Assembly (NCBI GenBank): GCA_029553475.1
Contig: JAKPKV010000164.1
Span: 1 to 43,188 of the forward strand
Source of the DNA: Armatimonadota bacterium
GTDB taxonomy: Bacteria > Armatimonadota > Hebobacteria > CAIYQO01
Length of the DNA: 43,188 nucleotides
Direction: 5' to 3'
In this document: piece by piece, positions 1-43,188 of the stretch
How positions within the stretch are numbered: the first letter of the stretch is position 1
Layout: the number at the start of each line of letters is the position of its first letter
Notes under the pieces: generated by a model
What the model was told of the DNA's origin: nothing
The model's input: the letters and a program-made list of their open reading frames with translations, nothing else
The model's database searches: none
Position numbers and translations under genes: made by a program

Positions 1-146
1 CGGCAGCGGCCCCCCCCAAATGTATCGCGCGGAGCTACTGCGACGAACGGCATGTCCAGTACGCCAAGGCGGGGGACGTCCCCTGGGCCGGAAATCCCCG
101 CCGGCGGTCAGCGCGGGGATCCCACCGGTCGCCGCCACCCGAGACG
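1..146. other. Window edge, no gene supported
   Basis: All three plus-strand frames stay open here only because they shadow the downstream minus-strand dehydrogenase gene. None shows a recognisable domain. One plus frame contains a short Cys-containing stretch that could be the tail of a gene starting outside the window, but I cannot support it. I treat it as intergenic or 3' flanking sequence. Confidence 0.4.
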
Positions 147-1118
147 CTACGCCATCTTCGCCAGCATCGCCTCCGTCACCGGGCAGCGCAGCGGCGCGCC
201 GGCGAGGAAGCGTTCCAGCTCATCGAGGGCGAAGTCGGCCATGCGGTGGCATTCCTGCGCCAGGGAGCCGGCGATGTGCGGGGTGTAGATGACGTTGGGC
301 AGCGTCCAGAAGGGGCTGTCGGGGGCGGGCGGCTCGGGGTCGGTGACGTCGAGCACGGCGCTGATGCGGCCCGTTCGCAGCTCGGCGAGGAGGGCGGCCT
401 CGTCCACCAGCGCGCCGCGGGCGGTGTTGAGGAAAAGGGCGCCGTCTTTCATGCGCGCCAGCAGGTCGGCGTTGATCAGGTGGCGCAGGTGCGGCAGATT
501 GGGCGCGTGCAGCGAGACGACGTCGGCGGCGGCCATCAATGCCGGCAGCTCCACCTTCGTCGCCCCCAGTTGCGCCGCCTCTTCCGCGGAGACGAAGGGG
601 TCGGAGAGCAGGGCATCCATGTCATAGGACGCCAATAGACGCAGCGTCTCGCGGCCCACCAGGCTGGCGCCGATGAGGCCGACCGTGCGGCGATAATTGC
701 CCGGCGCTGTGCGCGGCGCGGCATGGTCCCGCCCCATGAGGCGCCAGAAATGCTTCTGCCAGAGGACGATCACCGCCACGGTGTATTCCGCCACCGGCAC
801 GGCGTTGGCCGGCGCGGCGGAGGAGACGACGATGCCGCGCGCCCACAGCGCCGGCGTGCAAAAACCCTTCACCGACCCGGCGGCGTAAAAAATCCCGCGC
901 AGGCGCGGCGCCGCCGCGAGGAACGCCGCATCCACCCGCGGCATCCCCCAGGTGGAGACGAGGCACTCCACTTCACCCAGCCGGTCCAGCGGCGCGCCTG
1001 CGCTCCCCGCGAAGCGGGCATCCACCAGGGCGCCCATGTCGCGCATCCGCGCGAGGTGGCGCTCGGCGAAGACGGTGGCGGCAGTGTCGGACGGCGCGAG
1101 CAGGGCGATGACGGGCAT
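147..1118 (-). CDS. D-isomer-specific 2-hydroxyacid dehydrogenase family protein
   Basis: A 323-residue NAD(P)-dependent oxidoreductase, expected to interconvert a 2-keto acid and a D-2-hydroxy acid in the cytosol. The reading frame is open for 82 codons further upstream, but the ATG at 1118 follows a strong AGGAGG ribosome-binding site and starts the family-like MPVIALLAP strand, while the upstream extension is translated repeat DNA. Visible family motifs are the dinucleotide-binding GASLVGRETLRLL, the HAPN strand, NTARGALVDE with the substrate-binding Arg, DVTDPEPP with the Glu of the relay, and TPHIAGS with the catalytic His. Length is usual for the family. The substrate cannot be named: glyoxylate, hydroxypyruvate and phosphoglycerate type enzymes share all of these motifs. 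No pathway partner lies next to it. Confidence 0.9.
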   Translation of the reverse strand: MPVIALLAPSDTAATVFAERHLARMRDMGALVDARFAGSAGAPLDRLGEVECLVSTWGMPRVDAAFLAAAPRLRGIFYAAGSVKGFCTPALWARGIVVSSAAPANAVPVAEYTVAVIVLWQKHFWRLMGRDHAAPRTAPGNYRRTVGLIGASLVGRETLRLLASYDMDALLSDPFVSAEEAAQLGATKVELPALMAAADVVSLHAPNLPHLRHLINADLLARMKDGALFLNTARGALVDEAALLAELRTGRISAVLDVTDPEPPAPDSPFWTLPNVIYTPHIAGSLAQECHRMADFALDELERFLAGAPLRCPVTEAMLAKMA

Positions 1119-1223
1119 CTCGGGGCCTCCTTCCCCATTGCGTTTCGTCGTGAAGGCGGGGGATTCCTTGTAAATGTCGGCATGGTCGCGGGTTGGTAGA
1201 GGTGCGACAGCGGTGCGTACGCG

Positions 1224-1320
1224 CGACCCCCTCCCCCAACGAGAGAGGGGGAGAGCGCTGAAAGAGAAGACGGTTTCGAGTATCCTCTCACTCCCCCTCT
1301 CCCGCTGGGAGAGGGGGTCG
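1224..1320. repeat. Interspersed palindromic GC-rich repeat (family A)
   Basis: Two C-rich/G-rich arms (1224-1255 and 1289-1320) form an imperfect inverted repeat about each other, and each arm is also a small hairpin (CCCCCTC...GAGGGGG). The centre (about 1256-1288) is more AT-rich. The same architecture recurs at 2627-2762. It fills the gap between two minus-strand genes and also lies in the open 5' extension of the dehydrogenase frame. Confidence 0.75.
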
Positions 1321-1370
1321 GGGGGTGAGGGGTTCGCGCGTCGAAGCAGGAAACGAATGCTCACATACGT

Positions 1371-2582
1371 TCACGGTCCGATCAGCTCGGACACCGGCGC
1401 CAGCATCCGCAGGTAGAACGAGATGACGAAATAGCCCACCGCGCCGGCGACGAGGAAGAAAAAGAGCAGGTAGAGTTGCGTGGGGAGGATTTTCGCCTGC
1501 GCGTCCACCTCTATCTGGACGTATTCGGCGACTTTGCGGAGGGAGGCGGGGAGGCTGCCGCTGGTCTCGCCGGTGCGCAGCATGTAGATGACTTCCGGCG
1601 CGAAAAAGCGCGTCTCCTCGATGATGTTGGTGATAGACTCGCCCTGGGTGATGCGGGCGATATTCTTCTCGGTGACGCGCACCAGGTGGCCGTTGCCGCT
1701 GGCGCGGGCGGCGGCGGTCATCGCCTCGATGGCGGGCACGCCGGCGTTCCACAGCGCGCCCAGCACCAGCGCGTAGCGCGCGCGCATCAGGTTGCGGATG
1801 AGCGGGCCGAACATCGGCAGGCGGGCGAGGAGCGCGGCGTTCATCGTCATGCCCTGGCGCGTGCGGCTCCACAAAATCAGGCCGTTCCAGGCCAGGATGA
1901 GCGCCGCCAGCACGTAGACGAACTCGACCGCCGCCCGCTGCGCGGCGGCCAGCACGGCGGGGATGCCCTGCGCCCCGGCCAGATTGCGCAGCAGTAGCCC
2001 GACGAAGATGGCGACGAGCACGACGGCAATCAGATACACCAGGCTGGAAAAAATCTTGCGCCGCAGCTCCATCTCCAGCTCCAGCGTATTGGCCACCTCG
2101 GCGGCGGAGGTGTGGATGTCGCCGGAGAGCTCTCCCGCGCGTATGATGGCCACTTCCCACTCGACGAAGATGGTGGGGTAGGAGGCCATGCTCGCGGTGA
2201 GCGGCTCGCCGCGCTGCACGCGGGTGGAAAATTCGCGCACCATCGGGCGCAAGTGCACCGGAAGCTGGTGCTCCAGGTGTGAGAGCGCCGCCACCATGGG
2301 GATGCCCGCTTTCAGCAGGTGCTCCAACTGGCGGAAGAACTGCGCGCGCTGGGCGAGGGTGGCGCTCAAGAAAAAGAGCGGGCGCCGCCAGACGGGAAGG
2401 GCGACTTCGTGGGCGGCGGCGCGCGTCGTCGGTGGGATGCGCGGGGGGGCCGGCTTCCTGGCGGGCGCGCTCGGCTTCGCCGCGTCGGCAGGAGCCAGCT
2501 CCTTCCGGCAGTGAAAGCACACCCGCTTCTTCGCGCTGTTCTCCGCCCCGCAGTGCGGGCACGGGATCATGGTGGAGGACAT
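1371..2582 (-). CDS. Type II secretion system F / type IV pilus PilC family protein with N-terminal zinc ribbon
   Basis: A 403-residue inner-membrane platform-type protein. Residues 8-25 form a zinc ribbon (CPHCG...CFHC), followed by a basic, Pro/Ala-rich linker. Two GspF repeats follow: one with FFRQLEHLLKAGIPM and AGELSG, the second with YALVLGALWNAGVP and RTGETSG. Hydrophobic segments follow the first repeat (about 190-240) and lie at the C-terminus. In type II secretion and type IV pilus machines GspF/PilC couples the assembly ATPase to pilin polymerisation. No ATPase, pilin or secretin gene is adjacent, so it is an orphan here. There is no convincing Shine-Dalgarno, but a TATAAT box ends 8 nt before the ATG, suggesting a leaderless mRNA. 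The next ATG (codon 5) is an alternative start. Confidence 0.85.
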   Translation of the reverse strand: MSSTMIPCPHCGAENSAKKRVCFHCRKELAPADAAKPSAPARKPAPPRIPPTTRAAAHEVALPVWRRPLFFLSATLAQRAQFFRQLEHLLKAGIPMVAALSHLEHQLPVHLRPMVREFSTRVQRGEPLTASMASYPTIFVEWEVAIIRAGELSGDIHTSAAEVANTLELEMELRRKIFSSLVYLIAVVLVAIFVGLLLRNLAGAQGIPAVLAAAQRAAVEFVYVLAALILAWNGLILWSRTRQGMTMNAALLARLPMFGPLIRNLMRARYALVLGALWNAGVPAIEAMTAAARASGNGHLVRVTEKNIARITQGESITNIIEETRFFAPEVIYMLRTGETSGSLPASLRKVAEYVQIEVDAQAKILPTQLYLLFFFLVAGAVGYFVISFYLRMLAPVSELIGP

Positions 2583-2590
2583 GCGTGGCT

Positions 2591-2596
2591 ATTATA
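2591..2596 (-). promoter_or_regulatory. -10 box of a probable leaderless promoter
   Basis: TATAAT on the minus strand (2596 to 2591) with 8 nt between it and the ATG at 2582. Transcription would start at or within a few bases of the start codon. No good -35 hexamer is visible. Confidence 0.5.
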
Positions 2597-2626
2597 GCAG
2601 AAAAGTGGGGGGATCGCCTTGCAGCC

Positions 2627-2762
2627 GGCGCTCACCTCTCCCCCCGCCCTCTCCCTTAAGCGGGGAGGGAGAGTGAGTTGAGATGCGAAAACGTGTTATC
2701 TTCTCTCTCCGTTTCTCCCCCTCCCCATGTAGGGGAGGGGGCCGGGGGGAGAGGTGAGCGCC
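2627..2762. repeat. 136-bp nested inverted repeat (family A)
   Basis: The outer ends GGCGCTCACC and GGTGAGCGCC are exact reverse complements, and the match continues inward with few differences for about 45 nt per arm. Each arm folds on itself (CTCCCTTAAGCGGGGAG on the left, CTCCCCATGTAGGGGAG on the right). The centre is AT-richer. It resembles the element at 1224-1320 and ends just before the stop codon of the next gene. Confidence 0.8.
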
Positions 2763-2769
2763 TGGGGCC

Positions 2770-4764
2770 TTATTTGCTAACGGTTTCCAGCCCCGCGAAC
2801 TGCGGCCGGCAGATCGCCGTGGCGCGCAGGGTGCATTCCAGGAAAAGGTTGCCCAGGTTCGTGGTGCCGTCTCTGGTGATGAGCTGCACGTCGCGGTGGA
2901 AGTCGAACTCGGCCACCTGGGCGCTGGCGATCTTCGCTTCCAGCAGGGCGAGGAGGTGCGCGCGGGTCCACGCCTGGGCGTCGTCGAGACTGGTGAAGAC
3001 GCGGCGCTCGGCGGGGGAGTGGGCGATGTAGCGGTCCTCATCCGGGGTGATGGTGGCTTCCACCATGAGGGTGAGCACGCCGGTGATGGCGCCCACGGCG
3101 TTGGCCACTTCCGCGTGTTCGGGCACCAGCAGTGTCGCGCCGAGCGTGCGGGCGGCGCGGTAGCCGAGGGCGTGCGCCGGCGCGCCGATGACCACCAGCG
3201 GGTGGTCAAAATGCGCGGTGAGGGTGAGACCGTGCAGGTTGGAGGCGTCGGCCGCCATGTCGAGCAGCGCGCGGTCGGCGATGGTGTGCGGGAAATCCGG
3301 CACTGGGTGATGCTGGCGGATGACGCGGTGCATCAGGTGCAGCGTCATCCAGTAGGCGAAGGTCTCCATGGCGAAGGCGGCCAGCCGCGCCGGCTCCACC
3401 CCCGCGCGATGGGCGAAGAGGGCGAGGCCCAGCTCCGCCGCCTCGCGATTCCACGCGGTGAAGATGCCCTGCTCGTGCATGATGTCGGTGGGGGTGAGGG
3501 TGGCGCGCTGGAGGTAGCCCAGCGTCTCCAGCCGGTCCACCGGCACCAGCGAGGGGGCCATGGCGCCGATGGCGCGCGCCAGCCGGTCGCGCGTCAGCGG
3601 GCCGTCCGCCAGCGCGTCCAGCGTGCGGCGCTCGCGGGCGGTGAGGTCGCCGGCGTCGGTATCGCGCACGCGCACAAAACATTCCACCGGCTGGTTGAGC
3701 GTGGAGATGTCATCGCGCTCCTCCCACAGCCGCCGCAGCTCCTCCAGCATCGCCGGATACTCGTGCGCCAGGTAAGCGAGAGGGAGGGCGCGACGCGGGC
3801 CGATGCTCACTTTGCCGCGCGGGCCGATGGCGATGATGCTGTCGCCGCCCAGGCCCACCGTCTCGATATCCACCGCGCGCACCTGGGTGGACCACGCGCC
3901 CACCCGCGCGCCGGTGTTCGCGGTCAACGGCTGGCCGTCCACCAGCAGCGCGATGTCGCTGGTGGTGCCGCCGATATCCACCACCAGGCCGTCCGTCACC
4001 TGGGACAGCACCTGTGCGCCGCAGACGCTGGCCGCCGGGCCGGAGAGGATCGTCTCCACCGGCGTGCGGCGGGCCAGCTCCTCGCTCATCAGCGTGCCGT
4101 CGCCGCGCACCACCATCAGCGGGGCGCGGATGCCGCGGTCGTCGAGCACCCGCTTCACGTGGGCGATCAATTCGGCGATGATGGGCAGCAGGCGGGCGTT
4201 GAGCACGGCGGTGACGCTGCGTTTGATGGTATCGAGCTGCATGCTCAGCTCGTGGCCGCGGACGATGGGCTTGTCGGTCATCTCGGCGAGGATCTGCGCG
4301 GCGCGGATCTCCTGGGCGGGGTTCGTCACGCTCACCATGCCGCTGATGGCAAACGCGTCCACCGCGTCGTGCTCCAGCATCGCGCGGGCGGCGGCGCGGA
4401 GGGCGTCCTCGTCCAGCGGCGCGATGATGCTGCCGGTGATGTCGGTGCGGCCAGGGACCGCCGCGACGGGGCGGTGGTCAATGCGCGCCAGGTCATAGCT
4501 GTCGAAGCCGAGAAGCAGCGCGCCCACCTTCCCCCCCTTGCCTTCGACGATGGCGTTCGTTGCCAGCGTGGTGCTGAGCGAGACGAGGGTGACGCGCGCC
4601 AGCGACGCCGCCGGCAGCTTGCCCACCGCGTGCGCGATGCCGCGGCTCAGTTCGTCCTTCGTGGTGAGCGCTTTGGCTTTCGCCAGCACCTGCTGCGTGG
4701 CGAACTCCACCAGCACGGCATCCGTATAGGTGCCGCCGGCGTCAATCCCCAGACCGATAGACAC
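2770..4764 (-). CDS. Hydantoinase/oxoprolinase family protein (HyuA-like)
   Basis: A 664-residue cytosolic protein of the ASKHA-fold HyuA family, whose members hydrolyse hydantoins or 5-oxoproline with ATP or act in acetone carboxylase-type enzymes. The N-terminal phosphate-binding motif GIDAGGTYTDAVL (about 5-17) and the second VDIGGTTSDIALL motif (about 255-268) are clear, as is the family-typical VRAVDIETVGLGGDS. GTG at 4764 is chosen because GGAGG lies 9 nt upstream and the family N-terminus begins there; the longer open frame has no such support. Roughly residues 370-430 (LTARERRTLDALADG...LETLGYLQRATLTPTD) look like a winged-helix-type insertion, a variation seen in some HyuA-like proteins. 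No HyuB partner subunit is adjacent, so hydantoinase activity cannot be assumed. Confidence 0.85.
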   Translation of the reverse strand: MSIGLGIDAGGTYTDAVLVEFATQQVLAKAKALTTKDELSRGIAHAVGKLPAASLARVTLVSLSTTLATNAIVEGKGGKVGALLLGFDSYDLARIDHRPVAAVPGRTDITGSIIAPLDEDALRAAARAMLEHDAVDAFAISGMVSVTNPAQEIRAAQILAEMTDKPIVRGHELSMQLDTIKRSVTAVLNARLLPIIAELIAHVKRVLDDRGIRAPLMVVRGDGTLMSEELARRTPVETILSGPAASVCGAQVLSQVTDGLVVDIGGTTSDIALLVDGQPLTANTGARVGAWSTQVRAVDIETVGLGGDSIIAIGPRGKVSIGPRRALPLAYLAHEYPAMLEELRRLWEERDDISTLNQPVECFVRVRDTDAGDLTARERRTLDALADGPLTRDRLARAIGAMAPSLVPVDRLETLGYLQRATLTPTDIMHEQGIFTAWNREAAELGLALFAHRAGVEPARLAAFAMETFAYWMTLHLMHRVIRQHHPVPDFPHTIADRALLDMAADASNLHGLTLTAHFDHPLVVIGAPAHALGYRAARTLGATLLVPEHAEVANAVGAITGVLTLMVEATITPDEDRYIAHSPAERRVFTSLDDAQAWTRAHLLALLEAKIASAQVAEFDFHRDVQLITRDGTTNLGNLFLECTLRATAICRPQFAGLETVSK

Positions 4765-4900
4765 GTGGATTCCCCTCCGAGCGCAAAATCGGGAGAGATT
4801 GTAGCACAAATAGGGGCAGCGTGTACCGCCCCTATCGGGATGTGGCAACCCGATAGGGGCGGAAGCGGGGTGGGGCAACGCGTTGCGTGGTGCACACGCG

Positions 4901-5134
4901 CTACGTGGTGAAGATGCAGTCGCACACCACGAGGTTCGGGGCGCCCTGCTGATCCATGAAGATCTGGCGGACCTGCCAGCCGTCCTTTGCCAGCTCATCC
5001 AGCACGTAGGCCAGGCTTTCCAGCACGCGATGCGTCTGACCGGGGTTCGTCATGGTGATGGCCTTGTCCCCGAACCAGACGTTCCAGTTGTTGTGCCCGG
5101 GCGTGAGGAAAGCGTACCGCCTGACTGTCGCCAT
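4901..5134 (-). CDS. Conserved-looking small protein of unknown function
   Basis: A 77-residue protein that I do not recognise. The ATG at 5134 follows AAGGAG with 8 nt spacing, and the frame uses a balanced, protein-like amino-acid set (RRYAFLTPGHNNWNVWFGDK at the start, FMDQQGAPNLVVCDC near the end), unlike the shadow frames here. There is no signal peptide or membrane segment. The mixed alpha/beta pattern could be a small cytosolic fold. It is divergently transcribed from yggS across a 130-bp gap and sits 136 bp upstream of the HyuA-like gene on the same strand. Confidence 0.7.
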   Translation of the reverse strand: MATVRRYAFLTPGHNNWNVWFGDKAITMTNPGQTHRVLESLAYVLDELAKDGWQVRQIFMDQQGAPNLVVCDCIFTT

Positions 5135-5250
5135 GCCACTGCTCCTTCCGATGACCAGAGTGACGGGTGTCGCGAGAACGCATGCGAGCGGCAGCGTGAT
5201 GACCGGCGGCCGTCGCCGACCGGGGCAACCCGCTGCCCGGCAAGTTATGA

Positions 5251-5256
5251 TATACT
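5251..5256 (+). promoter_or_regulatory. -10 box before yggS, probable leaderless start
   Basis: TATACT with 8 nt to the yggS ATG at 5265 and no Shine-Dalgarno between them. TATGAT at 5246-5251 overlaps and is an alternative -10. No strong -35 is visible. Confidence 0.5.
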
Positions 5257-5264
5257 CATTATAC

Positions 5265-6005
5265 ATGTTTTTTGACGCGCGAGCAGCATTGGTGAAGAAA
5301 ATTTCCGCTCGTCTTGCCGCGGTGCGCGCGGAAATGGCCGACGCGGCGCGCCGCGCCGGCCGCCGGCCGGAGGACGTGCGGCTGGTCGCGGTGACGAAAA
5401 CGCACCCGCCGGCGGTGGTGGCGGCGGCGGTCGCCGCCGGGGTGACGGCCATCGGCGAGAATTATCTCCAGGAAGCCGACGAGAAATTCACCGCGCTGGG
5501 CTGGCCGGACGCGGGCGGCGGCGCGCCGGCGGCACGGCATTTTATCGGCCATTTGCAGGCCAACAAAGCGCGCAAAGCGGCGCGTTGGTTTGAGTATATC
5601 GAAACGGTGGATTCCGCGGCGCTGGCCGCGCGCCTGGATCGCCTCGCGGAGGAGCAGGGACGCCGGCTGGATATCCTGCTGCAAATTAATATCAGCGGCG
5701 AAGATGAAAAAAGCGGGATATCTCCCCACAATGTTGAAGGAGTCCTGGCCACGCTGGCGAAACTAGCGCATATTCAGGTGCGGGGACTGATGACCATCGG
5801 GCGCTTCGTCCCCGATCCGGAGGCCGCGCGGGCGGAATTTCGCGCCCTGCGCGAGTTGCGCGACGCGTTGCGCGCGGTGGCGCCGCCCACCGTGGAGCTG
5901 GAGGAGCTCTCCATGGGCATGAGCCACGACTTCGCCGTCGCGATTGAAGAAGGTGCCACCATCGTCCGCGTGGGCAGCCGCCTGTTCGGACCCCGGCACG
6001 GATAA
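5265..6005 (+). CDS. yggS: YggS/PLPBP family pyridoxal-phosphate homeostasis protein
   Basis: A 246-residue cytosolic PLP-binding protein with a single alanine-racemase-like TIM barrel. It is not thought to be an enzyme but to carry and balance pyridoxal phosphate. Family motifs are visible: LVAVTKTHP with the PLP lysine, IGENYLQEA, HFIGHLQANKARKA, IDSAALAARL-like and LSMGMSHDF near the end, plus GSRLFGPR at the C-terminus. The length is normal. It heads the sepF/yggT/divIVA cluster, the usual place for this gene in Gram-positives and cyanobacteria. The ATG at 5265 lies just after a TATACT box and lacks a ribosome-binding site, so translation may be leaderless. The longer open frame upstream crosses the promoter and is rejected. 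Confidence 0.93.
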   Translation: MFFDARAALVKKISARLAAVRAEMADAARRAGRRPEDVRLVAVTKTHPPAVVAAAVAAGVTAIGENYLQEADEKFTALGWPDAGGGAPAARHFIGHLQANKARKAARWFEYIETVDSAALAARLDRLAEEQGRRLDILLQINISGEDEKSGISPHNVEGVLATLAKLAHIQVRGLMTIGRFVPDPEAARAEFRALRELRDALRAVAPPTVELEELSMGMSHDFAVAIEEGATIVRVGSRLFGPRHG

Positions 6006-6096
6006 CGCCACACCGTTCCGCCCCATGCGGAACAGCAGACACAGCCAGACATGACCGTAACGTTTATCGCTCACATCACCGTAAGGAGGACAGGCC

Positions 6097-6615
6097 ATGG
6101 CTTCAGCAGGCCCGTTAACGAAGTTGGTGCGCTGGTTCGGCTTTTACGAGGAGGACGACATGGAGTATGACGAACCGGACACCACGACTCCCCCCCGGGC
6201 GCACGGCACGCCGGCAAAGTCGCGCCGCGGACCGCTGGTACTCCCGGAGCGCGACGCCGTCGCCATGCAGATTCGCCACCCCCGCACGCTGGACGACCGC
6301 ATGCTGGTGGGCATGGATCTGAAACAGCGCCGCACCGTCACGCTGGACCTGACCCGGCTCCCGGACGCCGACGCCCGCTACTTCTTCGAATTCGTGCTGG
6401 GCGTCGTCTACGCGCTGGATGCCACCGCCGAGAAGGTGACGGAGGGCATTTACCTCCTCATCCCGCGCGGCGTCAGTTTCAGCAACGATGTGGAGCATCC
6501 CGCGGAAGAGGCGGCGGCGCCCGCCGCGCCCGCCGCGCGGGCTGCCAGCCGGCCACCGCGCGCCGCCGCGTCCCGCGGCGACGGCCAGGAAGAGCTGTTC
6601 TGGCACGGGGGATGA
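6097..6615 (+). CDS. sepF: Cell division protein SepF
   Basis: A 172-residue cytosolic FtsZ-ring anchor. The N-terminal 15-20 residues (LTKLVRWFGFYEEDD) can form an amphipathic membrane-binding helix. An acidic/Pro-rich linker follows, and then the SepF (DUF552) core at about 48-130 with the MQIRHPRTLDDRM and FEFVLGVVYALD elements. The C-terminus adds an Ala/Pro/Arg-rich low-complexity tail of about 40 residues before EELFWHGG. AAGGAGG lies 9 nt before the ATG. SepF links FtsZ to the membrane in lineages without or in addition to FtsA. Placement between yggS and proC/yggT/divIVA supports the call. ftsZ is not in this window. Confidence 0.93.
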   Translation: MASAGPLTKLVRWFGFYEEDDMEYDEPDTTTPPRAHGTPAKSRRGPLVLPERDAVAMQIRHPRTLDDRMLVGMDLKQRRTVTLDLTRLPDADARYFFEFVLGVVYALDATAEKVTEGIYLLIPRGVSFSNDVEHPAEEAAAPAAPAARAASRPPRAAASRGDGQEELFWHGG

Positions 6616-6702
6616 CCCCGCGCCGGCGTTGACGTGCCCGCGCTCCGGGAGCGTGCTCCGCGTCCGGGGCGTGCCGGCATGGCAGGGAGAAGGGGGTCGG
6701 TC

Positions 6703-7509
6703 ATGCAACTCACCATCATCGGCGTCGGCAAGATGGGGGAAGCCTTGGCGCGCGGCATGCTGCACGCCGAGTTCGTCGCGCCCGGCGAGCTGGTGCTCGC
6801 CGATAGCGCGGTCGAACGGCTGGGCGCCGTCGCGGGGGAGCTGGACGTACGCGTCACCTCGGATAACGCGCTGGCGGCGCGCGACAGCGATGTCGTCATC
6901 CTCGCCGTGAAACCCGCCCTCGTCGCCCCCGTCGCCCGCGAGATCGCCGCCGCGTTGCGTCCCGGCGCCATCGTGCTCAGCATCGCCGCCGGCATCACGC
7001 TGCGGCAGCTCGCGGCGGCGCTCGCCCGCACGGACCTGATCCTCGCCCGCGCCATGCCCAATACGCCGTGCCTCGTCGGGGCGGGCGCTATCGGTCTCAG
7101 TCTGGCGGCGGGCGCGCCCGCGGAGGCCGCGCAGACGGTCTGCCGCCTGCTGTCCGCCGTCGGCCTGGTGGAGTCCGTGCTGGAGGCGCAGCTCGATGCC
7201 GTCACCGGGCTCTCCGGCAGCGGCCCGGCCTATATCGCCGTGCTCATCGAGGCGCTGGCGGACGGCGGCGTGCTCGCCGGGCTGCCGCGCCCGCAGGCCG
7301 AACGGCTGGCCGCGCAAACGGTGCTCGGCACCGCCCGGCTGATTCTGGAGACGGGGCAGCATCCCGCGCAGGTGAAAGACGCCGTCGCCTCGCCGGGCGG
7401 CACCACCATCGCCGGGGTGGCCGCGCTGGAAGCCGGCGGGCTGCGCCACGCCCTCATCGCCGCCGTGCGCGCCGCCGCCGCCCGCGCGCGCGAGCTTTCC
7501 GAGGAGTAA
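6703..7509 (+). CDS. proC: Pyrroline-5-carboxylate reductase
   Basis: A 268-residue cytosolic enzyme that reduces 1-pyrroline-5-carboxylate to proline with NAD(P)H, the last step of proline synthesis. The Rossmann motif IIGVGKMGEALARGM is at the N-terminus. LAVKP, MPNTPCLVGAG, GSGPAYI and the C-terminal SPGGTTIAGVAALE signature are all present. ATG 6703 is chosen over an in-frame ATG 69 nt upstream because it begins the Rossmann strand and follows a purine-rich GGGAGAAGGGGG stretch. The gene lies between sepF and yggT, a common insertion in this division cluster, and the TAA is only 3 nt before yggT, so the two are co-transcribed. Confidence 0.95.
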   Translation: MQLTIIGVGKMGEALARGMLHAEFVAPGELVLADSAVERLGAVAGELDVRVTSDNALAARDSDVVILAVKPALVAPVAREIAAALRPGAIVLSIAAGITLRQLAAALARTDLILARAMPNTPCLVGAGAIGLSLAAGAPAEAAQTVCRLLSAVGLVESVLEAQLDAVTGLSGSGPAYIAVLIEALADGGVLAGLPRPQAERLAAQTVLGTARLILETGQHPAQVKDAVASPGGTTIAGVAALEAGGLRHALIAAVRAAAARARELSEE

Positions 7510-7512
7510 GTC

Positions 7513-7797
7513 ATGGCCTTCCTGCTGATCTATATCCTCAACCTGCTCTATTCCGCGCTGGTGCTGCTCGTCATCGCCGCCGTGGTCATCAGTTGGCTGC
7601 CGCAGGCGCGCTATAGCCCGCTCGGCCAACTTGTCACCCGGCTCACCGAGCCGCTGCTGGAGCCGATCCGGCGCATCATCAAACCGCTGCGCGTGGGCCG
7701 CGGCGGTCGGCTGGATCTGTCGCCGATGGTGCTCCTCCTGCTGGCCTGGCTGCTGTATCAACTCATCGTGAACGTGGTCTTCCGCGTGCTGGGGTAA
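7513..7797 (+). CDS. yggT: YggT family integral membrane protein
   Basis: A 94-residue membrane protein with two hydrophobic segments (about 3-27 and 72-92) around a conserved soluble stretch with the family signature TEPLLEPIRRIIKP. AGGAG overlaps the proC end and lies 7 nt before the ATG. YggT proteins are linked to membrane/osmotic stress and to division-site and thylakoid or nucleoid organisation in the organisms studied; the molecular role is not settled. Operon position between proC and divIVA matches many Terrabacteria. Confidence 0.9.
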   Translation: MAFLLIYILNLLYSALVLLVIAAVVISWLPQARYSPLGQLVTRLTEPLLEPIRRIIKPLRVGRGGRLDLSPMVLLLLAWLLYQLIVNVVFRVLG

Positions 7798-7869
7798 TAC
7801 GCCGGATGGGCGATTTTTCCGACAGGGGTGCGCCCCCGTCGCCGGGTATCTTCGGAATACAGGTGCGTT

Positions 7870-8352
7870 ATGGCAGAACTGACACCCAACGATATCGTCA
7901 ACAAGCAATTTCGCCACACGCTGCGCGGCTACGCGCAGGACGAGGTGGACGAATTCCTGCAGCAGGCCGCGGAGGCGCTGTATCAGGCGCTGGAGGACGC
8001 CCTGCGCCTGCGCCAGCAGCTCAGCGAGCTGCGCGCGCGGCTGGAGCAGTACGAGGGGACGGAGAACCTGATCAAAAGCGCGCTGGTGATGGCGGAGCGC
8101 ACGGCCGAGGACGTGCGGACGGCGGCGCACCGCGAGGCGGAGTTGATCCGCCGCGAGGCCGAGGAGCGCACGCGGGAGGAGCGCGCCGCGACCGAAGAGC
8201 TGCGGCAACTGCGGCTGCGCGTCATGAGCGAGCTGCACGCCATGCTCACCGCCCACCTGAACCTGCTGGAATCGCAGGCGTCGCGCTTCGCCCCCGCGCC
8301 CCCGCCCGCTCCCGAGACGCGCGCCGAGGGGGGGACCCGGCATGACGTATGA
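7870..8352 (+). CDS. divIVA: DivIVA/GpsB family coiled-coil protein
   Basis: A 160-residue protein whose first 35 residues match the DivIVA lipid-binding head (LTPNDIVNKQFRHTLRGYAQDEVDEFL). A long Glu/Arg/Ala coiled coil runs through to about residue 145, and a Pro-rich tail ends the protein. DivIVA-type proteins sense negative membrane curvature at septa and poles and recruit division or growth factors. ATG 7870 begins the conserved head; AGGTG upstream is a modest ribosome-binding site. The last 11 nt overlap the start of the downstream protease gene, which implies translational coupling. Confidence 0.92.
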   Translation: MAELTPNDIVNKQFRHTLRGYAQDEVDEFLQQAAEALYQALEDALRLRQQLSELRARLEQYEGTENLIKSALVMAERTAEDVRTAAHREAELIRREAEERTREERAATEELRQLRLRVMSELHAMLTAHLNLLESQASRFAPAPPPAPETRAEGGTRHDV

Positions 8353-9796
8353 GGGGGCGCCGTCGCCGGAGCCGCGCGTCGCGCCCGCCGCCGAGCGCGA
8401 GCCGCCGCTGCTCCTCGCGCTCGGCATCCTCTGTTACCTCGGCGTGCTGGCGGTGATGTGGGGCAGCGCCGCGCTGCCCGGCGAGGATCGGCCCACCCCC
8501 GTCGCCACGGAGGGGGCGCGCGCCGCCACCTACCTGGCGACGGCCGCGTGGTACGCGGAGCGCTTCAGCGACTGGCCGGCGGAGATCCGCCAGGCCGTGC
8601 GCCCGGCGGAACACGCCGACACCGCCGCCCGGGCCTGGGAGACGGTCGCCGCACAGACGCCCGTGGCCGCGCAGCGCGCGCGCGCGGAGGCCAATGCCGC
8701 CATCCTCCACAGCCTGGGCGGCGACCGGCGGGGCGCGCTCGTATTGCTGGATCGCGCGGGGCGGCATGACCCGGCGATGGCCGGCGCGTATGGCCGGCTG
8801 CGCGCTTTCTACGCCGACCCCGCGCGGCCGGCGGCGTTGACCCCCGCGGCGGAGGCGCTGCTGGAGAAGCTGCCAACCGGCCCGATCTTCCGCGCGCAGG
8901 CGGCGCGGCGGGCGGGGGATATCGCCGCGGCGCGGGCGGCGCTGCGGCCGGGGTGGGAGGCCGGCCTCCGGGTGCTGCTCGTGGAAGGCCTGGTGGTGCT
9001 GCTCATCGGCGGGCTGCTGCTGTTCGCGCTCTTCGGCTACCTGCTCTGGCATCGCCGCATCGGCGCTGAGCTGCGCGCGGCCGCGGCGCCCGCGCCCCCC
9101 GTGCCCTGGGGCATCGGCGCCGCGCTGCTGGTCGTCAGCGGCGTCTATCTCTTGAGTTTCCTGCTGCAGGTGGGCCTCGCGGGGTTCATCCCGCGCGCGT
9201 CATTGGCGGCGGCGGCGCCGGTGGTGGGCACGCTGGCGCTGCTGGTGGCGACGCTGCTCGTCGCCGGCGGTTTCCTTTCGCTGCTGGGCAAGCCCGCCTG
9301 GGCGTGGGAGACCTTCGGCTGGCGGCGGGCGCCGCGCGGCGCCGGCTACGGGCTGCTCGCGCTCGTGCTGGCGCTGCCGCTGTTGGTGATCGCCTACCTC
9401 ATCGCCGCCGCGCTGTTTGGCATGGACCGCCAGCAGCAGCCGCTGGTCGAGGCGCTGCAATCCGGCGGGCCGCTGCTGCAGGTGTATCTGGTAGTCGTGG
9501 CGGCGGTGATGGCTCCGCTGGTGGAGGAAACGCTCTTTCGCGGGCTGCTCTTTCGCGCGCTCAACGCGCGGCTGGCCTTCTGGCCGGCGGCACTGATCAG
9601 CGCGCTCCTCTTCGCCGCCGGGCACGCGCTGCTCCTCGCGCTGCTGCCGGTGATGCTGCTGGGGATGCTGTTCGCATTTCTCACCCGCCGCGCGGGCAGC
9701 GTTGTGCCGTCCGCGGCGGCGCATGGGGTGTATAATCTGGTCGTCAGCGTGGTCGCGCTGCTCATCGGCTGGGCGTTGAACGGCCCTGGCCAATGA
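8342..9796 (+). CDS. CPBP-family intramembrane metalloprotease with N-terminal helical domain
   Basis: A 484-residue polytopic membrane protein. A first hydrophobic segment lies near residues 20-40. Residues about 50-210 are Ala/Arg-rich helices, possibly TPR-like, and face one side of the membrane. After a segment near 220 comes a bundle of seven or so helices carrying the CPBP (Abi/CAAX protease) motifs: EETLFRGLLFR (about 394-404) with the Glu-Glu pair and Arg, a His in GHALLL (about 424) and HGVYN (about 460). These are the catalytic and metal-binding residues of the family. Its start overlaps divIVA, so it is in the division operon. Substrate unknown; a link to cell-envelope protein processing is only inferred from position. 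Confidence 0.88.
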   Translation: MTYEGAPSPEPRVAPAAEREPPLLLALGILCYLGVLAVMWGSAALPGEDRPTPVATEGARAATYLATAAWYAERFSDWPAEIRQAVRPAEHADTAARAWETVAAQTPVAAQRARAEANAAILHSLGGDRRGALVLLDRAGRHDPAMAGAYGRLRAFYADPARPAALTPAAEALLEKLPTGPIFRAQAARRAGDIAAARAALRPGWEAGLRVLLVEGLVVLLIGGLLLFALFGYLLWHRRIGAELRAAAAPAPPVPWGIGAALLVVSGVYLLSFLLQVGLAGFIPRASLAAAAPVVGTLALLVATLLVAGGFLSLLGKPAWAWETFGWRRAPRGAGYGLLALVLALPLLVIAYLIAAALFGMDRQQQPLVEALQSGGPLLQVYLVVVAAVMAPLVEETLFRGLLFRALNARLAFWPAALISALLFAAGHALLLALLPVMLLGMLFAFLTRRAGSVVPSAAAHGVYNLVVSVVALLIGWALNGPGQ

Positions 9797-9864
9797 CGGC
9801 GGAACGCGGCACACCCGCGGGCGGGCGCCCAACCCGGCGGGGATGACGAGGGGGCGCGCCGGGT

Positions 9865-11088
9865 ATGGACAAGATGCGTGACATGCTAACAGCGGAACCC
9901 GACAACACGGTGGACGCGCGCCCGCGTCCGGTGCGCGTGCTCTTTGCCGGCGGCGGCACCGGGGGACATCTCTCCCCGGCGCTGGCCATCGCGCAGACGC
10001 TGCGCGCGCGCGACGCGGACGCGGAGATCCTCTTCATCGGCACCGCCGATCGCCTGGAGGCGACGAAGGTGCCGGCGGCGGGGTTCGCCTTTCGCGCCAT
10101 TTCCGTGCACGGGCTGGCGGGACGCTGGACGGTGGGTGGGCTGCTCAAGCGCCTGCGCGCGGTGTTGGAGATCGGCACCGGCCTGCCGATCTGGCAGGCG
10201 ATGTTCATCGTGGATGACTTTCAGCCGGACGTGGTTATCGGCACCGGCGGATACGTCTGCGGGCCGGTGCTGGCGGCGGCGAAGCTCATGCGCCGGCCGG
10301 CGATGCTGGTAGAGCAGAACGAGGAGATCGGCAATACCAGCAAGTGGTCCGCCTGCTGCATCAGCCTGGCGGCGGTGATTTCCGAACAATCCGGCGCCTA
10401 TTTTCGCGCCCGCGGCATCCGCACGGAAGTGGTGGGCAATCCGGTGCGCCCGGCCATCCTCACCGCCACGCGCGAGGCGGGCGTCGCCGCGCTGGGGCTG
10501 GAGGCCGACCGGCTGACGCTGGCGGTGATGGGCGGCAGCCTGGGCAGCTCGCCGATCAATGACGCGCTGGCGGGGACGCTGCGCGGGCTGGCGGGCGAAA
10601 AGTGGTTCCGCGACGGCTGGCAGGTGGTCCACCTCACCGGCCCGGCCCGCGGGGGCGGGCTGACGGAAGAGGAGGCGCGGGCGCTGGGGATCACCTACGC
10701 CGCGCTGCCGTTCCTCGACAATATGCATGATCTGCTCGCCGCCAGCGACGTCGTCGTCACCCGCGGCGGCGGCACCACGCTGGCGGAAGTGGCCGCGCGC
10801 GGCATCCCCATGGTCATCGTCCCCTGGGCGGGGGCGGCGAATGACCATCAGACGCGCAATGCCCGGCCCTTCGCCGACACGCAGGCCGCCGCCGTCATCG
10901 CCGACGCCGAGCTCTCCGCCGAGACGCTGCTCGCCGCGCTCCACCAAATTCTCCCCGATCCCGCCACGCGCCAGGCCATGGCCAACGCCTGCCGGAGTCT
11001 CGGCCGCCCGGAATCCGCCGCGGAAATCGTGGATTTCATCGAAGAGCTGGCGCGCCCCCGCCAGCGGTCGGTGAAGAGCGTCGGGTAA
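9865..11088 (+). CDS. murG: MurG-family UDP-GlcNAc transferase (lipid II synthase)
   Basis: A 407-residue GT-B glycosyltransferase expected to add GlcNAc from UDP-GlcNAc to lipid I on the inner face of the membrane. The N-terminal loop GGGTGGHLSPALAIA, HGLAGRW, DVVIGTGGYVCGPV, the acceptor-side LVEQNEEIGNTSKW, the second glycine loop MGGSLGSSPIND and the nucleotide-binding stretch VVTRGGGTTLAEVAARGIP...NDHQTRNA match MurG in order. The usual RAGA motif is RGGG here, and the protein is somewhat longer than typical MurG (about 360), with an N-terminal extension of some 25 residues. It follows the sepF-divIVA cluster; no other mur gene is present, so a MurG paralogue cannot be ruled out. The ribosome-binding site is weak. 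Confidence 0.85.
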   Translation: MDKMRDMLTAEPDNTVDARPRPVRVLFAGGGTGGHLSPALAIAQTLRARDADAEILFIGTADRLEATKVPAAGFAFRAISVHGLAGRWTVGGLLKRLRAVLEIGTGLPIWQAMFIVDDFQPDVVIGTGGYVCGPVLAAAKLMRRPAMLVEQNEEIGNTSKWSACCISLAAVISEQSGAYFRARGIRTEVVGNPVRPAILTATREAGVAALGLEADRLTLAVMGGSLGSSPINDALAGTLRGLAGEKWFRDGWQVVHLTGPARGGGLTEEEARALGITYAALPFLDNMHDLLAASDVVVTRGGGTTLAEVAARGIPMVIVPWAGAANDHQTRNARPFADTQAAAVIADAELSAETLLAALHQILPDPATRQAMANACRSLGRPESAAEIVDFIEELARPRQRSVKSVG

Positions 11089-11089
11089 A

Positions 11090-11219
11090 TATGCCGGCGG
11101 GCGCGACGGAGTCTCGCCTTCCAGGAAGGTGAAGAGGTGAGGTGACGCGCGAAAGGCATGGGGAAGAGCGTGGACGGTCCCTCCGCGCGCGGCTCGACGG
11201 AGTCTCGCCCGCCGGCATA
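11090..11219. repeat. Interspersed repeat with 14-bp terminal inverted repeats (family B, copy 1)
   Basis: The ends TATGCCGGCGGGCG (11090-11103) and CGCCCGCCGGCATA (11206-11219) are exact inverted repeats. Inside, CGACGGAGTCTCGCC occurs twice in direct orientation near each end, and the middle holds GCGAAAGGCATGGGGAAGAG. A second copy with the same core is at 28410-28563. It occupies most of the space between murG and the next gene. Confidence 0.8.
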
Positions 11220-11272
11220 TACACATACAGCGGCGTGGCCGACTGTGCGCTCCCGCAATCGCGAAATTGCGC

Positions 11273-11278
11273 TATAAT
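11273..11278 (+). promoter_or_regulatory. -10 box, probable leaderless start
   Basis: TATAAT with 9 nt to the ATG at 11288 and no ribosome-binding site between them. Confidence 0.5.
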
Positions 11279-11287
11279 ATCACCGAT

Positions 11288-12160
11288 ATGACTGTCTGCC
11301 GTCTCTGCTGGCTGGTGCTGCTCGCGGGGTTGGCGCTCGGCGCGGCGGCGCAGCCGGCGGTGGATGAAACCTGGCTGGTGATCGTGCCGGCGCTGGCGGA
11401 CGGCGGCGAGTTGCCCGGGCGCGCGGGCGCGCGGCTGGAGCGCGTGGAGGGCGAGAAACGCGTGGCGGTGTCAGCGCGCCCCTCCTTCACGCCGGATGGC
11501 CGCGTCGTCTTCATGCATCTCGCCCCCGGCGACTATGACGTGACGCTGTATTTTCCCACGCTCGGCCTCAGCGCGGCGCCGCGCCGCGTCACGGTGCGGA
11601 CGGGGTATAACGTCTGCCCCGTGACGCTGCCGCCGATCACCCTGGCGCGGCTCACGCTGACCGTCGAGGGCACGGCGGTGACGGCGGCGGAGGCGCAGCT
11701 ATTTCTGCTGACCGCGGCCGGCGACCGGCTGTCCCCCCCGTCGGCGGCGGAGGAGGGGGGGCCGCGCATCGCCCTCTTCCCCGGCGTCTATCGCCTGGCG
11801 CTCTTCACCGAACACGGCTACGCCATCACCGAGCTGAACACGGCGGAGGCGAAGAACGGCACGCTGCCGGTATCGCTGGCGCTGCGGCGCGGCGGCGCGG
11901 CGCGCGTGCTGGTGACGAATACCAGCGAAAAAGCGATTCCCGGCGCGCAGGTGACCTTCTCGCGCACCATCGCCCCCGGCTTTCCGGTGCGCTTCACCGT
12001 GCTGCTGCGCGATCCCGAGCCGCAGCGCACCCCCATGCTGCCCCCCGGCGAATGGACGTGGAAAGCGGCGCGCACGGGCTATCGGCCGCAAAGCGATGTC
12101 GTGACCCTCTCCGCCGAGGAAGACGCGGAGCTGACCATCGAGCTGCTGCGCGCGCGATAA
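11288..12160 (+). CDS. Secreted protein with carboxypeptidase-regulatory/Cna-B-like beta domains
   Basis: A 290-residue protein with a clear signal peptide (CRLCWLVLLAGLALGAAAQ), probably cleaved after Ala-Ala-Gln or lipid-modified upstream at a Cys. The mature part alternates short beta-strand motifs such as FMHLAPGDYDVTLYFP, IALFPGVYRLALFTEHGY and PPGEWTWKAARTGYRPQS, the pattern of repeated prealbumin-like (carboxypeptidase regulatory) domains, about three copies. Such domains act as structural or ligand-binding modules at the cell surface; no catalytic motif is seen. The ATG at 11288 starts the signal peptide and lies 9 nt after TATAAT; an in-frame ATG 21 nt earlier would overlap the -10 box and is rejected. 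Its stop marks the left edge of the AT-rich island. Confidence 0.72.
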   Translation: MTVCRLCWLVLLAGLALGAAAQPAVDETWLVIVPALADGGELPGRAGARLERVEGEKRVAVSARPSFTPDGRVVFMHLAPGDYDVTLYFPTLGLSAAPRRVTVRTGYNVCPVTLPPITLARLTLTVEGTAVTAAEAQLFLLTAAGDRLSPPSAAEEGGPRIALFPGVYRLALFTEHGYAITELNTAEAKNGTLPVSLALRRGGAARVLVTNTSEKAIPGAQVTFSRTIAPGFPVRFTVLLRDPEPQRTPMLPPGEWTWKAARTGYRPQSDVVTLSAEEDAELTIELLRAR

Positions 12161-12182
12161 TGTTGAATAAGTTCAGAGATCG

Positions 12183-12263
12183 TTAAGCACTGTGCTTTAC
12201 GGTATAGTTATCGATATCTTATAAAGTCTCACTAGCACTCAGTAATATTGTCAACTTAGACAA
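12183..12263 (+). promoter_or_regulatory. Candidate promoter/operator region of the cassette
   Basis: Two small perfect palindromes lie in the AT-rich leader: AAGCAC-T-GTGCTT at 12185-12197 and TTGTC-N6-GACAA at 12248-12263. Between them TTTACG (12196-12201) and TATAAA (12220-12225) are spaced by 18 nt and could form a sigma-70-type promoter. The first palindrome overlaps the -35 and the second lies just after the expected start point, positions suited to repressor binding. AT-rich DNA gives such matches easily, so this is tentative. Confidence 0.3.
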
Positions 12264-12352
12264 CATAATGAAAATTTAATGTTATGAATCGCAGGATGGC
12301 ATGAATATGTTGTATGCTTGAATCAATGTTATTGAAATAAAGGTGATACTTC

Positions 12353-13279
12353 ATGATGACATATGAATGGGAGCGATATATTGGAAGAGTTGTTTCCGGT
12401 CGTTACACTTTAAAGAGTTTTATTGGTGGTGGCGGGTTCGGTGGTGTTTTTTTTGCTGATGAAAAGCAGGCAGATAACCTGCTTCGTTCAGTAGCAATTA
12501 AGCTTTTCGTACCTGATCATAGAGTCGATACTGCTAGGCAACTCGATGAAATTAAGATTAATTACCTGTTAGACCATCCTCATATTCTACGTTCGTATAC
12601 AAGTGGCGAAGAAACTATCGATAGTATATCATATTATTATTTAGTAATGGAGGTGGCTGAAGCTAGCTTGGATACTATTTTATCGAATAAACAGATGGTA
12701 ATGAATGAAATAGAAGAATTAATCCTCCATGTTGCAAGTGCTCTTCACTATATACATAATCAAGAAACCCCGATTACGCACCGTGATATAAAACCAGGGA
12801 ACATACTTCTTAAAGATAGGCAATGGAAAATCTCTGACTTCGGCATTTCGAGAAAGATTGAAAAGAGCGATTACATAAATAGTCGTGTTATGGGTTCATT
12901 TCTGTATATGCCACCCGAGGGATTTAAAGGGATAATTAGTCCTTACTGGGATGTATGGTCATTTGGCGTGTTAATACAGTATATAATAACAGGAAAATAC
13001 CCGTATGATGACGAACTACCAGTTGAGCGATATATATATAATATAATGAACTGTGATCCGTATATTAGTGACCAATTGCCATGCCAGTATAGAAATATTG
13101 TTGAGGGATGTTTGCGCAAGGAAATGCGCGAAAGAATATCTATGAAAGATATACTGCAGATATTAAATCTGGAGTGCATTATAGCACCCGAAGGGTCAAC
13201 TACGCACACTGGAAGAAAATATATTCAACGGTTACACCAGATACCTTCTGATGTGCGAAGGTACTATGATAGACAGTAA
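12353..13279 (+). CDS. Serine/threonine protein kinase (Hanks type), cytosolic
   Basis: A 308-residue eukaryotic-like protein kinase with every catalytic landmark: Gly-rich loop IGGGGFGGVFF (24-34), VAIK Lys50, the helix-C Glu in DEIKIN (66), HRDIKPGN with catalytic Asp145 and Asn150, DFG (162-164), GSFLYMPPE (181-189) and DVWSFGVL (200-207). It should therefore be active. There is no transmembrane helix or sensor domain: after the kinase fold only about 40 residues follow, ending in a basic GRKYIQRLHQIPSDVRRYYDRQ-like helix. AAAGGTGA provides a ribosome-binding site; ATG 12353 or the next codon (ATG 12356) may start. It is the first gene of the three-gene AT-rich cassette, 9 nt before the AAA+ gene. 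The likely substrates are the two other cassette proteins or a host target; this is inference. Confidence 0.92.
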   Translation: MMTYEWERYIGRVVSGRYTLKSFIGGGGFGGVFFADEKQADNLLRSVAIKLFVPDHRVDTARQLDEIKINYLLDHPHILRSYTSGEETIDSISYYYLVMEVAEASLDTILSNKQMVMNEIEELILHVASALHYIHNQETPITHRDIKPGNILLKDRQWKISDFGISRKIEKSDYINSRVMGSFLYMPPEGFKGIISPYWDVWSFGVLIQYIITGKYPYDDELPVERYIYNIMNCDPYISDQLPCQYRNIVEGCLRKEMRERISMKDILQILNLECIIAPEGSTTHTGRKYIQRLHQIPSDVRRYYDRQ

Positions 13280-13288
13280 AGGATGAAT

Positions 13289-14128
13289 ATGCATAATGTT
13301 TTTATTTCTGATAGATTTCGCTCGGTGATTGTTATTCATATTCTTCAGAATATGTTATTGAGCAAGCCAATCCGTCCACCGCTACTACTTGGAATCCATG
13401 GCCCTTCAGGGTCAGGGAAAACATTTCAATGCGAGATAGTGTTGCAAGAAATGGGTATCCACGTAGTCACAATTTCCGGTGGTCAACTGGAAAGTGATAA
13501 GGCCGGTGAACCTGCGAAGATCATTCGTGATAAATATATTATTGCTAGTAATGCTATTGAAGATCATAAATCAAACATGACCGCGATTGTTATAAATGAT
13601 TTTGATGCGGGTGCCGGTGACTGGGGACCAATGGTTCAATATACTGTTAACAGGCAACAATTATACGCAGAGTTGATGCATTTGGTCGATTTCCCGCACT
13701 GCGTAGACGGTGTTAAAACGCATCGTATTCCGATAATACTTACCGGTAATAACTTTTTGACATTATATAAGCCATTAATACGTACTGGTAGAATGTGGTT
13801 GTTTGAATGGGTGCAAAATAGTAGTGAAGTTATAAACGTTATTCAGCCATTATATCCATGGTTGAATGAAGCTGAATTAAAGGAATTGGTGGGGTGTTTC
13901 CCTGGAGAACAGGTGGCTTTCTTTTGTGAGCTTAAAACAAGAATATACCATTCATATATTTTGGAGTTAGCAACTCATGTTGGGATAGGTGCGGTTGTTG
14001 AGTGCGTACGAAAAGGTGCGACAATTGAATCATTGGATAACTCACCATTACCATATATAATATCGATTGGCAAACGATTGCAAGCGGAAAGGTGCGTTGG
14101 AAATCATTTGGCCTGCGAGGAGATGTGA
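13289..14128 (+). CDS. Rubisco-activase-like AAA+ ATPase
   Basis: A 279-residue AAA+ protein that aligns by eye, as I remember the sequence, with plant/algal Rubisco activase (RCA) over nearly its full length. In order: GIHGPSGSGKTFQCE (Walker A 38-45), SGGQLES (63-69), AGEPAKIIRDKY (72-83), VINDFDAGAG (Walker B 101-110, with the Asn-Asp pair of RCA in place of Asp-Glu), QYTVNRQQ, RIPIILTGNNFLTLYKPLIRTGRM (sensor 1 and arginine fingers, about 146-169), FPGEQVAFFCELKTRIY and a C-terminal PYIISIGKRLQAE. The N-terminal Rubisco-binding extension of RCA is missing; only about 30 residues precede the ATPase core. RCA remodels Rubisco to release inhibitory sugar phosphates, but no Rubisco gene is here, so its client is probably another protein. 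AAAGG with 6-nt spacing favours ATG 13289 over ATG 13283. It overlaps no gene but lies 1 nt before the next start. Confidence 0.88.
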   Translation: MHNVFISDRFRSVIVIHILQNMLLSKPIRPPLLLGIHGPSGSGKTFQCEIVLQEMGIHVVTISGGQLESDKAGEPAKIIRDKYIIASNAIEDHKSNMTAIVINDFDAGAGDWGPMVQYTVNRQQLYAELMHLVDFPHCVDGVKTHRIPIILTGNNFLTLYKPLIRTGRMWLFEWVQNSSEVINVIQPLYPWLNEAELKELVGCFPGEQVAFFCELKTRIYHSYILELATHVGIGAVVECVRKGATIESLDNSPLPYIISIGKRLQAERCVGNHLACEEM

Positions 14129-14129
14129 C

Positions 14130-14660
14130 ATGGCCCAAACGTATACCTCAACAGTGACAAAAACATTCACACGGGTGGAATTAATACTTATACAAATCAG
14201 AAAAGTGTTGAAATATTGTGGGATTAGTGATGTTAAAATACGCGACATATTTGACAGGGGAATCCGTGAAAAGTGGTTTGAAGAGATTAGTTTGTATGGA
14301 ATTGATAATAACGAAATGTGTCGTGCGCAGATAATAATGCGAATAGACTGGGCAACAAACCGATTTCACATTATTGAAGGAAGAGAGATTGTTGTGGCAG
14401 ACAGAAGATGGACCGATGACGTTGCGTATGAAATAGATCAAATACTCGACCTCTTCTGCAGTTATATAAACGATAAATGCTTAAGCATTCGATGGACAGT
14501 TACATATTCAACAGGAGTGAATGTTGAATATGTAAGAAAAGAACTAGGTTTAAAACCTGCTGATCCCATTGAGTGGTACGGAGAGGCGGAAGAGGAATAT
14601 TTGACAGTGCACGGACTTGATGAATTGAAAATTGGATGTAAAATTGTATGTGATGAGTGA
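14130..14660 (+). CDS. Unknown protein, possibly a divergent bacterial HORMA-like domain
   Basis: A 176-residue soluble alpha/beta protein. ATG 14130 lies 1 nt after the AAA+ stop and 7 nt after an AGGAG site, so it is translationally coupled. The N-terminus (QTYTSTVTKTFTRVELILIQIRK split as strand then helix, 3-25), the following helix (ISDVKIRDIFDRGIRE), the beta section around IIMRIDW (68-74), RRWTDD (92-97) and the C-terminal WTVTYS (122-127) and KELGLKP (137-143) recall the layout of bacterial HORMA proteins found with TRIP13-like AAA+ ATPases in CBASS systems. That resemblance is from memory and weak. An AAA+ client or adaptor role would fit its position after an RCA-like remodeller. 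No catalytic motif, membrane segment or signal peptide is visible. Confidence 0.8.
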   Translation: MAQTYTSTVTKTFTRVELILIQIRKVLKYCGISDVKIRDIFDRGIREKWFEEISLYGIDNNEMCRAQIIMRIDWATNRFHIIEGREIVVADRRWTDDVAYEIDQILDLFCSYINDKCLSIRWTVTYSTGVNVEYVRKELGLKPADPIEWYGEAEEEYLTVHGLDELKIGCKIVCDE

Positions 14661-14707
14661 AGTCTAAGTTGCATACATGAATACAATAGTTGAACTGTAA
14701 CTTGATT

Positions 14708-14800
14708 TGTTACTACCACGGCAGTGGTAAGGTTGTATCTTCTTTAGTTCGCGCTTCAAGGGAAGCGAGATACAATCTTACCACTGCCGGAGTAGTAACA
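14708..14800. repeat. 93-bp hairpin with 33-nt arms
   Basis: Arms 14708-14740 and 14768-14800 are reverse complements with three differences, one of which is a G-T wobble. The ends read TGTTACTAC and GTAGTAACA. The 27-nt loop holds a second small stem (CGCTTC-AAGG-GAAGCG). It lies between the cassette and the transposase remnant. It may be a miniature inverted-repeat element, two abutted IS ends, or a terminator/regulatory RNA for the cassette. Confidence 0.8.
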
Positions 14801-14840
14801 TAGATGGTATATCGTATAAACTGTCTTCTAAACCACCTTT

Positions 14841-14865
14841 CCTTGCTACACTACTCAGCAAGGAG
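14841..14865 (+). promoter_or_regulatory. Hairpin covering the transposase ribosome-binding site
   Basis: CCTTGCT (14841-14847) can pair with AGCAAGG (14857-14863). The second half contains most of the AAGGAG site (14860-14865) that precedes the transposase ATG at 14873, so the stem would mask it. Insertion sequences often limit transposase translation this way; here it is inference from the sequence. Confidence 0.45.
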
Positions 14866-14872
14866 AAGACCA

Positions 14873-15555
14873 ATGGATGCCCACACCAAAGTCGCTCGGC
14901 AGCGCTTGAGCGTGCTGCAACTGGCGGAAGAGCTCGGCAACGCCGCTGAAGCCTGCCGCCGTCGTGGCATGGACCGCACCAGCTTCTACGAGTGGAAGCG
15001 GCGCTTCGCAACTCAGGGCTTCGAAGGGCTGAAGGACTTGCCGCCCATCGCCAAGTCTCACCCGTTCACCACGCCGCCCGAGACGGTGGAGCGCCTCAAA
15101 GCGCTAGCGCTCGCCCATCCCGCCTTCGGCTGTAACCGCCTGGAGCACTTGCTCGCCCTGGAGGGGCCGCGGGTCTCCACAATGACGTGCTGCCTTTCTA
15201 TGTCGAGCAGGGTCTGCCGATCCAGGCAGTGCTGACCGACAACGGGCGGGAGTTCTGCGGGACAGACCGGCATCCCTACGAGCTCTATCTGGCCCTCAAT
15301 GACCTGGAGCACCGGACCCCCCGCGTCCGGCGCCCCCAGACGAACGGGTTTGTCGAACGGTTCCACCGCACGGTGCAGGAGGAGTTTTTCGCGCTGATGC
15401 TCCGCGAGAAACTCTACGAAAGCGTCGAGAGCCTGCAGGCTGATCTCGACGCTTGGCTGCACCACTACAACTACGAACGCCCCCATCAGGGGTATCGAAA
15501 TCTGGGCCGTCGTCCGTGGGAGACGGTGTCACAATTTGTCAGGGAAGGTGCTTAA
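14873..15555 (+). pseudogene. Decayed IS481-family transposase (internal deletion and frame shift)
   Basis: Codons from 14873 (AAGGAG upstream) give an N-terminal helix-turn-helix of IS481 type (LQLAEELGNAAEACRRRGM, FYEWKRRF, and GCNRLEHLLALEGPRVS) for about 103 residues. Near 15180 the frame is lost. From about 15183, in another frame, the C-terminal part of the integrase core resumes: VLTDNGREFCG with the second catalytic Asp, and TNGFVERFHRTVQEEFF with the catalytic Glu, ending ERPHQGYRNLGRRPWE. The region with the first catalytic Asp is deleted, so no active enzyme can be made. Intact relatives are about 350 residues; about 225 remain. IS termini could not be assigned with confidence. Confidence 0.9.
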
Positions 15556-15618
15556 GAGTACATATTAAAGAAATGGAATACGAAAGCAGAACGCTTCGGA
15601 AAACAGTGCTGCGAATAG

Positions 15619-17007
15619 TTACGTACCTCGATACCGCACCACCACCAGCGTCTGGTCGTCGCGCCGGGCGGCGCCCTGGATGTAAGTGTTCACCGCGTCG
15701 AAGATGTTGTCCGCGATCGCCTGGGCGGACAGGTCAATGCCCACGCCGGCGCGCGCGCGGGCGATGAGGCTGTCATCGCCGAATTCCACCCCCAGCGCGC
15801 TGCGCGCTTCGGTGATGCCGTCGGTATAGAGGCACAGCGTGTCGCCGGGTTCCAGCGTCTGCGCGCCCGTGGGGTAGGCGGCGTGGGCATCCACGCCCAG
15901 CACCAGGCCGCCGGCGTCCAGCGGCACGATCTCGTTGCCCCGCGCGCGAATCAGCAGCGGGGGGTCCTGTCCGCCGTTGGCATAGGCGAAGCGCGCGCGC
16001 GCCGGGTCCAGCACCATCACGCAGGCGGAGATGAACATGTCCGGCTGCAGCAGCGGATAGACGATGCGGTTCACCTGTGAGAGGATGGCGCCGGGATCGT
16101 CCCACACCTGCGCGCAGGCGACGAACGCCGACTTGAAAATCGGCAGCTTGATGGCGCCGCGCATGTGCTTGCCCGACACGTCCGCGATGGTGAGCACCAC
16201 CCGCCCGTCCTCCAGCGGGATGACATCGTAAAAGTCGCCGCCGCCCTCCTGCAGCACCGGGCGCCACCGCGCCCCCACCTCGATGCCGGTGAGGGTGGGG
16301 GTGGCCGTCGGCAGCAGCAGGTCATAGACTTCCTGCGCGGCGCGGAACCGCTCCTGGTACTGCGCCAGCAGCACCTGCGAGCGCGTCCACATCTCCCGCT
16401 CGCGTTTGTGGGTATCCACCAGGTAGCCGGTGACGATGGCGACCAGGAACAGGTAAATGCCGTTGCGATACAGCGCCTCGACGATATCGGTGACGTTGTA
16501 ATTGCTGCCGAGGTAGATCAGGCCCAGGTAGAGGCAGAGGATGAGGATCGCCGAGCCTAAGGCGCCCGCCACGCCGAACCAGAGCGCGTTCGTGATGATT
16601 AAGACGAAGTAGAAGGGGAATAGAATCGAGCCGTTGCCATGCAGGCCGGTTTGCCAGGTGGCGTAGACCCACACGGTGACGAGCAGGATGTCGAGGATCG
16701 CCATGACGTGGCGCAGGCCGCGCGGGCGCCAGCGCAGCCAGTGGAGGAGGAACACCAGGCCGGTGTAGGCCACGGCGAAGACGATGGAGAGCTGGAAGAT
16801 GCCGGAGAGGAGTTGGGTGTGGTGGTCCCCGAGCTCCTGCGGCAGGAGAAAATTCGTGAAGGCGGCCAGCATGGTCAGCGCGGCGCGCAGGATGGCGACG
16901 ATCAGCTCGGACTCCTGCTGCAGGCTGATGGTCGTGGCGCGCGGGGGCGCCGCCGGCGTGGCCGGCGCGGAGGCGCGCGCTGTTTTGGGTGCCTGCGTGA
17001 TCGGCAT
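15619..17007 (-). CDS. Membrane SpoIIE/RsbU-type PP2C serine phosphatase
   Basis: A 462-residue protein with a Pro/Ala-rich N-terminus, about six transmembrane helices between residues 35 and 205, a short linker (THKREREMWTRSQVLLAQYQERF) and a C-terminal PP2C-like phosphatase domain (about 235-460). Phosphatase motifs are GGGDFYDV (metal-binding Asp), LTIADVSGKHMRGA, FAYANGGQDPPLL, LCLYTDGITEAR and RRDDQTLVVVRY. Such proteins dephosphorylate anti-sigma-antagonist (STAS) proteins in stress partner-switch systems; none is adjacent here. GGGAGG lies just before the ATG. The TAA stop is the right edge of the AT-rich island. It is compositionally a host gene and is not considered part of the kinase cassette, although a kinase now lies nearby. 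Confidence 0.9.
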   Translation of the reverse strand: MPITQAPKTARASAPATPAAPPRATTISLQQESELIVAILRAALTMLAAFTNFLLPQELGDHHTQLLSGIFQLSIVFAVAYTGLVFLLHWLRWRPRGLRHVMAILDILLVTVWVYATWQTGLHGNGSILFPFYFVLIITNALWFGVAGALGSAILILCLYLGLIYLGSNYNVTDIVEALYRNGIYLFLVAIVTGYLVDTHKREREMWTRSQVLLAQYQERFRAAQEVYDLLLPTATPTLTGIEVGARWRPVLQEGGGDFYDVIPLEDGRVVLTIADVSGKHMRGAIKLPIFKSAFVACAQVWDDPGAILSQVNRIVYPLLQPDMFISACVMVLDPARARFAYANGGQDPPLLIRARGNEIVPLDAGGLVLGVDAHAAYPTGAQTLEPGDTLCLYTDGITEARSALGVEFGDDSLIARARAGVGIDLSAQAIADNIFDAVNTYIQGAARRDDQTLVVVRYRGT

Positions 17008-17082
17008 AGCCCTCCCGTGTCCGCGGCGCCGGCGGCAGGCGGCGCGGAAAAACCCCTCGGCGCGCGGCGCGCGCGTGAAGGC

Positions 17083-17111
17083 TTTCGTGCGTCCACGGGG
17101 AATAGTATAAT
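17083..17111 (+). promoter_or_regulatory. Sigma-70-type promoter before the oxidoreductase gamma subunit
   Basis: TTTCGT (17083-17088), 17-nt spacer, TATAAT (17106-17111). The transcript would start about 17118 and give a short leader with a GGAG ribosome-binding site 6 nt before ATG 17147. Confidence 0.55.
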
Positions 17112-17146
17112 CGTGAATGACGGAAATGCCTACTACGGAGAAACGT

Positions 17147-17722
17147 ATGTCTGAACATCACGTCCCCGCATCGCTGCATCACGAGGTGATTATCGCCGGT
17201 TTTGGCGGCCAGGGCGTGCTGACCCTGGGGTCCACGCTGGCGGAGGCGGCGGTGCTGGACGGGCGCGAGGTCGTGTGGACGCCGGCGTACGGCGCGGAGA
17301 TGCGCGGCGGGCCCGCCTTCTGCACGGTGATCGTCTCCTCCGCGCCCATCGGGTCGCCGGTGGTGGCCACCGCGGATACCGCCATCGTCATGGACCGGCT
17401 GTCGCTGCCGAAATACCAGCGGCAGGTGCGCCCCGACGGCGCGCTGCTGGTGAACAGCTCGCTGGTAGACACGGCGGAGATCGCCGTCGCCGCGCGCTGG
17501 TACGCCATCCGCGCCAATCACTTGGCGGAAGCGCTGGGCGACGCGCGCACCGCCAACATGGTGATGCTCGGCGCCTTCCTGGCGCTCACGCGCCTGGTGC
17601 GCGCGGCGGCCGTGGTGGACGCGCTGCGCCATATCCTCCCCGCGCGGCGGCATCACCTGATCCCGCTGAACGAGGCCGCGCTGGCCGCCGGCGCCCGCGC
17701 GCTGACCGCGCCGGCGGCGTGA
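17147..17722 (+). CDS. 2-oxoacid:acceptor oxidoreductase, gamma subunit
   Basis: A 191-residue cytosolic subunit of ferredoxin-dependent 2-oxoacid oxidoreductases (pyruvate, 2-oxoglutarate or branched-chain type). Signature motifs: IIAGFGGQGVLTLGSTLAEA, YGAEMRGGPAFCTVIVS, ADTAIVMDRLSLPKY, and ANMVMLGAFLAL. This domain helps bridge the TPP-containing and CoA-binding subunits. The alpha, beta and ferredoxin-like subunits normally lie directly upstream in an operon, but here the neighbours are a convergent or divergent phosphatase and a TolB-like gene, so this is a solitary gamma gene with its own promoter. ATG 17147 is chosen by the GGAG site; in-frame ATGs at 17117 and 17126 overlap the promoter start region. 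Confidence 0.88.
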   Translation: MSEHHVPASLHHEVIIAGFGGQGVLTLGSTLAEAAVLDGREVVWTPAYGAEMRGGPAFCTVIVSSAPIGSPVVATADTAIVMDRLSLPKYQRQVRPDGALLVNSSLVDTAEIAVAARWYAIRANHLAEALGDARTANMVMLGAFLALTRLVRAAAVVDALRHILPARRHHLIPLNEAALAAGARALTAPAA

Positions 17723-17860
17723 GCGCGGCCATCTGGTGGCGATGCGAACCGCCGCATGATTGCGCAGTGGAACAATCCTTCATATAATAGGTCTAATCCC
17801 ATAGCGGCGCCGCCGGCGCCGCGGCAATCGTTTGCCGGTGATACCGTGTAGGAGGGTGAT

Positions 17861-20332
17861 ATGCGACACACCGCGGTCAGATGGGCGTTGGTCGGCGGGC
17901 TGGTGATGCTGGCGCTGTCTCTGCCGGCCCAGGACACGAAAGACCGCGTGGCCATTCAGCGCCAGGTCCACCCCACCGCCCCGACGAACATCCTCATCCT
18001 GTTCAGCGATGGCAAACAGCCGCAGGACCTGCCGGTGCGTGGTGACACGCCGGTACCGCGCGTCACGCCCGCCCTTTCGCCCGATGGCCGCACGCTGGCG
18101 TATAGTGAAAAGGTCGGCGAGCAGTTCAAACTCTTCACCTGGGAGCTGGACGCGCAGAATCTGCCGGTGGGCGAGCCGAAGGCGCTCACCGCCAATGCCG
18201 ACACCACGGACAAGTTCCCGTCCTGGTCGCCGGACGGCCGGCAGCTCGCCTACCTGGCCACCGCCGCCGACGGCACCACCACCCTGCGCGCCATCACCCG
18301 CGACGGCACCGGCATGCGCACGCTGGCTGAGACGCGCTATACGTCCACGCCCTCCTGGCACGCCGACGGGAAGGGGCTCCTCTACATTGACCTGGAGGAA
18401 GGCGACGACGGCAAGCGCGTTCCCACGCTGAAAAGCGTGATGATGGACGGCAACATGCCGCTGCCCATCCGGCCCGGCATGCGCATCATCGCCGCCAGTC
18501 AGGCGCCGCCCGCCGCGAAGGACAACGTGAGCATCGCCGTGCTGACGCAGAGCGCCAACGGCCTCTGCGATCTCCATATCATCAAGCCGTTCGTCATGGA
18601 GACGAGGCGGATCGCCGCGCAAATCGCCGGCGCGAAAAGCGTCGTCTGGGTGAGCCCCGACTTGGTCGCCTTCACCGCCACCAAGGTCGGCACCCAGGAG
18701 AAAGCCATCTGGCTGGTGAACCCGGAGGGCGGCGCCGCGCCCCGCCCGCTGGAGAAGGTGCCGGTCAATCCGAAGCTGGTCGCCTGGCTCTCCATGCGGA
18801 CGGCGAATCTCGCCGCGAATCTGCCGGATCCGGTGGACCCCGGCGCCCCCGCCGGTCCCAATGGGACGAAGCCGGGCGAGCCGCTGGCCACCGGCCCGGT
18901 GACGGTGATGCGCCCGCTGGCCGAGGCCACCCTCCGCGGCATCGTCCCGGTGAAGGTCTACACTCAGCCGAAGGTGACCAGCGTGGTGCTGCGCATCAAC
19001 GATCAGTTCATCTTCGCCGCCGCGCCGCAGGCCGACGACACGGAGCCCGCGCCCTACGTGCGCTTCGAGTGGAATACCCAGCAGACGGTGAGCGACGAGC
19101 TGCTGCGCGCCGAGTTCGAAGCGGCGGAGAAGGACAGGCGATCCATCAAATACGGGAACGTGCTGCGCTTCCCCGACGGCGCCTATACCATCACCGCGTA
19201 TGGGATGGATGTCAACAATAAGCTGGTCGGCGGCTACCAGGTGAAGGTGACGGTGCAGAATACCCTGGCGGGCAATGAGTTTCCCGCCGAGAACACCGTG
19301 CTCGCCTACAAGGGACGCGACGATGTCTACGCGCTGCACGGCGCAGCCACCCTCTTCGGCGCCAGCCCCGGCCAGGCGCCGGAGTTGAACGCCACCCTCG
19401 ACCTGACCATCCGCCGCGTGCTCATTGACGCCCGCGATACCGCCTATGACCTGCGCACCGAGGTGCGCCCGCCGCGCAGCGGCTTCCCGCTGAATTACGG
19501 CTTGAAAGAGGCGATCATCCCCGAGACCGGCGCCAGCGCGCTCTATTCCTTCACCCGCGAAGGCTACGTCAGCGTGGTGGAGCAGTTGCGCGAGAAGATT
19601 TACCTGCCGCTCTCCGCGTTGAGCACGCCGCTGCCGCCCAATATCGCCATCACCCGCGCCTCGACCTGGTCGCGGGCGATGAACGTGGTGGCGGACCTGC
19701 TCAATCGCGACAATACCATGGTGCAGGCGAATCACGCCGTGGACGGGGTGGAATGGATGGACGGCAAGCGGACGATTCGCATCCGCTCCGATTATAAACT
19801 CGACCAGCGCTGGACCCCGTACCCGCTGCTGCCGAACACGCCCACGCGTACCACGCCGCAGGAGCGCGCCATCCGCGGCGAGCTGCTGAAGAAAGCCACC
19901 CAGCCCACGCTGGCACCCGGCGCCAATCCGGGGATGACCGCGCCCGCCGGCACCGGCGTGACGCAGGACGTTGGCGGCGGCATCAAATTTACCGGCTGTA
20001 CGGGCATCCGCTTCAGTTGGTTCGATTATCAGGCCAACGCGCTGGTGCGGGTGGACGATTATATCCTTTACAGCTTCCCCGTCACCCATTTGCCCACCGG
20101 GGCCGGCGGCACGGGCGTGTCGCCGGGCATGACCACGCCCCCGCCGCCGGGCGCGCCGGGCAATAATCCGTTCGGCGCCGCGCCGGCCGCCAATCCGTTC
20201 GGCGGCGCCACCGCGCCGGCCAACAATCCCCCCGGTAGGGGCACCCAGCCCGCCCGCCCCGCCGCCCCGCCGGAGGTCGGCACCGCCTACTACCTGGTGC
20301 GCATGACGTACCAGGCGGTGACGGAAGAATAA
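17861..20332 (+). CDS. Large secreted TolB/WD40-like beta-propeller protein
   Basis: An 823-residue exported protein. An N-terminal signal peptide (WALVGGLVMLALSLPAQ) is followed by PD40/TolB-type repeats: PALSPDGRTLAYSEK, FPSWSPDGRQLAYLAT, TPSWHADGKGLLYID, which suggest a partial or divergent propeller in residues 60-320. The middle (about 350-640) is a mixed beta region I do not recognise, with an Ig-like stretch (TLRGIVPVKVYTQPKVTSV). Residues 720-805 are rich in Gly, Pro, Asn and Ala (for example NNPFGAAPAANPFGG), a typical extracellular linker, and the end returns to a strand (YYLVRMTYQAVTEE). AGGAGGGT before the ATG is a strong ribosome-binding site. A perfect terminator follows. Function unknown; envelope location inferred. 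Confidence 0.82.
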   Translation: MRHTAVRWALVGGLVMLALSLPAQDTKDRVAIQRQVHPTAPTNILILFSDGKQPQDLPVRGDTPVPRVTPALSPDGRTLAYSEKVGEQFKLFTWELDAQNLPVGEPKALTANADTTDKFPSWSPDGRQLAYLATAADGTTTLRAITRDGTGMRTLAETRYTSTPSWHADGKGLLYIDLEEGDDGKRVPTLKSVMMDGNMPLPIRPGMRIIAASQAPPAAKDNVSIAVLTQSANGLCDLHIIKPFVMETRRIAAQIAGAKSVVWVSPDLVAFTATKVGTQEKAIWLVNPEGGAAPRPLEKVPVNPKLVAWLSMRTANLAANLPDPVDPGAPAGPNGTKPGEPLATGPVTVMRPLAEATLRGIVPVKVYTQPKVTSVVLRINDQFIFAAAPQADDTEPAPYVRFEWNTQQTVSDELLRAEFEAAEKDRRSIKYGNVLRFPDGAYTITAYGMDVNNKLVGGYQVKVTVQNTLAGNEFPAENTVLAYKGRDDVYALHGAATLFGASPGQAPELNATLDLTIRRVLIDARDTAYDLRTEVRPPRSGFPLNYGLKEAIIPETGASALYSFTREGYVSVVEQLREKIYLPLSALSTPLPPNIAITRASTWSRAMNVVADLLNRDNTMVQANHAVDGVEWMDGKRTIRIRSDYKLDQRWTPYPLLPNTPTRTTPQERAIRGELLKKATQPTLAPGANPGMTAPAGTGVTQDVGGGIKFTGCTGIRFSWFDYQANALVRVDDYILYSFPVTHLPTGAGGTGVSPGMTTPPPPGAPGNNPFGAAPAANPFGGATAPANNPPGRGTQPARPAAPPEVGTAYYLVRMTYQAVTEE

Positions 20333-20347
20333 TTCCACGAAGGATTG

Positions 20348-20381
20348 CGCCGGGGATGCGCCGCGTCCCCGGCGTTTTTTT
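20348..20381 (+). terminator. Rho-independent terminator
   Basis: A perfect 9-bp stem (CGCCGGGGA with TCCCCGGCG), a 9-nt loop and seven T residues. It closes the TolB-like gene and ends only 3 nt before the comEC start codon. Confidence 0.9.
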
Positions 20382-20384
20382 CGC

Positions 20385-21986
20385 ATGCTCGCTTCGCTCC
20401 TTGCGCCATTACTGCGGCGGCCATTGCTGTGCCTGGCGTTACTCTGGGCCGGCGGCATTGTGCTGGCCACCCGCGTGCCGTTGGGCTGGTCGGCATGGCT
20501 GCCGGCGGCGGTGGGCGGGCTGGCGGCCTGGGCGCTGCTCACCGCGCGGCGCCATCCCGCCGCGCCCGCGGCGCTCTGCCTCGCCGTGCTCGCCCTCTCC
20601 GCGGCGCTGGCCGGCTGGCGGCTGGCGCCGCCCGGCCCCGGCGATCCCCGCTGGCTGCCGGTCGGGGCGGCGACCGTCGTCGGCTATCCGCTGGGTCCGG
20701 CGCTGCACACCGATTACGGCTGGCGCATGCCCTTCCGCCTCACCGCGCGCGCCGTGGGCGATCACTGGGTGGAGGCCGCGGGCGCCGTCTACCTGACCGG
20801 GCGCGAGCTGCCGCCGGAGCCGGGGCGCCGGTGGCGCGTGCGCGGCCGCGTGCTGCCGGCGGAGGAGGTGGGCAATCCCTTTGGCTTCGCCTGGAGCGCC
20901 TATCTGGCCGAGCGCGATCTCACCGCCTCCATGCGCGCCTACGCGGCCGCGCCGCTGGGCGACTCCGCGCCGGCCTCGCGCCTGTATGTCGTGCGCGCCG
21001 GGCTCAGCGAGCGGCTGGCGGCCTCCATGCCCGCCGTCTACGGGCCGCTCTACGCGCAGTTGCTCGACAGCCTGGTGCTGGGGGTGTACGGCTCGCCGCT
21101 GCCGCCGGCGCTCACCGAGCAGTTTCGCCGCGCCGGCACGATCCACCTGATGGTCGTCTCCGGCTCGCAGGTGGCGCTGCTCGGCGGCATCCTGCTCTTC
21201 CCGCTGTGGCTCTCCGTGTCCGGGCGCGCGCGGACCACCTATCCCCGCGCCCGCACGCTGCTCCTGCTGTGCTCGCTGCCCATCCTCGGCCTCTACGTGG
21301 CCCTGGCCGACCGCGGTGCGTCGGTGGACCGCGCGCTGCTGATGGGCCTGCTGATGACGCTCGCCGTCTTCCTCGCCCTCTCGCCGCTGGCGCGCACGCG
21401 CGCCTTCCATCCCGACGGGCTCACGCTGCTGGGGGCGGCGGCGCTGGTCATTCTCATCGGGCGGCCCGCCACCCTCTTCGGGCCGAGCATGCAGCTCTCC
21501 TTCGCCGCCGTCTGCGGGCTGCTCACCCTGACCCCCGTCTTCATGCGCCTGCTGCACCCCCGGCTGGGGCCGGTCGCGCTGCTGGTATCCGCCACGCTGG
21601 GCGCGCAGCTCATGACCTATCCCGTGCTCGCCTGGCATTTCGGCGCGATCCCGCTGCTCGCCCCGCTCACCAACCTCGTCGCCGTGCCGCTCGTGGCCCT
21701 GCTGCTGCCGCTGGGGCTGCTCACCCTGGTCTTCGCGACCGTCGTGCCGCCGGTCGCCGTGCTGCTGAATATGATCAACGTGCCGCTGCTGAATGGCCTG
21801 CTGTTCGTCAGCGCCGCCGCCGCGCGGCTGCCCTTCGCCTCGCTGCCGCTGGTCGTCCGCTCGCCCTGGCTCATCCTCCTCTACCTCGCGCTCCTCGCCG
21901 CCGGCGCCCTCGCGCTGTCACGCTGGCTCGACACCCGCGAGGATGAATGGGCCATCCCGGCAGGGAGAGAGCCGGTGATGTGGTAA
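20385..21986 (+). CDS. comEC: ComEC/Rec2-type DNA uptake channel, without metallo-beta-lactamase domain
   Basis: A 533-residue polytopic membrane protein that would form the inner-membrane channel for single-stranded DNA in natural transformation. The N-terminal part has two or three helices and the DUF4131 OB-like region (about 90-200). The Competence domain (about 215-500) contains LDSLVLGVYGSPLP, RAGTIHLMVVSGSQVALLGG, ADRGASVDRALLMG and STLGAQLMTYPVLAWHFG-like segments. Full ComEC proteins of about 750 residues carry a C-terminal metallo-beta-lactamase domain; it is absent here and the gene ends after the last helices with TREDEWAIPAG. The ATG lies 3 nt after a terminator T-run and has no ribosome-binding site, so the real start may be downstream or the gene may be transcribed from readthrough. 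Confidence 0.88.
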   Translation: MLASLLAPLLRRPLLCLALLWAGGIVLATRVPLGWSAWLPAAVGGLAAWALLTARRHPAAPAALCLAVLALSAALAGWRLAPPGPGDPRWLPVGAATVVGYPLGPALHTDYGWRMPFRLTARAVGDHWVEAAGAVYLTGRELPPEPGRRWRVRGRVLPAEEVGNPFGFAWSAYLAERDLTASMRAYAAAPLGDSAPASRLYVVRAGLSERLAASMPAVYGPLYAQLLDSLVLGVYGSPLPPALTEQFRRAGTIHLMVVSGSQVALLGGILLFPLWLSVSGRARTTYPRARTLLLLCSLPILGLYVALADRGASVDRALLMGLLMTLAVFLALSPLARTRAFHPDGLTLLGAAALVILIGRPATLFGPSMQLSFAAVCGLLTLTPVFMRLLHPRLGPVALLVSATLGAQLMTYPVLAWHFGAIPLLAPLTNLVAVPLVALLLPLGLLTLVFATVVPPVAVLLNMINVPLLNGLLFVSAAAARLPFASLPLVVRSPWLILLYLALLAAGALALSRWLDTREDEWAIPAGREPVMW

Positions 21987-22071
21987 CGAGAGGGATGGGG
22001 GGCGTGCGGCCTGCGCGGTGACGAGGCCGGTACGGCCTCCCCGATCTGGTCCAATATACAACGGGAATACG

Positions 22072-22102
22072 TTGACAGGTTGCCACGGAACATGGGAATA
22101 AT
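22072..22102 (+). promoter_or_regulatory. Candidate promoter for moxR
   Basis: A consensus TTGACA (22072-22077) and AATAAT (22097-22102) separated by 19 nt. The spacing is slightly long. A GGAGTG ribosome-binding site precedes the GTG start at 22132. Confidence 0.45.
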
Positions 22103-22131
22103 GACGATATCCCAGGAAATGGAGTGAACGC

Positions 22132-23094
22132 GTGTCTGAGATCTCATCGCTGCCGATCCCCGAAGTGACCGCGCGCGCGCGGGCGATTGCCGACAACATC
22201 GAGCGCGTGATCCGCGGGAAGCGCGAGCAGGTGGAGCTGACGCTGGTGGCGCTGCTCTGCGGCGGCCACGTGCTGCTGGAGGACGTGCCCGGCGTGGGGA
22301 AGACCATGCTGGCGAAAAGCCTGGCGGCCTCGCTGGGCTGCAGTTACAAACGCCTGCAGTTCACCCCGGACCTGCTGCCCTCCGATATCACCGGCGTCTC
22401 CATCTATAACCAGAGCACGGGGGAATTCCGCTTCATGGAGGGGCCGGTGTTCGCCAATATCGTGCTGGCGGACGAGATCAACCGCGCCTCGCCGAAGACG
22501 CAGGCCGCGCTGCTGGAGTGCATGGAGGAGCGGCAGGTGACGGTGGACGGCGTCACCCGCGTGCTGCCGCAGCCCTTCTTCGTCATCGCCACCCAGAACC
22601 CCATCGAATACGAAGGCACCTATCCGCTGCCGGAATCGCAGCTCGACCGCTTCCTGCTGCGGCAGAGCCTGGGCTACCCGCCCCGCGATCACGAGCGGGA
22701 AGTGGTGATGGCGCAGGCGCGCTCCATGCCGCTGGCCGACCTGCGGAGCGTCACCGAGCTGGATGGGCTGCTGGCGATGCAGGAGGCGGTGAAAACGGTG
22801 CACGTGAGCGACGCCGCGCTGGATTACATCCTCAACGTGGTGGAGGCCACGCGCGCGCACCCCGACCTGTACCTGGGCGCCAGCCCGCGCGGGGCGATTA
22901 ACCTCTATCGCGCCGCCCAGGCGCTGGCGGCGGTGGCGGGCGAGGCCTTCGTGCTGCCCGATCACGTGAAACGGCTGGCGACGCAGGTGCTCTCCCATCG
23001 CGTCATCGTGCGCCCGGAAGCGCGCATCAGCGGCATCACCGCCGAGCAGGTCATCGGGAATATTTTAGCGAAGGTGCCCGTGGATGTCGGCTAG
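22132..23094 (+). CDS. MoxR family AAA+ ATPase
   Basis: A 320-residue AAA+ chaperone-type ATPase. Motifs: EDVPGVGKTMLAKSLA (Walker A), LPSDITGVSIYNQ, FANIVLADEINRASPKTQAALLE (Walker B and sensor region), ATQNPIEYEGTYPLPESQLDRF (sensor 1 and arginine finger), and the lid domain from ASPRGAINLYRAAQA with sensor 2. MoxR proteins usually work with von Willebrand A-domain partners (DUF58 proteins) encoded next door to mature or activate complexes; no DUF58 or VWA gene follows here, an MFS transporter does. GTG start with GGAG site. The last 11 nt overlap the next gene. Confidence 0.92.
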   Translation: MSEISSLPIPEVTARARAIADNIERVIRGKREQVELTLVALLCGGHVLLEDVPGVGKTMLAKSLAASLGCSYKRLQFTPDLLPSDITGVSIYNQSTGEFRFMEGPVFANIVLADEINRASPKTQAALLECMEERQVTVDGVTRVLPQPFFVIATQNPIEYEGTYPLPESQLDRFLLRQSLGYPPRDHEREVVMAQARSMPLADLRSVTELDGLLAMQEAVKTVHVSDAALDYILNVVEATRAHPDLYLGASPRGAINLYRAAQALAAVAGEAFVLPDHVKRLATQVLSHRVIVRPEARISGITAEQVIGNILAKVPVDVG

Positions 23095-24400
23095 CATGAC
23101 GCACACGTCCCCACCCCCGCCGGGTCCTACCGCGGCGCCGCGCAACCCGCTGGCCGCCGCCTTCGGCATCCTCTTCGCCTACCCGGTGCTCATCCCGCTG
23201 GGGCTCGTCACGCTGTGTGCCCAGCTCACCTATTCGGGCGTCAACAACGTGACGATGCACCAGTACATCAAGATCCTCGGCGCCACCAGCCAGAACGACG
23301 GCATCATCCTCGGCTGGGTGGGCTCGATGTTTCTGCTCTCGGAGACGTTTCTGCGCGTGCCCTTTGGCTGGCTCTCAGACCGTGTTGGGCGCGCGAAGCT
23401 GGTGATTCTCGCCCTGCTGCTTTCCGCGCCCTCCTTCTTCATCAGCAGCACGGTGGCGCATTATCGTTGGCTCTTCCCGCTGCGCTGGTGGGACGGCATG
23501 ATGGCCGCCGCGCTCTGGCCGTCCGTCTTCGCGCTCATCGGCGATACCGTGCCCGCGCGCGCCCGCGCCAACGCCATGGGCGCCATCAACATGATGTATA
23601 TGCTGGCGCTCTTTGCCGGCGGCGCGCTGGCCGGCGTCCTGCTCGACCGCAGCGGCTCGCCGCGCATCTTCTTCGTCGTCGGCAGCGCCGTCATGGCGCT
23701 GGGCGGCCTGGTGGCGCTCACCGTCTTCCGCGCCCGCCCGCAGCTCGCCGCGCCGCATCCCGACGTGCACGGCGAGGACGAGGCGCGCGCCGCCCTCCCC
23801 CCACTGCGCCACCTGCCGCTGCTCGTCATCACCTTCGTGCAGAATTTTGCCATCCTCATCCTCGCGCAGCTCCTCTTCGACTACGTGCGCCACGATCTCG
23901 GCTTCACCCTGAAGCAGATCGGCCTGCTGGTGGGCGCGCCGGTGGTGGGCATCGCCCTCTTCGCGCTGCCGCTCAGCCGGGTGGGGGACATAGTGGGGAA
24001 GGTCGCCGTGGTGCGGGCCGCCTTCACCGCCGTCGCCATCGCCCTCTGGGCCTTCGCCTTCAATACCTCGCTGCTCGGCCTGTCCATCATCACCGCCGTC
24101 ATCGGCGTCGCCTTCGCCATGGGCATCCCCGCCTGGCTGGCCATCATCACCTCGCTCTCCGGCCGCACGTCGCGCGGCGTCACCTTCGCCGCCTACGGCA
24201 CCGTGCAGGGCCTGGCCGCCGTCTGCGGCCCCATCGTCGGCGGCTATATCTGGAACACCCTCGGCCACGCCGCCATCTTCATGGTCAGCGCCGCCGCCAT
24301 CACCCTCGGCGCCCTGCTGGCGTGGACGGCGCTGCCGGGACACCTCAAATCGTCATCGTCATCGTACTCGTCATCGTACTCGTACTCGAAAAAACCGTAA
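23084..24400 (+). CDS. Major facilitator superfamily transporter
   Basis: A 438-residue inner-membrane transporter with about twelve hydrophobic segments and the MFS loop 2-3 signature GWLSDRVGRAKLV after the second helix pair. A long central loop (FRARPQLAAPHPDVHGEDEAR) separates the two six-helix halves. Substrate unknown. Its start overlaps the moxR end (AAGGT 8 nt before ATG 23084; ATG 23096 is an alternative). The C-terminal 18 residues are almost only Ser and Tyr because the gene runs into a TCGTCATCGTACTCG-type repeat, so the natural C-terminus was probably replaced by repeat insertion. Confidence 0.88.
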   Translation: MSASMTHTSPPPPGPTAAPRNPLAAAFGILFAYPVLIPLGLVTLCAQLTYSGVNNVTMHQYIKILGATSQNDGIILGWVGSMFLLSETFLRVPFGWLSDRVGRAKLVILALLLSAPSFFISSTVAHYRWLFPLRWWDGMMAAALWPSVFALIGDTVPARARANAMGAINMMYMLALFAGGALAGVLLDRSGSPRIFFVVGSAVMALGGLVALTVFRARPQLAAPHPDVHGEDEARAALPPLRHLPLLVITFVQNFAILILAQLLFDYVRHDLGFTLKQIGLLVGAPVVGIALFALPLSRVGDIVGKVAVVRAAFTAVAIALWAFAFNTSLLGLSIITAVIGVAFAMGIPAWLAIITSLSGRTSRGVTFAAYGTVQGLAAVCGPIVGGYIWNTLGHAAIFMVSAAAITLGALLAWTALPGHLKSSSSSYSSSYSYSKKP

Positions 24401-24504
24401 GCTCTTGCTCCCGGATATTGTTACCCGTCTCGCACCGCGGGCGTGATGGCCATTTCGAGTACGATGACGATGACGACGACGAGTACGATGACGATGATGA
24501 CGAG
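24350..24504. repeat. Inverted pair of TCGTCATCGTACTCG-type runs (family C)
   Basis: The left arm (24350-24391) is a degenerate run of TCGTCA and TCGTAC units ending in CGAAAA. The right arm (24453-24504) starts TTTCGAG and is made of the reverse-complement units (GATGAC, GAGTAC). Together they form a long imperfect inverted repeat around a 60-nt unique centre. The left arm encodes the Ser/Tyr-rich tail of the MFS protein. Similar runs occur at 30371-30398 and 37018-37055. Confidence 0.85.
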
Positions 24505-24539
24505 TAACACCGGCCATTCCCCATTCCCCCCCTTCCCGG

Positions 24540-24545
24540 TATAAT
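24540..24545 (+). promoter_or_regulatory. -10 box of the serS promoter
   Basis: TATAAT 30 nt before the serS ATG, leaving room for a short leader with an AAGGAG site. The -35 region is a C-run without clear similarity. No T-box leader is present. Confidence 0.45.
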
Positions 24546-24575
24546 AACAGGCATTGTTGAGCCAAGGAGACGATC

Positions 24576-25841
24576 ATGCTGGACCCGAAACTGCTGCGCT
24601 ACGCGCCGGAGGTGGTGGCTGACGGGATGCGCCGCCGCCATACGGTGATTGACCTCGACGTCCTCACCACGCTGGAGGAGCGGCGCCGCGCCGCGCTGTC
24701 GCGCGTGGAGACGTTGAAGGCCGAGCGCAACGCGGTGTCCCAGCAGATCGCCGCATTGAAGAAGCGCAAGGAAGATGCCGGCGGGCACATCACGGCGATG
24801 CGCCGGGTTGGGGAGGAGATCAAGCGGCTGGACGAGGAAGCGAGCGGCATTGAGGTGGAGTTCACCGAGCTGCTGATGGCGATACCAAATATCCCCGACG
24901 CCGGCGTGCCGGACGGCGAGGGCGCCGCCGATAACGTGGTGGTGCGCGCCTGGGGCGAGCCGACCACCTTCGATTTCTCGGCGAAGCCGCACTGGGAGCT
25001 GGGCGCCGCCCTCGGCCTGCTCGATTTCGAGCGCGCGGCGAGGATCGCCCAGGCGCGCTTCTCGCTGTTATGGGGCGCCGGCGCGGCGCTGGAGCGCGCG
25101 CTGATGAATTTCTTCCTCAACCTGCACACCCGCGAGCACGGCTACACCGAGGTGTGGCCGCCCTTCGTGGTGGCGCCGGAATCGCTGCGCGCCAGCGGGC
25201 AGCTTCCCAAGTTCGAGGAAGACCTCTTCCGCCTGCGCGAGGGGCTGTACCCGGCGCCCACCTCGGAGGTGCAGCTCACCAATCTGCACCGCGACGAGAT
25301 CCTCGACGGGGCGACGCTGCCGCGCTACTATACCGCCTATTCGCCCTGCTTCCGCGCCGAGGCGGGCGCCGCCGGGCAGGAGTCGCGCGGCCTCATCCGC
25401 CAGCACCAGTTCGATAAGGTGGAGATGTACAAGTTCACCACGCCGGAAACCGCGATGGACGAGCTGGAAAGCCTGGTGGCCGACGCCGAGGCCGTGCTGC
25501 AGCGGCTCGGCCTGCCCTACCGCGTGGTGCTGCTCTGCGCCGGCGATATGGGCTTCAGCGCGGTGAAGACCTACGACCTGGAAGTGTGGATGCCCGGCAT
25601 GGGCAAGTACGTGGAGATCAGCTCGTGCAGCAACTGCGGCGATTTCCAGGCCCGCCGCGGGGGCATCCGCTTCCGTCGCGAGCCCGGCGGCAAGCCGGAG
25701 CTCCTCCACACCCTCAACGGCAGCGGCCTCGCCATCGGCCGCACGTGGGCCGCCATCGCCGAGAACTACCAGCAGGCCGACGGCACCATCCGCGTGCCCG
25801 AGGTGCTGCAGGCGGCGATGGGGATGGATGTGATGAAGTAA
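24576..25841 (+). CDS. serS: Seryl-tRNA synthetase
   Basis: A 421-residue class II aminoacyl-tRNA synthetase that charges tRNA-Ser with serine (and tRNA-Sec where present). The N-terminal antiparallel coiled coil that binds the tRNA long arm spans about residues 25-100 ([20 protein letters not shown]). [15 protein letters not shown], motif 2 ([21 protein letters not shown], with HQFDKVEMY after it) and motif 3 ([18 protein letters not shown]) are intact, as is [19 protein letters not shown] lies 7 nt before the ATG. It is transcribed alone and ends 19 nt before a perfect 41-bp inverted repeat. Confidence 0.97.
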
Positions 25842-25859
25842 TGGGCGGGCGAGCGCCTC

Positions 25860-25997
25860 CTGGGCGGGCGAGCGTCCCCGCGAGCCGACGCTGGGGGGAA
25901 ATGATCGTATGTCGTGTTCGATAGCAAGACTATCTCGTGAGCACGACGGATAAGACTTCCCCCCAGCGTCGGCTCGCGGGGACGCTCGCCCGCCCAG
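25860..25997. repeat. Perfect 41-bp inverted repeat with nested hairpin
   Basis: Arms 25860-25900 and 25957-25997 are exact reverse complements over 41 nt. The 56-nt loop has its own palindromes: GTCGTG/CACGAC and GATAG-CAAGA-CTATC. A direct extra copy of GGGCGGGCGAGCG precedes the left arm. The element fills the gap between the convergent serS and aldo/keto reductase stop codons (25841 and 26004) and could act as a two-way terminator, or be a repeat element like those elsewhere in the window. Confidence 0.9.
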
Positions 25998-26003
25998 GAT
26001 CAT

Positions 26004-26990
26004 CTACCCCACGATCGCATCAATCCGCGCCAGCTCCTCCGCGGAGAATGCCAGGTTGTCCAGCGCCTTCACGTTCTCCTCGAGCTGCGCCACTTTGCTG
26101 GCGCCGATGAGGGCGCTGGTGATGCGCGGGTCGCGCAGCGTCCAGGCGAGGGCCATCTGCGCGAGGGTCTGGCCGCGGTCGGCGGCGACGGCGTTGAGCG
26201 CCTGTAGCTTCGCCACCAGTTCAGGGGTCACCGTTTCGCGCTTGAGGAAGCCGTGCGGTTTCGCCGCGCGGGAATCCTCCGGGATGCCGCCCAGGTAGCG
26301 CGCGGTGAGCAGCCCCTGCGCCAGCGGGCAGAAGGCGATGCCGCCGATGCCTTCCTCGCCGAGGACGTCCAGCAGGCCATTCTCCACCCAGCGGTTGATG
26401 ATCGAGTAACTCGGCTGGTGGATGAGACAAGGGGTGCCCAACCCGCGCAGGATCGCCGCCGCCTCCTTCGTCTGCTCGGCGCTGTAGTTGGAGAGTCCCA
26501 CGTAGATCGCTTTCCCCTGGCGCACGGCGGCGTCCAGCGCGCCCATCGTCTCCTCCAGCGGCGTGTTCGGGTCGGGGCGGTGCGAGTAGAAGATGTCCAC
26601 GTAGTCCAGCCCCATGCGCCGCAGGCTCTGATCCAGGCTGGAGAGCACGTACTTGCGCGAGCCCCACTCGCCATAGGGCCCCGGCCACATGCGGTATCCC
26701 GCCTTGGTGGAGATCACCAGCTCGTCGCGCAGGCCGTGGAAATCGCTCCGCAGGATGCGCCCGAAATGCTCCTCGGCGGAGCCCGGCGGCGGGCCGTAGT
26801 TGTTCGCCAAATCGAGGTGGGTGATGCCCAGATCAAACGCCCGCCGCAGCATCGCCCGCCCGTTCTCCAGCGTATCCACCCCGCCAAAATTGTGCCACAG
26901 CCCCAGCGCAATCGCCGGCAGCAGCAGCCCGCTGCGCCCGCAGCGGCGGTAGGTCATCAGGTCGTAGCGGTTCTCGGCCGGTTGATACAT
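26004..26990 (-). CDS. gpr: Aldo/keto reductase, L-glyceraldehyde-3-phosphate reductase (YghZ) type
   Basis: A 328-residue NADPH-dependent TIM-barrel oxidoreductase of the AKR14 type. The stretch from YRRCGRSGLLLPAIALGLW through THLDLANNYGPPPGSAEEHFG and MWPGPYGEWGSRKY to YVDIFYSHRPDPNTPLEET follows E. coli YghZ nearly word for word as I recall it. Catalytic Asp (LDLANNYG), Tyr, Lys (STKAGY) and His (YSHRPD) are present, and the NADP-binding GASKVAQLEENV is near the C-terminus. The E. coli enzyme reduces L-glyceraldehyde 3-phosphate and methylglyoxal. ATG 26990 follows GGAG; the longer frame begins in unrelated upstream sequence. Confidence 0.92.
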   Translation of the reverse strand: MYQPAENRYDLMTYRRCGRSGLLLPAIALGLWHNFGGVDTLENGRAMLRRAFDLGITHLDLANNYGPPPGSAEEHFGRILRSDFHGLRDELVISTKAGYRMWPGPYGEWGSRKYVLSSLDQSLRRMGLDYVDIFYSHRPDPNTPLEETMGALDAAVRQGKAIYVGLSNYSAEQTKEAAAILRGLGTPCLIHQPSYSIINRWVENGLLDVLGEEGIGGIAFCPLAQGLLTARYLGGIPEDSRAAKPHGFLKRETVTPELVAKLQALNAVAADRGQTLAQMALAWTLRDPRITSALIGASKVAQLEENVKALDNLAFSAEELARIDAIVG

Positions 26991-27123
26991 CGTCACGCTC
27001 CAAAGGAAGGATAACGATATCTTTAGACGCCGGGTGGGGAAATGCCTGCCAGGGGCGAAAAACATCCGGGGCTCCTTCCCCAGAAGCCCCGGATGGTACA
27101 GCATCCCTGTCTACGCACCCACC

Positions 27124-28227
27124 TTACCGTACTTCGATCTGCTGGGCGAACATCACGCCGGCCGTCTCCGTGTAATAGATGCGCAGGCGGTCGTTGCCGC
27201 GCAGGTTCAACAGCGAGATGCGGTTGCCGCGCTCGTCCAGCGCGTCCACCGATTTCGCGGCGTAGACGTTCACCTGCTTGCCGGCGTTGGTGATGACCGT
27301 CAGCTTGTTGAACATGGCGCCGGTGCTCACGCCGGTCAGCCGGGCGTCCAGCATCGGCAGATTCGGCGCGGTGGCGTGATGGCCGGGCCGGTAATCCGGG
27401 TCGGCGCAGTGCGGGCGATTGCCGTCCGGGCAGGGGTCGGCCTTATCCAGCACCACGATGCGGTAAACCTCAATCGAGGCGCGCGGGTTGGGATCGCCGC
27501 GGTAGTAGAAGACCACGCGGTCGCCCTTGCGCAGGAACTGGATGGTCTGCTTCTGCCCTTTCCCCAGCACCTCGCCGCCGCGCTGCAGCATGATGGTGCG
27601 GCGGCCCAGGCTGCCGTTCACCTCGATGCGGCCGTAGCGATAGTCAATGGAGATGATGTCGCCCCAGGCGCGCTCGCCGTAGGTCGGGCGGTAGTCGTTG
27701 CCGCTGTTCCAGTTACCGCCCCAGCCCCAGGCGCGGCCCATGATGCGAATCTGGCTGGCGACGAAGGCGCCGTCGGCCCTCAGGTAGCCGTTCAGGATCA
27801 CCAGGTCGCCTTGATCCACGTGCCGGGCGGCGTCCGCCAGGCGGCTGCCGGGCAGAGAGCCGACGCCCGGCCCGGTCCCCGGACCTTTGCGCAGGTCAAT
27901 CACCCGCGTCTGCGCGGTCAGCATCACCGTGCGGCGCACGTTGTCCCGGTCGGTGACGATGAGGCGGTCGCGACCCACGTCGGCCACCAGTTGCAGCAGG
28001 TTGCCGATGCGCTCGCCCGTCTCGCGGTCAATGTCGTTGAAGCCGCTCACCTGCGCGCCGTACCACGAGCGGTAGGCCCGGCTATCGTCGTTGGCGTCGT
28101 TCTGCTGGATGATGAGGCGCACGCGCGCCGCGTCGCGGCCAGCGTCCGGGTTCGCCAGCGCGGGGATGGCCAGCGCCAGCGTGAGGAGAAGGGAAAACCC
28201 CCAACGGATCAGCGATAATGTCTTCAT
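27124..28227 (-). CDS. Secreted protein with repeated OB/DUF5666-like beta domains
   Basis: A 367-residue exported protein. A signal peptide (LIRWGFSLLLTLALAIPALA) is followed by at least three similar segments in which a strand of type RIGNLLQLVADVGRDRLIVTD or DIISIDYRYGRIEVNG leads into a TRVIDLRKG or AKSVDALDERGN motif and a short basic strand (GDRVVFYYRGD, NDRLRIYYTE). This regular pattern is typical of small secreted beta-barrel repeats, but I cannot assign the family. No catalytic residue stands out. AAAGGAG precedes ATG 28227. It lies downstream of nothing on its strand within 360 bp, so it probably has its own promoter. Confidence 0.78.
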   Translation of the reverse strand: MKTLSLIRWGFSLLLTLALAIPALANPDAGRDAARVRLIIQQNDANDDSRAYRSWYGAQVSGFNDIDRETGERIGNLLQLVADVGRDRLIVTDRDNVRRTVMLTAQTRVIDLRKGPGTGPGVGSLPGSRLADAARHVDQGDLVILNGYLRADGAFVASQIRIMGRAWGWGGNWNSGNDYRPTYGERAWGDIISIDYRYGRIEVNGSLGRRTIMLQRGGEVLGKGQKQTIQFLRKGDRVVFYYRGDPNPRASIEVYRIVVLDKADPCPDGNRPHCADPDYRPGHHATAPNLPMLDARLTGVSTGAMFNKLTVITNAGKQVNVYAAKSVDALDERGNRISLLNLRGNDRLRIYYTETAGVMFAQQIEVR

Positions 28228-28409
28228 CGGTAGCTCCTTTCGGCACTCGGGCGTCCGGGGGAAACGCAAAGCATTTGCTCTGGACATCACGCCGGCGTTT
28301 CGATGTCCTTCACCCCCTTATACGCGCGGGTCGGGGACGGGTTGCGATGGCGGCGAAATTATTTCATACTTTTCATACATTGGTGAAAAGGGCGAGAGAA
28401 GCGAAAGCA
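28228..28409. other. Intergenic region upstream of the secreted protein
   Basis: Together with the adjacent repeat (28410-28563) this makes a gap of 362 bp between two minus-strand genes. I see no gene in it. It should hold the promoter of the secreted protein gene, but no convincing -35/-10 pair was recognised. Confidence 0.5.
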
Positions 28410-28563
28410 CCGGGGGGCGAGCGCGCGGCTCGACGGAGTCTCGCCCTCCAGGAAGATGAAGGGGTGACAAGGTGAAGGGGTGACAAGGTGAAGAGGGGAG
28501 GTGATGTGCGAAAGGTATGGGGAAGAGCATCCGCGGTCCCTCCGCGCGCGGCTCGCCCCCCGG
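28410..28563. repeat. Interspersed repeat with 13-bp terminal inverted repeats (family B, copy 2)
   Basis: CCGGGGGGCGAGC (28410-28422) and GCTCGCCCCCCGG (28551-28563) are exact inverted repeats. The inside shares GGCTCGACGGAGTCTCGCC, CCAGGAAG, GCGAAAGG-ATGGGGAAGAG and GGTCCCTCCGCGCGCGGCTCG with the copy at 11090-11219, in the same orientation. Two direct copies of GGTGACAAGGTGAAG-like units (about 28462-28495) are inserted in the middle. Confidence 0.8.
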
Positions 28564-28589
28564 CACACGGTGAGCCACGCGACCGGCAA

Positions 28590-29471
28590 CTACGGTTTTC
28601 GCGCCCGCGGGTGCGCGTCCACGTAGACTTCGCGCAGCAGGTCGCTGGTCACGTGGGTGTAGATTTGCGTGGTGGTGATGGAGTGATGGCCGAGCATCTC
28701 CTGGATGGCGCGCAGGTCGGCGCCGCGTTCCAACAGGTGGGTGGCGAAGGAGTGGCGCAGGGTGTGCGGGGAGATGTCCTTGATGATGCCCGCGCGCCGG
28801 GCGACACGCTGGATGATTTGCCAGAACGCCACCCGCGAGATCGCGGTGCGGCGCGAGCCCGGGAAGAGACAGGGGAGATCATCGTCGCGGGCGTCCAAAT
28901 AGCGCCGCAGCCACTCGCCGGCGATACGCCCCAGCGGCACGATGCGCTCCTTGCTGCCCTTGCCGATCACGCGCAGGTAGCCCAGCTTCAGGTTCACATC
29001 GCCGCGCCGCAGGCCGACCAGCTCGCTCACCCGCAGACCGCTGGCGTAGAGCACCTCCAGCATCGCCCGGTCGCGCAGGCCGCGCGGCGTGCTGATATCC
29101 GGCGCTGCCAGCAGGCGCTCCACCTCGTCCAGCGTCAGCGTGGCGGGCAGGTGCTGCGTCTTGCGCGGCGCGTCCACGTGCGCGGTGGGGTCGGCGGTCA
29201 GCACGCCCTCCGCCACCAGGTAGCGATAGAACTGGCGCACGGCGGTGAGTTTGCGGCAGATGGTGGCGGTGGCGGCGCGCGCCCGGTGCAGCGCGGTCAG
29301 GTACTGGATGATGTCCCCCTCGCTCACCGCTCGCGCATCGGTTTTCCCGCGGGTCTCGCGCAGGAATGCGGCATGCCCCTCCAGGTCGCGCCGATACGCT
29401 GCCAGGCTGTTTGGCGCCAGCCCGCGCTCCAACGCCCGATGATCGAGAAATTGCTCAAGCAGGTCCCGCAT
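28590..29471 (-). CDS. xerD: Tyrosine recombinase XerC/XerD
   Basis: A 293-residue site-specific recombinase that resolves chromosome dimers at dif with a partner Xer protein. The N-terminal SAM-like core-binding domain (LLEQFLDHRALERGLAPNS, AYRRDL) is followed by the catalytic domain with Arg in YASGLRVSELVGL, Lys in GKGSKER, His-x-x-Arg in HTLRHSFATHLLERGADLR, the second His in LGHHSI and Tyr in TQIYTHV. All active-site residues are therefore present. Length and lack of arm domain fit Xer rather than phage integrase. ATG 29471 follows GAGG; the longer frame upstream passes through GCAACTTGCAACTTGC repeats and is rejected. XerC versus XerD cannot be settled from sequence reading alone. Confidence 0.9.
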   Translation of the reverse strand: MRDLLEQFLDHRALERGLAPNSLAAYRRDLEGHAAFLRETRGKTDARAVSEGDIIQYLTALHRARAATATICRKLTAVRQFYRYLVAEGVLTADPTAHVDAPRKTQHLPATLTLDEVERLLAAPDISTPRGLRDRAMLEVLYASGLRVSELVGLRRGDVNLKLGYLRVIGKGSKERIVPLGRIAGEWLRRYLDARDDDLPCLFPGSRRTAISRVAFWQIIQRVARRAGIIKDISPHTLRHSFATHLLERGADLRAIQEMLGHHSITTTQIYTHVTSDLLREVYVDAHPRARKP

Positions 29472-29584
29472 CACGTCCTCGTGCTCGAAAGCGTTCCGCG
29501 GCTGCGCCCGGGTATCGCATCCCCCAGGTTGCGCCTGTAAAAACTCTGCAACCTGCAACTTGCAACTTGCATCCTGCACCCGCC

Positions 29585-30316
29585 TCACGGCGCCCGCCGA
29601 TCCCCCTTCGTTTTCGGCAGCTTGCGCTCCTGCGCCCAGTAGATGATCTCCCCGCGCTGGCGGCTGATCGCCACCCCGCGCTGCTGCACGTAGCCCGCGT
29701 AGGGTCGGCTGGCGCTGGGGGTCGGCGGCAATTGGTAGACCTCGAAATCGCGCGGCATGGGGCCGGGATGCTGTTCGCCGGCGAGCAGAAAGACTTTTGG
29801 TCGCGGCGCGATGAAGCGCTGGCGTTGATACTCCGCCTCCTTCGCCGCCAGGTCCGCCGACGGCACGGCATAGCGCAGTTGCATGATCGGGCCGGTTTCA
29901 CGCAGCCCGTAGCGCACCGCGAAGAGGAAGACGCGTTCCGCGTTCGCCGGCATTTTCGTGGGGAAGTGCGCCACCGCGCCAAGATCGTGCTTCCAGAATT
30001 TCTCGCGCACGGTCGCATAATGGCGCATGTCGCGCGTGGGCGCCCAGCTTCGATAGACCAGCTCCATCGTCGCCGCCGAGACGCCGTAAATGAGCGCCAC
30101 CGCCAGGCAGAGCTTCAAGCCGGTGACGTAAAACCCCGGGCGCGGGGGCCGCAGAATGCCGAGAAACAGCCCGAAAACCGCGCCGGTGAGGATCGGCAGC
30201 GCATTCATCAGCAGCGCGCCGCTTAACGGCAGTTGAAACGCCTTCGCCCAATGCAGCGCCACCAGCACCCCGACGAGGATCAATCCCGCGCAGACTCCCT
30301 GCACTACCCCGCGCAT
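29585..30316 (-). CDS. Membrane protein of unknown function
   Basis: A 243-residue protein with three predicted transmembrane helices in its first 85 residues (VCAGLILVGVLVAL, ALPILTGAVFGLFLGIL and LCLAVALIYGVSA), followed by a soluble domain of about 155 residues rich in basic residues with no motif that I recognise. AGGAG lies 3-4 nt before the ATG, closer than usual. It is about 110 nt upstream of the Xer gene on the same strand and may be co-transcribed. Function unknown. Confidence 0.72.
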   Translation of the reverse strand: MRGVVQGVCAGLILVGVLVALHWAKAFQLPLSGALLMNALPILTGAVFGLFLGILRPPRPGFYVTGLKLCLAVALIYGVSAATMELVYRSWAPTRDMRHYATVREKFWKHDLGAVAHFPTKMPANAERVFLFAVRYGLRETGPIMQLRYAVPSADLAAKEAEYQRQRFIAPRPKVFLLAGEQHPGPMPRDFEVYQLPPTPSASRPYAGYVQQRGVAISRQRGEIIYWAQERKLPKTKGDRRAP

Positions 30317-30370
30317 AGCTCCTGAACCTCCGTTCTCCCGCAGTGTAGGGGAGGGGAGGGGATGCTGTCA

Positions 30371-30398
30371 ACTCGTGCTCGTACTCGTATACTCGTTC
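30371..30398. repeat. Short CTCGTACTCGTATACTCG run (family C)
   Basis: A degenerate run of CTCGTG, CTCGTA and CTCGTATA units between two divergent genes. It is the same type of microsatellite-like sequence as at 24350-24504 and 37018-37055. Confidence 0.6.
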
Positions 30399-30516
30399 CC
30401 GCAATGCGGCTCGTATTTCTTTCAGGGTATCCGTACCCCGGCAGGAATTCCCCCGCCCGCCGCGTAACAAGTACGCTGTGCATTCACCCCTCACCCGGGG
30501 GATAAAGGAGCATCCG

Positions 30517-31368
30517 ATGTTTTTCGCTGGTATCGCCGATGAAGCGGGGCGCCCCATTGCGCGCCAGATCGCCGCGCATCAGGAACTGGGTTGGACGGAA
30601 ATCGAGCTGCGCATGGTCGGCAGCGCCAACCTCACCGATGTGGACGACGCCACCTTCGAGGCCACCCTGGAGGCGGTGGGCGCCGCCGGGCTGCACGTCT
30701 GCTGCTTCGCCTCGCAGTTGGCCAACTGGAGCCGCCCCATCACCACCGATTTCGCGGTGGACGTGGCGGAGCTCACCCGCGCCATCCCGCGCATGCAGCG
30801 CATGGGCACGACCTATATCCGCTGCATGTCTTACCCGAATGCTGACTGGGCCGGGGACGCCTGGCGCGATGAAGCGGTGCGCCGCCTGCGCGAGCTGAGC
30901 CGCATGGCCGAGGACGGCGGCGTCATCCTCGCCCACGAGAACTGCAACGGCTGGGGCGGCGAATCCCCGGCGAATACGCTGGAGCTGCTGGAGCGCGTGG
31001 ATAGCCCCGCCTTCCGCCTCGTGTTCGACACCGGCAACCCCTTCGTGCACCGGCAGCACGCCTACGCATACCTGGAAGCCGTCATTGACCACGTGGTGCA
31101 CGTGCACATCAAGGACGGCTACCTGGACGGCGAGAAGAACGTCTTCACCTATCCCGGCGAAGGCTCCTGCCGCGTGGGCGACTGTATCCGCCTGCTCATC
31201 GAGCGCGGCTACGACGCCGGCTACTCCATCGAACCGCACATCGCCTCCATCATCCACCTCGGCGATGCGACGATGGACAAGGAACAGGTGATGTACGAGA
31301 GCTACCTCACCTACGGCCGCAAGCTCATGGCCCTCTACGACCGGGCGGCGAAAGCGGCGGCGGTATAA
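30517..31368 (+). CDS. Sugar phosphate isomerase/epimerase (xylose-isomerase-like TIM barrel)
   Basis: A 283-residue cytosolic protein of the AP-endonuclease-2/xylose-isomerase-like superfamily. The metal-binding residues are recognisable: Glu in ILAHENCNGW, Asp in LVFDTGNPF, His in VHVHIKDGY and Glu in YSIEPHIAS, each at the end of a barrel strand. Starts with FFAGIADEAG, the first strand. AAAGGAG lies 6 nt before ATG 30517; an earlier in-frame start has no such site. Members include hydroxypyruvate isomerases, inosose dehydratases and ketose epimerases, so the substrate remains open. No sugar-catabolic gene lies next to it. Confidence 0.87.
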   Translation: MFFAGIADEAGRPIARQIAAHQELGWTEIELRMVGSANLTDVDDATFEATLEAVGAAGLHVCCFASQLANWSRPITTDFAVDVAELTRAIPRMQRMGTTYIRCMSYPNADWAGDAWRDEAVRRLRELSRMAEDGGVILAHENCNGWGGESPANTLELLERVDSPAFRLVFDTGNPFVHRQHAYAYLEAVIDHVVHVHIKDGYLDGEKNVFTYPGEGSCRVGDCIRLLIERGYDAGYSIEPHIASIIHLGDATMDKEQVMYESYLTYGRKLMALYDRAAKAAAV

Positions 31369-31436
31369 TTCCTACATCGGCACCGTGTACCCCCCGGCAG
31401 CGGGGCGTACACGGTGCCGGGGCTGCGGAGGACGCG

Positions 31437-32588
31437 ATGTACTGGCACTCATTCACCAGACCCTGTGTACTGATGTGCGCAATCGCCCTCTTGGTTGTAT
31501 TCACGCACACCCCCGGACACCCGGCAGACGCCAAACTGGGGGATGGCGGTCCTGCCGTGCAAGCGAAGTTGAAAAATCCCTGTGGTGTAGTCGTTGACGC
31601 TGATGGCAACGTGTATATCGCTGACAGCGGGAACAACCGGATTCGTAAGGTGGACGGAAAAACAGGCCTGATCACGACGATCGCCGGTGGGGGAGCCAGC
31701 CATGCGGACGGAATTCCGGCTGGCGATGCCGCACTCCGCACTCCACAGTCCATGATCTTGGATCGCGCGGGCCAGCTCGTATTCACCGATGGCGCCTCGC
31801 GCGTACGCAGGATTGATACCCAGACCGGTATGCTCACCACGCTGATCGGCGGCGGAAACGTGAAGGTGCGTCCGGGCAAACAGGTCCCCGCGCGCGATGT
31901 GCAGTTCGGTCAACTGACCCGAATTGCTATGAATGCTGCCGGCGATGTCTTTGTAGTAGATCGTCATGGCTATATCCTCATGTATGAGCAGAAGACCGGT
32001 CTGGTCACCGTGGTGGCGGGGACCGGTCCACGCGGATATGCCGGCGATGGTGGCCCGGCCAGCGAGGCGACGCTCAATGAGCCGTTTGGTCTGGCTGTCG
32101 CCCCGCAGGGACACCTCTATTTCACCGACCAGCATAATCTCGTCGTGCGCAAAGTTGATGCCGCGACGGGGAGAATCTCGACGGTGGCAGGCACGCGAGA
32201 GGCAACAGGCAAGAATGGTCTTGATCGGGTACAACAGGGAGTCGCGACCGAGATGTTCCTGTCAGACTCTATCGGCCTGGCCGCGGATGCCCGGGGGCAG
32301 GTGATCGTCTGCGCCAGATTCGCTCAGCGGGTGTGCCGTCTCGATGTCGAAAAGGGGACGTTGACCGTCATCGCGGGCGATGGCTGGTGCGACGGCGGCG
32401 GCGATGGCCGGTATGCCGGCGATAATGGGCCCGCCATCACGGCCAGCTTTTGGTCTCCGGTAGACGCGGCCTTCGATCCGCTGGGCAACCTGTATATCGT
32501 CGAGTGGGGCAATCATTGCGTCCGCAAAATTGATGCCACGACCAACATCATTACGACCATTGCCGGAACAGGTGAACCTGCCGGCTGA
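31437..32588 (+). CDS. Secreted NHL-repeat beta-propeller protein
   Basis: A 383-residue exported protein with a signal peptide (VLMCAIALLVVFTHTPGHPA) and about five NHL repeats. The typical unit is seen as NPCGVVVDADGNVYIADSGN plus NRIRKVD, then EPFGLAVAPQGHLYFTDQHN plus VVRKVD, and SPVDAAFDPLGNLYIVEWGN plus HCVRKID, each followed by a TITTIAGTG-like strand and GYAGDGGPA linkers. NHL propellers bind proteins or other ligands; no enzymatic motif is seen. GGAGG lies before the ATG. The gene is less GC-rich than its neighbours, a mild compositional difference that may point to later acquisition. Confidence 0.88.
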   Translation: MYWHSFTRPCVLMCAIALLVVFTHTPGHPADAKLGDGGPAVQAKLKNPCGVVVDADGNVYIADSGNNRIRKVDGKTGLITTIAGGGASHADGIPAGDAALRTPQSMILDRAGQLVFTDGASRVRRIDTQTGMLTTLIGGGNVKVRPGKQVPARDVQFGQLTRIAMNAAGDVFVVDRHGYILMYEQKTGLVTVVAGTGPRGYAGDGGPASEATLNEPFGLAVAPQGHLYFTDQHNLVVRKVDAATGRISTVAGTREATGKNGLDRVQQGVATEMFLSDSIGLAADARGQVIVCARFAQRVCRLDVEKGTLTVIAGDGWCDGGGDGRYAGDNGPAITASFWSPVDAAFDPLGNLYIVEWGNHCVRKIDATTNIITTIAGTGEPAG

Positions 32589-32788
32589 TCGGCTCGACGA
32601 GCCACATGAAATCAGGACCGATCTTCAGCCCACCCCCTCCCGCGCCCCCTCACCTCTTCACCCCTTCACCCCTTCAGCCGATGGTTGAAACGCACACCAT
32701 CGGCGGCGACTTTTTCGCGTAACCGAATCTCGTATTGTAAAATATATGTTAAAATAACCGGCGACCGAACCGCGTGAGAGGTATGCGC

Positions 32789-35050
32789 ATGGACACGACT
32801 CCCCCGTCGAATATGAAGCAGGAAGTCAATCAGGCGCTGGTAGCCTGGCGTGCCAAGATGCTGGATGTCATGCTCATCGCGGCCGCTATTTTGTCCTTTC
32901 CCATGTTGTGGAACCTGGCGGCGGACATGCTGCACTCCCGCGCGCTCTGGTCCTCGGCGCTCCCCTGCCTGCTGGTGTATGTGCTGCTCATCGCACTGGC
33001 CGTCTTTCGTCAGCTCAGCGTGCGGACGCGAGCGTGGGGGCTGGTGGCGCTGGGATACATCACGGCGGTGTTCGCGCTTTTGCGCGGCGGGATCGCGGGC
33101 GCCGGGACAGAGTTCCTGCTGGTGGTCTCGGTGCTCGCCCTCGTCCTCATCAGCGTGCGCGCGGGCACGGTGGTGGCCATCATCAGCGGCCTCACCCTGT
33201 CCGTGCCGGCCGCCTTGATGGACCTGGGCATGCTGGATGCCTGGCGCGCGCTGTTCGCCTCCCCGCTGTCGCTCAAAGGCGGCCTCACCGCGATGCTGCT
33301 GCTGGTGCTGCTGGTGGTGCTGCTGGTCCTCTATCAGCGCTTTCTCTTCCAGACGCTGGCGGCCGAGCGCAAGGCCGCCGCGGACGCCGCCGAGGCGCAC
33401 CGGCAATTAGCGGCGCATAACCGCACCCTCGGACAGGAGGTGGAGGCGCGCACGGCCGAGTTAGCCCACGCGGTGCACGAGGCGCAGGTGGCGCGCGACG
33501 CCGCCGAGGGCGCGAACCAGGCGAAAAGCACCTTCCTTGCCAATATGAGCCATGAGCTCCGTACCCCGCTGAACGCCATTATCGGCTACAGCGAGATGCT
33601 GCAGGAAGAAGCGGAGGAGATGGGCTGCGCGGAGCTTGTCGCCGACCTGCGGAAGATTAACACCGCCGGCAAGCACCTCCTCGCGCTCATCAACGACGTG
33701 CTCGATCTCTCGAAAATCGAGGCGGGCCGCATGCAGCTCTATCTGGAATGGCTGGACGTCGCCCCGCTCGTGCATGACGTGCTCACCACCGTCCAGCCGC
33801 TGCTCGAGGCCAACGGCAACACCCTCCAAATGGCGTGCGAGGACGACCTCGGCCGCATTTACGCCGATCAGACGAAGGTGCGGCAGATCCTCTTCAACCT
33901 GCTCAGCAACGCCTGCAAATTCACCAAAGGCGGCTGCATCACGCTGCGCTGCGCGCGCATCAACGCGGACGGCGGCACGGCGCTCCTCCTCCAGGTCAGC
34001 GATACCGGCATCGGCATGACGCCGGAACAGGTGGCGAAACTCTATCAGCCCTTCTCGCAGGCCGACTCCTCCACCACGCGGCGCTTCGGCGGCACCGGCC
34101 TCGGCCTGGCGATCACCCGGCATTTCTGCACGATGATGGGGGGCGAGATCAGCGTCGAGAGCCAGCCCGACGTCGGCACCACCTTCTCCGTGCGCCTGCC
34201 GGTCATCGTGGCGGACGAATCCGCGCCCCCGCCGCCCGTCGGCGAGGTGCCGGTCCTGCCGCATCCCGGGTCCAATACCGTGCTGGTGATTGATGATGAC
34301 CCCGCCGTGCGCGATTTGCTGGAGCGCTTCCTGAGCAAGGAAGGCTTCCGCGTGCACACGGCGGCCGACGGCGAGGACGGCGTCCGCCTGGCCCGCGCCC
34401 TGCGCCCGGCGGTCATCACGCTGGACGTGCTGCTGCCGCGCATGGACGGCTGGGCAGTCATCACCGCGCTGAAGGCCGACCCGGAGCTGGCGGATATCCC
34501 GGTGATCATGCTGACGATGGTGGATAACCAGGACCTGGGGTTCGCGCTGGGCACGGCGGATTACCTGGTCAAGCCGGTGGAGCGCGAGCGCCTGCTGGTG
34601 GTGCTGGAGAAATACAGCACGCCGGAGGCGCCGCGCGACGTGCTGATCGTCGAGGATGATCCCGCGGCGCGCGCGATGATGTGCCGCCTGCTGGAGCGCG
34701 AAGGCTGGGTGGTGCGCACCGCGGAGAATGGCCGCGTCGGGCTGGACCTTGTCGCCGAGCGCCTGCCCCAGCTCATCCTGCTCGACCTGATGATGCCGGA
34801 GATGGACGGCTTTGGGTTCGTGGAGAATCTGCGCAAGCGCGAGGAGTGGCGCGCCGTGCCGGTGGTGGTCATCACCGCCAAAGAGCTCACCGCCGAGGAC
34901 CGGCTGCGGCTGAGCGGCTATGTGGAGAAGATTCTGGCGAAGAGCGCGCAGACGCGGGACGACCTGCTGCGCGAAGTGAGCGCCCTCGCCGCGGTCAGCG
35001 TGGGCACGATACGGAATGAGGAGAGCCATGCCGAAAGTCCTGCTGGTTGA
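32789..35050 (+). CDS. Membrane hybrid histidine kinase with two receiver domains
   Basis: A 753-residue sensor. About five to six transmembrane helices span residues 25-190, followed by a coiled coil ([26 protein letters not shown]). The HisKA box [20 protein letters not shown] has the phospho-His near 254. The HATPase has N box [13 protein letters not shown] (about 370), G1 [10 protein letters not shown] (405) and G2 [13 protein letters not shown]. Two receiver domains follow: [14 protein letters not shown] with Asp in [11 protein letters not shown] (about 545), and [14 protein letters not shown] with Asp in [11 protein letters not shown] (about 665). Both acceptors look functional. GAGAGG precedes ATG 32789; in-frame GTG 32774 and ATG 32783 are less well placed. 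It overlaps the next gene by 23 nt. The signal is unknown. Confidence 0.92.
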
Positions 35051-35405
35051 GGATAACGAGATGAACCGCGATATGCTGTCACGGCGGCTGGAGCGCCGCG
35101 GCTTCGCGGTGCTCACCGCGGTGGATGGTGAACAGGGGGTGACGCTGGCCGCCGCCGAGCGCCCGGACTTGATTCTCATGGATATGAGCCTGCCCGTGCT
35201 GGATGGCTGGGAAGCGGCCCGCCGTCTGAAAGCGGCGCCGGACACGCGGGCCATCCCCATCATCGCCCTCACCGCGCACGCCATGGCCGGGGACCGCGAG
35301 CAGGCCCTGCGGGCCGGCTGTGATGAGTATGATTCGAAGCCGATTGATTTTCCGCGCCTGCTCGGCAAAATCGAGCTGCTGCTGAAGGGATACACCGCCA
35401 CGTGA
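35028..35405 (+). CDS. Single-domain response regulator (CheY/DivK-like)
   Basis: A 125-residue stand-alone receiver with the acidic pocket [13 protein letters not shown], phospho-acceptor Asp near residue 50 ([16 protein letters not shown]), Thr in ALTAHAM and Lys in SKPIDFPRL. There is no output domain, so it probably shuttles phosphate or controls a kinase by binding. AGGAG lies 5 nt upstream of ATG 35028 inside the end of the hybrid kinase gene; a GAGGAG-overlapping ATG at 35016 is less likely. Its stop overlaps the next GTG by 4 nt, so the three signalling genes form one coupled operon. Confidence 0.92.
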
Positions 35406-37042
35406 ACGTCCGCACCGGCTTGGGCGAGGATGCGCGCGCGTACCTGTCGTTCATGCGCCACGAGCTGCATACCCCCATCAACGCCATTATCGGGTACAGT
35501 GAGATGCTGCTGGAAGATGCCGGCGCCGGCGCGCCGGATGCGCTGGTCGCCGACCTGCGCCAGATCGTGGGCGCCGGCGCGCATGCCCTGTCGCTGGTCG
35601 GCTCGCTGCTCGCCGCGTCGCCACTGCCGCCGGCCGCCGCGCCGCGCGACGTCGCCGAACTTGGCGATCACCTCCAGCGGCAGTTGCAGCCCTCCGTCGC
35701 CGTCATCATCGGCTGCTGCGATCGCTGGCTGGCGCTGCCGGCGGACGACATGCCCATGCGCGACGATTTCGCGAAAATCCGCGAGGCCGCCCGGCGGCTC
35801 CTCGCCCTGGCCGGGGAGCTGTCCGCCCGCGCCGACGCCGCGCCGCCCGCCGCGGAGGCCGTGACGCCGCCGGCGCCGGAAGCGGCACCGGCCGGCGCCG
35901 GCGGCTACCTGCTGGTGGTGGATGACGTGGACGCGAACCGCGACCTGCTGGCGCGCCGCCTCCAGCGCGACGGCTACGCCACCGCGCAGGCTGCCGACGG
36001 CCGCCAGGCGCTGGCGATGATCGCCGCCCGCGCGCCCGACCTGGTGCTGCTGGATATCATGATGCCGGTGATGGATGGCTATCAGGTGCTGGACACGCTG
36101 AAAGCGTCCCCCGAGTGGCGCGGCATCCCGGTGATCGCCATCTCCGCGGTGGATGAGCTCGCCAGCGTGGTGCGCTGCATCGAGATGGGCGCCGAAGACT
36201 ACCTGACGAAGCCGTTCGATCCCGTGCTGCTGCGCGCGCGCATCAGCGCCTCGCTAGAAAAAAAACGCCTGCGCGACCGCGAAGTCAGCCTCTATCGCGA
36301 GCTGCAGCGCCAGTATGAGCAGCTCACCCGGCTGATCCAGCTCAAGGACGATCTCACCCATATGATCGTTCACGACCTGCGCACGCCGCTCACCTCGCTC
36401 CTCACCGGGCTGCTGACCATCGAGAGCCTGGGCGGGCTGGAGGCGCTGCAGCAGGAATTGCTGAGCATGGGCATCCACGGCGGGCAAACGCTGCTGGGCA
36501 TGATTAACGATCTGCTGGATATCAGCAAGATGGAAAGCGGCGCGCTGGTGCTGGAGCGCGTGCCGCTGTGCGCGGCCACCGTGGTGGAGGCCGCGCTGCG
36601 GCAAGTGGCGCCGCTGGCGCGAGAGAAGGCGCTGCGGCTCAGCGCCGAGGTGGCGCCGGCGCTGCCGCCCGTCACCGTCGACGAGGATAAGCTGCGCCGC
36701 ACGCTGGTGAACCTGCTCGGCAACGCGGTGAAATTCACCCCCGACGGGCGCGCCATCACCGTCGCCGCCGGCCTGTGCGACGACGGCGACGCCCTGGTGT
36801 TCCACGTGCGCGACACCGGCGAAGGCATCCCCCGCGACGCCTTCGGGCGCATCTTCGAAAAATTCGGCCAGGTGGAGACCCGCAAGGCCGGCCGCAAACT
36901 GTCCACCGGCCTCGGACTCACCTTCTGCAAAATGGCGGTGGAAGCCCACGGCGGCCGCATCTGGGTGGAAAGCGAGCTCGGCCGCGGCAGCACCTTCTCC
37001 TTCACTCTCCCCCTCAACTCGTCATCGTCATCGTGCTCGTAA
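35402..37042 (+). CDS. Hybrid signalling protein: HisKA-like segment, receiver and C-terminal histidine kinase
   Basis: A 546-residue soluble protein in an unusual domain order. Residues about 15-70 are a dimerisation/phospho-acceptor HisKA-like helix pair ([19 protein letters not shown], His near 20) that is not followed by an ATPase. An Ala-rich helical stretch leads to a receiver (about 170-285; LLVVDDVDANRDLL, Asp in LLDIMMPVMDGY near 219). A coiled coil (ELQRQYEQLTRLIQLKDDL) then leads to a complete kinase: HisKA MIVHDLRTPLTSLL (His near 325), N box NLLGNAVKFTPDG (435), G1 DTGEGIPRD and G2 TGLGLTFCK. GTG start overlaps the upstream TGA. The last residues (NSSSSSCS) are encoded by a family C repeat run that overwrites the 3' end. 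Confidence 0.88.
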   Translation: MNVRTGLGEDARAYLSFMRHELHTPINAIIGYSEMLLEDAGAGAPDALVADLRQIVGAGAHALSLVGSLLAASPLPPAAAPRDVAELGDHLQRQLQPSVAVIIGCCDRWLALPADDMPMRDDFAKIREAARRLLALAGELSARADAAPPAAEAVTPPAPEAAPAGAGGYLLVVDDVDANRDLLARRLQRDGYATAQAADGRQALAMIAARAPDLVLLDIMMPVMDGYQVLDTLKASPEWRGIPVIAISAVDELASVVRCIEMGAEDYLTKPFDPVLLRARISASLEKKRLRDREVSLYRELQRQYEQLTRLIQLKDDLTHMIVHDLRTPLTSLLTGLLTIESLGGLEALQQELLSMGIHGGQTLLGMINDLLDISKMESGALVLERVPLCAATVVEAALRQVAPLAREKALRLSAEVAPALPPVTVDEDKLRRTLVNLLGNAVKFTPDGRAITVAAGLCDDGDALVFHVRDTGEGIPRDAFGRIFEKFGQVETRKAGRKLSTGLGLTFCKMAVEAHGGRIWVESELGRGSTFSFTLPLNSSSSSCS

Positions 37043-37055
37043 TCGAAAAATTCGC
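37018..37055. repeat. TCGTCATCGTGCTCG run at the 3' end of the kinase gene (family C)
   Basis: A degenerate TCGTCA/TCGTGC run that ends in ATCGAAAAATTCG. It encodes the terminal Ser residues and stop region of the upstream kinase and resembles the left arm at 24350-24391, including the trailing CGAAAA. Confidence 0.75.
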
Positions 37056-37065
37056 TTCCTTCTCC

Positions 37066-37201
37066 CCCTGGCGGGCAAGACTCCGTCGAGCCGCACGCAT
37101 GCGTTGCTGTCGTCCTTTCAGGACTCGGCGTACTCTGACGGCCTGTCCACGGGTTCCGCTGTCGCTTCACCCGTGGCTAACGGCTTTCGGCCCTTCAGGC
37201 C
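37066..37201. repeat. Composite repeat block (partial family B, then CCACGGGTTCC family D)
   Basis: 37066-37100 carries GGCGGGCAAGACTCCGTCGA, an inverted partial copy of the family B core. GTTGCTGTCGTCCTTTCAGG (37103-37122) resembles the right arm of the hairpin at 42508-42548. 37146-37201 (TCCACGGGTTCCGCTG... CACCCGTGGCTA ... CGGCCCTTCAGGCC) matches the reverse complement of about 42425-42482. The end of this block contains the stop codon of the convergent PAS kinase gene. Confidence 0.75.
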
Positions 37202-39867
37202 TTTGTCACCTCTTCATCCCCCACCGGCAACGTCACGTAAAACGTGCTCCCCACCCCCACCTCGCTCTCCGCCCACGCCCGCCCGCCATGGGCTTCCACC
37301 AGCGCGCGGGTGATGTAGAGGCCCAGGCCGACGCCTTCCGTCGCGCGCGCGGTCTCCGCGCGGAAGAAGCGCTCGAAGAGATGGGACAGCGCCTCCGGCG
37401 GGATGCCGCGCCCCTGATCGTGGACGGCCAGGACCACCTCGCGCTCCGCGCGCCAGGCGCGCACCGTGACCGGCGTGCCCGGATCGGAATATTTTAACGC
37501 GTTGGAGAGCAGGTTCACCAGAATGCGCTCCAGCCGGGCGTAGTCGGCCCAGACCGGCGACAGGTCGGCCGGCGCCTCGACCGTGATGCGCGCGGTCTCC
37601 ATCACCGGGCTGACGCGCCGCAGTAGCTCGTCCAGAAACGCCGGCAGCGGCACCGCCTCCCGCTTCAGCTCCAGTGATCCGCCCTCCCAGCAGGTCACGA
37701 CCACCAGATCCTGAATCATCACGTCCATGCGATTCACCCCGCGGTCTATGGCGGCGAGGCTCTCCCGCAGCGCGCCGTCGAGCTGCTGGTCGCGCAGCAT
37801 CTCTGCGACCACCTGCGCGTGCCCCTTGATCACCGTCAGCGGCGCGCGCAGGTCATGCGACACCGTCTGCAGCAGCACCTTCTGCTGTTCCTGCAGGCGG
37901 TGCAGCGGCGTGATGTCCGTGTAGGTGCCCACCACGCCCATCAGCATATTCTCATGGATGCAGATGGGCGCCGCCGTCACCGACACCCAGATTTCCCTGC
38001 CGTCCGGGCAATGGAAGACCAGCACCTCCCCGGTGACCACCTCACCGCGTTGTGCGCGCGCGCTGGGGGAATCCTCCGGCGCGATGCGCGTACCATCCGG
38101 CCGTCGCGCGTAGGCGTCCATCCACTGCGGCGGTGTTGGCTTCTCCTCCGTGCTCAGAATATGATCGAGCAACTCCTGCGCGCGCTGGTTATGGAAGCGA
38201 ATCTCCCCCTCCGGCGTGTAGATCACGATGGCGTCAGCCAGCGAAGACAGGGTCGCCTCGAGCTCCGCCGCCTGCGCTTCAACCTTCTGACGCAGCGTCA
38301 CGATGGGCGTAATATCGGTATAGGTGCTCACCACGCCCAGCAGCGCGCCGTCACGGCTGATGATGGGCGCCGCTGAGACCGACGTCCAGACGATCGTGCC
38401 GTCGCGGCGTTTGAAGAGGAGGGTCTCGCTGGTGATGGTTTCGCCGCGCGCGGCGCGGGCGCCGGGGGCGTCCTCGGGACGGAGCGCCGCGCCGTCCGCG
38501 GTGTAGGCGGACAGGCTGAGCCAGTGGGGGTGCCCATATTCCTCGTCAAGCAGCATCCCGTCCAGCATGTGCCGGGCTGACGAGTTATCGAGGAGGATCT
38601 CCCCCTCCGGGTTATAAATGATCAGGCCATCGGCGACGGCATTCAACGTGGCGTCCAGCTCCGCCGCGCGGTGTTGGACTTCGTCCAGCAATTGTTCGCG
38701 TTCGCGTTCCGCCTGTTTGCGCTCGGTAACGTCGCGCACGATGGCGACGGCGCCGAGAATCGTGCCGCGCGGGTCGCGCACCGGCGCGCTGCTCACCTCG
38801 CGATGCCGCAGCTCGCCCGTCGCGACATTGCGCACGACCTCCCCCACGCCGCACAGCACTTCGCCGCGCAAGGCGCGCGACAACAGCGCCTGCTCCGGCG
38901 GGCGGGGTGTGCCGTCCGGCTCAAAGATCTGCAGATTCGCCACCACCTCGGCGATAGAACGAAAAAATGGCGATCGCGGATCAATCCCCAGGTTCTGGTA
39001 GACGGCGTCGTTGACCAGCAGGATGTCGCCCTGCGCGTCGGTGAACCAGGCTTCGTCGGCGATGCTGGAGATGGCGGCACGCAGCCGCGCTTCACTCTCC
39101 TGCAGCGCTTCTTCGATGCGTTTTCGCGCGGTGATATCGCGCACCGCCACCACGCGCACCATCCGGCCATGATAGAGGATCTCCCGCGCCCGCAGCTCGC
39201 CGATGGTGCGCGTGCCGTCCCGGTGCAGCGACAGCGCCTCATACGGGCCGGGCGCGTGCTGCCGCGTCTGCTCGCTGATGAACGCCCGTGATTCCGGGGC
39301 GACGAATTCCAGCACGTCGTGGCCAATCATCTCCTCCGGCGTGTAGCCCAGGTGGTCGGCAAACGTCTGGTTCACCTCGATAATGCGCCCGTGCTCGTGC
39401 AGCACCAGTCCTTCCGTGGTGGCTTCCGAAAACGCCCGGTACCGTTCCTCGCTCTCGCGCAGCGACTCCTCGCTCCGTTGCCGTGCGGTGATGTCGTCAA
39501 TCGCCAGCAGAATGCGTTCGTCCGTCGGCGGTGATCCTCCGATGCGCCGCGCGTTCAGCAGCATCACGCGCCGACCGAGGTCGGGGAAGTCGTGCTCCAC
39601 CGTGAAATCCGTCACCGCCCGCTGCGCGGGCAGCAGCTGTTCCAGCAGCACCCGGAGTGCCGGGATATCCCACTGCCCGTTGCCCAGGTCATACAGCCGC
39701 CGCCCCGCGGTCTCTGCGGGCGAGGCGTGAAAGGTGTGGTAAAATGCCGCGTTGGCGCGTTCCACCCGCAGGTCGCGCGCCAGCACCACCAACGGCGCGC
39801 GCACCGTATCAATGATCGCCTCCGTCAGCAGGCGATCAGACTCGTCCTGAGACGACACCTCATCCAT
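37195..39867 (-). CDS. Multi-PAS sensor histidine kinase
   Basis: An 890-residue soluble sensor kinase. Five PAS-type domains in tandem: 10-125 (VRAPLVVLARDLRVERAN), about 140-260 (TTEGLVLHEHGRIIEVNQ), 265-395 (IADEAWFTDAQGDILLVND), 405-540 (VADGLIIYNPEGEILLDNS) and 545-660 (LADAIVIYTPEGEIRFHNQ), each with a PAC-like tail (AVRDITARK and similar). The kinase core follows: HisKA TVSHDLRAPLTVIKGHAQ (His near 668), N box NLLSNALKYSDPG (785), G1 HDQGRGIPPE and G2 GVGLGLYITRALVEAHGG. No receiver is attached. ATG 39867 follows GGGAG; the open frame extends 137 codons further through promoter-like DNA and is rejected. It converges on the phosphorelay operon, whose regulators are plausible partners. 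Confidence 0.9.
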   Translation of the reverse strand: MDEVSSQDESDRLLTEAIIDTVRAPLVVLARDLRVERANAAFYHTFHASPAETAGRRLYDLGNGQWDIPALRVLLEQLLPAQRAVTDFTVEHDFPDLGRRVMLLNARRIGGSPPTDERILLAIDDITARQRSEESLRESEERYRAFSEATTEGLVLHEHGRIIEVNQTFADHLGYTPEEMIGHDVLEFVAPESRAFISEQTRQHAPGPYEALSLHRDGTRTIGELRAREILYHGRMVRVVAVRDITARKRIEEALQESEARLRAAISSIADEAWFTDAQGDILLVNDAVYQNLGIDPRSPFFRSIAEVVANLQIFEPDGTPRPPEQALLSRALRGEVLCGVGEVVRNVATGELRHREVSSAPVRDPRGTILGAVAIVRDVTERKQAEREREQLLDEVQHRAAELDATLNAVADGLIIYNPEGEILLDNSSARHMLDGMLLDEEYGHPHWLSLSAYTADGAALRPEDAPGARAARGETITSETLLFKRRDGTIVWTSVSAAPIISRDGALLGVVSTYTDITPIVTLRQKVEAQAAELEATLSSLADAIVIYTPEGEIRFHNQRAQELLDHILSTEEKPTPPQWMDAYARRPDGTRIAPEDSPSARAQRGEVVTGEVLVFHCPDGREIWVSVTAAPICIHENMLMGVVGTYTDITPLHRLQEQQKVLLQTVSHDLRAPLTVIKGHAQVVAEMLRDQQLDGALRESLAAIDRGVNRMDVMIQDLVVVTCWEGGSLELKREAVPLPAFLDELLRRVSPVMETARITVEAPADLSPVWADYARLERILVNLLSNALKYSDPGTPVTVRAWRAEREVVLAVHDQGRGIPPEALSHLFERFFRAETARATEGVGLGLYITRALVEAHGGRAWAESEVGVGSTFYVTLPVGDEEVTKA

Positions 39868-40036
39868 CGCGCACTCCCACACGATCGTCGCTGCCGACAT
39901 CATAGGCGCGTCAGGCCGCGGTGCGGTTGCAGCGCATCCAACATGCGCCGTCTCGCGTAGCAGAAACCACCACGTCCGCGATAGCGCGTGCCGCCGGCGC
40001 CCGGGCGCTGTCGCCTGAACAGGGGCGCCTGCTCCT

Positions 40037-40065
40037 TTGACGCCCAAACGCATATGTGCTATACT
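40037..40065 (+). promoter_or_regulatory. rpsF operon promoter P1
   Basis: TTGACG (40037-40042), 17-nt spacer, TATACT (40060-40065). Near-consensus sigma-70-type promoter. Confidence 0.75.
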
Positions 40066-40140
40066 GGCCGCGTACCGTGACACGCGCGGCGCGGCGCCGG
40101 ATGCGGACCCGCCCCGCATATCCGCCATCCAACAGGACAC

Positions 40141-40169
40141 TTGCCACGCTCGCGGCCTTTTGCTATACT
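40141..40169 (+). promoter_or_regulatory. rpsF operon promoter P2
   Basis: TTGCCA (40141-40146), 17-nt spacer, TATACT (40164-40169). The -10 context GCTATACTGG is the same as in P1, 104 nt upstream. The leader to rpsF would be about 130 nt, long enough for ribosomal-protein autoregulation (S6:S18 motifs are known in such leaders), but I could not identify one. Confidence 0.75.
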
Positions 40170-40304
40170 GGCTCGGTGTGGATACCGGTCTCGGCCGGTA
40201 TATGTCCCGGCGCGCGTCGGGACTGGCGCGGGCGCCCGCCCGCGTTCCCTTCCTGCGCATCCCGCGGGGGTGCGCCATGCAGACCAGAGGAAGGAGGTGA
40301 CACG

Positions 40305-40595
40305 ATGCGACCGTACGAGGTGATGTACATCCTGCAGCCGACGCTCTCGGCTGAGGAGCAGACCGCGCTGGTGGATCGCTTCAACGACCTCATCACGTCC
40401 ATGGGAGGTACCGTGGAGAAGGTGGATCGTTGGGAACGCCGGCAGCTCGCCTACGAGATTAAGCGGTGCCGCGATGGCTACTACGTGGTGGTCGAGTTCC
40501 AGGGTGATCCCGCGCTCGAAACGGAGATGGACCGCCAGATGAAGCTGACCGAGCCGCTGCTGCGTCACATGATTGTGCGTCGAGATGAGCATTAG
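40305..40595 (+). CDS. rpsF: Ribosomal protein bS6
   Basis: A 96-residue protein of the small subunit platform that binds 16S rRNA with bS18. The typical MRPYEVMYILQP start, GGTVEKVDRWERRQLAYEI, RDGYYVVVEFQGDP and LLRHMIVRRDE are all present. AAGGAGGTGA lies directly upstream, an almost perfect ribosome-binding site, which decides ATG 40305 against the much longer open frame. It heads rpsF-ssb-rpsR, the conserved bacterial order, behind two tandem promoters. Confidence 0.97.
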   Translation: MRPYEVMYILQPTLSAEEQTALVDRFNDLITSMGGTVEKVDRWERRQLAYEIKRCRDGYYVVVEFQGDPALETEMDRQMKLTEPLLRHMIVRRDEH

Positions 40596-40627
40596 GGCTA
40601 TACCGTAGTGAATTGGAGGATCGTGAC

Positions 40628-41107
40628 ATGGTGAACAAAGTCTTTTTAGTGGGGCGTTTGTGCACGGACCCGGAGTTGAAATACACGCCGAGCGGCGTGG
40701 CGGTGGCGAACTTCCGCATCGCGGTGGATCGCACCTTCGCGAATGCCCAGGGTGAACGGGAGACGGACTTCATTGACGTGGTGGCGTGGCGCCAGTCCGC
40801 CGAATTCGTGGACCAGTACCTCAGCAAAGGGCGATTGATCCTGATCGAGGGCCGGCTCCAGGTACGGCAGTGGCAGACCCAGGACGGTCAGCGGCGTCGG
40901 AGCACCGAAGTGGTGGCGGATCACGTCCGCGCGCTGGATAAGCCCCGCGAACCCCGCGACGGCGATGCCGGCGGCGGATACGAAGGGCGCCGGCAGCAAC
41001 AGCCGGCCCGCGCCCGCGGCGGCGGCGACGAGATGCCGTCTGAGCCGCCCGACTTCAGCGACGCGTCCGAGATCGGCGACATCATGGATCCCTTCGCGGA
41101 TCAGTGA
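40628..41107 (+). CDS. ssb: Single-stranded DNA-binding protein
   Basis: A 159-residue SSB that coats single-stranded DNA in replication, repair and recombination. OB fold in residues 1-105 (NKVFLVGRLCTDPELKYTPSG, FRIAVDRTF, TDFIDVVAWRQSAEF, LILIEGRLQVRQWQ). A Gly/Arg/Gln-rich linker leads to an acidic tail. The tail ends MDPFADQ instead of the usual Asp-rich IPF at the very end, so the partner-binding tip is displaced by three residues. GGAGG precedes ATG 40628. Between rpsF and rpsR as in most bacteria. Confidence 0.96.
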   Translation: MVNKVFLVGRLCTDPELKYTPSGVAVANFRIAVDRTFANAQGERETDFIDVVAWRQSAEFVDQYLSKGRLILIEGRLQVRQWQTQDGQRRRSTEVVADHVRALDKPREPRDGDAGGGYEGRRQQQPARARGGGDEMPSEPPDFSDASEIGDIMDPFADQ

Positions 41108-41185
41108 CGCCGTGATGCCAACAACTCTCCGCCCCCCGGGGCGGTCGTGCATCGGGCCCGTGGAGGGCCCGTGGAGGCTTGAACG

Positions 41186-41476
41186 ATGACGACCGGTGAA
41201 GGTTCCCCGAGACCGGCACGCGACCGCGGCGAGCGCGGCGAGCGTGGGGGGCGCGGCGGTTTTCGCCGCAGCCGCCCGAAGGTGTGCCAGTTCTGCGTGG
41301 ATAAGGTGCAGTCCCTTGACTACAAGCAACTGGATCGCTTGACCCCAATGATTACCGAACGCGGGAAGATCAAATCCCGCGGCCAGACCGGCACCTGTGC
41401 CCGCCACCAGCGCTGGGTGGCCGCCGCCATCAAGCGCGCCCGGCACATGGCGCTGCTGCCCTTCGTGAATCGGTAA
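41186..41476 (+). CDS. rpsR: Ribosomal protein bS18
   Basis: A 96-residue small-subunit protein, partner of bS6. An Arg/Gly-rich N-terminal extension of about 25 residues ([17 protein letters not shown]) precedes the conserved core: [23 protein letters not shown] and [29 protein letters not shown]. The Cys residues (CQFC and the later CARH) suggest a zinc-binding form. GGAGG lies before the ATG. A strong terminator follows; rplI, which often comes next, is absent here. Confidence 0.96.
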
Positions 41477-41483
41477 CACCTCT

Positions 41484-41519
41484 CCGCCCCGCGAGCCTGC
41501 TCGCGGGGCGGTTTGCTTT
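41484..41519 (+). terminator. Rho-independent terminator of the rpsF-ssb-rpsR operon
   Basis: A perfect 12-bp stem (CCGCCCCGCGAG with CTCGCGGGGCGG), a CCTG loop and a T-rich tail (TTTGCTTT). Confidence 0.85.
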
Positions 41520-41602
41520 GCTGCGCCTGCGCAGCACGCATACGCGCCGGGGTTCACCGCTCCCCCCGGCGCGGTTACTTGACCATGAGAGAGGATCCAT
41601 AC

Positions 41603-42406
41603 ATGCGAACCCCCCTGATTGCCGGGAACTGGAAGATGAACATGACCATCGCCGACGGCGTGGCGTTGGTCGAGGAATTGAAGGCCGCGCTGCGCGGCGT
41701 CACCGGCGCCGACGCGGCGGTGTGCGTGCCCTTCACGCTGCTGAAATCCATCGCCGACGCGCTGGCCGGCGGCACCATCGCACTGGGCGCGCAGGATATG
41801 TTCTGGGAGCCGAAGGGCGCCTACACCGGGCAGATTTCCGCCGCCATGCTGCACGACGTCTGCTGCACCTACGTCATCATCGGCCACTCCGAGCGCCGCG
41901 GCCGCTTCGGCAGTATCCCGGAGAGCTGGTCGGACGAGCTGCTAGACGCCTTCGGCGATAACGACGCGGTGGTGAACCGCAAGGTGAAGGCCGCGCTCGC
42001 CGCCGGCCTCACTCCCATCATGTGCTGCGGCGAAACCCTGGCCGAGCGCGAGCGCGGCATCACCGACGAGGTGGTGGCCGGCCAGATCACGGCCGGCCTG
42101 GCCGCCCTCACCGCCGCGCAGGTGGCCGGCCTGGTCATCGCCTACGAGCCCGTGTGGGCCATCGGCACTGGCAAGGTCTGCGACCCCGCCGAGGGCAATC
42201 GCGTCATCGCCGGCATCCGCGCCGTGGTGCGCCGGCTGCTCGGCGACGCCGCCGCCGACGGCGTGCGCATCCAGTACGGCGGCAGCGCCAGCCCGGACAA
42301 TATCGCCGAGATCATGGCGCAGTCCGACATTGACGGCGCCCTCGTCGGCGGCGCCGCCCTCAAGCCGAGTTTTGCCGAGATGGTGAAAGTCGCCGCGGCG
42401 AGATAA
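41603..42406 (+). CDS. tpiA: Triosephosphate isomerase
   Basis: A 267-residue glycolytic enzyme interconverting dihydroxyacetone phosphate and glyceraldehyde 3-phosphate. Active-site residues: Asn9 and Lys11 (AGNWKMN), His95 (IIGHSERR), Glu182 ([10 protein letters not shown]), and YGGSASPDN and VGGAALK for phosphate binding. Between HSERR and the conserved NRKVKAAL there is an extra loop of about 16 residues (around 103-118, [15 protein letters not shown]) relative to the common RRQYFGETD arrangement, which accounts for the longer protein. GAGAGG lies 8 nt before ATG 41603; ATG 41585 in the same frame is less well placed. No other glycolytic gene is adjacent. Confidence 0.95.
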
Positions 42407-42424
42407 CGACGGATGCCTGCCGTG

Positions 42425-42548
42425 GGCAGGCCCGAAGGGCCGCCAGCCGCTAGCCACGGGTGCAGCGCAGCGGAACCCGTGGGAACGGTGGTAAAATAGG
42501 ACCAAAGCCCCGAAGGGGCGACAGCACGTTGCTGTCGCCCCTTCGGGG
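42425..42548. repeat. Two hairpin repeats between tpiA and the URO-D-like gene (family D)
   Basis: About 42425-42482 contains CCACGGGTGCAGCGCAGCGG and ACCCGTGG, a hairpin that is the inverted counterpart of 37146-37201. 42508-42526 and 42530-42548 form a perfect 19-bp stem with a 3-nt loop (CCCCGAAGGGGCGACAGCA and its complement). The second hairpin ends 12 nt before the -10 box of the following gene; it lacks a T-tract. Confidence 0.8.
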
Positions 42549-42560
42549 TGAAATCCGTGT

Positions 42561-42566
42561 TATACT
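42561..42566 (+). promoter_or_regulatory. -10 box, probable leaderless start
   Basis: TATACT with 9 nt to the ATG at 42576 and no ribosome-binding site between them. Confidence 0.5.
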
Positions 42567-42575
42567 ACCCGTGTC

Positions 42576-43188
42576 ATGCCAACCTTTGCCGCCGCCCAAT
42601 CGGCCCACCGCGCCGCGCTGGAGCGCCTCTTCGCCGGGGAGACGCCGGCGTATCTCCTCTGCCTCACCAGCGACTACGCGGGGTACTACGGTCCCTGCGA
42701 GGACGCGGCGTTCGCGCGCTGGCGCGACGGCGAGCTGGACAAAATCGCCGACAACCTGCTCCTCGCCGGTGAGGACGCAGTGAACTTTCGCCCGCCGGTG
42801 GTGGAATTCAGCCCGCTGGGCGTGCATTGGGTGGACGCCCTCTTCGGCGTGCGGGTGTATCAATTCGCGGGGCAGTGGTGGGCCGACCCGCTGCCCGGGC
42901 GCCTGGCCGACCTCGACGGCGTGGACGTGCCGGGATCGCCGCAGGTGGCGTGGATGACCGCCGCTCTCGCCGACCTGCTGGCGCGGCTGCCGGCGGAGCT
43001 GGAAGTGGCGGGGCCGGTCTTCTCCTCGACGCTCAACGTCGCGATCAACCTCTTCGGCGAACGTGCGCTGGAGGACGTGCTGGACCCCGGCCCGGAGACG
43101 ATCGGCGGTCTCCGCGCCATCACCGACGCCATCTGCCGCCTGCACGGCTGGCTGCGCGGTGTCTTTCCCGCCCGCGTGCGCTTCTACT
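42576..43188 (+). CDS. Uroporphyrinogen-decarboxylase-like (URO-D family) protein, partial
   Basis: The frame is open from ATG 42576 to the end of the window (204 codons, no stop). It looks like the N-terminal half of a URO-D superfamily protein: PVVEFSPLGVHWVDALFGV (substrate-pocket region), RVYQFAGQWWADPLPG, then a helical part, SSTLNVAINLFGERALEDVL and ICRLHGWLRGVFPAR. Members decarboxylate uroporphyrinogen or transfer methyl groups between corrinoids and thiols; the heme-type N-terminal RQAGR motif is not seen, so heme synthesis is unlikely. It begins right after a TATACT box without a ribosome-binding site. The C-terminal half lies outside the window. Confidence 0.72.
   Translation, partial: MPTFAAAQSAHRAALERLFAGETPAYLLCLTSDYAGYYGPCEDAAFARWRDGELDKIADNLLLAGEDAVNFRPPVVEFSPLGVHWVDALFGVRVYQFAGQWWADPLPGRLADLDGVDVPGSPQVAWMTAALADLLARLPAELEVAGPVFSSTLNVAINLFGERALEDVLDPGPETIGGLRAITDAICRLHGWLRGVFPARVRFY

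Follow-up and report, generated by a model that had tools for sequence, protein, structure and literature searches.

Rubisco activase (Rca) is known as a carbon-fixation specialist that remodels inhibited Rubisco by ATP-driven action. That a gene for an Rca-like AAA+ protein lies between a protein kinase gene and the gene of a small novel protein in an Armatimonadota bacterium raises the question of what such an ATPase could be doing there, and whether the three genes act together. Here, we have analysed a 43,188-nt stretch of DNA from this bacterium (the window), in which the cassette is made up as follows:

12353-13279, + strand: Ser/Thr kinase gene, 308 aa, Pkinase 5.6e-43; it occupies slot 1, the position before the ATPase
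13283-14128, + strand: Rubisco-activase-like AAA+ gene, 281 aa, phmmer 1.1e-53 to 6z1d
14130-14660, + strand: partner (third) gene, 176 aa from the ATG, possibly HORMA-like; an upstream TTG is a possible alternative start

The original prediction described three AT-rich genes packed with gaps of 1-9 nt into one unit of a GC-rich genome, on an island with a transposase remnant. The reading frames, the common strand and the tight packing are confirmed, and the real gaps are slightly tighter than proposed, with 3 nt between the kinase and the AAA+ and 1 nt between the AAA+ and the third gene. The three genes have a GC content of 38-40% (GC3 33-35%), compared with 67-71% (GC3 89-91%) in the flanking murG, 297-aa and SpoIIE-type genes and ~68% in the host genome. 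A promoter and terminator scan gave scores no better than shuffles. A 10-nt inverted repeat (CAACTTAGAC / GTCTAAGTTG) at 12252-12261 and 14662-14671 surrounds the three-gene operon and could be due to chance.

That the island is a true insertion was shown by comparison with a genome of the same genus (G190). The island and its surroundings have these features:

12160-15625, no strand: inserted island (cassette and IS remnant), from blastn against G190
11267-12160, + strand: left native flank, a 297-aa gene intact to its stop codon
15619-17007, - strand: right native flank, a SpoIIE-type PP2C gene whose protein is 91% identical in G190
14873-15555, + strand: degenerate IS transposase, with an HTH part at 14873-15235 and an out-of-frame rve_3 integrase core at 15187-15555
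14708-14800, no strand: near-perfect 33-nt inverted repeat with a 27-nt loop, located past the cassette and ahead of the IS remnant

Window positions 9001-12159 and 15626-18000 align by blastn to positions 8008-4982 and 4956-2557, respectively, of the same G190 contig (C477, L150), so that an insert of 3,466 bp stands where G190 has 25 bp. The 297-aa gene on the left is contiguous with murG in G190 (identity 81-85%), and at the right junction the SpoIIE-type phosphatase gene has its final few codons replaced relative to G190. The host assembly consists of 194 contigs (completeness 99.5%, contamination about 4%), and the insert is assigned to the host genome because native flanks are present on both sides. 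The predicted transposase remnant is real: it matches HTH_28/HTH_32, weakly LZ_Tnp_IS481, and rve_3 at 7e-16, the two parts lying in different frames with no single intact ORF. The inverted repeat folds into a strong hairpin (-60.7 kcal/mol) and may be a terminator or an IS/MITE end. In the other 290 genomes of the phylum we found no homologue of the AAA+, the weak matches there being generic AAA domains; the cassette is therefore not core, and the finding of core chromosomal genes in relatives, which the original prediction had held against itself, did not materialise. Together these results support the view that the three genes were horizontally acquired as one unit.

The proposed resemblance of the second gene to Rca is borne out by searches against solved structures. 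The three best matches are Rubisco activases (1.1e-53, 1.3e-51 and 1.8e-51), the best being Nostoc Rca (6z1d); Cdc48/Afg2-type ATPases follow at only 6e-9, and no TRIP13 chain is found among the 60 matches listed. The core is 42-43% identical to Rca (6z1d, 3t15, 4w5w; 43% to 6z1d) and keeps the P-loop/Walker motifs, INDxDAGAG, QYTVN, TGN, and the sensor and LIRxGRM arginine blocks. In the 99.5% complete host genome we found neither a RuBisCO large subunit nor a Rubisco-like protein (PF00016), the same search matching in five control genomes. The two Chloroflexota genomes with the next-best AAA+ homologues also lack Rubisco, while two cyanobacterial controls have it. The ATPases whose gene lies next to a partner gene, which we call module ATPases, have 278-316 aa, versus typically 405-460 aa for ordinary cyanobacterial Rca ORFs with their SSU-like tail, and the window AAA+ lacks this C-terminal extension. 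In a FastTree analysis of 33 sequences, a long branch separates ordinary Rca from a single group (support 0.999) that takes in both the module ATPases and those of Chloroflexota, relations within that group being poorly resolved. Judged from its sequence, the AAA+ is thus a member of a sister lineage of Rca, outside the ordinary Rca clade.

In the Rubisco-less Chloroflexota, the Rca-like AAA+ genes stand alone (L007 1159-2073, L008 7968-8882), with a 3-oxoacyl/HMG-CoA-synthase-like gene and an amino-acid ABC transporter as syntenic neighbours in both genomes. Among 400 sampled Chloroflexota genomes, one had such a lone gene, which implies a client independent of Rubisco; its shared metabolic and transport neighbours suggest a non-defence role there. 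The scans for homologues covered samples of genomes. A first contig scan with the single AAA+ protein gave no matches, and a second, based on the motifs GKxFQCE and INDxDAG, returned mostly ordinary Rca; as most module ATPases lack these motifs and would be missed, absence from the motif scan is not evidence.

If the ATPase acts on something other than Rubisco, its neighbours may tell on what. An Rca-like AAA+ gene followed directly by the partner gene occurs in five independent places: the window, L133, L135/L136 (near-identical, counted once), L121 and the prophage L123, of which L133, L135/L136 and L121 represent three cyanobacterial lineages. The prophage, recovered by a viral-contig scan, has a three-gene cassette that encodes first a 181-aa protein, then an Rca-like AAA+ (33% identical) and last a 174-aa protein. 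This last one scores 25.3 bits (E 6e-6) against the partner family; 10,000 shuffles reached 7.6 bits at most. The prophage cassette is AT-rich (39-44% vs about 60%) and runs in the opposite direction to the terminase and portal genes. Searched against plasmids, phages and viral contigs, the window proteins gave no relatives other than this prophage. As a control, none of 78 ordinary cyanobacterial Rca loci (L009-L086) has a partner-like ORF. The third gene is thus a conserved neighbour of the AAA+ homologues; the original prediction would have been undermined by their having none. Of the expected co-occurrence, the third gene was found with the AAA+ elsewhere, but the kinase was not found with the pair again. 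Since the pair recurs while the upstream gene, fusions and neighbours vary, we take the real unit to be the Rca-like AAA+ and its partner, and it is very likely that these two form the constant part of the module.

The gene in slot 1 is what varies. It is the kinase in the window and none at L121; at L135/L136 it is a protein of 214 aa that combines a hydrophobic N-terminus with a charged coil, at L123 the 181-aa protein, with a hydrophobic segment, and at L133 a Zn-ribbon coiled coil. The kinase, which had been taken for a member of a conserved set, is carried by one of the five pairs; as other loci fill the slot otherwise, the combination of kinase, AAA+ and small protein is one version of the module, and it is gene order alone that points to the kinase as a regulated output. 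Slot 1 is physically linked to the partner, because the N-terminus of the L135-type slot-1 protein is fused to a partner domain at two loci, L134 (E 4e-12) and L137 (E 5e-25):

L134 6933-7730: fused partner gene with hydrophobic and coil N-terminus
L137 7308-7997: fused partner gene with hydrophobic and coil N-terminus, frame-shifted copy

A divergent NB-ARC/STAND gene, homologous from locus to locus, lies beside the partner at L122, L134, L135/136 and L137 (four loci, five genomes), those next to the L134 and L137 fusions being of a divergent HTH/NB-ARC type. At the cyanobacterial locus L133, positions 2612-8192 carry genes for an Hsp70-like protein, a coiled-coil protein, a radical-SAM activase (Fer4_12) and a Zn-ribbon coiled coil ahead of the Rca-like AAA+ and the partner, a run that may be an extended form of the module. 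The slot-1 proteins of the window, L123, L133 and L135, otherwise unrelated, share a short charged helix at the C-terminus (e.g. ERIDQRNSGED, EARIREQGDI), which is possibly a recognition tail.

The kinase itself is as predicted, with its catalytic residues in place and neither sensor nor membrane domain. It has the Gly-rich loop, VAIK, HRD, DFG and PPE (in place of APE) motifs and a 38-aa tail; we found no domain beyond Pkinase and no strongly hydrophobic segment. It matches the PADLOC Mad6 and PD-T4-6 profiles over the generic kinase domain only, and scores 98.9 bits against the NCBIfam MAD6 model, whose cut-off is 460; any Hanks-type kinase would give such matches. Its lowest-E plasmid relatives come from the cyanobacterium Pseudanabaena (3e-31, 35% identity), consistent with an origin of cyanobacterial type.

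The third protein had been called novel, and it is: no Pfam, NCBIfam, PHROGs or PADLOC family matches it above cut-off. A search of 339 cyanobacterial-phylum genomes turned up two clear homologues (2.4e-14 and 1.6e-12), and five others (5e-49 to 6e-22) were recovered when a three-sequence profile was run on 332 genomes of one order. Conserved blocks in the family are a T-rich N-terminus (FTxTxTFTR), SIYGxD...C...L...DW, a W-D-acidic helix and a C-terminal GL-EL-I. From this sequence conservation, the third protein is the founder of an unnamed family coupled to the Rca-like AAA+; at L122, L134 and L137 partner genes occur with no AAA+ nearby. DUF7664 was considered as its identity (E 0.023 in Pfam, 0.05 in its own genome) and rejected, since four other genomes of the phylum match at E 0.06-0.09 and the match is therefore at chance level. 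AF2 models of the protein have pLDDT 42 (single-sequence) and 37 (two-sequence) and are not interpretable, and a VIA-align search with the first of them gave unrelated weak matches (Z <5), with no HORMA chain among the matches listed.

We argue that the partner is probably the client of the AAA+. Driven by ATP, the AAA+ ring would pull on or reshape either the partner alone or a complex of partner and output protein, and this remodelling would keep the partner or complex off or reset it, as Rca does with Rubisco and Pch2/TRIP13 with HORMA proteins. The partner would hold or sense a ligand and license the output protein, which in the window would be the soluble Ser/Thr kinase, phosphorylating targets in the cell once released, and elsewhere a membrane or coiled-coil protein. 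What the data show directly is gene coupling, fusion and homology, and from there on remodelling, gating and defence are inferred. A new, mobile and probably defence-related switch is suggested because the same ATPase-partner pair adjoins other genes in cyanobacteria and in a prophage, and insertion, carriage by a prophage and STAND NTPase neighbours would fit conflict or defence better than housekeeping. We favour, tentatively and with slightly less than even confidence, the reading of the cassette as a mobile switch reset by an AAA+ of Rca or Pch2/TRIP13-like mode, with a variable output and probably acting in conflict or defence. The lone Chloroflexota AAA+ genes and the partner genes without an AAA+ at L122, L134 and L137 count against this reading.

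A rival reading concerns the nature of the partner. It could be a divergent HORMA protein that folds shut around a peptide from the output protein, with the Rca-like AAA+ replacing TRIP13 and the kinase replacing the CD-NTase of type III CBASS, in which pairing of AAA+ and HORMA is the known logic. Profiles of the partner family score 21.0 (seven members) and 21.8 (eight members) against bacHORMA_1, a level reached by none of 200 column shuffles (mean 12, sd ~2), and the order of helices and strands looks similar by eye. However, the hhalign probability for this comparison is only 2-3%, the score against bacHORMA_2 was reached by 27 of 100 shuffles with the seven-member profile (5 of 100 in a further comparison), Pfam bacHORMA_1 and bacHORMA_2 have no match in the host, the AF2 models lack confidence, and the idea started from the look of the N-terminal sequence pattern of the partner. 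As a candidate for the closest relative, bacHORMA_2 looked good by eye but was rejected: P0003 was ranked second among 4,200, behind a shuffle, and of its three closest relatives tested two gave no signal. The likeness of the partner to bacterial HORMA proteins is no more than suggestive, and we treat a HORMA identity as a lead that is less likely than not. A type III CBASS with bacHORMA_1 was seen on a Nostoc plasmid (L095 5944-7739), and a Haloarcula plasmid (L098 3045-5501) has a HORMA-like gene close to an AAA gene, with no annotated CD-NTase.

Other explanations do without a switch. The ATPase could be a housekeeping repair chaperone whose target is some metabolic enzyme besides Rubisco, which it would remodel or free of inhibitors; the partner would be a substrate adaptor and the kinase a passenger or regulator acquired in the course of transfer. 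Rca itself works in this way, and the Chloroflexota single genes of the same clade do sit beside the synthase-like gene and the transporter; but the pair has no common metabolic neighbour across the window, the three cyanobacterial lineages and the prophage, and it is found at insertion or prophage sites, often near STAND NTPases, which makes this explanation unlikely. It is more improbable still that the cassette is a plain acquired operon, an AT-rich fragment of cyanobacterial type in which a kinase happens to lie beside an unrelated AAA+-partner pair. Such a fragment would account for the absence of the kinase from the pair elsewhere, for its Pseudanabaena matches and for a GC content like that of the cyanobacterial loci (38-46%), but not readily for gaps of 3 and 1 nt, for GC and GC3 values matched in all three genes, or for a different upstream gene coupled equally tightly at three other loci.

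A Rubisco-free sister lineage with its own partner and a swapped output would mean that the remodelling engine serves clients besides Rubisco, and the cassette gives a handle on the origin of Rca. As a defence switch, it would be an Rca-type counterpart of the Pch2/TRIP13-HORMA logic, and a concrete family of partner proteins would be named that lies outside current database models. More speculatively, there may be a class of undescribed mobile conflict modules in which a Rubisco-free Rca branch resets a dedicated, possibly HORMA-like sensor or switch controlling interchangeable outputs (kinase, membrane protein and others). In that case the Rubisco-activase lineage would have a function, and perhaps its original one, beyond carbon fixation. 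We regard the module as a variant of AAA+-switch modules; it would be categorically new if the partner is not a HORMA protein and defence is shown.

In line with the original prediction, we found no described system with this set of genes. The partner has no entry in PADLOC, NCBIfam, PHROGs or Pfam, no PADLOC family recognises the AAA+, and our literature search gave nothing relevant that connects Rubisco activase with HORMA, NB-ARC or phage defence. AAA+/STAND conflict systems of multicellular bacteria, with kinases among their effectors, have been described (Kaur et al. 2020, PMC7159879), in a text from which the words 'Rubisco' and 'activase' are absent. NB-ARC/STAND NTPases beside the cyanobacterial partner genes recall these systems, whereas the window has no STAND gene. 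With Stk2, PD-T4-6 and Mad6 of MADS, the window has in common that an acquired island carries a soluble Ser/Thr kinase whose catalytic motifs are present. In contrast, those systems lack the AAA+ and the partner, the profile matches span the generic kinase domain only, and the other genes of MADS (mad1-8) are absent beside the window kinase. IetAS (an AAA+ with a subtilisin-like protease) offers an AAA+ as regulator of its partner; the similarity is weak and confined to the AAA domain, with marginal matches (0.012, 0.0028), and the window has no protease. Type III CBASS (CD-NTase, HORMA, TRIP13-like AAA+ and effector) is similar in its tight operon, in having an AAA+ beside a ~170-aa partner, in its variable output gene and in its mobility, including on plasmids. 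It differs in that no CD-NTase or other nucleotidyltransferase is among the three window genes, that the window AAA+ is of Rca type rather than TRIP13, and that the partner is HORMA-like only as a candidate. Rca itself is the relative whose core, with its Walker, QYTVN, sensor and LIRxGRM elements, the window AAA+ has kept at 42-43% identity, but the window protein stands apart from it on a long separate branch, without the SSU-like extension, in a host without Rubisco and coupled to a partner of its own.
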